A DNA stretch of 43,630 nucleotides, from positions 1 to 43,630 of IMG/VR virus record IMGVR_UViG_3300025141_016909; one strand, 5' to 3'. Under the pieces are notes generated by a model. That model saw only the letters and a program-made list of their open reading frames with translations. It was not told the DNA's origin and did not search any database. Positions 1-43,630 of this stretch are shown here, piece after piece; the first letter of the stretch is position 1; each line of letters starts with the position of its first letter. Position numbers and translations under genes: made by a program. This stretch comes from a virus.

Positions 1-29
1 ATATTTCCATTTCTTTTTAAATGTAGTAA

Positions 30-41
30 AATAGTTATACA
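30..41 (+). promoter_or_regulatory. candidate promoter element upstream of the first gene
   Basis: The 11-mer AATAGTTATAC at 30-40 recurs exactly at 6534-6544. In both places it lies 24-25 nt before the start codon of a gene with the shared N-terminal helix. It contains a TATACA -10-like hexamer at 36-41. No clear -35 box is visible. The matched spacing to the gene is the main support. Confidence 0.4.
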
Positions 42-64
42 GCAGAGCATCTAGGAGAAACTAC

Positions 65-565
65 ATGAAAGTTCAGCTCAACGATTTGCGCAGAATCATT
101 CGCGAAGAACTTAAGCGCCATCGCCTTAACGAAGATAGTGCAAAGACGACCGCAGGCAAAAAAATGGAAGTAAACCCGTCATCGAAGACCCCGCCGACAA
201 CAGATGGTGTATCATTTGTCCTGTCAAACGACGGCGACATATCCAATTTACTCAGTGGCGGTCTACAGGTATTCAAGGGCATAGGCTGGCTTAAAAACAG
301 AGCTTTCGGTGTTAAAGCAACCGGGAATCGTCCAGATGCTCTATCAGGAGACAAAGCTCCTTACGGAGCGCAGCTTAACCTTCTCTACAATCCAATTAAG
401 GACGAAGCGATCGCAGGAACAGAAGACCTAGTTTTTCAACCAAATGACATGGTCTTTACGGGGAGAGGCGGCGATGCCGTTGAACACGTTCTTAAAGACG
501 CATTGCGATTCGAGATGGTAGAGCTAGATCCAGAATCTATATGGTGGATGAAGTCTAGATCATGA
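65..565 (+). CDS. small protein with N-terminal LRxIIREEL helix; putative head-packaged protein
   Basis: The protein has 166 residues and no recognised enzymatic domain. Residues 1-23 form a basic amphipathic helix (MKVQLNDLRRIIREEL, then RLNE) shared with ten other proteins here. It ends in a Leu-x-Glu site like those cut by T4-type prohead proteases. A Ser/Thr/Pro-rich linker (residues 25-47) follows, then a small domain containing GGLQVFKGIGWL and a C-terminal WWMKSRS. AGGAG lies 8 nt before the ATG. The stop overlaps the next start by 4 nt, so the two are probably co-translated. Packaging in the head is inferred from the N-terminus alone. Confidence 0.7.
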   Translation: MKVQLNDLRRIIREELKRHRLNEDSAKTTAGKKMEVNPSSKTPPTTDGVSFVLSNDGDISNLLSGGLQVFKGIGWLKNRAFGVKATGNRPDALSGDKAPYGAQLNLLYNPIKDEAIAGTEDLVFQPNDMVFTGRGGDAVEHVLKDALRFEMVELDPESIWWMKSRS

Positions 566-1041
566 AAATCTCAATGAAAAAGATCAAGAACATTATCTCC
601 GAAGAGATGAAGTCTGCGTTTCCTCCGACGCTAGGCCATGCAGATATTCAAAAGATGGTTTTGGCGGAGCTTACACGTTATCGTCGTGAACTTGGCGAGG
701 CTTCTGATGCACCTACTACGCCTGAGCTAAACGAGGGGGAAGACGCTGTTGACTTCTCAGTTGACTACGAGGTTGACGACAGCGAATTGCCGGCCGACAA
801 GCACGATCACGCAATCTACGGAGGAGGCGGCGTCGCCCGCATGGCGCGCTCTCAACTCTTTCGCATCGCGAAATTTGCCCACTCCCTCTACGATCGCTTA
901 GACGACCAAGACGAATTACCCGAATGGGTCCAGTCCAAGGTCGCTACGATGGCGGACAGCATGGACGCCGTGCACGGGCACCTCGATCACAAAATGTCCG
1001 AAATGGGCTTCGACGCAGCTGCCGCATCCGAGGAAGACTAG
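562..1041 (+). CDS. conserved phage protein with N-terminal helix and WVQSK domain
   Basis: The protein has 159 residues. Residues 1-18 (MKISMKKIKNIISEEMKS) are a copy of the shared helix. A second, weaker copy follows around residues 28-48 (ADIQKMVLAELTRYRREL, then GEA). The middle is acidic. The C-terminal part (about residues 88-148) carries a glycine stretch, then ARMARSQLFRIAKFAHSLYD, LPEWVQSK and a helix ending near HLDHKM. This domain type recurs in proteins of large marine myophages, sometimes with a similar N-terminal helix, but its function is unknown. The gene is richer in G+C than most of the window. It starts inside the ATGA overlap with the preceding gene. Confidence 0.72.
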   Translation: MKISMKKIKNIISEEMKSAFPPTLGHADIQKMVLAELTRYRRELGEASDAPTTPELNEGEDAVDFSVDYEVDDSELPADKHDHAIYGGGGVARMARSQLFRIAKFAHSLYDRLDDQDELPEWVQSKVATMADSMDAVHGHLDHKMSEMGFDAAAASEED

Positions 1042-1074
1042 GCTACTAACGAGCCGGAAGGTCTAATATCGCAT

Positions 1075-1446
1075 ATGCCGACGCCTAATACACCATTCTC
1101 AGGCTTTATCATCCGTTCAGGGATATTGACTCGCCTTATGTCGTGGTTTATTCCTGTGGCTGCGATCACCCTGTGGCCCTTCATTATCGTGAACCCGCGG
1201 TGGGAATCTGCACAACTACTACGTCATGAGCGCATCCATATTGTTCAACAGGGAGAGCTCTGGGTCTTGGGTTTCTATGTGATCTACCTGTGGGACTGGC
1301 TCCGGCACCTGCTCTCCGGCTCCTCTGCGCAACTATCGTATCGTATGATCTGCTTCGAGAGAGAAGCCTACGCTCACGATGAGGACGAGGATTACCTCGA
1401 CGCTCGTGGGCGACACTCCTGGCAAAAATATTTCTGGAAGTCCTGA
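1075..1446 (+). CDS. membrane-associated HExxH zinc-metalloprotease-like protein
   Basis: The protein has 123 residues. Two hydrophobic stretches (about residues 18-41 and 62-77) flank RHERIHIVQQ, with the zinc-binding HExxH at residues 51-55. Further on, FEREAY (94-99) supplies a plausible third zinc ligand (Glu95 or Glu97), an arrangement like gluzincin peptidases. Small bacterial and phage proteins with the same HExxH-then-EREAY layout exist but are poorly characterised. It may act on a peptide or peptidoglycan substrate at the membrane. The gene follows its neighbour by 33 nt, lacks the shared helix, and has no strong Shine-Dalgarno, so the start is moderately certain. Confidence 0.65.
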   Translation: MPTPNTPFSGFIIRSGILTRLMSWFIPVAAITLWPFIIVNPRWESAQLLRHERIHIVQQGELWVLGFYVIYLWDWLRHLLSGSSAQLSYRMICFEREAYAHDEDEDYLDARGRHSWQKYFWKS

Positions 1447-1607
1447 TTTTTGCTTCCGGGGGATGTTCTTTTGCTTGCGTTTTCTTGATATTGGCGTAGC
1501 TCGGGCAATGGGTCGATTAAAAACTTTACAAAATTAGCTATTTAAAATTTCACTCAAAAATTATACCATTTTCAAAAGGTCCGACGAGATCCGCATAAGA
1601 TTTATCT

Positions 1608-1633
1608 AAATCTTTGGGATCTCCAAAGGAATT
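1608..1633 (+). terminator. weak terminator-like hairpin
   Basis: CTTTGG (1612-1617) and CCAAAG (1623-1628) form a perfect 6-bp stem with a 5-nt loop. It is flanked by AAAT and AATTTT, which can extend the stem across one bulge. It lies in the longest gene-free stretch (1447-1709), where transcripts from the first three genes could end. The trailing T run is short, so termination is uncertain. Confidence 0.3.
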
Positions 1634-1672
1634 TTGAGCAGTAAGTTTGTTAAGAAACGAAATATGTATAGA

Positions 1673-1698
1673 ACATTAGCGCCTATATTTGCTAATGT
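1673..1698. promoter_or_regulatory. 8-bp perfect inverted repeat next to a ribosome binding site
   Basis: ACATTAGC (1673-1680) and GCTAATGT (1691-1698) are exact reverse complements around a 10-nt A+T-rich loop containing TATATT. The repeat ends just before the GGAGAG Shine-Dalgarno of the gene at 1710. It could be an operator overlapping a promoter or an RNA hairpin abutting the ribosome binding site. The symmetry is seen directly; the role is inferred. Confidence 0.4.
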
Positions 1699-1709
1699 GG
1701 AGAGAATTC

Positions 1710-2516
1710 ATGGAACTGACCGCTAGTCAACTTAGAGATATGATTTTGGCCGAGGCCCAAAAAATCGAAAACGAGGGGGCAACTCGCCTCGAAGAAGAGG
1801 CTGTAAGCCTCGATATAGAAACGCTTCGCTCCATTATTCAGGAAGAAGCCCAACTTTTCGAAGAATGTGCCAAAATGTCAGAAATGGATGTCTACGAAGA
1901 AGGTGATGTCGACATGAGCGAAGGTCACGGTGAAGATTCACTCTCCGTTACACATCGTGGTGGCAGCCACGAAGAAGCAAACCCAGAACTTAATTATGAT
2001 GCAGGCATGGACGAAGAAGCTCTAGAAGAAGATAGCTTTCGCCGAGAAATGGATCACGATGACGCAGACATTGATCATTTGCGCCGCATCAGAGATGAGC
2101 TTAACGATCACATCCATAATCTGGAAATGCAAGATGATCGCGCCCATGAACGTGATCCTAGCCTCCATGAAGAAGAACTTCCCGCCGAGCTGGCCGAGGA
2201 AGAACTAGAAATGATGGAAGAAGACGCCGCTGAAGACGCCGCTGAGAAAGCTGCTATGGAAAAGCTTACCGATCAACAAAAACTCGATCTTGAAAAAGCA
2301 AAGAAAGCATACGACGCGGCGAAGGACAAGTTTGGAGATATCCATTTTACCAAGGATGAGGCTGTTAATGAGTCTGCTGATTTAGCTAATTCGGATATGC
2401 TTCAACTCGCCGGATTAGAATCCAAGACTTCCGAAGATACCGAGGCTCTTATTAATGAAGCTACTAAGCGTCCTAATCCTGAGGTTTCACGCTGGATGCA
2501 GATTGCTGGACTCTAG
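1710..2516 (+). CDS. acidic protein with two copies of the shared N-terminal helix
   Basis: The ATG at 1710 is preferred over an in-frame TTG at 1689, because GGAGAG precedes it by 5 nt and because it places the shared helix (MELTASQLRDMILAEAQKIE) at residue 1. A second copy (SLDIETLRSIIQEEAQLFEE) follows at about residues 25-45. The rest of the 268 residues is very acidic and helical, with runs of Glu/Asp and Ala. Residues 60-150 include a His/Asp-rich stretch with DHLRRIRDELNDHIHNLEM. It resembles a scaffold-like or DNA-mimicking internal head protein in composition, but no family is recognised. It is followed 8 nt later by another helix-bearing gene. Confidence 0.68.
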   Translation: MELTASQLRDMILAEAQKIENEGATRLEEEAVSLDIETLRSIIQEEAQLFEECAKMSEMDVYEEGDVDMSEGHGEDSLSVTHRGGSHEEANPELNYDAGMDEEALEEDSFRREMDHDDADIDHLRRIRDELNDHIHNLEMQDDRAHERDPSLHEEELPAELAEEELEMMEEDAAEDAAEKAAMEKLTDQQKLDLEKAKKAYDAAKDKFGDIHFTKDEAVNESADLANSDMLQLAGLESKTSEDTEALINEATKRPNPEVSRWMQIAGL

Positions 2517-2524
2517 GATTTAAT

Positions 2525-2848
2525 ATGCGTATTTCTAAAAATCGCCTCCGCGAGATTATTTGTGAGGAACTTCAATTAGTTCTAGAAGCAACCGATCGTG
2601 CGCCAGTTGTTTTTAAGACCGACGCCGAAGATCGCCGTTCAAAAAAGGTCCTGGACATGGCAAGACAAGCTACTTTAGCCGGCGTTCCTAAAAAAGTTGT
2701 TGAGGATCTTTTAGATTCCGAGCGCGCTGATATTTCTGTCGCGGATGATCTTTCAAAGGCAATGAAAAACGCAGATAGCGGCACTAAATCTCGCGCCGTA
2801 AGCATGCTTGAGAATACCAAGGGAGAAAGCGATGCAGATCAAGCTTAA
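2525..2848 (+). CDS. small helix-bearing protein, unknown function
   Basis: The protein has 107 residues. It opens with one of the cleanest copies of the shared helix (MRISKNRLREIICEELQLVL, then E), followed by an Ala-x-Asp junction. The remainder is charged and helical, with no membrane segment or known motif. The Shine-Dalgarno is weak (AGGAT). The 3' end overlaps the next gene by 17 nt. If the helix is a propeptide, the mature protein would be about 85 residues. Confidence 0.65.
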   Translation: MRISKNRLREIICEELQLVLEATDRAPVVFKTDAEDRRSKKVLDMARQATLAGVPKKVVEDLLDSERADISVADDLSKAMKNADSGTKSRAVSMLENTKGESDADQA

Positions 2849-3185
2849 AGATCTGCGCAAGATAGTTCGTGAAGAACTTGTCGCTATAAGCCCTACAACC
2901 GATTACGTTTTACCTTCCGGCAACATACAAGATGCCGATCCGATGGCACCTGTAACTCAAGCTCGTGCCGTTACTCGAACTGCTTTGGATTCCGACGTCC
3001 TCCATGATTCCGTCCTCCGGGCCATTCGAAATCGAGCCGACCTGCCGGTCGGTTCACCTGTTCGTCAAGCGCTAGACTTGCTTGATGATTCTACCGATGC
3101 TCAAATTTCCGACTTTGTTTCCCGACTTCGAGGGACCTCTAATGGCCCAAATAGATATCGTGACGTCGGTGTAGGCATGGTGTAG
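2832..3185 (+). CDS. small helix-bearing protein, unknown function
   Basis: The ATG at 2832 gives 117 residues and is chosen over an in-frame TTG at 2808. It has GGGAG 6 nt upstream and puts the shared helix (MQIKLKDLRKIVREELVAIS) at the N-terminus. The following segment is Ala/Asp/Arg-rich. A Gly-Asn-Tyr-Arg-like tail, NGPNRYRDVGVGMV, closes the protein. No known domain is visible. Unlike most copies, no Leu/Ile-x-Glu site is obvious right after the helix. Confidence 0.65.
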   Translation: MQIKLKDLRKIVREELVAISPTTDYVLPSGNIQDADPMAPVTQARAVTRTALDSDVLHDSVLRAIRNRADLPVGSPVRQALDLLDDSTDAQISDFVSRLRGTSNGPNRYRDVGVGMV

Positions 3186-3292
3186 CTGCCAGGATCACGA
3201 CGTTAAATTTTAAGATAATTCTGTTTGTTATTGGATAGTTAATCAATGTGTGATACTTGTGTTTCACGGAGATTAATTTGTCAAGGGATAAC

Positions 3293-3550
3293 ATGATTAG
3301 AATTCTTGCACTTCTGATGGCACTTTTATGGGCGAATCACGTCTATGCAGATGATGTGGTCCAGCAAGAAGATTCCGTGACTTATAAGAAGAAAACATCA
3401 ATTGATTTTTCCGATGTAACCATTAAGGGCGAGCTTACAAAGCCTGAAGGTTCATACGTGGGTGTCCGAAAAGGTATTAGATTTAAAAACTTCATCAAAG
3501 TTCGTGCTAATTTTCGGGATAAATTATCAGAAAGCTCAGATAACATATGA
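3293..3550 (+). CDS. small exported protein resembling a deltaproteobacterial C-terminal domain
   Basis: From the ATG at 3293 (AAGGGA 6 nt upstream) the product has 85 residues and begins with a signal peptide (MIRILALLMALLWANHVYA) with a likely signal-peptidase I cut after VYA. A TTG at 3278 behind GGAG would add five residues. The mature part contains TSIDFSDVTIKGELTKPEGS, then a Tyr-Val and a basic FKNFIKVRANF segment. From memory this resembles small exported proteins and domain tails of Myxococcota and relatives with a D-F-x-D-x-x-I-x-G-x-x-x-K-P pattern. The match is tentative. It is the only signal-peptide protein in the helix-protein block. Its stop overlaps the next start. Confidence 0.58.
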   Translation: MIRILALLMALLWANHVYADDVVQQEDSVTYKKKTSIDFSDVTIKGELTKPEGSYVGVRKGIRFKNFIKVRANFRDKLSESSDNI

Positions 3551-3783
3551 AGATATCAAAAAGACAATTAAGAGAGTTTATTCGTCAAGAACTAGACCAT
3601 CGCCCTGTAATTCAAGAACAGCAGATCGATATCTCCGATAAGGCACACGTTGAGGCTGAACTTGGCGGGGCTAAAGATGAGATCTTGCAAGCTATTGAAG
3701 CTTTGGGCGCAAATATTAGTTCTCGCCTAGATGATATGCAGACTTCCTTATCTGCTATAAAAGATACACAAGAATCTTCTTAA
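3547..3783 (+). CDS. short helix-bearing coiled-coil protein
   Basis: The protein has 78 residues. The shared helix MKISKRQLREFIRQELDHRP is followed by VIQE, a potential prohead-protease site at about residue 24. The rest (residues 30-78) is a predicted coiled coil with regularly spaced Leu/Ile (EILQAIEALGANISSRLDDM). No function is known. It overlaps the upstream exported-protein gene by 4 nt (ATGA). Confidence 0.68.
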   Translation: MKISKRQLREFIRQELDHRPVIQEQQIDISDKAHVEAELGGAKDEILQAIEALGANISSRLDDMQTSLSAIKDTQESS

Positions 3784-3808
3784 TAGATTTTATTTTTTCT
3801 TTGCGGTG

Positions 3809-3819
3809 AAATATTTACT
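3809..3819 (+). promoter_or_regulatory. repeated intergenic 11-mer AAATATTTACT (copy 1)
   Basis: AAATATTTACT occurs here and again at 18133-18143. Both copies lie in short intergenic gaps upstream of a start codon on the same strand and are followed by similar bases (GTCTGA and CTGTGA). A phage-specific promoter or regulator site is possible. Two copies are too few to exclude chance in A+T-rich DNA. Confidence 0.3.
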
Positions 3820-3869
3820 GTCTGAACGTAGAATGTAATTCATTTTCGTGCTCCCGGGAGATCTCATAA

Positions 3870-5096
3870 ATGAAATTTAAAATTTCCAGTAAAGAACTTA
3901 AAAACCTTATTCCAGCCGCAAATATTTTAAGTGAACAAAAAGCTTCGAAAGAAGAAGTCGAAGCCGCCGGCGGAAAAGTTCTTATACGCGTCGACAGAGG
4001 CAAAGGATTTACATACGACTTAGATGTCAAAGCCAAAGAATTCACAGTTTCAGGTGCACCCGATAAATTCAAGAGAATTGTCGGAAAGAGAACGATATCA
4101 GCCACTAAGCTTCCTAAAGCATATCGCCGCATTATGGACGACCTTCAAAAACTCTACAAGGTAAGTTCTGATGATGATGTTTTTGCTGCAGCTGAAAAAG
4201 AGGTTTCTGGTGATGTTGAAAAAGAAAAAGCGGCATCGGCGTTTAAGAACCCTTCTAATCTTGGTGCCCTGGGCAAAGATTCTATTGAAGCAAAAGTTGT
4301 CCTGGCTATGACAAAGGCTTTTCAAGCTAATCCTGACTCCTATGAGAAGATGCTTGATATTTTTAGAGAAAAAGAAAAGCTCTCCGGCGGAATGTCTGTT
4401 GAGCCCAATCAGTCGATGGAAGAGTCCTTTATAAGAAAGCTTGTTAAAGAAGCAATTCAAGATCTAACTGAGCAAATGAGCATAGAATCAGACAAAGTTG
4501 GTGAGATCATTGACGTCTTAAAAGGAAAAGTAAAGATTGGCTTCGGGCTTGGTGAAAGACCTGAAGATCAATCCGATGAAGAACTTTTGGCAAAATTTTT
4601 AAACTCAGTTAAGGGCAGTGCTTGGAAAGCGCTTGAGTCTCACTTGAAGAACGAAGACACAGTAGATTATGCTTCCCTTATGCGATTTTTAATAAGTCAA
4701 AGAGGCGAGCAAAAAGATGCCAAGAAAAAAGGTGAAAAAGGTGGCGAGAAGATGAGCGACACTGATATGTTGAGGAAATCACAGGAACTCGCCAGAAAAA
4801 TGATCGATGATCTTGAAATAGCTGACTGGAATCTGGGTGTGGGACAAACAGTCCAAGACTCACAAGCCCAACCTGTCCTGGATGATCTGGTCGCCACATT
4901 TGAACCACTATCTCCGACTTCCAGGAAGGATCTTTTTCAGGCTCTTCAAAAACAAGTTAAGAAGCAAACGGCGGCTGGTTGGTTTACTACTGCAAAATCC
5001 ATGATGGATCAACTCAGGAACATGACCGTCGGCGATAAAGTTGAAGAAATAGTCCAGTTTTTTGAGAAGGTCCGCATGGGTGGCTTCCCTGATTAA
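3870..5096 (+). CDS. large helix-bearing protein with an internal second helix copy
   Basis: The protein has 408 residues. The N-terminus (MKFKISSKELKNLIPAANIL, then SE) is a degenerate copy of the shared helix, ending in an Ile-Leu-Ser-Glu protease-like site. Residues 28-100 form a small beta-rich domain (GKVLIRVDRGKGFTYDLDVK). A second helix copy (MEESFIRKLVKEAIQDLTEQ) lies near residues 187-206. The C-terminal half is helical and Lys-rich, with a KKKGEKGGEK linker near residue 285. Two pieces joined by an internal cleavage signal would fit this layout. No family is recognised. It is followed 20 nt later by another member of the set. Confidence 0.65.
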   Translation: MKFKISSKELKNLIPAANILSEQKASKEEVEAAGGKVLIRVDRGKGFTYDLDVKAKEFTVSGAPDKFKRIVGKRTISATKLPKAYRRIMDDLQKLYKVSSDDDVFAAAEKEVSGDVEKEKAASAFKNPSNLGALGKDSIEAKVVLAMTKAFQANPDSYEKMLDIFREKEKLSGGMSVEPNQSMEESFIRKLVKEAIQDLTEQMSIESDKVGEIIDVLKGKVKIGFGLGERPEDQSDEELLAKFLNSVKGSAWKALESHLKNEDTVDYASLMRFLISQRGEQKDAKKKGEKGGEKMSDTDMLRKSQELARKMIDDLEIADWNLGVGQTVQDSQAQPVLDDLVATFEPLSPTSRKDLFQALQKQVKKQTAAGWFTTAKSMMDQLRNMTVGDKVEEIVQFFEKVRMGGFPD

Positions 5097-5116
5097 TACA
5101 AATAAGGAATTTATTA

Positions 5117-6355
5117 ATGAGTAATCAATTAGAAATCGCGCTTAGAAAAGTCATTCAAGAAGAAATTCGACAAATGGTAAATGAATCAAAGAGCCCAAGC
5201 TTAATGGACGAACAAATTCTGTCAAGAATAGCCTCCCTTTTTGGTCGAGGCTCAAAAGGTGCTGCAGCCGTCGCCGATGATACTGCGAAGGTCGCTGCTA
5301 AAGCGGCAACAGCCGGCAGCGCAAGAACTGCCCAGACAGCGGATGACGTTCTTAAAATTGTGGGTGATGATCTAGTTAACGTCGCTGCAAGACGGGGTGC
5401 TAGGGGATTTTCATCATCAAAAGCTACTGTGGTTTCACAGATTGAACTAGGTGTTCAAAAAGGCCTGTTGACAGCAGACGATGCAAAGCTTCTATATTCT
5501 AAGGTAATGGAAAAAGGACCCGCCGGGGCAAAAGTAAGAAAGAAAATGGCAGATGCACTTAGCGCTGCACACGCTCTGGGCAGATCTCCTCATTCTGGAC
5601 CTAGAATTTTCCAGATCGGAGACCAGACATTTTTTACCCTTCCCGGAACAACTTCTTTCATGCGCCTCAATAAGAATGTTGCAGAAAAAGTCGTTAAAGA
5701 TGCTACTGGAAGAGGAATCGGTGTAAGGACTATGAGAGTTCATAATACTCCTGATCTTCTTAAAGCACTAAAGACTGCAGATGGTGCAACGACCAAAGAA
5801 GCTTTGGCTGCAGTGGCAAAGTTTGGAACTCCTACCGCAAGAGCTAAAGAGTTTCTTGCTAGATTTGTTCGCTATCCTAGAAATGTTGTTTTTAGAGTTC
5901 CTGGGATTGCGGGGCACTGGACTGCTCTTGCAATCGCCGGTATGCTAGCAGCTGGATTAATTGGTAGAGCAACAGCGGGTGAAATCGAGCCCGTTCTTAC
6001 AGATGATGATATTGATGAAGATCTCAACATGAGCGTTGAAGACCTTCCTCCCCCGCCGATGACACTTCCCCGAGAAGACGAAGATTCTGGAGTTGGAGGC
6101 GGTGATGAAGTTGATATCACAGACATCTTCATCAGAGAAAAAGTTTACGATAACACCACCGACCCATCTTTCAAAGATATCAAGTATTTCTTTGATAAAG
6201 AAAAAAGAGAAGTTTTCAAGAGAAGGGCTGATGGTTCGCACATGGCACGCTATTTTCAAGGTCCCCAGGGTTGGAGAGCGGACTTTAAGGGCAGAATCAG
6301 GCGCCTTGGTCCGAGAACTACAGCAGCGATGGAACTGGTCGACGGGACCTATTAA
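5117..6355 (+). CDS. helix-bearing protein with a central membrane segment
   Basis: The protein has 412 residues. It opens with the shared helix in the form ALRKVIQEEIRQMVNE (residues 8-23). An Ala/Lys-rich helical region follows to about residue 150, then a globular part (about 150-255). A hydrophobic stretch, HWTALAIAGMLAAGLIG (about residues 268-284), comes next. An acidic Pro-rich linker leads to a C-terminal domain (about 335-412) with several Trp, Tyr and Arg. The layout matches the products at 7066 and 8247. It could be an internal head protein that reaches the host membrane on infection, but this is inference. AAGGAA precedes the ATG. Confidence 0.62.
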   Translation: MSNQLEIALRKVIQEEIRQMVNESKSPSLMDEQILSRIASLFGRGSKGAAAVADDTAKVAAKAATAGSARTAQTADDVLKIVGDDLVNVAARRGARGFSSSKATVVSQIELGVQKGLLTADDAKLLYSKVMEKGPAGAKVRKKMADALSAAHALGRSPHSGPRIFQIGDQTFFTLPGTTSFMRLNKNVAEKVVKDATGRGIGVRTMRVHNTPDLLKALKTADGATTKEALAAVAKFGTPTARAKEFLARFVRYPRNVVFRVPGIAGHWTALAIAGMLAAGLIGRATAGEIEPVLTDDDIDEDLNMSVEDLPPPPMTLPREDEDSGVGGGDEVDITDIFIREKVYDNTTDPSFKDIKYFFDKEKREVFKRRADGSHMARYFQGPQGWRADFKGRIRRLGPRTTAAMELVDGTY

Positions 6356-6507
6356 TGAGCAAGCCTTCTCCCTTAACTCCTAATAGACAAGAAAAAGAAA
6401 GCACTGCCGGCAGACTTAAAGCTGCTGCAACAAAAGCTATTGAAAATTCTGGCTTAGACGATACTGTAATCCAGCTTCTTAAAAAGGTTCTTGGCAAAGT
6501 AGGTTAA
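6355..6507 (+). CDS. 50-residue basic Ala-rich peptide
   Basis: This short open frame starts in a TAATG overlap with the preceding stop codon and ends in TAA at 6505-6507. The peptide begins MSKPSPLTPNRQEKE and continues as a Lys/Ala-rich amphipathic helix with a hydrophobic C-terminus (VIQLLKKVLGKVG). Tight coupling to the upstream gene and the lack of another frame here support it as real. No homologue is recognised. Confidence 0.5.
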   Translation: MSKPSPLTPNRQEKESTAGRLKAAATKAIENSGLDDTVIQLLKKVLGKVG

Positions 6508-6518
6508 CATTAACACAC

Positions 6519-6545
6519 TTTACTTTTCTATGGAATAGTTATACT
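6519..6545 (+). promoter_or_regulatory. candidate promoter before the gene at 6570
   Basis: TTTACT (6519-6524) and TATACT (6540-6545) resemble -35 and -10 boxes with a slightly short 15-nt spacer. The -10 lies inside AATAGTTATAC (6534-6544), the same 11-mer as at 30-40, and sits at nearly the same distance from the start codon. Confidence 0.42.
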
Positions 6546-6569
6546 GAGAGTGTCTTTGAGGAGACCTTT

Positions 6570-7043
6570 ATGTATGTAACACTTAGTCAACTTAAAAAAG
6601 TAATTCGGGAAGAACTTGGTAGAATTTCCGATGTCAAAGATCCTGCTGAAGTCGGTGCCGTTGAAGACGCATGGGCAGGCGGAGATGATCTGGTAGATCC
6701 CTTTGAATTTGTTCCTGCTGATCGCAAATCAGATGAGGAAAAGCCACCTAAAAGAAAACCTCTAAAAGAGCAAAATGATAATTCTATTAAAGTCAAGAAG
6801 CTAGCAGACGTTTTAGCTTATCTGGCTGCAGCTCAAGATGACCTAGATGAGCTTACTAGGCAAGAATACAATAATAGCTCTGATTCTTTAGCGGATAGTG
6901 ATACAGATCTGTTTTCGGATCTTCATGATAGTGTTGACGCTGTATACAGTGAAGTTAAAAATGCCATTAGTGCTTTAGCACAAGGAAATGTAGTTAGAGC
7001 ATCTGATATTGAAGAAGTCCGTTTACCAGGTGATGATTCCTGA
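6570..7043 (+). CDS. acidic helix-bearing protein
   Basis: The protein has 157 residues. The shared helix (MYVTLSQLKKVIREELGRIS) is followed by an acidic, Pro-rich linker (about residues 20-70, with KPPKRKPLKEQ) and a helical domain, LADVLAYLAAAQDDLDELTR onward (about 76-140). No enzymatic motif is visible. GAGGAG precedes the ATG by 8 nt, and the gene is probably first in a transcript from the promoter at 6519-6545 that runs into the two membrane-segment genes. Confidence 0.67.
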   Translation: MYVTLSQLKKVIREELGRISDVKDPAEVGAVEDAWAGGDDLVDPFEFVPADRKSDEEKPPKRKPLKEQNDNSIKVKKLADVLAYLAAAQDDLDELTRQEYNNSSDSLADSDTDLFSDLHDSVDAVYSEVKNAISALAQGNVVRASDIEEVRLPGDDS

Positions 7044-7065
7044 TAGAATTTTTTAGGAGATTAAG

Positions 7066-8238
7066 TTGACACTAGATCCAGAAAAACTTAAGCCTATTAT
7101 AGCAGAAGAGCTTTCCGCTATTATTGCGGAGAGAGCAGCTACGCTTTTAAAACTAGCTGATGATCTTCTTAGATTTGGTGCCGATGACGCGGCAAAAGCG
7201 GCAACTAAATTAGCAGATGATGTTGGTAAAACCGGAAAGTCTGTTAGCGCTTTACGTAAGAGCTCCAATCCTGCTGAGAGAGAATTAGGAAGAAGATATC
7301 AAAGCTTATCTAGACAAAGAGCTAAGCTTAGCAAAGGTTCTGGTGGAGCTTCCGGTAGAGCTACAGCTAAAGGCGCACAAACACTGGGCCAGTCCGGACT
7401 GGATGATCTTAAGAATTTGATTGATAAGGGTGCTACTGGAAGTGTTAGGCTTCCTGCAGCTAGCGGAAGAGAAGCTATAACAGTCACAGTTACTCGTGAA
7501 GGCGGAAAATCAGCTGTTCGATCTGCAGATGATGTTGCAGCACAAGGCATGGACGATGTTGCTGGTCTTTTAGGGCAAGCAGAAGCTGCGGCTGCCAAAG
7601 GTGATTCTAACAAAGTAATAGAGATTTTTAAGCAGCTGGATTCTGCTTTGGAAAAGCTTCCAGGTGTAGGTAAACTCTATGCTACAAGACTTGGAAAAGC
7701 ATATGCAGTCGGAGATGTTTCTTCTAGAGTCGTCACAGCTGCAGTTGATGATGAAAGCTGGTCAGTCCCCCAGTGGTTAGTAAAAACCCTGGGTGCACTG
7801 GTTGTAGGGGGAGCATTAGCAGGAACACTTTATTTCACTGCATCAGATAGTGATGAAGTTGATATTTCAAACATGGGCCAAGAGGAAGTAAACCTTGGTC
7901 GAAAAGGAACGGATATCACCAGTAAAATGAAAGCTTCTGGCATTTTCCAACCAGGAAATATTTACATTCTTTCTAAACCTTCAAGGGCTGCTGGAAAAGA
8001 TTCCAAGTATCGAGGGAAAGTTGTAATATCAAAATATAAAGGATCTACAGCTAAGCCGGAAAACTTAGTTGCTAGATTCATAAGCGACCCTGGCGGATTT
8101 ACCTGGAGTTTTGTTGAGATAAGAGGGAATGATGAGCTAGACCCGGTTACATTTAAAACCCTTTATCGTAAGTCCGGTGATCCTAACTGGAAAAATAAAC
8201 TTAAAGCTACACATTCTAAGCTAAAAAGTATTTTGTAG
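7066..8238 (+). CDS. helix-bearing protein with central membrane segment
   Basis: The gene uses a TTG start behind TAGGAG. The 390-residue product opens with MTLDPEKLKPIIAEELSAII, then AE. An Ala/Ser/Arg-rich helical region of about 100 residues and a middle domain (110-235) follow. A hydrophobic segment, LVKTLGALVVGGALAGTLYF (about 245-265), comes before a short acidic linker and a C-terminal beta-rich domain (about 295-390) with YRGKVVISKYKG and FTWSFVEIRG. Layout and size parallel the product at 5117, suggesting related roles. A structural or ejection role is inferred only. Confidence 0.62.
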   Translation: MTLDPEKLKPIIAEELSAIIAERAATLLKLADDLLRFGADDAAKAATKLADDVGKTGKSVSALRKSSNPAERELGRRYQSLSRQRAKLSKGSGGASGRATAKGAQTLGQSGLDDLKNLIDKGATGSVRLPAASGREAITVTVTREGGKSAVRSADDVAAQGMDDVAGLLGQAEAAAAKGDSNKVIEIFKQLDSALEKLPGVGKLYATRLGKAYAVGDVSSRVVTAAVDDESWSVPQWLVKTLGALVVGGALAGTLYFTASDSDEVDISNMGQEEVNLGRKGTDITSKMKASGIFQPGNIYILSKPSRAAGKDSKYRGKVVISKYKGSTAKPENLVARFISDPGGFTWSFVEIRGNDELDPVTFKTLYRKSGDPNWKNKLKATHSKLKSIL

Positions 8239-8246
8239 GATACAAT

Positions 8247-9368
8247 ATGAACAAGATCATAGATGTAGAATCTTTAAATTCTGTAATCACAGAGGTTATA
8301 TCTGAGCAGAAAAAGGGACAGGATAAAAAACAGGCCTGGAATGACATAAAAAGTAATGTCTGGAATAATTTAGAGAAAATTAGAAGCGGAGAAGCTTCTT
8401 CAAAAGTAATGTCTGATTTAGATGCGCTGACAACTGCTACTTGGCAGGTGAGCGGATTTAATAATAAGGATCTGGCCGGGCGCGGGGCATATTACATTGC
8501 AGAACTTATTAACTCTGGATTTTCTAAACTTAAACAGATAGCCGCAAAACCTGAGAAATCTGAACCTGACGAGGACGGAACCGTAACAATTCAGGGTAAG
8601 GGAGTCTTCCAAAAAGCAGTGAGAGATATTTTTGATGCTTTTAGACTGAAGAAGTATGCTACAGGCGCAATTTATTTCTTAAGCTGGATTGCTTTTGGTC
8701 CTGCAGCAGCATTTTTTGGTAAGATTGCACCGAGAGTTTTTGGTGCAGTGCACGTGGCAACCAAAGCTGCACCTCCTATAGGTAAGGTTGCAAAGGCTCT
8801 CAATATATCAAAAGGTGCAACTTATAAACTTACTAAGCGTCAAATGGCGGCAGGTATAGGGGCGTCGATGGTTGCGCCGGGACTTGCAGCAGATACCGCT
8901 GTCGGAGCAGAAAAAGTAGTTTCCGAACAAGATAATCCCTTTGAGAGTGAAAAGGTAGCTGATGATTACGGCTTATCTATGAAAAATGCACCCGGATGGG
9001 ATGCTGGCGGGGTCGTTAACTTTATGCAGGATATGTTTGGTGTCACCGGTGCACTAGATGCTTTCATGGAGTCTTTTGACAGCGACGCGCTGATTGCTCA
9101 AAAGAAATTAGGTAATGCGCTTTACTTGATATTCATCCGAGACGATGTAAAGACAGAAGCCGATGCTTATGATAAAGTAATTGAGCTTTTTAAAGGCTTA
9201 TCGGAAAACATCAAAGTACCTAGCAAGCCCTTAGTAAAACCTGAAAGTAAACAACAACCTTCGGGTGAAGCTTTAGCTAGTGCAGAAGAAGATATCTTCG
9301 CTGAAGAGGAATATGATGAAGATGATATTCCAGGCGGAGAAGGTGAGCTGCTAGCAGTTTTTGAATAA
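8247..9368 (+). CDS. helix-like N-terminus, hydrophobic middle, acidic tail
   Basis: The protein has 373 residues. The N-terminus (VESLNSVITEVISEQ, residues 7-21) is a diverged copy of the shared helix and ends in Ile-Ser-Glu. A globular region follows to about residue 125, then hydrophobic stretches around residues 138-160 (YFLSWIAFGPAAAFFG) and 200-217 (AAGIGASMVAPGLAADTA). The tail is strongly acidic. It is the third consecutive large protein with this plan and lies 8 nt after its neighbour. It is probably membrane-interacting; no family is recognised. Confidence 0.58.
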   Translation: MNKIIDVESLNSVITEVISEQKKGQDKKQAWNDIKSNVWNNLEKIRSGEASSKVMSDLDALTTATWQVSGFNNKDLAGRGAYYIAELINSGFSKLKQIAAKPEKSEPDEDGTVTIQGKGVFQKAVRDIFDAFRLKKYATGAIYFLSWIAFGPAAAFFGKIAPRVFGAVHVATKAAPPIGKVAKALNISKGATYKLTKRQMAAGIGASMVAPGLAADTAVGAEKVVSEQDNPFESEKVADDYGLSMKNAPGWDAGGVVNFMQDMFGVTGALDAFMESFDSDALIAQKKLGNALYLIFIRDDVKTEADAYDKVIELFKGLSENIKVPSKPLVKPESKQQPSGEALASAEEDIFAEEEYDEDDIPGGEGELLAVFE

Positions 9369-9617
9369 TTGAAAAAGATCTACTACAGTAGTTTCGCAGT
9401 AGGTAATCTAATAAAATTCAGAGACGAAGAATCAGAAAAACTAGGTTTGATTATTGCTCGGCCAGTAGGTCGTCCCGGAAGATATCTTTTTGAGGATGAT
9501 CGGGGATCCGGATTTCATTTCGTTAAGGATGATGAATATCTTACTCTCTCTGTACCCGTACTGTACAGATATCAGAGATACAATATTCCTATAAGATCTA
9601 TAATATTAGATGAATGA
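9369..9617 (+). CDS. small conserved-type hypothetical protein
   Basis: A TTG start immediately follows the upstream stop codon (TAATTG). The 82-residue product is beta-rich, with SFAVGNLIKFRDEESEKLGL, then IIARPVGRPGRYLFEDDRG. The layout resembles small SH3-like barrel proteins of marine phages of similar length. The role is unknown. The TTG is the only start that gives a full-length product, and translation probably depends on coupling to the upstream gene. Confidence 0.55.
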   Translation: MKKIYYSSFAVGNLIKFRDEESEKLGLIIARPVGRPGRYLFEDDRGSGFHFVKDDEYLTLSVPVLYRYQRYNIPIRSIILDE

Positions 9618-9629
9618 GAATGAATAGGT

Positions 9630-9662
9630 TATATAAGTAACTCTGTACTCTCTCTATATAAG
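9630..9662 (+). promoter_or_regulatory. tandem TATATAAG elements in an intergenic gap
   Basis: TATATAAG occurs twice, at 9630-9637 and 9655-9662, spaced by 25 nt in the 73-nt gap before the gene at 9691. The octamers resemble late-type or -10 promoter elements. GGTTAT (9628-9633) and ATAACC (9665-9670) are also inverted around the pair. A promoter is plausible; the exact form is not resolved. Confidence 0.35.
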
Positions 9663-9690
9663 AAATAACCAGAAGAGCGAAAAGTGTTTA

Positions 9691-9975
9691 ATGAAAAATA
9701 AAAATTCTCGTAAAAACCAGAAAAAGTCTGAGAAGAAAAGACTGAAAAGAGCAGATAAGTCTAAGCAAAAAAGACTGTCTGGGGAAAAGCAAAGAATCGA
9801 ATCTCAGAAGCATTTAGATCGACTTTCGAATTTACTTGCCATGCTACCTAAAGAATGCAATTTCTGCGCAGAGCCTTTTGATCAAGAAAAACCGGGAGCC
9901 ATTGATGAATGGCAGGCAAATTTTGAAGGTTCTAGGGTTTTATATCGCTGTCCAGAGTGCAGCAACAATATGTAA
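9691..9975 (+). CDS. zinc-ribbon protein with basic N-terminus
   Basis: The protein has 94 residues. Residues 1-45 are highly basic and helical (many Lys/Arg). The C-terminal half has two CxxC pairs, CNFC and CPEC, about 29 residues apart, typical of a zinc ribbon. The stretch AMLPKECNFCAEPFD resembles short zinc-ribbon proteins common in T4-like marine phages. It may bind nucleic acid, judging by its charge, but no function is established. Confidence 0.65.
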   Translation: MKNKNSRKNQKKSEKKRLKRADKSKQKRLSGEKQRIESQKHLDRLSNLLAMLPKECNFCAEPFDQEKPGAIDEWQANFEGSRVLYRCPECSNNM

Positions 9976-9982
9976 GTTTTTA

Positions 9983-10010
9983 TTTCCTGTGTTAAAATAG
10001 AAACAGGAGA
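9983..10010 (+). promoter_or_regulatory. hairpin covering the ribosome binding site of the M23 peptidase gene
   Basis: TTTCCTGT (9983-9990) can pair with ACAGGAGA (10003-10010), giving 8 bp including one U-G pair, around a 12-nt loop. The right arm is the Shine-Dalgarno AGGAGA of the gene starting at 10017, so the folded RNA would hide the ribosome binding site. Control of the T4 lysozyme gene by an RBS hairpin in early transcripts is a known precedent. Confidence 0.45.
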
Positions 10011-10016
10011 AATAAG

Positions 10017-10619
10017 ATGAATAAATTAGCTGCCTATATGAAAATGATGGGTTTTTTCTGGCTCCTTTTTCATGGAATCGACTACGCAAATCATAATTTT
10101 GTTCCTCAAATTCAACAATTTAATAAAAAGTATAAGAGGAAACCGGTTCCAATTGTGAAGTCCGAGATTGCTAAAAGAAAAGGCTTAGTCCGATATGATA
10201 TTGTAACCTCTAATTGGGGCTGGAGAAATGATCCGTTTACCTTTGGTACCCGATTCCATCGAGGCATTGATTTTGCAGGACGATATGGCGCCGGAATTCC
10301 TGCTATAGCCTCAGGCCAGGTTGTTAAAATCTCTAAGGGTTATCGAGGGTGCGGACACTACGTAGTAGTTAAGATTAACGAAGATATTTTTAACAAGTAT
10401 TGCCACATGAGTAATATTTATGTAAAGCGCGGCGATAGTATTGAAAAAGGAGACTTAGTTGGATCTGTAGGATCCACCGGGCGCAGCACTGGACCACATC
10501 TTCACTTCGAAGTTACTGATTCTAGTGGAGTCCAATTAGACCCTAGGGACTTTTTTGATAGCAATCACCTAAGTCGCAATCATGATCATTATCACACAGA
10601 CCACACAGGGGGAAACTAA
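10017..10619 (+). CDS. M23-family (LytM/LAS) peptidoglycan endopeptidase
   Basis: The protein has 200 residues. The N-terminus carries a short hydrophobic stretch (MKMMGFFWLLFHGIDYA, about residues 8-24), a weak signal or anchor. The peptidase domain spans about residues 65-182. It has the zinc ligands His81 and Asp85 (HRGIDF), and the catalytic and zinc-binding HLH at 161-163 inside the classic STGRSTGPHLHFEV. All key M23 residues are present, so it should cleave peptide cross-links of peptidoglycan. It may serve in lysis or cell entry. It is followed without a gap by a 43-residue membrane peptide. Confidence 0.9.
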   Translation: MNKLAAYMKMMGFFWLLFHGIDYANHNFVPQIQQFNKKYKRKPVPIVKSEIAKRKGLVRYDIVTSNWGWRNDPFTFGTRFHRGIDFAGRYGAGIPAIASGQVVKISKGYRGCGHYVVVKINEDIFNKYCHMSNIYVKRGDSIEKGDLVGSVGSTGRSTGPHLHFEVTDSSGVQLDPRDFFDSNHLSRNHDHYHTDHTGGN

Positions 10620-10751
10620 ATGTCTATCAATCCTAAGAGAATGGCAGAGCAGCTAAACAAAGCAGAAAGTAAGCTTGAAAAAGTATCTTATATTGCCATT
10701 GTGGCTGCCGCGATTTCAATAATAAATTTAGTTATTCTAGTAATCATCTAA
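10620..10751 (+). CDS. 43-residue single-pass membrane peptide
   Basis: The ATG directly follows the peptidase stop codon. The peptide has a charged N-terminal half (MSINPKRMAEQLNKAESKLE) and a hydrophobic C-terminal helix (IAIVAAAISIINLVILVII). The upstream GGGGG stretch at 10608-10612 offers a ribosome site. Its place after an M23 peptidase suggests a lysis helper such as a small holin or spanin component, but size and hydrophobicity alone do not prove it. Confidence 0.55.
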   Translation: MSINPKRMAEQLNKAESKLEKVSYIAIVAAAISIINLVILVII

Positions 10752-10760
10752 GGGTAAATT

Positions 10761-10812
10761 CTCACCTGATTTAGATACTTATTAAAGAGTTTTCTACAGC
10801 TAATCAGGAGAG
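10761..10812 (+). promoter_or_regulatory. long-range hairpin covering the ribosome binding site at 10817
   Basis: CTC-A-CCTGAT-T-TAG (10761-10774) can pair with CTA-ATCAGG-A-GAG (10800-10812). This gives 12 bp with one bulged T and one A-A mismatch. The right arm is the AGGAGAG Shine-Dalgarno of the TTG-start gene at 10817. The 25-nt loop is A+T-rich. Folding would block initiation. Confidence 0.45.
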
Positions 10813-10816
10813 TAAA

Positions 10817-11269
10817 TTGGCAACCAACGATCAAATTTTAAAAGCTATTGCATCCATTAATGAGAAGCTAGCTAGTGCTAAAGTTTTAAATGGCGGATTT
10901 GATAAGCTTGCGATCGACGTTCAGAATGCCAATTCTAGTATTCAATCTCTTCATGAATCTGTTGATGAACTAAAAGAGATAATAAATGATCCTGAAAAAG
11001 GTATTATTTCGCGAGTAAGAGACTTAGAAGCAGAATCTAATAGAAGATTACAGTTTGTTGAAAAAGCAGAACAAAAGATAGGTGTTCTAGAAGACTTTGC
11101 CGCATGGCAAAAAGAAGCCTCCAAAAAGATAGATGCAATAGATCAGCATAATATTGATCTAGATAGATTAAAAATCTGGCAATCTAATGTTTCAAGGCTC
11201 CAGTGGCTATTCGGTAGTACACTTTTTGCTTTAGTTGTTAATATGTTATGGAAGATGATGCTATCTTAA
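10817..11269 (+). CDS. coiled-coil protein with C-terminal membrane anchor
   Basis: The gene has a TTG start behind AGGAGAG. The 150-residue product is almost entirely a predicted coiled coil (residues 5-125, with heptads such as VQNANSSIQSLHESVDELKE). A C-terminal membrane helix follows (WLFGSTLFALVVNMLW). The topology resembles phage haemolysin XhlA-type or other tail-anchored lysis accessory proteins. It sits after the M23 peptidase and the membrane peptide, so a lysis or envelope role is reasonable. No signature motif confirms it. Confidence 0.6.
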   Translation: MATNDQILKAIASINEKLASAKVLNGGFDKLAIDVQNANSSIQSLHESVDELKEIINDPEKGIISRVRDLEAESNRRLQFVEKAEQKIGVLEDFAAWQKEASKKIDAIDQHNIDLDRLKIWQSNVSRLQWLFGSTLFALVVNMLWKMMLS

Positions 11270-11288
11270 AAGATATCTAAGTTTAACT

Positions 11289-12461
11289 ATGAGCACGTTT
11301 AGAAAACACAAATCTATAGCAGATCGATCAGCCACCGATCGATCGCGCCACAAGCAAAAAATTGAAAAAGCTCTTAAAGAAGGTATTCGAAATATCGTTG
11401 CCGAAGAGTCTATTATCGGACAAGACGGTAAGAAAAAAGTTAGGATTCCTGTCAAGGGAATTAAAGAATACCAGTTTATCTACGGAGACAACTCTAAAAA
11501 GGTTGGTTCTGCTTCGGGCAAAGACATTCACAGGGGTCAGAAGATTGCTGAGGATAAGGATGACAAGAAATCCGGTAATAAGCCAGGGGATAAACCAGGT
11601 GAGGAGTTCTATGATGTAGAGATTACATTAGAGGAGCTCGCAGAATACCTTTTCAGTGACCTTGAGCTTCCTGACTTAGATAAGAAGAAATTTAAGTTCT
11701 TGTCTTCCGACACATTTAGAAGAAAAGGTGTTCGAACAAAAGGTATTCGCCCTCGCTTATCTAAGAAAGAAACTCTCAAGCAGAAGATCCGTCGAAAGAA
11801 GATGTCTAAAAAAGCAGGGTCCTTCATCGAAGAAGAAGATGAAAGATTTCCCTTTCATGAAGATGATCTTCGATACAAGCATTTTAAAGTAAAAGAAACA
11901 GAGATCTCATCTGCAGCAATATTCTTTATCATGGATGTATCCGGGTCTATGAGCACTGCTAAAAAGTATATTGCGCGTAGTTTCTTCTTTCTTCTCTACC
12001 AATTTTTACGTCACAAATACGATAATGTCGAAGTTGTGTTTATTGCTCATACTACCACGGCAAAAGAAGTAAGTGAGAAAGACTTCTTTAGTCTTGCGCC
12101 TTCAGGCGGGACATTTATTTCTCCCGCCCTAGATCTTGCAATGGAAATAGTTGAAAAAAGATACCATCCAAGCAACTGGAACATATACGCCTTTCATTGC
12201 TCTGATGGTGATAACTGGGCAGAAGACGAAGAAAAAGCATATACAGTTTCACAAAAGCTCAAGGCAATATCGCAGCTTTATGCTTTCTGTGAAATCGATC
12301 CAAGTAATGAATCAGCTCAGTGGCGTCAAAATTCTAATAATTCCAGAATGTGGGATGTTTATCAACCCCTGGCAGACAAAACCTTTAAGACCATAAAAAT
12401 GATCAATGCTAAAGAGATTTGGCCTTCATTTAAGAAACTTTTTGGTGGGAGAACTCAATAA
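11289..12461 (+). CDS. yhbH: YhbH/YeaH-family protein (DUF444, von Willebrand A domain)
   Basis: The protein has 390 residues, close to Bacillus YhbH. The N-terminus (STFRKHKSIADRSATDRSRH) and VRIPVKGIKEYQFIYG are hallmarks of the DUF444 family. A von Willebrand A domain occupies the C-terminal half, with the metal-binding DVSGS at 217-221, a GGTFISPAL loop and CSDGDN. In bacteria this protein works with the PrkA kinase and SpoVR in stationary-phase, stress or sporulation physiology; its biochemical role is unclear. The stop codon overlaps the SpoVR start by 1 nt (TAATG), and prkA follows, so the three-gene module is intact. Confidence 0.92.
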   Translation: MSTFRKHKSIADRSATDRSRHKQKIEKALKEGIRNIVAEESIIGQDGKKKVRIPVKGIKEYQFIYGDNSKKVGSASGKDIHRGQKIAEDKDDKKSGNKPGDKPGEEFYDVEITLEELAEYLFSDLELPDLDKKKFKFLSSDTFRRKGVRTKGIRPRLSKKETLKQKIRRKKMSKKAGSFIEEEDERFPFHEDDLRYKHFKVKETEISSAAIFFIMDVSGSMSTAKKYIARSFFFLLYQFLRHKYDNVEVVFIAHTTTAKEVSEKDFFSLAPSGGTFISPALDLAMEIVEKRYHPSNWNIYAFHCSDGDNWAEDEEKAYTVSQKLKAISQLYAFCEIDPSNESAQWRQNSNNSRMWDVYQPLADKTFKTIKMINAKEIWPSFKKLFGGRTQ

Positions 12462-13768
12462 TGGAGTGGACTTTTGACGATCTAGAAAAGTGGGACAAAA
12501 AAATTGTTAAACTAGCTAAGAAATATAATCTTGACTGGTACCCAATCGACTACGAAGTGTGTGACTATCACGACATGATCGGTTACATGTCGTACATCGG
12601 AATGCCCACACACTACCAGCATTGGTCGTACGGCAAGTCCTTTGAGCGAACACACACCATGTACAACCTCGGCATGGAGGGACTACCTTATGAGATGATC
12701 ATCAATAGTGATCCTTCAATATCTTATTTGATGTCCGAAAATCCTCTGGCTCTCCAGGTGCTTATCATGGCACATTGCGTTGGCCACTCCGACTTTTTTA
12801 AGAATAATCGGATGTTTAAGCACACCGATGCAGCTAATGTAATCGCAAGGTTTCATAATGCAGCAAAGAGGATTAAGAAATACTCTGATAATCCTCATAT
12901 CGGCGTAGATACTGTTGAAAAAGTAATAGATGCCTGCCACTCTTTGAAGTATCACAACTACCGTGAATTTGGAATCAATCGAAAATCACATCAGGAAATA
13001 AAGCAAGGCTATATTGATATTGCCAATTCTAGGCCTGAAGAACTTCCTGAAGATTTTGATATCAAAAAGATTCCACTAGAACCTGATTATGATATTCTAA
13101 ACTTCATTGCAATTCATTCCAGAAATTTGGAGTCCTGGGAAAGAGATATTGTCAATATCGTACGAGAAGAATCAATGTATTTCATGCCGCAGGCAATGAC
13201 AAAAATAATGAATGAAGGATGGGCATCATTTTGGCACTATAAAATAATGTCAGAACTTGATCTTCCGCAAGAGTTTCATCTATCTTTTCTTAAATTTCAC
13301 AATCAGGTTCTCCGCCCAATGGTGGGAAGAATTAATCCGTATCACCTAGGATTTACTATCTTCAAGTGGATCGAGAAAAATCGAGGTCTAGAAGAATGCT
13401 TTATAGCAAGAACCGCTCATAATGATGAGTCTTTTATTAGAACTTATCTCAATCAAGAGATTTGTGAAGAACTTAATCTTTTCTCTTATTCCAAGAAGAA
13501 GAAAGAGTGGACAATTGATGATATTTCTGATGATGATGGATGGAAACAGATCCGTGAGGATCTGATAAAAAACGTGGGTTTGAATACACTGCCAAATATT
13601 TATATCAAAGAGTTGAAGAAGGATCATACATTGGTTCTTGAACACGAACATGATGGTAGAGATCTAGATCTTGACTATGCACACAATGTATGTGAACATA
13701 TTTTAGATCTTTGGGGTGATGAATTTAAGTTCTTTACGATTATTGAAGATGATCCTTTCGAGATTTAA
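12461..13768 (+). CDS. spoVR: SpoVR-family protein (YcgB-like)
   Basis: The protein has 435 residues, slightly shorter than bacterial SpoVR/YcgB (about 470-510). The N-terminal family region is well kept: LDWYPIDYEVCDYHDMIGYM, then GMPTHYQHWSYGKSFE. A core with MAHCVGHSDFFKNN and MNEGWASFWHYKIM (conserved His/Glu) follows. SpoVR affects spore cortex formation in Bacillus and is linked to PrkA/YeaH in proteobacteria; its activity is unknown. The His/Glu clusters suggest metal binding. Translation is coupled to yhbH upstream; prkA begins 46 nt downstream. Confidence 0.92.
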   Translation: MEWTFDDLEKWDKKIVKLAKKYNLDWYPIDYEVCDYHDMIGYMSYIGMPTHYQHWSYGKSFERTHTMYNLGMEGLPYEMIINSDPSISYLMSENPLALQVLIMAHCVGHSDFFKNNRMFKHTDAANVIARFHNAAKRIKKYSDNPHIGVDTVEKVIDACHSLKYHNYREFGINRKSHQEIKQGYIDIANSRPEELPEDFDIKKIPLEPDYDILNFIAIHSRNLESWERDIVNIVREESMYFMPQAMTKIMNEGWASFWHYKIMSELDLPQEFHLSFLKFHNQVLRPMVGRINPYHLGFTIFKWIEKNRGLEECFIARTAHNDESFIRTYLNQEICEELNLFSYSKKKKEWTIDDISDDDGWKQIREDLIKNVGLNTLPNIYIKELKKDHTLVLEHEHDGRDLDLDYAHNVCEHILDLWGDEFKFFTIIEDDPFEI

Positions 13769-13814
13769 ACTCCTACTTATTAGTGTGTATTATTGAATGT
13801 GTGGAGCATCACGA

Positions 13815-15746
13815 ATGTCAAAATCAAAATTTGCTGATCTCATTAGTAAACAGAGAGAGGAAAAGAAGGCTTTGTCCTTCGAAGGTACTTTTCTTGAGTA
13901 CTTAGAAGTTGTAGAGAAACAACCTAAGATTACATCTTTAGCTCATCGAAGATTATATGACGTCCTTACGGAGGACGGAATTGAAATCCTAGATGAGACA
14001 GATGATCGTTGCCGCCGCCTCTTCGACAGTGAGAAGACTAAAGTCTATAACTACTTTAAGCCACACTTCTTTGGTATGGAGAGATCCCTTGCAAAGATAA
14101 TGAGATTCTTAAGATCAGCGGCAATGAAAGGAGAGGAAAGTCGTCAGGTTCTTCTTCTTCTTGGCCCAGTCGGTGCAGGTAAGTCTGCACTAATCGAACA
14201 CATCAAAAAAGGCCTAGAAAGAGCAGAAAATATCTATCATTTAGATGGATGCCCAATCAGAGAAGAACCGCTGCACTTGGTTCCTCGTTCACTCCGGGGT
14301 AAATTTGAGAAACTGCTCGGTACAAAGATCGAAGGTGATCTCTGCCCAGTATGCCGCCATCGTCTCTTGGAAGAGTTTGGCGGCAAGTATGAAGACTTCC
14401 CAGTAAAACAATCCTCTTTCTCAGTTCGAGGCCGCCGCGGCATCGGCGTCGTTCCACCTGTAGATGCTAATACTCAAGATACTTCAATTCTTATTGGATC
14501 AGAGGACATCTCGAAGTTGGACCTGTATCCCGAGGATGATCCCAGAGTGCTTTCCTTGAACGGGGCCTTTAATGTTGGTAACAGAGGAATCGTTGAGTTT
14601 GTAGAGGTCTTTAAGAATGAGATTGAATTTCTACACACAATGATCACTGCGACCCAGGAGAAGAATGTACCTTCCCCCGGTAAAGGCGCTATGATTTATT
14701 TCGACGGCGTGATTCTTGCACACTGCAACGAGGCGGAATGGAACCGCTTTAAATCCACGCACACAAATGAAGCTATACTTGATCGAATCGTCAAGGTTAA
14801 TGTCCCGTACTGCCTAGAACTTGACGAGGAGGTAAAGATTTACCAGAAGATGCTGGAGATGTCTGATTTCGATGCCCACATTGCACCACACACCCTTGAG
14901 GTCGCATCGATGTTTGCTGTTATGTCTCGACTTAAACCTTCTAGTAAAGTTGATCCTTTGGTTAAGATGAAGATCTATAGTGGAGAGGACATCATCGAGA
15001 AGGGGAGAGTCAAGAAGGTCGATATTAAAGATCTCCGCGAAGAATCCCGCGATGAAGGTATGACCGGTATATCAACGCGCTTCATCACCAAAGCGCTCGA
15101 TTCTGCACTATCAGACTCTGAAAGAAATATGGTCACTCCAATCTCAGTTAGGGACTCCCTGATTAAGCAGGTGAAGGAGCAGATCATCGATGAGGAAGCA
15201 CGTGAGCGTTACCTTGAGTATCTCCAGAAAACCTTGCACGAGGAATATCTGAGAATCTTAGAGAAGGAGATTACTAAGGCTTTCGTGAGTGCGTACGAGG
15301 AACAAGCTGAAACACTCTTCGATAACTACCTTGATCATGCCGAAGCGTATGTTAATAAGTCAAGAGTAAAAGATAAGGTAACTCGTGAAGAGATGGAACC
15401 AGATGAAAACTTCATGAAATCCATCGAAGAAAATATCGGAATTACGGGTTCTGCAAGAGATGGATTCAGATCTGATGTTACTACTTACATGTTTACTCTT
15501 CTTCGTGCTAAAAAGAAGATTGACTGGAAGGCTTACGGGCCGCTAAAAGAAGCCATTGAGAACAAGCTAATGGCATCTGTAAAGGATATGTCTCGAATTG
15601 TGACCAAGTCTAAGTCAAGAGACAATAAGCAGCAAAAGAAGTACGGTGATATGGTGACCACTCTCATCGAAGATTACGGCTACAATGAAGATTCCGCAGA
15701 AGAAGTGATTAAATTTGCAGCCAATAATCTGTGGAGAGATGGCTGA
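13815..15746 (+). CDS. prkA: PrkA-type serine protein kinase / AAA+ protein (YeaG-like)
   Basis: The ATG at 13815 (643 residues) has GGAG 8 nt upstream and gives the usual family start. An in-frame ATG at 13797 would add six residues. The AAA+ domain holds the Walker A GPVGAGKS at about residues 117-124. A CPVC motif lies near residue 180, and the protein continues with SIEENIG-like helical regions typical of the C-terminal PrkA domain. Length matches cellular PrkA (about 630-645). The enzyme is reported to phosphorylate proteins and, in some work, to have ATP-dependent protease activity. With yhbH and spoVR it forms a full host-type module. The gene shows no break. Confidence 0.93.
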   Translation: MSKSKFADLISKQREEKKALSFEGTFLEYLEVVEKQPKITSLAHRRLYDVLTEDGIEILDETDDRCRRLFDSEKTKVYNYFKPHFFGMERSLAKIMRFLRSAAMKGEESRQVLLLLGPVGAGKSALIEHIKKGLERAENIYHLDGCPIREEPLHLVPRSLRGKFEKLLGTKIEGDLCPVCRHRLLEEFGGKYEDFPVKQSSFSVRGRRGIGVVPPVDANTQDTSILIGSEDISKLDLYPEDDPRVLSLNGAFNVGNRGIVEFVEVFKNEIEFLHTMITATQEKNVPSPGKGAMIYFDGVILAHCNEAEWNRFKSTHTNEAILDRIVKVNVPYCLELDEEVKIYQKMLEMSDFDAHIAPHTLEVASMFAVMSRLKPSSKVDPLVKMKIYSGEDIIEKGRVKKVDIKDLREESRDEGMTGISTRFITKALDSALSDSERNMVTPISVRDSLIKQVKEQIIDEEARERYLEYLQKTLHEEYLRILEKEITKAFVSAYEEQAETLFDNYLDHAEAYVNKSRVKDKVTREEMEPDENFMKSIEENIGITGSARDGFRSDVTTYMFTLLRAKKKIDWKAYGPLKEAIENKLMASVKDMSRIVTKSKSRDNKQQKKYGDMVTTLIEDYGYNEDSAEEVIKFAANNLWRDG

Positions 15747-15759
15747 GATAGCATGTTTT

Positions 15760-17130
15760 ATGAGATCTAAGGTTATAGACCAGGAAAATATTTCTTGGGA
15801 AATAAAAAACTACCTAAAAAATATGATAAACTTACTATCTGCACAAGAAGCGGATAAAAAAGTTGCTTTCTTAGTAGGAAACTCACCTAGAACGTCGTCA
15901 AGTACAATTTTAACTTTGATGAGCTATGATACGAAAAATAGAACAGAAAATATTATTAAGCAAATTATTGTTAAGACCGCTTTTGATCTTGAGAAAAATC
16001 ACGCTATCTCTGCAAATATAATGATAAAGTATATTAAGTACTTTTACGAGATGATGGAAAGATTAGAAAGATCTGATCTCTCTCAAAAAGAAATTGATAA
16101 TCATGCTAACAAATCCTTGAAATCTCATCTTGAAAATGTTCAAAATTCTTTACAAAGACCAAACATAAGCCACTTAAAAAGATTTTTAAAAAATAACTTT
16201 AATCCTAAGATTAATTCTCTTTTGACAGAAATATTAAATCTAGCAGGCCCCACAGGCAAGATATCTTTTCACGAAGAAAATACAGAAAAAATTATCTTAG
16301 AGTCAAAATCTAGCTATCAATTCTTATTGGATCCAGAGCCCAACCTGATGATCGAAAATAATTTTGAGTGGAAAAGGCAAGATGTAGCAACCTTAGTCAT
16401 TGAGGGATTTATAGAAAAAGTATCAGAAATAGACTGTGTCTTAAGCAAAGTCGTTGAAAAAAATATTCCTTTGCTTATAGTGTGCCTAGGGTATTCTCAA
16501 GAAGTTATTTCAACAATTGCTTTGAATAACCGCCGCGGCACTTTTGATGTAATGATTGCCACGCCGTGCAAAGAGGATGATGCGGTGAATGATTTATCTG
16601 ATATGACATGTATTTTTGGTACCCCTTATCACGGATATCAAACAGGGACAATTTCGACAGCTTTCACAGAAGAAGATCTAGATTTAACATGTGAAGAGAT
16701 AATAGTTTCACCCGAAAAGATTCATATCAAGAATAGCAAAACAAGAAAATCTGTTCTGAAGAGACTTGAAAGATTGAAAAGTCAAATTGGAAATCATGAA
16801 CTATCTGTCAATCAAGCGACAGGTACTAATACATCTCTTATGGATGACTATCTAAGAAGAAGAATAGATTGTCTAACCAGTCATCAAGTAAAAATATCCC
16901 TACCAAAGATAAATGCCCAGAAAAAATTTGGATTGATCGAACAAATTGATTATGGCCTGAGAGCTTCGAAATCAATCATAAAGAACGGTACCATAAACTT
17001 TAAGTCTAAAGAAAAAGTTGTGAAGGATGGAGAATACATAGCTTCATCTATTTACCTGGGAATTAAATTTGGGTATGAATTATCTAAGCAATTTATGTCA
17101 ATGAAAAAGGCAATAATTTTTGATGATTAA
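15760..17130 (+). CDS. highly divergent GroEL-like chaperonin, probably ATPase-dead
   Basis: By eye the protein aligns with GroEL over most of its length. GKISFHEENTEKIILES (from about 165) matches the GroEL segment with VITVEDG and LDVVEGM. IPLLIV (236-241) and STIALNNRRG (251-260) match apical KPLLII and ATLVVNTMRG. YLRRRIDCLTSHQVKISLP matches KLQERVAKLAGGVAVIKVG. IDYGLRASKSIIKNG (396-410) matches VEDALHATRAAVEEG. The LGPKG loop and the GDGTTT motif (Asp87; here around EKNHAI, 78-83) are missing, and Asp398 is replaced by Tyr. The C-terminal equatorial part is about 90 residues shorter. The start at 15760 fits the GroEL N-terminus; an ATG at 15739 is possible. Phage GroELs are known in phages EL, OBP and AR9. 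Confidence 0.72.
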   Translation: MRSKVIDQENISWEIKNYLKNMINLLSAQEADKKVAFLVGNSPRTSSSTILTLMSYDTKNRTENIIKQIIVKTAFDLEKNHAISANIMIKYIKYFYEMMERLERSDLSQKEIDNHANKSLKSHLENVQNSLQRPNISHLKRFLKNNFNPKINSLLTEILNLAGPTGKISFHEENTEKIILESKSSYQFLLDPEPNLMIENNFEWKRQDVATLVIEGFIEKVSEIDCVLSKVVEKNIPLLIVCLGYSQEVISTIALNNRRGTFDVMIATPCKEDDAVNDLSDMTCIFGTPYHGYQTGTISTAFTEEDLDLTCEEIIVSPEKIHIKNSKTRKSVLKRLERLKSQIGNHELSVNQATGTNTSLMDDYLRRRIDCLTSHQVKISLPKINAQKKFGLIEQIDYGLRASKSIIKNGTINFKSKEKVVKDGEYIASSIYLGIKFGYELSKQFMSMKKAIIFDD

Positions 17131-17142
17131 TTGGAGAATATT

Positions 17143-17376
17143 ATGAGTTTGCAAAGTGACGTGACGTACAGCGTTAAAATGATGATCGAAGGAATCAAAC
17201 CCTTGGTTGAAAAAAATCTTAGAATAGCTGTGAGGGCGAAAAGCCTAACCATTGATGAGGGCAGGATTCCTGGAATCACAAAATTAGTGCATGACACAAT
17301 TGATCAGGGGTTCATAGAGGGTTCTGACCTACTGATAAATGCGATTAAAAGACACACAATTACGACAAAAAAGTAA
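17143..17376 (+). CDS. 77-residue protein next to the chaperonin-like gene
   Basis: The ATG at 17143 has GGAG 6 nt upstream and is preferred over TTG 17131. The product is mostly helical (VTYSVKMMIEGIKPLVEKNL at residues 7-26) with a basic C-terminus. No GroES-like beta barrel or mobile loop is seen, so it is not an obvious co-chaperonin, although it directly follows the chaperonin-like gene by 12 nt. Function is unknown. Confidence 0.55.
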   Translation: MSLQSDVTYSVKMMIEGIKPLVEKNLRIAVRAKSLTIDEGRIPGITKLVHDTIDQGFIEGSDLLINAIKRHTITTKK

Positions 17377-17391
17377 TAGCTTAACTTTGTC

Positions 17392-17874
17392 ATGATAGAG
17401 GGAATAAAACATCTAATCCAGTGTCACTGTATACTTCCCCAGTATAGAAATAGACCCGACCCAGTTTTCCATAAATTTACTGTATTCTCAGTAGTAGAAA
17501 ATGATATTGCTGCTGAGAAGATAGCCCAGTGCCCAAACTGTGGTGTAATGCACAAAGTTGTAGATCTTTGCAAAAGTGAAATTTTAATCGGAAAAGATGA
17601 AAACAGATCGCTAATAGAGAAAAGTGATATTTCTTTATCTCTTCCTCAAAAAGTAATTGATTTATTAGAAACGTATTCTTGTGATCTTCCTACATGGGAA
17701 CATTGTTCTTTCATCCTTCATGAGAAGCTTTGGGGGTCAAAAGTTAGAATAATTTCTGATGACCTTGAAGATTCAACTGCAGCAAAATTTTTAGTTTTCA
17801 ATGGTTTTGATGCTTATAAAATTGTGACAGAATCTAGTGATTCATTCTTAAGTCCCCCGCAGGAGATAAAATGA
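17392..17874 (+). CDS. conserved phage protein with zinc-binding cysteines
   Basis: The protein has 160 residues. It begins MIEGIKHLIQCHCILPQYRN, followed by PVFHKFTVFSVVE and CPNCGVMHKVVDLCKSE. The CHC, CPNC and C residues, with His, suggest a zinc site. Similar short proteins with the HLIQCHC and NCG-x-x-HK-V-x-D-x-CKSE patterns occur in marine T4-like phages, with unknown role. It overlaps the next gene by 4 nt (ATGA). Confidence 0.65.
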   Translation: MIEGIKHLIQCHCILPQYRNRPDPVFHKFTVFSVVENDIAAEKIAQCPNCGVMHKVVDLCKSEILIGKDENRSLIEKSDISLSLPQKVIDLLETYSCDLPTWEHCSFILHEKLWGSKVRIISDDLEDSTAAKFLVFNGFDAYKIVTESSDSFLSPPQEIK

Positions 17875-18119
17875 AGAAATATGGAGAGACAGAATCGGAC
17901 CGATGGGCAAAAGATTCTTTGAAGTGTAGGCAAATTGTTTCTGAAATAATGAATTTTGGTGTATCACAAGATCAAATACTCCAGGTAATAAATCTTCTTG
18001 CAATGGAATTAGAAGATAGAAACCAAATGCTAGCCTTTAGAAATTTTTATAAGTCAATTCAGGAAGGTGAATCTCTTGAAGGAAATACTTCTACAGCAAA
18101 AATCATTCTAGATAGCTAA
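17871..18119 (+). CDS. small conserved-type phage protein
   Basis: The 82-residue product is all helical. A central segment, CRQIVSEIMNFGVSQDQIL, then QVINLLAMELEDRN, occurs in similar form in small phage proteins next to the preceding zinc-site protein type. It starts in an ATGA overlap behind AGGAG. There are no membrane segments. Function is unknown. Confidence 0.6.
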   Translation: MKKYGETESDRWAKDSLKCRQIVSEIMNFGVSQDQILQVINLLAMELEDRNQMLAFRNFYKSIQEGESLEGNTSTAKIILDS

Positions 18120-18132
18120 AAACCACGCTTTT

Positions 18133-18143
18133 AAATATTTACT
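18133..18143 (+). promoter_or_regulatory. repeated intergenic 11-mer AAATATTTACT (copy 2)
   Basis: This is the second exact copy of the 11-mer at 3809-3819. It lies 19 nt before the ATG of the nucleotidyltransferase gene, in a 43-nt gap. The position suits a promoter -10 region, but the spacing to the gene differs from copy 1. Confidence 0.3.
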
Positions 18144-18162
18144 CTGTGATGGGGTACCTCAA

Positions 18163-18873
18163 ATGTCAAGAGTGAATAGACTTTTAAATAGTAGTATTTG
18201 GGACACTATCTGTGATGATCCTTCTTGTGGTGAGTTCAGAGCAGAGCTTAAACCAGAAATAAGAAAAGCACTACTTAGAATCGCATATGACTTTCTCGAA
18301 TCACTCGACCCTAAGATGAACTTTAGCGATATTACCCTAACAGGATCAATGGCAAACTACAATTATTCAGATCAAAGTGATCTAGATCTTCACATACTTT
18401 TTGATTTTTCATCGCTTGGACCCGAAGGTGAATTAATAAAAGATCTTTTCAGTGCTAAACGTAGAATATGGAATGACGTGCACAACATAAAGCTCAAGGA
18501 TCACGACGTTGAACTCTATGCTCAAGATAAAGCTGAACCCCACCATTCTACAGGGGTTTTCTCTGTTTTAAGAAACAAGTGGCTTGTCGTCCCTCACAGA
18601 GCCAATCCTGAGATCGACGAGGAGTATGTCCTTAAAAAATCACAAGATATTATGGACAGAATAGACTATTTATCGGGGATGGAAGAAAAGAGAAAATCTC
18701 TTGAGGTTACTAAAGACAAGATCATGAAAATGAGAAAAGCAGGCCTTGAGAGAAAAGGTGAATTTGATGAAGAGAATTTAATATTTAAAACCCTGCGAAA
18801 TACAGGGTACATTGGAAAGTTAAACGACATCATTCGTAATGAATATGATCGTTCTGTATCATTAGATCAATAG
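18163..18873 (+). CDS. nucleotidyltransferase-fold protein
   Basis: The protein has 236 residues. The polymerase-beta-like nucleotidyltransferase signature is clear: Gly61-Ser62 in LTGSMANYNYSDQSDLDLHI, with metal ligands Asp73 and Asp75. A third acidic strand (VELYAQD, near residue 119) is plausible. The C-terminal third is helical and charged. Such minimal enzymes transfer NMP groups to antibiotics, RNA or proteins; the substrate cannot be named. A phage role in modifying a host target is possible. Confidence 0.8.
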   Translation: MSRVNRLLNSSIWDTICDDPSCGEFRAELKPEIRKALLRIAYDFLESLDPKMNFSDITLTGSMANYNYSDQSDLDLHILFDFSSLGPEGELIKDLFSAKRRIWNDVHNIKLKDHDVELYAQDKAEPHHSTGVFSVLRNKWLVVPHRANPEIDEEYVLKKSQDIMDRIDYLSGMEEKRKSLEVTKDKIMKMRKAGLERKGEFDEENLIFKTLRNTGYIGKLNDIIRNEYDRSVSLDQ

Positions 18874-18896
18874 CGCTACACAGGAAGGAAGTAGAA

Positions 18897-19079
18897 ATGA
18901 GTAAGGTACTAGATAAGTGGGAAGAGTTAAAAGTTCTGGTGGAGAGCCTAGAGCTTGATATTCACAAGAATGCCCGAGGAAATAAGAGTGCAGGAACACG
19001 TGCACGCAAAGGATTGCGTCTTTTGAAGAATGCAGCAGCAGACTTAGTCAAGACTTCCTTAGATTCCGGCAAGGATTAA
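18897..19079 (+). CDS. histone H1-like (Hc1-type) short protein
   Basis: The protein has 60 residues. A helical N-terminus (KWEELKVLVESLELDIHKNA) leads to RGNKSAGTRARKGLRLLKNA, which resembles the RGNKAAAQRVR region of short bacterial Hc1-family histone-like proteins. It is likely to bind DNA or form helical bundles. Start: GGAAGGAAG precedes the ATG by 6 nt. It ends 6 nt before the tmRNA. Confidence 0.68.
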   Translation: MSKVLDKWEELKVLVESLELDIHKNARGNKSAGTRARKGLRLLKNAAADLVKTSLDSGKD

Positions 19080-19085
19080 TATAAT

Positions 19086-19404
19086 GGGGCCGATCGGTTT
19101 CGACGTGGTCGGATGTTGAGGTGATGCAAGTCCTGGAGGTGCCCGGCCAGGTAAAAAGGCACAAAATAATAATCGCAAATGACGATTTTAACATGGAGAT
19201 GGCGGCTTAAAAACCTGACCACTTCTGAGGTGGCAACAACCGATAAACAGAAAGTTGCTTGAGATAAAAGGTTTCGCTTACTCCTTTTAAAAGTAAGCAT
19301 TTTTTTGAGATGCGCTTGCTGGAGCCAAAAACCAGCTAAACTTGTAAATGAATCCCTACAATTGAAGGTTACGGACGCGGGTTCGATTCCCGCCGGCTCC
19401 ACCA
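19086..19404 (+). ncRNA. ssrA: transfer-messenger RNA (one-piece tmRNA)
   Basis: The 5' end GGGGCC (19086-19091) pairs with GGCTCC (19395-19400) before the discriminator A and an encoded CCA at 19402-19404. The T-arm GGGTTCGATTCCCGCC matches tRNA-like domains, and the 5' GATCGGTTTCGACGTGG is typical tmRNA. The tag reading frame resumes at GCA (19175) and reads ANDDFNMEMAA before TAA (19208-19210). Its Ala-Ala end suits ClpXP-type proteolysis. The 319-nt length is normal. It rescues stalled ribosomes and tags nascent proteins. The minus-strand frame across it is spurious. Confidence 0.95.
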
Positions 19405-19408
19405 TTGT

Positions 19409-19427
19409 TTAGCAAAATAAATGCTAA
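19409..19427. terminator. weak hairpin between tmRNA and the convergent gene
   Basis: TTAGCA (19409-19414) and TGCTAA (19422-19427) form a 6-bp stem with a 7-nt A+T-rich loop. The hairpin sits between the tmRNA 3' end and the stop codon of the convergent sigma-like gene, so it could end either transcript. There is no T-run, so confidence is low. Confidence 0.3.
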
Positions 19428-19436
19428 GAAAGATAG

Positions 19437-19679
19437 TTATTCAGGAAGGGAAGACTTAAGCTTGCCTAGAATACTTTTCTCTATCTGGCAGATTCTCATC
19501 CTTGTTAGATTGAATACTTCACCAATCTCTTGTAGAGTCTTTGGTCCACCTTTTGCGCTTATCAAGACGCAGTTTAAATCATTTTCACACTTGATCCAGT
19601 TTTTGCACTCTTTTTTGCGACAGGGAATGTTTTTGGCGGAGTGCGCCCCAAAACATGTTTGTTCTAAAAATTTATTCAT
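19437..19679 (-). CDS. stand-alone sigma-70 region 4-like regulator
   Basis: The 80-residue product is the only clear gene on the minus strand. Residues 47-77 (TLQEIGEVFNLTRMRICQIE, then KSILGKLKSSL) match sigma region 4.2, including the helix-turn-helix and the RxRIxQIE motif. The N-terminal half has Cys9, 20, 25, 31 and 37, perhaps a zinc site. No region 2 is present, so it cannot open promoters alone; it may bind DNA or RNA polymerase and redirect transcription. It is divergent from the PIN-PhoH gene, with 21 nt between start codons. The overlapping plus-strand frame has no recognisable features. Confidence 0.82.
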   Translation of the reverse strand: MNKFLEQTCFGAHSAKNIPCRKKECKNWIKCENDLNCVLISAKGGPKTLQEIGEVFNLTRMRICQIEKSILGKLKSSLPE

Positions 19680-19700
19680 ACATTTATCTCGAGCAACATC

Positions 19701-21014
19701 ATGAAAAAGACTTTTATTCTTGACACTAATGTTCTTCTCTATGATGCAGATTGTCTGCTATCCTTTGATGATAATAATATAATCATTCCTCTAATTGTTT
19801 TAGAAGAACTAGACGGACATAAGCGGCGACCTGATGAAGTGGGTAAAAATGCACGAAGATCTGTGAGGATGCTAGACAATCTCAGGGAGAAAGGATCCCT
19901 TGACAAAGGGATCACTTTGGATAACGGCGGAACACTCACTATTTTAAGTAGCGATAAGATAACATGTCCCTTTCCAGCAGATTTAGATTTAACAACTGTT
20001 GACAACATGATCTTGGCAATGACAAAATGCCTTCAAGAAACCAGTAAAGAGAAGGTAATATTAGTCACAAAAGATATTAATGTTAGAGTTAAGTGCGATG
20101 CCCTTGGAATCAATTGTGAAGATTTTAACAAACATAAGATCATCGAAAAATCAGAAGGCCTCTATACAGGTGTAAGAAGATTTGATGCTCCACAATCTTT
20201 GATAGACAGTGTCTATGCTAACAAAGAAATACCCGTACCTCCTGATGTTATAGAAGGTGAACTTTATGCAAATGAATTTATCGTAATGAAAGATAAAGTG
20301 TCAGGAAAGGGATCAGCAATAGTAAGATATATGAAAAAGACGAAAACGCTTAGGCTTATTCCTGAGATTAAAAATTCCTGGGGTTTGATTCCTCGAAATA
20401 AAGAGCAAAAGTTTTCATTTGACATACTTTTCGACGATGATATCAAGCTAGTTACGCTGGTAGGAAAAGCTGGAACTGGTAAGACTTTATTAGCTGCCTC
20501 TGCAGCTCTTGAGCAGGCTTTTTCTAAAAACGGAAAATACAAAAAAGTTGTTATTTCACGACCTGTTCAGGCTGTAGGAAAAGATATTGGTTATCTTCCC
20601 GGTGATATTTACGATAAAATGGCACCGTGGATTGCGCCTATTCGAGACAATCTAAGATATCTTTTTGGTGATGATAAAGATACGCTAGACATGTATGTTG
20701 AAAGTGGAAAAATAGAGATTGAAGCAATAACCTACATTAGAGGCAGATCAATTTCAGATGCGATCATAATCATTGATGAGGCGCAAAATTTAACTACGCA
20801 TGAACTTAAGACAATCATTACACGCGTGGGCGAAAATACTAAGATAATCTTGACAGGAGATGTAGATCAGATCGATAACACGTATCTAGATGCAACATCT
20901 AATGGCTTAAGCTACACAGTTGAGAAATTTAAAGATTACGATATCGCTGCACACGTAACCCTTTTAAAGGGTGAAAGATCAGAGCTAGCAAGCTTAGGTG
21001 CTGAGATCCTATAA
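19701..21014 (+). CDS. phoH: PIN domain-PhoH ATPase fusion protein
   Basis: The protein has 437 residues. The N-terminal PIN nuclease domain (about 1-135) shows FILDTNVLLYD, EELDGHKR and TVDNMILAM with acidic residues. The PhoH-type ATPase domain follows, with Walker A GKAGTGKT at 255-262 and Walker B IIIIDEAQN with Asp359. This is the usual architecture of PhoH2-like proteins, thought to be RNA helicase/ribonucleases. PhoH genes are very common in marine phages. The start has no good Shine-Dalgarno and lies 21 nt from the divergent sigma-like gene. Confidence 0.93.
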   Translation: MKKTFILDTNVLLYDADCLLSFDDNNIIIPLIVLEELDGHKRRPDEVGKNARRSVRMLDNLREKGSLDKGITLDNGGTLTILSSDKITCPFPADLDLTTVDNMILAMTKCLQETSKEKVILVTKDINVRVKCDALGINCEDFNKHKIIEKSEGLYTGVRRFDAPQSLIDSVYANKEIPVPPDVIEGELYANEFIVMKDKVSGKGSAIVRYMKKTKTLRLIPEIKNSWGLIPRNKEQKFSFDILFDDDIKLVTLVGKAGTGKTLLAASAALEQAFSKNGKYKKVVISRPVQAVGKDIGYLPGDIYDKMAPWIAPIRDNLRYLFGDDKDTLDMYVESGKIEIEAITYIRGRSISDAIIIIDEAQNLTTHELKTIITRVGENTKIILTGDVDQIDNTYLDATSNGLSYTVEKFKDYDIAAHVTLLKGERSELASLGAEIL

Positions 21015-21032
21015 ATCTCTGATTTTTGTGAT

Positions 21033-21038
21033 TATAAT
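21033..21038 (+). promoter_or_regulatory. candidate -10 box before the glycan cluster
   Basis: TATAAT matches the sigma-70 -10 consensus and lies 32 nt before the first glycan gene, in the 55-nt gap after phoH. No -35 box is seen at 16-18 nt. TATAAAT at 21010-21016, overlapping the phoH stop, resembles a T4 late element and is an alternative. Confidence 0.3.
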
Positions 21039-21069
21039 TGATTAGATTTTATTTAACCGGAGGAATCTC

Positions 21070-22998
21070 ATGGATTTCGGAGCCAGCCTTTTTGGCGGAA
21101 CAAAAGAAGTAATGATACCGAAAGAATGCAAGGTTGTTTTTGTATCAGATAACTTTGTTGAAGATTATGTTGGCGGCGCAGAGCTTACATCTGAAGCATT
21201 AATACAATCTTCTCCGTTTGTAGTTTTCAAGTTAAGATCTAAAGAAGTATCTGTTAAAAACCTAGAACAAGGACATGATAAGTTTTGGATTTTTGGTAAT
21301 TTTTCGCAAATGGATTACAAGCTTATTCCCACCATCGTCGCGAATATGAAATATGCGATTTTGGAATATGACTATAAGTTTTGTCGATACAGGTCTCCTG
21401 AAAAACATCTAGAAATTGAAAATATTGAATGTGACTGTGATAATAATGTTCACGGAAAGCTGGTATCTGCTCTCTACCAGGGTGCAAAATCTCTCTGGTG
21501 GATGTCTGAAGCCCAAATGGAATTTTATCACAAGAAGTTCCCGTTCTTAAAAGATCGACCCAATGTAGTGCTATCGTCAGTTTTTGATGAAGATTTTTTC
21601 TTGAACATGAAATTGCTTAGGGCAAAATATGAAAACAATAAATCTGAAAAATGGATAGTGATCGGATCTAATTCTTGGATTAAGGGTGTCGACGATGCTG
21701 AGGCTTACTGCAAAGATAACGATTTAGAATATGAACTTGTCTGGGGTATAGGGTACCAGGAATGCTTAGAAAAATTGGCAAGTAGCAAGGGTCTTGTATT
21801 TCTTCCAAAAGGAGGAGATACTTGTCCAAGACTGGTAATTGAAGCAAAGCTTTTGGGATGTGAATTAGTTCTTAATGAAAATGTTCAACACAAGGATGAG
21901 CTCTGGTTCGATACTGATAATTTAGAAGATACTGAATCCTACCTTTATGCTGCAAGAGATAGATTTTGGAATGCTCTCAAAAATGACATGTCATTCTCAG
22001 GCACTCTCAGTGGTTATACCACAACTAAAGACTGCATAGAACAAAATTATCCGTGGCGAGAGTGTATCACTTCTTTGCTTGGATTTTGCAATGAAGTTGT
22101 AGTGGTAGACGGAGGATCTAAAGACGGGACATGGGAAGAGCTTGAGGAATGGGCCAAGGGTGAAGAAAAACTTGTCATACATCAAGAAGAAAGAGACTGG
22201 AATCACGAAAGATTTGCTGTCTTCGACGGTCTTCAAAAAGCTTTAGCTAGATCAATCTGCACCGGAGACTTTTGCTGGCAACAAGATTGTGATGAAGTTG
22301 TGCATGAAAACGATTACGAAAAAGTAAGAGGAATATGTGATAATTTTCCAAATAATATTGACTTAATAGCTATGCCAGTAATTGAATACTGGGGCGGTCC
22401 CGAAAAAGTCAGAGCTGATGTTTACCCGTGGAAGTGGAGGATCAGTCGCAATAAGCCACACATAACACATGGAATCCCTGCAAAGCTACGAAAATTTGAT
22501 GAAAATGGGTATGCCTACTCTGCACCAGGCTCTGACGGTTGTGACTACATTAGGTCTGATAATTTCGACGTTGTTCCCTGTGGAAGCTTTTACACGCAGG
22601 ATGTGGATAATGTTAGGCGGCAAGTAAATATGAATCCTGAAGCAAAGCAGGCATACCAGGCATGGTTCAATCAGGTAGTCAATGCCTTCCCCGCGGTCTA
22701 TCACTTTTCCTGGTGGGATCTAGAAAGAAAAATTAAGACCTATCGGGATTACTGGGGTAATCATTGGAAATCTCTTTATAACGAGGGAAAAGAAGATACA
22801 CCTGAAAATAACATGATGTTCGACTGTGCATGGTCGGAAGTAAATGATGAAATGATAAAAGCCCGCGCAGAGGAAATGAAAAATAAATTAGGCGGCTGGA
22901 TTTGGCATAAAAAATGGAACGGAGAGGATACAACTTCGCACATAATTTGTGCAAAAGATCTTCCGGAAGTGATTAAACAGTGGATCAACCAAAAATAG
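21070..22998 (+). CDS. two-domain glycosyltransferase (GT-B-like plus family 2)
   Basis: The protein has 642 residues. Residues 1-295 look like a GT-B-type glycosyltransferase with FVSDNFVEDYVGGAE at the start and FLPKGGDTCPRLVIEAKLLG near residue 240, the donor-site Glu region. From about residue 310, a family 2 GT-A domain begins (YPWRECITSLLGFCNEVVVV, then DGGSKDGTWEE), with a QDCDE metal motif. Fusion of two transferases suggests sequential sugar addition. It heads the long cluster of coupled genes; the Shine-Dalgarno CGGAGG is strong. The next gene starts 19 nt inside it. Confidence 0.85.
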   Translation: MDFGASLFGGTKEVMIPKECKVVFVSDNFVEDYVGGAELTSEALIQSSPFVVFKLRSKEVSVKNLEQGHDKFWIFGNFSQMDYKLIPTIVANMKYAILEYDYKFCRYRSPEKHLEIENIECDCDNNVHGKLVSALYQGAKSLWWMSEAQMEFYHKKFPFLKDRPNVVLSSVFDEDFFLNMKLLRAKYENNKSEKWIVIGSNSWIKGVDDAEAYCKDNDLEYELVWGIGYQECLEKLASSKGLVFLPKGGDTCPRLVIEAKLLGCELVLNENVQHKDELWFDTDNLEDTESYLYAARDRFWNALKNDMSFSGTLSGYTTTKDCIEQNYPWRECITSLLGFCNEVVVVDGGSKDGTWEELEEWAKGEEKLVIHQEERDWNHERFAVFDGLQKALARSICTGDFCWQQDCDEVVHENDYEKVRGICDNFPNNIDLIAMPVIEYWGGPEKVRADVYPWKWRISRNKPHITHGIPAKLRKFDENGYAYSAPGSDGCDYIRSDNFDVVPCGSFYTQDVDNVRRQVNMNPEAKQAYQAWFNQVVNAFPAVYHFSWWDLERKIKTYRDYWGNHWKSLYNEGKEDTPENNMMFDCAWSEVNDEMIKARAEEMKNKLGGWIWHKKWNGEDTTSHIICAKDLPEVIKQWINQK

Positions 22999-23699
22999 TT
23001 TTTATTGTCCCGTCTTATAATATTGAAAAAAATATTGAGACACTAATTAGATCAATTAAAGATCAAGATTATGATAACTGGTCTTGTGTGATCATAGACG
23101 ATATTTCTAGTGATGAAACTTGGAATGTTCTACAGAAAGCCCTTAAGCACGACGATAATTTTTCGATCATCAAGAACAAAGAGAAGAAGTACGCCCTAAA
23201 GAACATCATAGAGAATGCAAGAAAATTTGAAAATGATGATAATATTATCATAGCAGTAATCGATGGTGATGATTCACTTTGCAATTTTAGAGCAGCAAGT
23301 ATTTTGGCTGATGCTTACGCCCGCGGAAATGATGTTGTGTGGACTGCACATAGGTGGGACACCAACGGAATGAACATATCAGGACCAATACCCTGTGAGG
23401 TTAATCCATATTTTTGGACTTGGAAATCATCACATCTTCGGACTTTTCGATCTTCTTTATTGCGGAAAGTAAGCGATAAAAATTTCCAGGATCGAAAAGG
23501 AAATTGGTTTAAGCGCGGTTATGATCAAGCCTTGATGCTACCCTTAATGTATGTTGCTAGACAGCATGAGTATGTTCCAGAAGTTTGCTATCTTTATAAT
23601 ATTGACTCTTCTTCAATACCTTCCGAAGAAAGAGACTGGTGTGAGAGAGAGCAGATATCCACGATAAATTTTGTTAGAGCACGCGGCTTTGTAAATTGA
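22980..23699 (+). CDS. family 2 glycosyltransferase
   Basis: The gene starts with GTG inside the preceding gene; GGAAG lies about 11 nt upstream. The 239-residue product has the GT-A fold start IVFIVPSYNIEKNIETLI, then CVIIDDISSDETW, and an AVIDGDDSL motif for the metal-nucleotide site. It is short but complete for this family. The acceptor and donor sugars are unknown. It ends in a TTGA overlap with the next gene. Confidence 0.88.
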   Translation: MDQPKIVFIVPSYNIEKNIETLIRSIKDQDYDNWSCVIIDDISSDETWNVLQKALKHDDNFSIIKNKEKKYALKNIIENARKFENDDNIIIAVIDGDDSLCNFRAASILADAYARGNDVVWTAHRWDTNGMNISGPIPCEVNPYFWTWKSSHLRTFRSSLLRKVSDKNFQDRKGNWFKRGYDQALMLPLMYVARQHEYVPEVCYLYNIDSSSIPSEERDWCEREQISTINFVRARGFVN

Positions 23700-24595
23700 A
23701 AATACTGTTTGATAATGCTGATTTTAGTTCTTCCTCTGGGCCTAATAGCTTCGCTCGAAAGCTAGCGGAGGAACTTTTAAAAAGAAAACACTCAGTAAAT
23801 GAGATGTCAGATCCAGATATTCAGTTATCTTTCATTATGGCATCACAAAATATTGGAATTCCAATCATTCAGCGTCTTGATGGAATATATTTTAATTCTG
23901 AGCAAGATTGGAAATCATTAAATACGCCGATCAAGCAGACTTACGATATTGCAACCGGCATTATTTTCCAGTCTAATTTCAATAAGGTTCTATCTGAAAA
24001 GTATTTTGGTAAAAAGATCAAATCGATAGTAATCAACAACGGCACGGACTTATCTGTGATTGAGAGCATACCCGCTTTAAAACATCCTGCTATTGATAAT
24101 TTTGAAAATGTTTGGTCGTGTGCTTCTTCGTGGAGACCGCACAAAAGACTAAAAGAGAACGTAAGGTATTTTTTAGAACATGGTGCCCCTAATGATTGTT
24201 TAGTCATAGCAGGCGATCACCCAGATTATAAAATCCAACATGAAAGAGTTTTTTACATAGGGAATCTTACGTGGGATCAACTTATCTCTCTTTACAAGCG
24301 ATCCAAATATTTCATTCATCTTGCCTTGATGGACCACTGCCCAAATGTCGTGGTTGATGCCAGAGCTTCAGGGTGTAAAATTATATGTAGCTCATCCGGA
24401 GGAACTAAAGAGATTGCTGGAAAAAACTCTGTGATCATCCAGGATATGGAGTGGGATTTTACTCCTTTTAAATTGTACCAGCCACCCGAATTAGATTTTA
24501 GTAGACAGTGTGAATCTCCGGAAAATATAAAGTCCATTGATATTAAGGATGTAGCCGATAGCTACCTCTCATTTTTTGAGGAATTTTTAAAATGA
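23696..24595 (+). CDS. GT-B glycosyltransferase (family 4-like)
   Basis: The TTG start overlaps the upstream stop (TTGA). The 299-residue product begins MKILFDNADFSSSSGPNSFA, with the small Ser/Gly loop of GT-B enzymes. It contains VINNGTDLSVIESI at the domain junction, SWRPHKRLKENV, and the donor-site HCPNVVVDARASGCKIICS followed by SSGGTKEIAG. The substrate is unknown. Translation is likely coupled on both sides (ATGA at the 3' end). Confidence 0.87.
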   Translation: MKILFDNADFSSSSGPNSFARKLAEELLKRKHSVNEMSDPDIQLSFIMASQNIGIPIIQRLDGIYFNSEQDWKSLNTPIKQTYDIATGIIFQSNFNKVLSEKYFGKKIKSIVINNGTDLSVIESIPALKHPAIDNFENVWSCASSWRPHKRLKENVRYFLEHGAPNDCLVIAGDHPDYKIQHERVFYIGNLTWDQLISLYKRSKYFIHLALMDHCPNVVVDARASGCKIICSSSGGTKEIAGKNSVIIQDMEWDFTPFKLYQPPELDFSRQCESPENIKSIDIKDVADSYLSFFEEFLK

Positions 24596-25509
24596 AAGTT
24601 TTTGTTCTTGCCCCTCACGAAAACTGGATATGCGATAGAATCGCTGCTGAGTGGAAAAAATATTGTTCTGATGTGACAACTGATGACATATATGAATCTG
24701 ATGTAGTTTGGCTCCTCGCCGGCTGGTGCTGGAACCATGTTCCCACAGATATTCTTTCCAATAAGAAGGTTGTGATTACGGTTCACCACATAGTGCCAGA
24801 AAAATTTGATCAAGAAAAATACCAGGCATTTATGCACAGGGACCAGTTTATTGATTCGTATCATGTGCCCAATATTAAGACTGCCGAATTAGTAAATCAG
24901 CTTACCAAAAAACCAATCTTTGTATCTTCTTACTGGTACGATCCGGACTGCTGGAAACCTATAGAAAAGCCAGTCTGTAGAGATAAGCTAGATCTCCCAC
25001 AGGATAAGTTTATAGTAGGTTCATTCCAAAGGGACACCGAAGGCGGGACAAAAAATCCAAAACTTGAAAAAGGGCCGGATCTTTTCTGTGACTACATTGA
25101 GAAAATAAAGAATGAGAAGGATGTTCACGTTCTCCTCGGAGGCTGGAGAAGAGAGTATGTTATCGATCGACTTGAAAGTGCAAATGTACCTTTCACGTTT
25201 TTTGAAAAGGTTCCTCTTGAGCAGCTTCGCGTTATGTACGGTGCTTGTGATCTGTATGTAGTTGCCTCCAGATTTGAAGGAGGCCCGCAAGCAATACTAG
25301 AGGCCGCAGCAATGAAGGTGCCCATAATCTCTAGAGATGTTGGGATTGCGACTGCAGTCTTGGATCCTCGTTGTGTAATTGATATACCAAATGAAATTTT
25401 TATGCCTGGCAACGATAGTATTGAAAAAAATTATCAAAATGTCCAGGATTACAGTATAGTCTTACATAAGAACAACTATCTTCAGATATTTGAGAGTGTT
25501 TTAAAATGA
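24592..25509 (+). CDS. GT-B glycosyltransferase
   Basis: The protein has 305 residues. The N-terminal Rossmann-like half opens with MKVFVLAPHENWICDRIAAE and has VVWLLAGWCW. The C-terminal half has FIVGSFQRDTEG, VHVLLGGW and ASRFEGGPQAILEAAAMKVP, then IISRDVG, typical of family 4 transferases, with the Glu of the donor site. It follows its neighbour with an ATGA overlap and precedes the GDP-mannose dehydratase the same way, implying one operon. Confidence 0.87.
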   Translation: MKVFVLAPHENWICDRIAAEWKKYCSDVTTDDIYESDVVWLLAGWCWNHVPTDILSNKKVVITVHHIVPEKFDQEKYQAFMHRDQFIDSYHVPNIKTAELVNQLTKKPIFVSSYWYDPDCWKPIEKPVCRDKLDLPQDKFIVGSFQRDTEGGTKNPKLEKGPDLFCDYIEKIKNEKDVHVLLGGWRREYVIDRLESANVPFTFFEKVPLEQLRVMYGACDLYVVASRFEGGPQAILEAAAMKVPIISRDVGIATAVLDPRCVIDIPNEIFMPGNDSIEKNYQNVQDYSIVLHKNNYLQIFESVLK

Positions 25510-26471
25510 AAAAAAGAGCTCTTATCACGGGTGTTAATGGAATGGATGGGAGCCACCTATCTGATTTTCTCCTTGAAAAAGACTACGAAGTCTTTGGAAT
25601 GGAGAGAAGATCTTCTACAAAAAATAGAACTAATACTCACCACTTAATTGGAAAGATAAATTTTATATCAGGCGATCTGACAGACCAGAATTCGCTTGTA
25701 AGAGTTTTGAAAGAATGTGATCCACATGAAGTCTATAATCTGGGATCCCAGTCTTTTGTGGGTGAAAGCTGGAATACTCCTGAGCAGACATCTAATGTGA
25801 CAGGTTTAGGTGTTCTCCGCATCTTAGAAGCATTACGAGAAACTAATTCTGATGCCAGGTTCTATCAAGCTAGTACTTCTGAAATGTTTGGGAGAATGGT
25901 TGAAAATCCTGCCAAAGAATCTACGCCTTTTTATCCTAGGAGTCCGTACGGTGTGGCAAAATTATATGGTCACTGGATAACCAAGAATTATCGTGAGTCA
26001 TATGACATGTACGCAGTGTCAGGAATACTTTTTAATCATGAGTCAGAGAGAAGAGGCCTTGAGTTTGTTACAAGAAAAATATCGGATGGTGTTGCAAAAA
26101 TACACCTGGGACTTTCTGACCATATTTCTTTAGGAAATCTGGACTCTAAGCGTGACTGGGGATATGCCCCTGATTATGTTGAAGCTATGTGGATGATGTT
26201 ACAAGAAGAATCTCCTGATGATTTTGTAATTGCTACAAATGAAACACACTCAATAAGAGATTTTTTAGATGCAGCATTTAATCATGCTGGAATTCTAGAC
26301 TGGAAAAATCACGTAAAGCAAGATCCAAGATTTATGCGACCTGCAGAGGTTGCAGTTTTAAGAGGTGATTATTCAAAGGCAGAAAGAGTTTTGGGATGGA
26401 AACCCAAGACAAGCTTTGAAAGCTTAGTTAAAAAAATGGTTGATAGTGATATTAAAAAACTAAGCAAATGA
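25506..26471 (+). CDS. gmd: GDP-mannose 4,6-dehydratase-like enzyme
   Basis: The protein has 321 residues, a short-chain dehydrogenase/reductase of extended type. The NAD(P) motif GVNGMDGS (residues 8-15) is typical of GMD, as are RSSTKNR, NLGSQSFVGESW, ASTSEMFG and the catalytic SPYGVAKLYG with Tyr and Lys. It would turn GDP-mannose into GDP-4-keto-6-deoxymannose, precursor for fucose, rhamnose, colitose or perosamine. It could feed the ColD-like gene at 35828. A related enzyme lies at 30972. Confidence 0.9.
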   Translation: MKKRALITGVNGMDGSHLSDFLLEKDYEVFGMERRSSTKNRTNTHHLIGKINFISGDLTDQNSLVRVLKECDPHEVYNLGSQSFVGESWNTPEQTSNVTGLGVLRILEALRETNSDARFYQASTSEMFGRMVENPAKESTPFYPRSPYGVAKLYGHWITKNYRESYDMYAVSGILFNHESERRGLEFVTRKISDGVAKIHLGLSDHISLGNLDSKRDWGYAPDYVEAMWMMLQEESPDDFVIATNETHSIRDFLDAAFNHAGILDWKNHVKQDPRFMRPAEVAVLRGDYSKAERVLGWKPKTSFESLVKKMVDSDIKKLSK

Positions 26472-26839
26472 ACATTCTCGATAAAAATACAGACTTGATG
26501 AAGAAAGTGGAAAAAGGCTGGGGATATGAGCTCTGGATTCACAATGACGAGGAGTATTGCGGTAAGCTTCTTTATTTTAAAAAAGGAAAGAAGTGCAGCC
26601 TCCATTATCATGAAAAAAAGAAAGAAACTTTTTATCTGCAAGACGGAAAATTAGAATGTACTTTTTACCACCTGGATGAACCAGGCAATGTATCTAAAGT
26701 CATACTTTTTGCAGGCGACAGTAAAGAAATTACAAGAGGATTAGTGCACCAAATGAAAGCACTTGAAGATACAGTGCTGTTTGAATTTTCAACACAGCAT
26801 TTTGACGAAGATTCAATTAGGATAGAGAAAGGCGATTAA
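26468..26839 (+). CDS. cupin-fold protein, sugar isomerase-like
   Basis: The protein has 123 residues. KVEKGWGYELWIHNDEEYCG and KCSLHYHEKKKETFYLQDGK give the first cupin motif with two His and a Glu. EITRGLVHQMKALED gives the second. It resembles the cupin domain of type II mannose-6-phosphate isomerases. It may isomerise or bind an activated sugar. The start is in an ATGA overlap with gmd. Confidence 0.8.
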   Translation: MNILDKNTDLMKKVEKGWGYELWIHNDEEYCGKLLYFKKGKKCSLHYHEKKKETFYLQDGKLECTFYHLDEPGNVSKVILFAGDSKEITRGLVHQMKALEDTVLFEFSTQHFDEDSIRIEKGD

Positions 26840-27625
26840 GTGACCCCCAATTTAATATCTTTTAATACTCAACCTGCAGGCCCAGATGCAGAATCAATTC
26901 CCGAAAGAACGGGTATCATAAATAAAATCCACATAAAGAGTAAGCTTAAGCAGCTAGGTGTCAATATCGAAGATTTGAAGCTAGGCGACTTTGATCAAAT
27001 CGGTGAGATAACAGCTAGAAAAAGAAGAGAGCCAGGATCAGAGCTCTATAGAAATGTTGGGGCATATTTTAGGCCCAACTATGAAAGAGGAATCTTAATT
27101 TACTCACTCATCAGAAAGTACAACTTAAAATCTTATCTTGAGATCGGGTTCGGTAGAGGTTACAGTTGCATGTGTGCTGCATTAGCTCTTTCCGAAAATG
27201 GCGGAGGAAATATTACCACAATAGATCCTAACCTCAATGAAGAATTTCTCAATAGTCTTTCTAAGGTGTTCCCGAAAGACTGGCTCGATCAAATTCAATT
27301 TATCAAAGGAAAGAGTCAAGAGTATCTCGCAGATGCAAGTCAGCAAAATGATAAATACGACCTCGTTTACATTGACGGAGACCACACTTATGCTGCCACA
27401 AAGAGAGACTGGGAACTTTGTCAAAATAGGTACAATAACTTCTTAGTTTTTGATGATTATCATCTTCCCGGAAAGGTTCAAAAAGATATTGAATGCTCAA
27501 ATGTTATCGATCAAATAGAGGATGACTCAAAAGAGCTTATCATTATGGACAGAAGAATCTTTTTAGACGACAGAGGATATTCCGACGAAGAGATCGATTA
27601 CGGCCAGGTTCTTTTAACGCGATAA
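26840..27625 (+). CDS. class I SAM methyltransferase
   Basis: A GTG start follows the cupin stop directly. The 261-residue protein has a SAM-binding loop YLEIGFGRGYSCM near residue 95. NITTIDPN supplies the acidic ribose ligand at the end of strand 2, and YDLVYIDGDHTYAATKRDWE fits the Methyltransf_24/CmcI-type group. The first 60 residues form an extra N-terminal part. It probably methylates a sugar or glycan. Confidence 0.82.
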   Translation: MTPNLISFNTQPAGPDAESIPERTGIINKIHIKSKLKQLGVNIEDLKLGDFDQIGEITARKRREPGSELYRNVGAYFRPNYERGILIYSLIRKYNLKSYLEIGFGRGYSCMCAALALSENGGGNITTIDPNLNEEFLNSLSKVFPKDWLDQIQFIKGKSQEYLADASQQNDKYDLVYIDGDHTYAATKRDWELCQNRYNNFLVFDDYHLPGKVQKDIECSNVIDQIEDDSKELIIMDRRIFLDDRGYSDEEIDYGQVLLTR

Positions 27626-27631
27626 ATTTAA

Positions 27632-28534
27632 ATGAAAATTTTAATCAATAGAAAGCCTGTTGATGGACCTTGGGGCGGAGGCAACTTATTTGTCAGGGCT
27701 TTCTGTGAGTCTGCAAACAAGGCAGGTCATGAAGTTGTCTTCCGCTTCGAAGATGACCTTGATGTAATTTTTGTGCAAGATCCAAGATATAGCGATCTAG
27801 GTATATCCATAAATGAGATAGCACAATACAAGCAGAGTAATCCTGGCGTTAAATTGATTCATAGAGTTAATGAATGTGATGCCAGAAAAAATACTGATGA
27901 CATGGATTCAATGCTGAGGCAGACAAGTAGTGTGACAGATACTACAGTTTTTGTCTCTCACTGGATGAAAGACTATCATCTCGATAAAGATTGGCTGTGC
28001 GAAGATGTTGCAGTTGTTTACAATGGAGTAGACAGAGAGCACTTTCAAAAGAGAGATAAAATACAGAATGGAAAAATAAACATCGTAGCACACCACTGGT
28101 CAGACAACCGGATGAAAGGTGCAGATGTTTATGAATTCTTGGATGCGCTCGTTGCTGAGGATGAAAGATTTACTTTTACTTACATTGGAAGGACCAGCTC
28201 AGATCTTAAGCATTCTAATGTAATGGATCCCTTGAGCGGTCTTGATCTAGGTAAAGAGCTTTCTCGATATGATGTTTATGTAAGCGGATCTAGATTTGAT
28301 CCGGGCCCAAATCACATACTAGAAAGCCTGGCTTGTGAAATTCCCACCATAGTACACGTCGATGGCGGCGGAGCAGTTGAGTTTGCAGGCTGTAATTTTT
28401 CTTTTCAAAACAGCGAAGAGCTTATTAAGCTGCTAGCATCAAAGCCGGATATTTCTAACGTAGTAATGCCTAGTTCTTGGGAAGAGTCTGTAGGAAGATA
28501 TCTGGCCCTTATCGAAAGAATGAAAAGATTTTGA
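27632..28534 (+). CDS. GT-B glycosyltransferase (family 4-like)
   Basis: The protein has 300 residues. It begins MKILINRKPVDGPWGGGNLF, a loop common in GT-B enzymes, and contains LIHRVNECDARK, VFVSHWMKDYH and VAVVYNGVDREHF at the domain boundary. The C-terminal half has VAHHWSDNRMKGADVY and SRFDPGPNHILESLACEIPT, typical donor-site features. A TTGA overlap connects it with the HAD gene. Confidence 0.87.
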   Translation: MKILINRKPVDGPWGGGNLFVRAFCESANKAGHEVVFRFEDDLDVIFVQDPRYSDLGISINEIAQYKQSNPGVKLIHRVNECDARKNTDDMDSMLRQTSSVTDTTVFVSHWMKDYHLDKDWLCEDVAVVYNGVDREHFQKRDKIQNGKINIVAHHWSDNRMKGADVYEFLDALVAEDERFTFTYIGRTSSDLKHSNVMDPLSGLDLGKELSRYDVYVSGSRFDPGPNHILESLACEIPTIVHVDGGGAVEFAGCNFSFQNSEELIKLLASKPDISNVVMPSSWEESVGRYLALIERMKRF

Positions 28535-28902
28535 ACATTGCCTTTGACTTAGATGGCGTAATTTGCCACAGAAAATCTGAGCTTGGCGGCCCAGAAAAAT
28601 ATCTAACTTGCTATCCTGATCAAGATGTTGTCGATGTAGTTAACAGACTTTTTGATGAGGGAAACTACGTCGTAATTTATACTGCAAGAGGTATGAACAC
28701 TTACAATAATGATGTTCGAAAAGTTTATGATGGCTTGTACGAGTTAACAAAGAATCAGCTGATTAAATGGGACGTAAAACATCATGAGCTTGTTATGGGA
28801 AAAGTTTCCTATGATGTTCTTATCGACGATAAAGCACTTAATTCTAGCAATGCTCAAACAGCAAAAGACATAAAGCATTTCCTGAGCAATAATGGCCAGT
28901 AA
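28531..28902 (+). CDS. HAD-family phosphatase of a polysaccharide cluster
   Basis: The TTG at 28531 (123 residues) overlaps the upstream stop and puts the catalytic motif FDLDGVIC at the N-terminus, better than the longer in-frame option at 28477. Motif II (IYTARG) and the acidic motif DVLIDDKA are present. Small HAD enzymes of this kind sit in capsule and LPS loci. Next to the HldE halves it may remove the heptose-bisphosphate 7-phosphate (GmhB role), but it is much shorter than GmhB, so this is a guess. Confidence 0.8.
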   Translation: MNIAFDLDGVICHRKSELGGPEKYLTCYPDQDVVDVVNRLFDEGNYVVIYTARGMNTYNNDVRKVYDGLYELTKNQLIKWDVKHHELVMGKVSYDVLIDDKALNSSNAQTAKDIKHFLSNNGQ

Positions 28903-29290
28903 TATTATTTTCACAAACGGTTGCTTTGATGTGCTTCATAGAGGTCATGTTGAACTCTTGAAATACTGTAAAGATCTAGATGGAAAAGTTATTGTAGGAA
29001 TTAACAGCGATGAAAGCGTAAGAAGATTAAAGGGTGAAAGTCGTCCAATAGTAAATCAATTAGATCGAAAATTCATACTAGAATCAATTCAGTTTGTGGA
29101 CCAAGTTATAATATTCGATGAGGACACACCGTATAATTTAATGAAGTCTATCAATCCTGATGTAATTGTCAAGGGTGGTGATTATAATAAAGAAGATGTA
29201 GTTGGAAACGACCTATGTCAAGTGAGAATTTTTAAATATGTCCCAGGATACTCAACAACAAAAACAATACAAGATTTTAGTAGTAGGTGA
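28892..29290 (+). CDS. rfaE2: heptose-1-phosphate nucleotidyltransferase (HldE C-terminal type)
   Basis: The protein has 132 residues. FTNGCFDVLHRGHVELL carries the HxGH nucleotide-binding motif. GINSDESVRRLKGESRPIVN and VIVKGGDYNKEDVVG are strongly conserved in RfaE2/HldE cytidylyltransferase-fold enzymes. It would attach AMP (or another nucleotide) to D-glycero-beta-D-manno-heptose 1-phosphate. In most proteobacteria it is fused C-terminal to the kinase; here it is separate and comes first, overlapping the HAD gene by 11 nt and the kinase gene by 53 nt. Confidence 0.88.
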   Translation: MASNIIFTNGCFDVLHRGHVELLKYCKDLDGKVIVGINSDESVRRLKGESRPIVNQLDRKFILESIQFVDQVIIFDEDTPYNLMKSINPDVIVKGGDYNKEDVVGNDLCQVRIFKYVPGYSTTKTIQDFSSR

Positions 29291-30053
29291 TAGCTGCTTT
29301 GACATCTATGTGTTTGGTCAATGTGATCGCCTAAGTCCTGAAGCACCTGTCCCTGTATTTAAAGAGAATAGAAGAAAATCAATACCCGGTATGTCACTCA
29401 ACGTGGCAGAGAGCATTTTAAATCTTGGGGACGAAATTGATGTCATCACAAATGATACTAAAATAAAAAAGATAAGATTTGTTGATGAAAGATCAATCCA
29501 GCACATCCTAAGAGTAGACGAGGAAGCAACCGTAGATGAAATTTCTAAAGAACAGATCGAAAAAATAAACCCAAGCCTCTATGATGCACTTGTAGTATCA
29601 GATTATGATAAGGGCTTCTTAAGCTTTCTTGATGCAATAAGCATATGCGATAAATTTATCAATAAAAATATTCCTGTATTTGTAGACTCTAAGAAAACAG
29701 ATTTGAGATGTTATAATGGCGTCATAATAAAAATAAACCAGCATGAAAAATCTCGGGTTAAGAATATGCCCCAGGGATCAAAGCTAATAACTACGCTAGG
29801 CTCACAAGGTGCTGAGTATGAAGGAGAGCGCTTCTTTCCCTACGAGACAAAAGTCTCTGACAAGCATGGGCACAGAGATGTGTGTGGCGCAGGTGATGCA
29901 TTCTTAGCAGCTTTAGTTCACAGGTTTTTAAGGAACGGAAAGAACATAAAGGAAGCAATTGATTTTTCTAATAAGTGCGCTGCTATCGTAGTAGGATACT
30001 TTGGGACAAGATCAATTAGTGTAAAAGATCTTAAAGAAGAAGGAATAAAATAG
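29238..30053 (+). CDS. rfaE1: heptose-7-phosphate kinase (HldE N-terminal type, PfkB family)
   Basis: The protein has 271 residues. KILVVGDSCFDIYVFGQCDR and LSPEAPVPVF are signatures of the RfaE1/HldE kinase domain. DVCGAGDAFLAALV contains the PfkB anion hole and the catalytic Asp. It is slightly shorter than the usual kinase domain (about 310-320). It would make heptose 1,7-bisphosphate. The ATG at 29238 lies 53 nt inside the nucleotidyltransferase gene; no better start is in frame. Confidence 0.86.
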   Translation: MSQDTQQQKQYKILVVGDSCFDIYVFGQCDRLSPEAPVPVFKENRRKSIPGMSLNVAESILNLGDEIDVITNDTKIKKIRFVDERSIQHILRVDEEATVDEISKEQIEKINPSLYDALVVSDYDKGFLSFLDAISICDKFINKNIPVFVDSKKTDLRCYNGVIIKINQHEKSRVKNMPQGSKLITTLGSQGAEYEGERFFPYETKVSDKHGHRDVCGAGDAFLAALVHRFLRNGKNIKEAIDFSNKCAAIVVGYFGTRSISVKDLKEEGIK

Positions 30054-30054
30054 C

Positions 30055-30963
30055 GTGAAAAACGGAAGAGTTTCAATTGCCATCCATTCGGGCAAATTAG
30101 ATTATACACCCCTGCTTGAGAACTTACTTAAGTCAATTCTGGTGTGCAATCAATATCCGGACATAGAACTAGTTTTAATAGAATCTGCAGGAATAACAGA
30201 AGTTAGAGACTGGTTTAAAAAAATAGACTTTGATGATAATTTTGTGAACTTTGATGGAACAAGAACAGAAGTTAGAAAGCACAGCGGTACCCAAATAACT
30301 AAAAACTTATTGTTCTTGACGTACCCAGATGATTTACCCTGGTACACATGCTATCAAGATGCTACCAGAGAAGGTCTACGAGCAGCAACAGGTCAGTACT
30401 ATGTTTTCATTGCTGAAGATAACCAGTTCTGTGTAACGGGGGATACGTTAAGCGATTACATCAAAATTATTCAGCACGAAGGCGAAGATAATACTATGGT
30501 TTCTCTCTCAACTTTGCAACAGTACAAGCATACTAAGCGTAACAACCGGGTCGGACCAATCAAGTCGCTTGATAACATAGATTACTTCGTTACAGAGTAT
30601 ACTAAGTGGGACCCCAACCTTTTGTGCAGCAAGAAAGTTTACGAAAGATTAGGGCCGCTGACGTTAAGTGACCCGGAGGATCCCCACAGATCAATAAATT
30701 ATTTAAGTGAAAGAGCTAGGAGCATAGGCATCAAAAGAGTTTTCATGACAGTAGCACAAAATATTTGGTGCGCAGAGTCAAATAAAATCACAAATATTGA
30801 GGTGATAAAAAGCGAGACAGAAAAAAATCCTAACTTTTTGCTTTTCAACCCGCAGGATTATCGAGATCTTAAGGCATCTTTTAGAGAAGCAATAGAAGGA
30901 GATGGTTTTACCAAGCTACCCCTATCAACAGATTCTTTTTGCGGACATTGCAGAAACTACTAG
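30055..30963 (+). CDS. predicted glycosyltransferase-like protein (GT-A type)
   Basis: A GTG start lies 1 nt after the kinase stop. The 302-residue product begins RVSIAIHSGKLDYTPLLENL and has ELVLIESAG and YYVFIAEDNQFCV, where a GT-A enzyme would have its metal motif (here EDN, not DxD). The C-terminus carries a FCGHCRN motif. It is probably a distant family 2-like transferase, but the non-standard metal motif lowers confidence. Confidence 0.62.
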   Translation: MKNGRVSIAIHSGKLDYTPLLENLLKSILVCNQYPDIELVLIESAGITEVRDWFKKIDFDDNFVNFDGTRTEVRKHSGTQITKNLLFLTYPDDLPWYTCYQDATREGLRAATGQYYVFIAEDNQFCVTGDTLSDYIKIIQHEGEDNTMVSLSTLQQYKHTKRNNRVGPIKSLDNIDYFVTEYTKWDPNLLCSKKVYERLGPLTLSDPEDPHRSINYLSERARSIGIKRVFMTVAQNIWCAESNKITNIEVIKSETEKNPNFLLFNPQDYRDLKASFREAIEGDGFTKLPLSTDSFCGHCRNY

Positions 30964-30971
30964 GAAAAAAA

Positions 30972-31982
30972 ATGACAAAAACAGCTTTGATTACAGGAAT
31001 AGCAGGAATGGTGGGCTCTCACCTCTCTGACTATTTATTAGAAAATACTGATTGGAACATAGTAGGTTTTTTAAGATGGAATGATTCTCTTGATAATCTC
31101 GATCATCTGTTCACAAGGATCAATAACAAAGACAGGATCTACCTAAACTTTGGAGACCTTAATGACCAGTCATCAATCCAGAAATGCTTGGCTGAGTACA
31201 AACCTGACTATGTCTTTCATTTAGCAGCACAGTCATACCCTCAGACTAGCTTCACTGCACCAATTGACACCCTGAACACTAATATTCTAGGGACAGCAAA
31301 GCTATTAGAGGCAATTAGACATGAATCAATTAATCCTGTTGTTCATGTTTGTGCATCTTCTGAAGTTTTTGGTAAAGTTCCGCCTAAATATTTGCCTATC
31401 AATGAGGAGGCTCCTTTTCATCCAGCATCACCTTATGCTATTTCTAAGGTAGGCACAGACTTAGTAGGTAGATATTACGCAGAAGCTTACCAGATGCCTG
31501 TGATGACCACACGGATGTTTACACACACAGGCCCTAGAAGAGGAGATGTGTTCGCAGAGTCGACATTTGCTAAGCAGATTGCAATGATAGAAAAAGGCTT
31601 GATAGATCCAGTTATAAAAGTAGGTAACTTAGAATCTTTAAGGACTTGGGCTGATGTCAGGGATGCCGTACGTGCTTATCACATGCTAGTAACAGTAAAT
31701 CCGATCGGAGGAGAATATTATAATATTGGTGGAAACTATACATGCACTATAGGCGACATGCTCAAGTATTTAGTAAGCTGTTCTACTAGAAAAGATATTG
31801 AAGTACAGATTGATCCAGAGAGATTAAGGCCGATAGATGCAAATCTTCAAGTCCCCGACACAACAAAATTTACAAACCATACGGGCTGGAAGCCCGAGAT
31901 CAGCTTTGAACAAACGATGCAAGATTTGTTACAATACTGGAGAGAAAAAGTTGAAAAAAGAGGTGCATTTTTAACTAGATAG
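30972..31982 (+). CDS. NDP-sugar dehydratase/reductase (extended SDR, GMD/RMD-like)
   Basis: The ATG at 30972 (336 residues) has AGGAAA upstream and puts GIAGMVGSHL near the N-terminus; the longer frame begins at 30939. HLAAQSYPQTSF, CASSEVFG and SPYAISKVGTDLVG give the Ser-Tyr-Lys active site. Overall it looks like GDP-mannose dehydratase or GDP-4-keto-6-deoxymannose reductase. Possible jobs are reduction or epimerisation downstream of gmd. The sugar is not predictable. Confidence 0.83.
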   Translation: MTKTALITGIAGMVGSHLSDYLLENTDWNIVGFLRWNDSLDNLDHLFTRINNKDRIYLNFGDLNDQSSIQKCLAEYKPDYVFHLAAQSYPQTSFTAPIDTLNTNILGTAKLLEAIRHESINPVVHVCASSEVFGKVPPKYLPINEEAPFHPASPYAISKVGTDLVGRYYAEAYQMPVMTTRMFTHTGPRRGDVFAESTFAKQIAMIEKGLIDPVIKVGNLESLRTWADVRDAVRAYHMLVTVNPIGGEYYNIGGNYTCTIGDMLKYLVSCSTRKDIEVQIDPERLRPIDANLQVPDTTKFTNHTGWKPEISFEQTMQDLLQYWREKVEKRGAFLTR

Positions 31983-32014
31983 AGGAATGTCTAGAAAGAT
32001 CACCGGAGAAAATC

Positions 32015-33547
32015 ATGGATGTCTTGTTCGTAAATCCAAATAGCTCAAAAAAGGTTTACCAAGACCTGGCTAAAGACTATTCTGCAATTGAAACCCCTAC
32101 CTGGGCCCTTCTGCTAGCACAGTCTTGTAGGTCTAGGGGCTATAAGGTAGATATACTTGATGCCGATGCAGAGCGACTTTCACAAGAAAAGGCATGTGAA
32201 AGAATTAGAAAACTTTCACCAAAGCTTGTTTGTTTTGTTGTATACGGCCAGAATCCAAATTCAGGAACCACAAACATGGCAGGCGCCGTCGATCTTGCTG
32301 AAGCAATAAAAGAAGAAAAGATAGAAACAACCATTGGTATAGTGGGCTCACACGTTCAATCACTACCCTACCAGGTTCTAAATGATGAAAAATCTTTTGA
32401 TATCATCTTTTTGAACGAGGGCGTCTATGCTTTGTGGAACTTGTTAGCAGTTGATGATTTATCTGATCAAGCTAAGCTTGAGAAAGTAAAAGGTATCGGG
32501 TTCCTAAAAGGAGATAAGCCTCATCTCACACCTCCGGAAAAAGTAGTTCCTCAAGAAAAGATGGATGAACACTTGCCCGGATACGCATGGGACCTTCTTC
32601 CTTATGATAAAAACCCGCTGGATCTTTATAGGTCTCCTTACTGGCATGCGGAATACGATGAAGAGAAAAGATCGCCTTTCGCGGCAATCTATACCAGTCT
32701 AGGCTGTGTTTTCACATGCTCATTCTGCATGATTAACATGATTAACAGGAGTGATAATGAAGAAATTGGTATTTCTTCAAATTATTCTGGAATGAGATTT
32801 TGGTCTCCTGATTTTATTATTAATGAGTTTGACAAGCTTTACCAACTGGGCGTAAGGACCCTTCGAATCAGCGACGAAATGTTCCTTCTCAACAGGAAGT
32901 ACTACCTGCCATTATGCAAGCTTTTGAAAGAACGCGGATATGGTAAAGATTTTCGTATGTGGGCCTACTCAAGAATTGATACTATTCGTCGACCCGAAGA
33001 CTTAAAAGCAGTTAGAGAAGCAGGAATTAAGTGGTTATGTCTCGGCATTGAGGCAGCAGATCAGGATGTTAGGCTAGAGGTTACTAAAGGTAAGTTTAAG
33101 GATCTTAACATTAGAGATGTAGTTAAAAAAGTTCATGATGCTGACATTGAAATAATTGCTAATTATATTTTTGGGCTTCCTAAAGACAGTATGGAGACAA
33201 TGCAGAAAACTCTGGATTTAAGCCTTGAGCTATGCACTTTAGCCTGGAATGCTTATCCTTCAATGGCGCTTCCGGGAAGCTTGCTTTATAAAGTTGCGCT
33301 AGATACAGACTTTAATCTACCAAAAGACTACTCAGGCTACTCATTTCTTGCTTATGATACTGTTCCTCTCCCTACAGAGTTTTTAACTTCTGCAGAGATA
33401 GTGAAGTTTAGAGACGATGCATTCACAGCCTATCATACACATGTTCCTTTTCTAGAAAAAGTTGAGAAAAAATTTGGCAAAATAGCCCGCCAAAATATTG
33501 AGAAAATGACTAAGTTAAAGCTTAAGAGGCAGATTCTAGGTGACTAA
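32015..33547 (+). CDS. B12-binding-domain radical SAM enzyme
   Basis: The protein has 510 residues. The N-terminal 160 residues look like a cobalamin-binding Rossmann domain (MDVLFVNPNSSKKVYQ and GIVGSHVQSLP). The radical SAM domain follows with the iron-sulfur motif Cys231-x3-Cys235-x2-Cys238 (CVFTCSFC) and CLGIEAADQDVR. Such enzymes often methylate unactivated carbons or rearrange sugars. Just upstream of the split transketolase and ColD-like genes, it may modify the same sugar. CGGAGAA is the Shine-Dalgarno. Confidence 0.85.
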   Translation: MDVLFVNPNSSKKVYQDLAKDYSAIETPTWALLLAQSCRSRGYKVDILDADAERLSQEKACERIRKLSPKLVCFVVYGQNPNSGTTNMAGAVDLAEAIKEEKIETTIGIVGSHVQSLPYQVLNDEKSFDIIFLNEGVYALWNLLAVDDLSDQAKLEKVKGIGFLKGDKPHLTPPEKVVPQEKMDEHLPGYAWDLLPYDKNPLDLYRSPYWHAEYDEEKRSPFAAIYTSLGCVFTCSFCMINMINRSDNEEIGISSNYSGMRFWSPDFIINEFDKLYQLGVRTLRISDEMFLLNRKYYLPLCKLLKERGYGKDFRMWAYSRIDTIRRPEDLKAVREAGIKWLCLGIEAADQDVRLEVTKGKFKDLNIRDVVKKVHDADIEIIANYIFGLPKDSMETMQKTLDLSLELCTLAWNAYPSMALPGSLLYKVALDTDFNLPKDYSGYSFLAYDTVPLPTEFLTSAEIVKFRDDAFTAYHTHVPFLEKVEKKFGKIARQNIEKMTKLKLKRQILGD

Positions 33548-33548
33548 A

Positions 33549-34319
33549 ATGAATAAAAAATTACAAGAGAAGTCAAAATTATATCGGCAGCAAATTTTTG
33601 AACTTAAGATAGCGTCTAAGTTCGGGCACCTTGCTAGCTGCTTGTCCTGTGTTGACATAGTAAATTCTCTGTACAACGATCCAGAAACTTATTTCGATCA
33701 TAGTAAAGATGCTCTAATTTTTAGCAAAGCGCACGGATCGCCGTCAGTTTATCCGGTCTTGGCAGAGCTTGGATACTTTCCAAAAGATGAGCTTGAAAAA
33801 TACTGCACACCTGATGGAATATTAAGGCTTCACTCCGACCAGTCCATCCCGGGCTGCCACTTCGTAGGTGGTTCTTTAGGTAACGGCGTCGGATATGCTG
33901 CCGGCCTAGGGCTTAGCCAAGACAGGAAAATTTACGTGATTCTTGGAGATGCAGAGCTTTATGAAGGATCTGTCTGGGAAACGTTTATTTTCATTGCTCA
34001 CCACAATCTTAAAAATGTTCATTTGATAGTCGATAGAAATGGATTAGGAATCTTAGGGGAAACAGAAGATCTCTTGAGACTCGATCCCCTTGACAAGAAG
34101 TTTGAAAGCTTTGGTTTTGATGTAATGTCAGTTGACGGTCATGATTTTGATCAAATGAGAAAGGCATTTTCAAGAGATGCACTAGAAAAGCCTGCAGTAA
34201 CAATCGCTAATACAGTTAAGGGTAAAGGTGTAAGTTATATGGAAGGTGTTTGGCAGTACCATACCATCATTCCAAAGGATGAAAAAGACATAGAGACCGG
34301 AAGGAAAGATTTATCATGA
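33549..34319 (+). CDS. transketolase N-terminal (TPP-binding) subunit
   Basis: The ATG at 33549 has AGGTGA upstream; a GTG at 33540 is also in frame. The 256-residue product has FSKAHGSPSVYPVLAELGYF, GGSLGNGVGYAAGLGL and the TPP/Mg motif GDAELYEGSVWE followed by DRNGLG. It lacks the C-terminal half, which is encoded by the next gene in an ATGA overlap. Cellular split transketolases exist. In polysaccharide loci such pairs can move two-carbon units onto activated sugars rather than serve the pentose cycle. Confidence 0.88.
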   Translation: MNKKLQEKSKLYRQQIFELKIASKFGHLASCLSCVDIVNSLYNDPETYFDHSKDALIFSKAHGSPSVYPVLAELGYFPKDELEKYCTPDGILRLHSDQSIPGCHFVGGSLGNGVGYAAGLGLSQDRKIYVILGDAELYEGSVWETFIFIAHHNLKNVHLIVDRNGLGILGETEDLLRLDPLDKKFESFGFDVMSVDGHDFDQMRKAFSRDALEKPAVTIANTVKGKGVSYMEGVWQYHTIIPKDEKDIETGRKDLS

Positions 34320-35287
34320 TTGCACAAAGAGATGTTTTCCTCACCGCCCTTTTTGAGAAGGCAAAATTAGACAAAGATATCATGCTGATTTCTGTTGATA
34401 TGGGAGCACCTTCCCTAGACAGATGGAGATCAGAACTTCCAGATCAGTTTTTGTTCGCAGGAATATCTGAGCAAAATGCTATAAACGTTGCAGCAGGACT
34501 CTCTGCGGCAGGTAAAAAAGTTTATGTCTATTTCATGGCAGCCTGGGCAGCTAGATGTTTTGAGCAGGTAAGGTACTCTTGTGCGATGGGTAACAATCCA
34601 ATAACTATTCTTGGCAACGGCGTCGGTTTAGGATATGCTCCTGCGGGTCCTGCACATGAGCCAAACGAAGATATCGCCTACATGAGGTCAATCAATGGAA
34701 TTGAAGTTTACTGCCCTGCAAACGGCAACATAATCAGTGATCTTGTAGAGCTCACAGTCAAAGAGCCGAAACTAAGATACATTAGGCTTGAGCGAAAGTA
34801 TGCACAAGAGGTTGAGGCGTGTTATGAAAACATTGGCTATGTCAACAATGTAGGCATTTATTGTGTACGCCCAGGCCTTAGCGAACCACGAAAAGAGGGT
34901 GTTTCAAGAACCTGTATTCTTAGCAGCGGCTACATGTTAGGAAGAGCTATTAGAACCTGGGAAATGCTTATTAAAAACGGATTTGAAGCCTCTGTCATGG
35001 ATTTGTGGAAAATAAAGCCAATTAATCAGGAGTTTTTTGTAAATCGACTCCGGGAATATGACAATATTGTCACTTTAGAAGAGCAGACTTTGGATGGCGG
35101 TTTCGGCTCAGCGGTTTGTGAGGCTTTAGCTGATAAGAACGCAAAGAAAAATGTATTACGTCTTGGCCTACCAGAGCGATTTATTTTTGAAAACGGAGAC
35201 CGCGATCACTTACTTGATACAAACGGACTCTCTACTGATGAGATATACGATAAAATTAAAAACTTTTTGCAGTTGCAGGCAGGTTAA
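34316..35287 (+). CDS. transketolase C-terminal (pyrimidine-binding) subunit
   Basis: The protein has 323 residues. LFAGISEQNAINVAAGLSAA holds the conserved Glu that activates TPP. YFMAAWAARCFEQVR and GNGVGLGYAPAGPAHEPNED match the Pyr domain, and the last third is the C-terminal transketolase domain (TLEEQTLDGGFGSAVCEALA). It pairs with the product at 33549. The start overlaps that gene by 4 nt, so equimolar synthesis is likely. Confidence 0.88.
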   Translation: MIAQRDVFLTALFEKAKLDKDIMLISVDMGAPSLDRWRSELPDQFLFAGISEQNAINVAAGLSAAGKKVYVYFMAAWAARCFEQVRYSCAMGNNPITILGNGVGLGYAPAGPAHEPNEDIAYMRSINGIEVYCPANGNIISDLVELTVKEPKLRYIRLERKYAQEVEACYENIGYVNNVGIYCVRPGLSEPRKEGVSRTCILSSGYMLGRAIRTWEMLIKNGFEASVMDLWKIKPINQEFFVNRLREYDNIVTLEEQTLDGGFGSAVCEALADKNAKKNVLRLGLPERFIFENGDRDHLLDTNGLSTDEIYDKIKNFLQLQAG

Positions 35288-35290
35288 GAA

Positions 35291-35809
35291 ATGAAAAAGG
35301 GTATTTTTGAAGAGGTTATGTCTTACACACCTACTTCTTTTCAAGATTACAGAGGTGAGCTTTACACTACGTGGAACAACGAAGATTTTAAAGAACACTT
35401 TGGAAAAGATCTGGATTTCGTAAGAGATAAAGTTTCTGTTTCAAGAAGTAATGTGCTTAGGGGTATTCATGGAGATGAAAAATCCTGGAAGCTAATGTCT
35501 TGTACGCATGGTGAAGTTTATTACGTTGTTGTTGATTACAGGGTTGACTCACCTAACTATAAGAAGTGGGACTGGGAGATCCTCAGCGATAAAAATAGAA
35601 AGATGCTGCTTATACCCCCGGGGTTTGGTTGTGCCTTCTATGTCTTAAGCGAGCTTTCTGTTGTCAATTATAAGTGGGCATATCCAGGAGATTACCCAGA
35701 TGTCGATGATCAATTTTCTGTAAGATGGAATGACCCCTCCATTGGTGTCTTTTGGCCTTGCGAAAAACCTGTACTTTCTGAAAGAGACACAAATTCAAAA
35801 CTCAGCTAA
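35291..35809 (+). CDS. RmlC-like dTDP-sugar 3,5-epimerase-family protein
   Basis: The protein has 172 residues, a normal RmlC length. SRSNVLRGIHGDEKSWKLMS contains the catalytic His region, LIPPGFGCAFYVLSE is the conserved cupin strand, and a YKWAYPGDYPD stretch follows. It probably epimerises a 4-keto-6-deoxy sugar. It sits between the split transketolase and the ColD-like gene. Confidence 0.85.
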   Translation: MKKGIFEEVMSYTPTSFQDYRGELYTTWNNEDFKEHFGKDLDFVRDKVSVSRSNVLRGIHGDEKSWKLMSCTHGEVYYVVVDYRVDSPNYKKWDWEILSDKNRKMLLIPPGFGCAFYVLSELSVVNYKWAYPGDYPDVDDQFSVRWNDPSIGVFWPCEKPVLSERDTNSKLS

Positions 35810-35827
35810 AAAGAAAGAAGAACAAAG

Positions 35828-37012
35828 ATGTACGAGTGGCCTTTGATAAATGACAACATATCTGAAGATGATAAGGATAAATTGGTAGAGTTTATTAAAA
35901 CTCCAGGAGCAAGATTTACCCAGCATGTAAATGTTAGAAAATTTGAAGAAGAGTGGTCTTCCTGGCTCGGAGCAAATCACACAACATATGTAAACTCCGG
36001 AGCAAGTGCAAATTGGATTATGGCATCAATACTCAAAGAAGTCACAGGACCTGGTGAAGTTATCCTGAGTCCTTTTGGATGGGTTTCTGACGTCGTTCCT
36101 TTTCTTGTCAATGGATTTAAGCCTGTCTTTGTCGATGTTGATATGCACAATATGTCTTCTAGTACAGATGCAATTATTGACGCTATAACAGAAAATACTA
36201 AAGCTGTCTTAATGGTTCATATTCTAGGCTTTAATGGGCTTACAGAAAAGCTTATGAGCACCCTCGACCAAAAAGGTATTATGCTTATTGAGGATTGTTG
36301 TGAATCTCATGGTGCTACTTTTAACGGAAGAAAAATCGGTACTTTTGGTGCTATGTCAAACTTTTCATTTTATTTCGGTCACCACATGACAACTATCGAA
36401 GGTGGAACGGTTTGCACAAATGATCCTACAATTCATGACTTAGCAAGGATGTTTAGATCTCACGGAATGACACGAGAGGCATCTGATGTAACCCAGGATT
36501 ATTATAAAGCGAACTATCCGGACCTCAACCCACTCTTTACTTTTGCAGTACCAGGATTCAACGTCAGGTCACATGAGCTTTGTGCAGTCATGGGAAGAAA
36601 TCAACTTAAGCGCCTTGACAGCAATATTGAAAAAAGATGTGAAAACTTTGATACCTGGCTTGATGCTCTTGATAGTGATATCTTCATAACTGAATTTAGC
36701 ACAGAAGGATCTAGTAACTTTGCCCTACCTTTAATACTGAAAGAGAAAGATAAGCCTGTATTTGAAAAAGTGCAACAACTACTCAGAAGAGAAAGCGTAG
36801 AATTTAGGAAAGGAACTGCTGGAGGCGGCAATCAATATCGCCAGCCTTATCTAGAGAATTTTAAAGGCCAGTATAGAGTTTCTGGAAACTTAGATACTCT
36901 CGATCACATTCACGATTTCGGTCTTTATGTCGGCAATCACACTGACTTAACCAACCATCAAATTAGAAATATCTGTCATCTTCTTAATAAGGCAGCAGGT
37001 GGAAAATCATGA
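35828..37012 (+). CDS. ColD-like PLP-dependent sugar 3-dehydratase (DegT/StrS fold)
   Basis: The protein has 394 residues with the DegT/DnrJ/EryC1/StrS fold. YVNSGASANWIM, LSPFGWVSDVVPFLVNGFKP and EDCCESHGATFNGRKIGTFG match family motifs. The position of the PLP-binding Lys is His185 in NFSFYFGHHMTTIEGG. ColD, which makes the 3-deoxy intermediate of colitose from GDP-4-keto-6-deoxymannose, uses His there too. This argues for deoxygenation rather than transamination. It pairs naturally with gmd at 25506. It overlaps the following gene by 4 nt. Confidence 0.85.
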   Translation: MYEWPLINDNISEDDKDKLVEFIKTPGARFTQHVNVRKFEEEWSSWLGANHTTYVNSGASANWIMASILKEVTGPGEVILSPFGWVSDVVPFLVNGFKPVFVDVDMHNMSSSTDAIIDAITENTKAVLMVHILGFNGLTEKLMSTLDQKGIMLIEDCCESHGATFNGRKIGTFGAMSNFSFYFGHHMTTIEGGTVCTNDPTIHDLARMFRSHGMTREASDVTQDYYKANYPDLNPLFTFAVPGFNVRSHELCAVMGRNQLKRLDSNIEKRCENFDTWLDALDSDIFITEFSTEGSSNFALPLILKEKDKPVFEKVQQLLRRESVEFRKGTAGGGNQYRQPYLENFKGQYRVSGNLDTLDHIHDFGLYVGNHTDLTNHQIRNICHLLNKAAGGKS

Positions 37013-37437
37013 ATCGTAAATGGCTACCTGCTTTTGCAGACTTAATTGATCGAATGACAATTCATCAACTCAAAGAAGTTTTCATACCTGAAAACAAGGA
37101 TGTGTACGCTCAAGAAATGAGTGATATCGAACATGATCTAGATCTGATAATCCAGGAAAAAAATATAGAGCTAACCGGAGAACTAATACGGGCTATCGTT
37201 GTTCTTGCTCAAATGAATGAGCATATATGGTATAATGAATCTGAAGCCAGAAAAGGTCGAGATCAAGACCTGGAAAAGCTTAAGCTTACACACGGAATAA
37301 ATGGTGTAAGAAACAGAGTTATGAACTTGATAAAGGTTCTTACCGGAGAAGGCAACAGGCTAGACTTAAAGACTGATTGCCTAGCTGATGAATTCAAAGA
37401 CTGGGAGATCTCTCTTTTAAACGAAAAAAGAGACTAA
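37009..37437 (+). CDS. unknown protein of polysaccharide clusters
   Basis: The protein has 142 residues and is mostly helical. It contains AFADLIDRMTIHQLKEVFIP, a Glu-rich helix and LTHGINGVRNRVMNLI. A similar IDR-x-T-I-x-Q-x-KE-x-FIPE pattern occurs in small proteins of surface-glycan loci, but no activity is known. It overlaps the ColD-like gene by 4 nt. Confidence 0.6.
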   Translation: MNRKWLPAFADLIDRMTIHQLKEVFIPENKDVYAQEMSDIEHDLDLIIQEKNIELTGELIRAIVVLAQMNEHIWYNESEARKGRDQDLEKLKLTHGINGVRNRVMNLIKVLTGEGNRLDLKTDCLADEFKDWEISLLNEKRD

Positions 37438-37440
37438 AAA

Positions 37441-38553
37441 TTGAAAATAGCATTCATCATAGACAAGACTCAAACCTTCCAGTTGGTCGCTTCTACTCTG
37501 TATGAATCTCTTGAAAGAGGTCATGATTGCATCCTGTATTGTAATTTTTTACCAGAAAACTTAGGTCAGCTTCTTAATGTTGAGCCCAAGATAACAGAGT
37601 ACACTAATTTAAGATGGATAAATCACCCTGACAAGGGTCACCTAGTTCAAAAGGTAGCATCTAGTAGAAGTGAATATGATGCAGTAATCGGAATAAATCT
37701 TTTCAATGCAGGCTGGAAAAGACTCTATGAGACAGATCAAGAAGAAAACTATAGCCTCGAATATTGCTGGAATGAAATCTACAATCAGATCAGTGACTTC
37801 AAGAGTAAAACAACTCTATTATGTAACTCTGATCATTCTAGACAAATAATCAGCGATCTATCGTCTTATCCGAACTTAGAAAGTACAGGAAGCCCTTGGT
37901 TCGAATTTCTTTCTAGTTTTGCTAGCTTTCGAGGTCAAAAAAAGAAGATAACATTTTTAGCACCTCACAATAGCCTTTACATTAAACACCAGCATTTACC
38001 TAAAAGAGTTGAGAATATTCTTTCTAAATTAAGGAAGTGGTGTAGCGATAATGAATTTGATCTAGTCTTAAAATCAAGAAAAAAATATAACCGTAATTTT
38101 AAAAATGCTGTCAAGTTCAACGAAGTTGTTAGCGATACTGACGCAATGAGCCACATACTTTTATATGCTACGTCAGGGGCTGTAGTACACTTTTGTTCAT
38201 CAGCTATTAACGAGCTTTCATTTTTACAGACACCTTATCTGTGCTTAGCGCCTGATTTTCAAAAGCAGCTTCATACTGATAGAATACATGCACCGGGCAT
38301 AAAGCGCCTTCATAATTTATATTATAGCGGCGAAATATTTGACGGAAGGCACTGTGATTCACTGCAGTCTGATGAAATGGAAACTGATGCTATCATTCAA
38401 AAGCTTGAAGGTCTGCTAAGCTCCAAAAAAGATTGGAAAGCTTTTCAGGATCAATATTTTCCAGGAGATCATATCGGTTCTGCGGGTCGAATTATTGATA
38501 GAATAGAAGCCAATTATGTGCGAGCTCAAAAAACTTCAAACAACGAGAAATAA
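37441..38553 (+). CDS. probable GT-B glycosyl- or glycerophosphotransferase-like protein
   Basis: A TTG start lies 3 nt after the upstream stop. The 370-residue product has an N-terminal Rossmann-like half (KIAFIIDKTQTFQLVASTLY) and a C-terminal half with KITFLAPHNSLYIKHQHLPK, FDLVLKSRKKYNRNF and FCSSAINELSFLQTPYLCLA, like CDP-glycerol glycerophosphotransferase-type enzymes. Family assignment is tentative. It ends 38 nt inside the next gene. Confidence 0.6.
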   Translation: MKIAFIIDKTQTFQLVASTLYESLERGHDCILYCNFLPENLGQLLNVEPKITEYTNLRWINHPDKGHLVQKVASSRSEYDAVIGINLFNAGWKRLYETDQEENYSLEYCWNEIYNQISDFKSKTTLLCNSDHSRQIISDLSSYPNLESTGSPWFEFLSSFASFRGQKKKITFLAPHNSLYIKHQHLPKRVENILSKLRKWCSDNEFDLVLKSRKKYNRNFKNAVKFNEVVSDTDAMSHILLYATSGAVVHFCSSAINELSFLQTPYLCLAPDFQKQLHTDRIHAPGIKRLHNLYYSGEIFDGRHCDSLQSDEMETDAIIQKLEGLLSSKKDWKAFQDQYFPGDHIGSAGRIIDRIEANYVRAQKTSNNEK

Positions 38554-39505
38554 TCTTTTAAACTGGGTTTTCCAGGATAAAGACAGTGTAATTCAAAACA
38601 AACCACGTTTTGTTCTTGATATGTTTGCTGATCACTTAGAAGAAGCTTATGGATCCTGGAGTCTGTCCAGCTCAAATGAAAAAATAAAGCTAGATAGATT
38701 CAATAGGCAGGAATACGAAAGCACAGATCTGTCAGCAGTAGTAGAAATTCATGATGAATTGACCAGCTCAAACGCTTTTTCTCATTTTTTAATTCACGGT
38801 AGCTGTGCTGATCTTAAAATAATATCTGGCTGGAGTGATTTCGATTCTATCGCCGTACTAAAGCAAGAATCTCTTAGAAGAGAAAATAGAGGTAAAACTT
38901 ATGACCTCTGTATGCACATTGACAAGATGATGAGAAGAATTGATCCTTACCAGCATCATGGAATACACTTTGTTCATGAAAAGGAGCTTCTTTCTTTTCC
39001 TGATCTTTATCTTCCTGTAGACTTGCTAGCAGATGCGAAGTGTTTGCTCGGTAGCGCTGATATTAAAATTAAAAAAGTAGATTCAAGCGCGCAGGAGATG
39101 TCTAGATTTCTCGGAATAGTCAAGACTTTAAAAAGTGCTGCAACAGCAGGTGTTCTTCGTCATCATGCTAAAGATGGTAAATTTCTATTGGAAGACTATG
39201 CTGACCCCAATACGATGTATCAGCTGAAGTATCTTTTGTGCGTGGTCATGCTACTGCCTACTTTATGGCTTAATCTGAAGTCCAACTATTGCCGAAAATC
39301 AGAGTCGTATGAGCTTCTAAGATCTTATTTTCTAACAGAGGAACTAGAGTTCCTAGAGGCATGCTCTCACGTTAGATCTTTTTGGAAAGCGGACTTTCAC
39401 AAAGAAAATATTATTCCTTCTGAAGTCAAGAATATTCTAGGTGAAAATTATCTTGCTAGGGCTGGAAAGTTTGCAGATCTTTTGGAGACAAGCCTTGAAT
39501 CTTGA
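38516..39505 (+). CDS. nucleotidyltransferase-fold protein
   Basis: The protein has 329 residues. FLIHGSCADLKIISGWSDFD carries the Gly95-Ser96 and Asp108-x-Asp110 signature of polymerase-beta-type nucleotidyltransferases. The rest is a long helical C-terminal domain. It starts 38 nt inside the previous gene with a weak Shine-Dalgarno. A second protein of this kind follows directly, so they may be partners acting on a glycan precursor or lipid carrier. Confidence 0.7.
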   Translation: MCELKKLQTTRNNLLNWVFQDKDSVIQNKPRFVLDMFADHLEEAYGSWSLSSSNEKIKLDRFNRQEYESTDLSAVVEIHDELTSSNAFSHFLIHGSCADLKIISGWSDFDSIAVLKQESLRRENRGKTYDLCMHIDKMMRRIDPYQHHGIHFVHEKELLSFPDLYLPVDLLADAKCLLGSADIKIKKVDSSAQEMSRFLGIVKTLKSAATAGVLRHHAKDGKFLLEDYADPNTMYQLKYLLCVVMLLPTLWLNLKSNYCRKSESYELLRSYFLTEELEFLEACSHVRSFWKADFHKENIIPSEVKNILGENYLARAGKFADLLETSLES

Positions 39506-40361
39506 AGGAAAAACAGAAGAAGATTACCAGGAAGCAATACGGGAATTCTGCAAAGATAATCCGAACCTGACCATTTACCTTGCAGGTGAAATAAGTCATC
39601 CCGGCATATCTGATCTTGACTTTGTTGTTGTAGATGAATTTCCTGTAATTTCTCCTAAAGTTGAAAAATTTTTGATGGGAGGAAATGTTATTGTCATGCC
39701 TAGTAGTTGTATGCCCCAGATTTCTACGATTGAAAACTTTAACTTGAAGCTGGTGCAAGGAGAAAGAATAGATATCCAGAAAAATCAAAGCAACTATTTT
39801 AGCATTGTAGAAGTAATGGAATGGCTTCCGGAAAGAATATTACTGCTGGAAAGCCTGGATACTAAAATCTTATCACCTCAACAAATTTTGCTTTATTTGA
39901 AATCTGCAGACAGATCTATTAAAAATGTAGAAAAACTAACAGGGAAGCAATTCGATCGTGTAGCAACCGATAAATTAAGAGATAATTTTAAAGTTATTAA
40001 TCTCCAGCAGGTGTTAAAAGGCTACATAAAATCGTGCGAGAGCGCATGGGAAGAATTTACTTCCTTTTGCAAAGTGTGCGAGCCCTCAATAGTCGGGAGC
40101 GCAAACATCTCAAGATACTACCAGTTCGATCACGAAAGATTTCCTCTGCTCTTAAGCTACCTCAATTACCTCTCATCTGAAGACGGAGATTTGCCGTCTA
40201 AACTTAAAGAAAGAATCACAGTCGACAAGTCTGAATGTAAATTTGATCAAGATTTCTTACAATTTATAAGAAAGAGATTTTCTTTGATTGGTGAAGTGTA
40301 TGACTTCCACACTTCCAAAGGAAGTAAAAGCGGGATGATAAAGTATGGCTGGTTCCTCTAG
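39495..40361 (+). CDS. second nucleotidyltransferase-fold protein
   Basis: The TTG at 39495 is chosen because GGAG sits 7 nt upstream. It gives 288 residues; the longer in-frame ATG at 39441 would lie 64 nt inside the neighbouring gene. IYLAGEISHPGISDLDFVVV has a Gly-x-(x)n-Ser-Asp40-Leu-Asp42 pattern, but the usual Gly-Ser is Gly-Glu, so activity is uncertain. A helical C-terminal domain follows. It ends 16 nt inside the deacetylase-like gene. Confidence 0.6.
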   Translation: MNLEGKTEEDYQEAIREFCKDNPNLTIYLAGEISHPGISDLDFVVVDEFPVISPKVEKFLMGGNVIVMPSSCMPQISTIENFNLKLVQGERIDIQKNQSNYFSIVEVMEWLPERILLLESLDTKILSPQQILLYLKSADRSIKNVEKLTGKQFDRVATDKLRDNFKVINLQQVLKGYIKSCESAWEEFTSFCKVCEPSIVGSANISRYYQFDHERFPLLLSYLNYLSSEDGDLPSKLKERITVDKSECKFDQDFLQFIRKRFSLIGEVYDFHTSKGSKSGMIKYGWFL

Positions 40362-41505
40362 TTCAGGGCAAGTATTAGTCGTTCACTGTATCGATACTGA
40401 AGGCCCAATCGGCGGTGATGTTAGGCGAAGACCTGATGGATCCAAGGAGTTTATGGACAACTGGCCTGATATTAAGAATTCACTTCGAGAGATAACATGC
40501 CCAGAGTTTAGAGAAAAGTACGTAGATTCCAACGGGAACCCATACGTTTATAACTGGTTTATCATGGACTTTATGGGCTTCAAGACTAACCCAAAGAATA
40601 GAATTGAAAAGTTCCACGACACGTATGATAACATAAAGTCTTTGAATGCTTCCCATGACTTTTTCCATTGGCACTACCACCAGCCTCCAAAAAGCGGAAT
40701 AGGAGACCAGTGGAGCCCTGACTGGGACGAATCTGATATCCACTATGAGATTCTTGGCCGTAGAGCCTTAGAGAGGAATGACTTCCCTGAGGTTTATCGG
40801 GCAGGAGGAACGATCGAAGATAACAAGTGTTCTCATTGGCTTGAAGATCACTTCATGCTTGATTATTCTAATCGTGTGTCACATAGGTCTACTCCTACTA
40901 CAAACATCTTTGATTTTAACTGGTACGGTGCACCATCACACTGGGGTTACTATCATCCTCATGTAGATGATCTAACACAGCCGGGTGAGATGAAAAGAAT
41001 GATTGCGCGATCTGTGGATCTTGAGTCTAGGTTGCACAGTCTAGAGCAGTGGCAGGTGGATGAAGCATTTTCTTACGCTAAACAATTTGACCAGCCTGTA
41101 ATTCTCTCTTACTTTAGTCACGACCATCGAGATATGAGGCCTGAGACCTATCGAGTCATTGAAATGATCGAGAAAGCCGCTAAAAAATCTGACGTATCTT
41201 TCTCATACTGTGATGCTAAAGCTGCCTTGCAACAAATTGCAAAGATCCAGCCTGAGAAAGTAGAAGTTAATGTCAATCAATACCCTGAAGAAATAACTTT
41301 TTCCTTCTCTTCTAGACCCTACCAGAAAAAGGCTTTTATTTTCGCTCTCACGTCTTCAAATAAGTTCGAGTATATTGAAGGAATGATACAGGTGCAAGAA
41401 GGCGTCTGGTCTTGCTCTGTGCCTTTAAAGCACGATTATAAAGTAATTGCTGCAGCTGGGCACTCACAATCAGGTGATAAGTTTGTTAAGGTGATAGAGC
41501 TTTGA
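40345..41505 (+). CDS. polysaccharide-deacetylase-like protein
   Basis: The protein has 386 residues. QVLVVHCIDTEGPIGGDVRR begins like carbohydrate-esterase-type domains with a metal Asp. ASHDFFHWHYHQPP and FSHDHRDMRPETYRVIEMIE, then KAAKKSD resemble parts of the deacetylase barrel. The C-terminal 90 residues form a separate beta-sandwich-like domain. Catalytic residues are not fully certain. It would trim acetyl groups from a glycan. Its stop overlaps the next start (TTGA). Confidence 0.68.
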   Translation: MAGSSSSGQVLVVHCIDTEGPIGGDVRRRPDGSKEFMDNWPDIKNSLREITCPEFREKYVDSNGNPYVYNWFIMDFMGFKTNPKNRIEKFHDTYDNIKSLNASHDFFHWHYHQPPKSGIGDQWSPDWDESDIHYEILGRRALERNDFPEVYRAGGTIEDNKCSHWLEDHFMLDYSNRVSHRSTPTTNIFDFNWYGAPSHWGYYHPHVDDLTQPGEMKRMIARSVDLESRLHSLEQWQVDEAFSYAKQFDQPVILSYFSHDHRDMRPETYRVIEMIEKAAKKSDVSFSYCDAKAALQQIAKIQPEKVEVNVNQYPEEITFSFSSRPYQKKAFIFALTSSNKFEYIEGMIQVQEGVWSCSVPLKHDYKVIAAAGHSQSGDKFVKVIEL

Positions 41506-42083
41506 GAATATTGGCTGTCATTCCAGCTCGAGGAGGAAGCAAGCGCCTTCATAGAAAGAACATCTACCCCCTTCTTGGTCGACCTCTCATAAGTTATGCG
41601 ATCGAAGCCTGCAAAGGAAGCAAGTACCTAGATAATCAAAGTATATACGTCTCGACTGAAGATGAAGAAATTGCCGGAGTTGCTATTCAATTCGGAGCAA
41701 AAGTAATCGATCGACCTGTTGAGTTAGCTGAAGATCACGTTTGGACCCAGGATGTACTCTCACACGCCCTAGAATGGTCTGAGAGACAAACGGGAGATGA
41801 ATTTGATGTGTTGGTAAGAGTGCAAGCAAACTCTCCCCAGATAACATCTGAGAAGATCGATGAGTGCATAAAAAAGCTACAAGATCATAATCTTTGGGAA
41901 GTTTTTACGGTCGACGAAGATGGTATTGAGGATGCTGCGGTTCATGTCATGCTGAGAAGATGCGTAAACCAAAGAGCGCTTTCGGTGTATAAAGGCGTAG
42001 TAAGAACAGACTACATCGATGTTCACAGCTTAAAAGATATAGAGAAAATCTCAAAAATTATGAAAGAGAGAGAAAAATGTTAG
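41502..42083 (+). CDS. neuA: CMP-sugar synthetase (NeuA-like, CMP-nonulosonate)
   Basis: A TTG start overlaps the upstream stop (TTGA). The 193-residue protein begins MRILAVIPARGGSKRLHRKN, the CTP-binding signature of CMP-NeuAc and CMP-KDO synthetases. It has VSTEDEEIAGVAIQFGAKVI and VRVQANSPQIT, and is shorter than the family's usual 220-240. It should activate a sialic- or legionaminic-type acid; NeuB follows two genes later. Confidence 0.84.
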   Translation: MRILAVIPARGGSKRLHRKNIYPLLGRPLISYAIEACKGSKYLDNQSIYVSTEDEEIAGVAIQFGAKVIDRPVELAEDHVWTQDVLSHALEWSERQTGDEFDVLVRVQANSPQITSEKIDECIKKLQDHNLWEVFTVDEDGIEDAAVHVMLRRCVNQRALSVYKGVVRTDYIDVHSLKDIEKISKIMKEREKC

Positions 42084-42637
42084 TAAGGCAAGACTACGAG
42101 CTGATTAAAAAAGTAGAATACTTCCTGAGAAAAAAGTCCGAAAATAAATCTTCAGGCAGCGCCACGCTTTGGCAATGGGCATTAAATGTACCTCACGAAG
42201 AAAGACTTAGTGTTCTTTTTGAAAAATCAGAAGATATTTTTAGTAAGCTAGAAGAGAGCGGCAGCAATTTTTCAGTCCTAGACTTAGGCTGTGGATTTTG
42301 TACTTACTGGCCTTTTTTAGAGCGACGAGGATGTAATAGATTTGTCGGGGTCGACCTTTTTACACTACGCGATCAGGGCGAACAGGCTTATCAAGAAACT
42401 GCCAATCTGGTTGCTAAAACTTTCTGCAAAAAATCTACTTGGTCAATTTTTGAAGGTGATGCAAGAGATATTGACGCAATATTTCAAGAAGCAGAAATCA
42501 CAGAAAAGTTCGACATAATTTTTACAAAAGACACAGACTATAAAAAGCTAGGATCTACAGGCATACCAGAAGGTGTCTTCAACTCTATTTGCGACAAGTG
42601 GCTTAAAGAAGATGGAACAAAAATCTACGCGGGATGA
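42077..42637 (+). CDS. class I SAM methyltransferase
   Basis: The protein has 186 residues. FSVLDLGCGFCTYWPFLERR is the SAM-binding motif I and FVGVDLF supplies the acidic ribose contact. IIFTKDTDYKKLG lies near the end, where a full fold would continue, so it is rather short. It overlaps the genes on both sides by 7 and 26 nt. Its target is probably a sugar. Confidence 0.75.
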   Translation: MLVRQDYELIKKVEYFLRKKSENKSSGSATLWQWALNVPHEERLSVLFEKSEDIFSKLEESGSNFSVLDLGCGFCTYWPFLERRGCNRFVGVDLFTLRDQGEQAYQETANLVAKTFCKKSTWSIFEGDARDIDAIFQEAEITEKFDIIFTKDTDYKKLGSTGIPEGVFNSICDKWLKEDGTKIYAG

Positions 42638-43304
42638 AAAACCAAGGGTTTTAGTAAGTGTCATAATCACCTGCTACAACCTGGAAAAATACATCAGTCG
42701 CGCCATCAACAGCTGTATTAACCAAACACTATCTGATGATCGATATGAAATTATTGTAGTAGATGATTGCTCCACTGACGGATCGTGGGAAATCATCTCT
42801 CAATTTTCAGGATTAATCAAGCCGATAAAGTCAGAAAAGAATCGGGGCGTATCAGCCGCATCTAACAAAGGTATTACAGCTTCAAGTGGAAAGTATGTAG
42901 TCAGAGTCGACGGCGATGATTTTATCAATAAGAATTTTCTTCACGCGATCTCAGAGGTTTTAGAATGGAATGACGACATAGGTTTTGTATATTGCGACCA
43001 GATAGTTGTTGACAAAGACATGAGTAGAAAACAGGAAATTAATACTCTAGATAAGCTCCTCGATCACGGTGCAGGCGTAATGTTTAGAAGAAGATATCTT
43101 GATGCTGTTGGTTTTTATGACGAAGGTTTAAGAAATCGTGAAGATTATGATCTCATCTTGAGATACATTAAAAACTTTGATGGTTATAGATTAAGATTAC
43201 CTTATTATCGGTACTTTAAGAGAGAAGGCTCTTTGTCGACGCATGTCGAAGAAAGATCTTCTTTGAAGTCAAAAATAGATAAGGATAAAAATGTCACACG
43301 TTGA
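42612..43304 (+). CDS. family 2 glycosyltransferase
   Basis: The ATG at 42612 (230 residues) is the likely start; an upstream in-frame start at 42573 is deeper in the methyltransferase gene. LVSVIITCYNLEKYISRAIN, IIVVDDCSTDGSWEI and GKYVVRVDGDDFINKN are classic GT-A motifs with DxD-type metal binding. Length is normal for small family 2 enzymes. The stop lies 14 nt inside neuB. Confidence 0.88.
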   Translation: MEQKSTRDEKPRVLVSVIITCYNLEKYISRAINSCINQTLSDDRYEIIVVDDCSTDGSWEIISQFSGLIKPIKSEKNRGVSAASNKGITASSGKYVVRVDGDDFINKNFLHAISEVLEWNDDIGFVYCDQIVVDKDMSRKQEINTLDKLLDHGAGVMFRRRYLDAVGFYDEGLRNREDYDLILRYIKNFDGYRLRLPYYRYFKREGSLSTHVEERSSLKSKIDKDKNVTR

Positions 43305-43630
43305 AAATCTTTGGATCCGAATTAAGTCGGGAAATCCATTTTTTATTGCAGAGGCAGGGGTAAATCACCTAGGCTCTCTTGAGCTCGGTGAGCGTCTTAT
43401 CAAAGAAGCCGCACAGGCAGGCGCGCACGCAATAAAGTTCCAGTCGTATAAGGCAGCTAATCTTTGCACAAAAGACGCACCTAGATTCTGGGACTGGGAA
43501 GGTGAGCTCGAAGAGGATGGATCACAATTTGATTCTTACTCTCATTTAGATTCTTTCGGGGAAGCTGAGCATGCTGAACTAAAGAGAATGTGCGATGAGT
43601 ATGACATTGAGTTTATGTCTACTCCGTTTG
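43291..43630 (+). CDS. neuB: nonulosonic acid synthase NeuB, 5' part (runs off the window)
   Basis: The ATG at 43291 has AGGA 6 nt upstream. The first 113 residues contain FFIAEAGVNHLGSLELGERL and GAHAIKFQSYKAANLCTK, followed by FMSTPF at the edge. These are signatures of NeuB/LegI/PseI enzymes that condense a hexosamine-derived sugar with phosphoenolpyruvate. With NeuA it indicates a sialic-, legionaminic- or pseudaminic-type acid. The true end is outside the window. Confidence 0.9.
   Translation, partial: MSHVENLWIRIKSGNPFFIAEAGVNHLGSLELGERLIKEAAQAGAHAIKFQSYKAANLCTKDAPRFWDWEGELEEDGSQFDSYSHLDSFGEAEHAELKRMCDEYDIEFMSTPF

Follow-up and report, generated by a model that had tools for sequence, protein, structure and literature searches.

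The internal proteins of bacteriophage T4 have capsid-targeting propeptides of 10–19 residues, and the gp21 protease cleaves after L/I-X-E (PMC9026906). In IPI, IPII, IPIII, and Alt, a short N-terminal propeptide precedes otherwise unrelated proteins, the signal of IPIII being 10 residues long; in IPIII, a Glu-to-Asp change at the cut site leaves packaging possible but prevents the trimming. This class of T4 proteins includes the anti-restriction protein IPI and the host-modifying enzyme Alt. In the giant phages SPN3US and phiKZ, the ejection proteins bear propeptides cut by the prohead protease (PMC5694885), and many inner-head proteins, believed to accompany the DNA into the host, are N-terminally processed by the phage protease; these propeptides are mostly longer than 100 residues, end in A/S-x-E-type sites (AVE, SQE, SLE), and have no common short helix.

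The DNA analyzed here (hereafter the window) is an IMG/VR record of 43,630 bases (IMGVR_UViG_3300025141_016909) and represents a fragment from a large marine phage. An earlier note made from the sequence alone had proposed that eleven genes within its first 9.4 kb begin with one helix (hereafter the tag) serving as a capsid-targeting, protease-cut propeptide. This proposal was supported by both a search for the protease and a wide profile search, and the helix is likely a T4-kind capsid-targeting propeptide cut by a gp21-type protease, whose mature cargo would be delivered to the host, with the cleavage, packaging, and ejection being inferred. As in T4, the short putative propeptide stands on otherwise unrelated proteins, the predicted cut follows L/I-x-E, and a gp21-family protease and a gp23-type capsid are encoded by long relatives of the window, itself a fragment without head genes. 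Unlike in T4, the conserved amphipathic helix is longer (approximately 16 residues plus a linker of 4–8 residues), and the predicted propeptide spans 20–24 residues in most window copies; since this lies outside the 10–19-residue range of T4, we regard the system as a variant rather than a plain member of the T4 type. Moreover, T4 has a handful of such genes, whereas here there are tens of tagged genes per genome with almost all bodies being orphans, and a C-terminal RWxxLAGI motif is common to the scaffold and some tagged proteins. In helix length, in its much larger scale, and in its connection with the C-terminal end of the scaffold, the system is new relative to T4 capsid targeting. The resemblance to SPN3US and phiKZ lies in the many inner-head proteins predicted to be processed at the N-terminus and to enter the host, but the present phages have an S77 protease of the T4 type and an L/I/V-x-E site.

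All eleven open reading frames, each on the plus strand, were present at the starts assigned to them in the earlier note. To score the helices, a profile was built from 453 tags of other phages with the window left out, and internal windows of the same proteins served as background (99.9% level, 4.0). The highest scores were given by genes 2525–2848 (30.0; predicted propeptide at 2525–2587, MRISKNRLREIICEELQLVLE↓A, the arrow marking the predicted cut), 3547–3783 (30.0; 3547–3618, MKISKRQLREFIRQELDHRPVIQE↓Q), and 6570–7043 (29.7; helix at 6570–6617, MYVTLSQLKKVIREEL, without a close site), followed by genes 65–565 (22.9; predicted propeptide at 65–133, MKVQLNDLRRIIREELKRHRLNE↓D, its RLNE site being assigned by reading of the sequence), 2832–3185 (22.4; helix at 2832–2879, MQIKLKDLRKIVREEL, without an obvious site after it), and 562–1041 (17.7; helix at 562–609, MKISMKKIKNIISEEM, with possible later cuts at VLAE, residue 36, and LGE↓A, residue 45). 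Genes 1710–2516 (helix at 1710–1757, MELTASQLRDMILAEA) and 7066–8238 (TTG start; predicted propeptide at 7066–7131, MTLDPEKLKPIIAEELSAIIAE↓R) both scored 12.0, and gene 5117–6355 scored 5.7 in the helix and has a site (5117–5185, MSNQLEIALRKVIQEEIRQMVNE↓S). Genes 8247–9368 (−3.3; 8247–8306, MNKIIDVESLNSVITEVISE↓Q) and 3870–5096 (−4.3; 3870–3935, MKFKISSKELKNLIPAANILSE↓Q) are marginal in the helix and bear strong cut-site signatures, VISE↓Q and ILSE↓Q, respectively. The best score among the remaining 43 window genes was −4.7, and the second best was −14.3. Hence the claim of one N-terminal helix common to the eleven genes held, with nine copies unambiguous and those of 3870 and 8247 marginal.

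The consensus helix reads M-K-I-T-K-x-Q-L-R-x-I-I-K/R-E-E-L plus a few residues, and the core begins at residue 3 in most copies. Codon identity at identical tag residues was 0.45 against 0.39 expected from codon usage; the synonymous codons are thus nearly randomized, indicating that the protein sequence is conserved and that the copies are not recent duplications. Only one clear internal profile match (12.9) was found, consistent with a second tag-like stretch read from the sequence of gene 1710 (1806–1865, VSLDIETLRSIIQEEAQLFEE), which at residues 34–49 reads LDIETLRSIIQEEAQL. An AlphaFold model of protein 562 was of low confidence (mean pLDDT 46), and its helix at residues 5–19 is only suggestive. 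No convincing hit was obtained when the first ten genes of the window were scanned against Pfam and PHROGs, and an IMG/VR search for homologues of the bodies of 3870, 7066, and 8247 found none.

The tag was real in 461 non-redundant proteins, nearly all of them outside the window. The bodies of 486 distinct tagged proteins fell into 339 families, including 290 singletons, with up to about 45 tagged genes in one phage (G003). The view that the downstream bodies are unrelated was upheld with one refinement: the window proteins 6570 and 562, each tagged, correspond to the two domains of a single tagged protein in G001, L005, and L007. The split halves in L063/L065 are likewise each tagged (MRVTVRQLRKIIREAL and MRVRISTLRSFVRKAL). 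Among the few recognizable bodies were a TseH-like peptidase and, with less certainty, an acetyltransferase; some tagged proteins had pentapeptide repeats or a PAP2 domain. The tagged GNAT protein L168:4676–5431 was set aside as perhaps a false tag, since its domain match begins at residue 10. The body of gene 562–1041 comprises a conserved MARSQL...LPEWVQSKI domain, which is seen again in tagged proteins from relatives; cyanophages S-WAM2 and S-H9-1 and Flavobacterium phage immuto likewise have it in hypothetical proteins. In bacterial and archaeal genomes totaling 257 Gb, the tag pattern occurred in only seven stretches on five contigs, all metagenome-assembled, one of which (305,838 bases) contains Peptidase_S77 and a gp23 capsid gene and is therefore a phage contig. 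A tblastn search of cultured phages with the bare tag or tagged proteins gave no useful match, the bare tag probably being too short, and the literal tag sequences appeared in no paper of the literature searched.

The site predicted to follow the helix was assessed statistically. In the window, [LIVM][LIVM]xE[AQSGTN] occurred within the first 32 residues of six genes (3870, 8247, 5117, 3547, 2525, and 1710) against 1.2 expected from internal windows; all six belong to the eleven, and the site was absent from the first 32 residues of the other window genes of at least 70 amino acids. Among the 461 non-redundant tagged proteins, 288 had [LIVM]xE within 16 residues after the helix, compared with 155.9 in shuffles (z 15.2). 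When Glu was replaced by D, Q, K, R, A, S, T, G, or P, the ratios were 0.8–1.04 (N, 1.25); with altered spacing, [LIVM]E and [LIVM]xxxE were depleted and [LIVM]xxE was mildly raised (1.29). The extended site in which A, Q, S, G, T, or N follows [LIVM]xE was found 167 times against 58 expected, while no enrichment of [LIVM]xE was seen at residues 28–41 (88 versus 99). The earlier observation of Leu/Ile/Val-x-Glu soon after the helix was thereby borne out in statistical terms by the wide profile search, as a Glu-specific (L/I/V/M)-x-E signature. Approximately 38% of the tagged proteins lack a site within 16 residues of the helix, and window genes 562, 2832, and 6570 have none directly after it.

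A similar site was observed in the capsid proteins. All 16 distinct gp23-type proteins examined contain [LVI][LVI]xE↓[ASQ] where the propeptide is expected to end, for example LLENQAKELLRE↓ASS, with the cut position inferred. The site behind the tag and that of the capsid proteins thus belong to one kind, although the evidence for the former is statistical rather than biochemical and the cutting itself is inferred. In the cultured Flavobacterium phage vB_FspM_immuto, gp84, gp80, and gp72 start with MGKVNKAYIENIIKEILSE, MKKSQLRQIIKEAL, and MKKSQIVKAVQEVLEE, respectively, and the capsid protein has the site IVSE↓A. In immuto gp83 (L136, record 111675), a variant of the scaffold motif stands at the N-terminus with a site behind it (MKKQILSEQFRRMQKLAGIITE↓S); this motif might constitute a second kind of head address. 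No papers on virion proteomics of immuto were found in the literature searched, nor were any cleavage or virion data for the tagged lineage.

Using the PrkA-like gene at 13.8 kb, 142 related virus stretches were collected, 80 of which were retained as loci. The closest long relative, G001 (235,681 bases; PrkA 94%), is colinear with the window: beyond 10.8 kb, the majority of window genes recur in it in unchanged order at approximately 40–94% identity. Just upstream of this block, the gene content differs largely between the window and its relatives, and at that place G001 and L005 have tagged genes with mostly unrelated bodies. L002 is 100% identical over much of the common stretch, yet diverges already at the YeaH-like gene. 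As the upstream tagged region differs while the block is kept, the tagged cluster behaves as a variable island, and the turnover of bodies behind a shared helix is an observed property of the lineage.

The window itself has neither protease nor head genes. G001, however, encodes a gp21-like Peptidase_S77 and a T4-type head, and a gp21-like protease was present in every long tagged contig as well, the window record itself being a fragment. Of 20 PrkA-lineage contigs, 13 had a Peptidase_S77 match above the Pfam cut-off, among them 8/8 of those of at least 165 kb, as did 17 of 26 contigs picked only by the tag pattern, including 7/7 of those of at least 145 kb; the nine tag-selected contigs without a detected protease were all shorter than 135 kb and are probably incomplete. 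None of 14 random contigs had the protease, but these were smaller and not size-matched, providing only a rough base rate. The T4 gp23-type capsid (PF07068) was detected in all 16 long relatives searched. The head genes of G001, G003, G005, and G008 run in the T4 order of terminase, portal, gp21-like protease, scaffold, and capsid protein, with the scaffold- and capsid-like genes of G005 slightly apart. Between the protease and the scaffold lies a tagged or tag-like gene in G001 (MKLTRAKLKDLIKECIVEVLAE↓G), G003 (MAKISKSMLKGIVKECLVEILAE↓G), and G008 (MKKSELKATLKPLIKECIKEV), and G005 has a similar copy near the protease. Furthermore, a W/M-x-x-LAGI-type motif forms the C-terminus of the gp22-like scaffolds of G001, G003, G008, immuto, and Microcystis phage Mel-JY01. 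This C-terminal motif (RWxxLAGI) also occurs on tagged proteins, including that of window gene 1710, which has RWMQIAGL at 2490–2513. T4 late promoters (TATAAATA) were not found above chance upstream of tagged genes. Two near-identical gp23-type capsid genes lie in tandem in G003 (contig of L071; 176269–180150), and G022 also has two.

In the mechanism we propose, the tag helix would attach its protein to the helical core of the scaffold during prohead assembly, and a gp21-like serine protease would then cut after (L/I/V/M)-x-E, roughly 20–25 residues in; the site is supported statistically, whereas docking and cutting are inferred. As the analogy with T4 IPI, IPII, IPIII, and Alt suggests, the mature body would remain alongside the DNA inside the head until its release into the next cell infected. 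The tagged genes would accordingly make up a fast-changing cargo set in which the address is kept and the bodies turn over. With regard to the earlier suggestion that the tags may mark head-packaged effectors, packaging and effector function are both inferred.

The main rival is that the helix is an uncut coil docking tagged proteins onto the scaffold or into a complex, and that most tagged proteins are core components, destroyed or expelled, rather than cargo. In its favor, several tagged proteins lack a cut site, one tagged gene lies among the core genes, and window gene 1710 has the scaffold C-terminus. Against it, the site enrichment is specific to Glu and to the spacing and shows a P1′ preference, and 339 rapidly turning-over body families are too diverse for a structural core; we thus consider this explanation unlikely. 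Far less probable is that the helix sorts proteins elsewhere, such as into a phage nucleus or a membrane. Such sorting would in general be compatible with a helix at the N-terminus of many proteins, but the heads are of the T4 type, the prohead-protease site signature would be left unexplained, and the 14-residue core, with its many residues of either charge, is not a hydrophobic signal. Import into a phage nucleus, the alternative raised in the earlier note, was rejected on the basis of the T4-type heads and of the search for the phiKZ nuclear shell protein (gp54; chimallin, Chimalliviridae), which found no relative in 12 tagged records; gp54 found itself, although a very distant homologue could escape. 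Finally, a functionless common N-terminus left by tandem duplication of small genes, albeit compatible with the frequent tandem arrangement of tagged genes, is very improbable given the near-random synonymous positions at conserved residues, the unrelated bodies, and the tagging of each half of the split protein.

With the capsid-targeting propeptide retained as the preferred reading, the tag and cut site offer a sequence-only key to phage head contents, by which hundreds of orphan small proteins in virus metagenomes become predicted head-packaged, host-delivered proteins, a prediction that is testable in a cultured relative. The tag could also be used in the laboratory as a signal for loading phage heads. 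In a bolder reading, widespread uncultured T4-like marine phages load tens of interchangeable proteins per particle via one universal tag, forming an exceptionally large, fast-evolving injected repertoire, and the C-terminal RWxxLAGI is a second address borrowed from the scaffold protein; taken jointly, these propositions could as readily fail as hold.

Downstream of the tagged cluster, positions 11289–15746 of the window encode a trio of YeaH-like, SpoVR-like, and PrkA-like proteins, which we take to be a bacterial stress operon and which is highly identical across the marine phage lineage; among Thermus phages, the phiYS40 group also has a PrkA-like kinase. A phage-encoded tmRNA gene with the tag peptide ANDDFNMEMAA is located at 19086–19404. 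Positions 21070–43630 hold many consecutive genes that, read from the sequence alone, resemble glycosyltransferase, nucleotide-sugar, epimerase, and aminotransferase genes and may be involved in phage surface-sugar or glycan synthesis.
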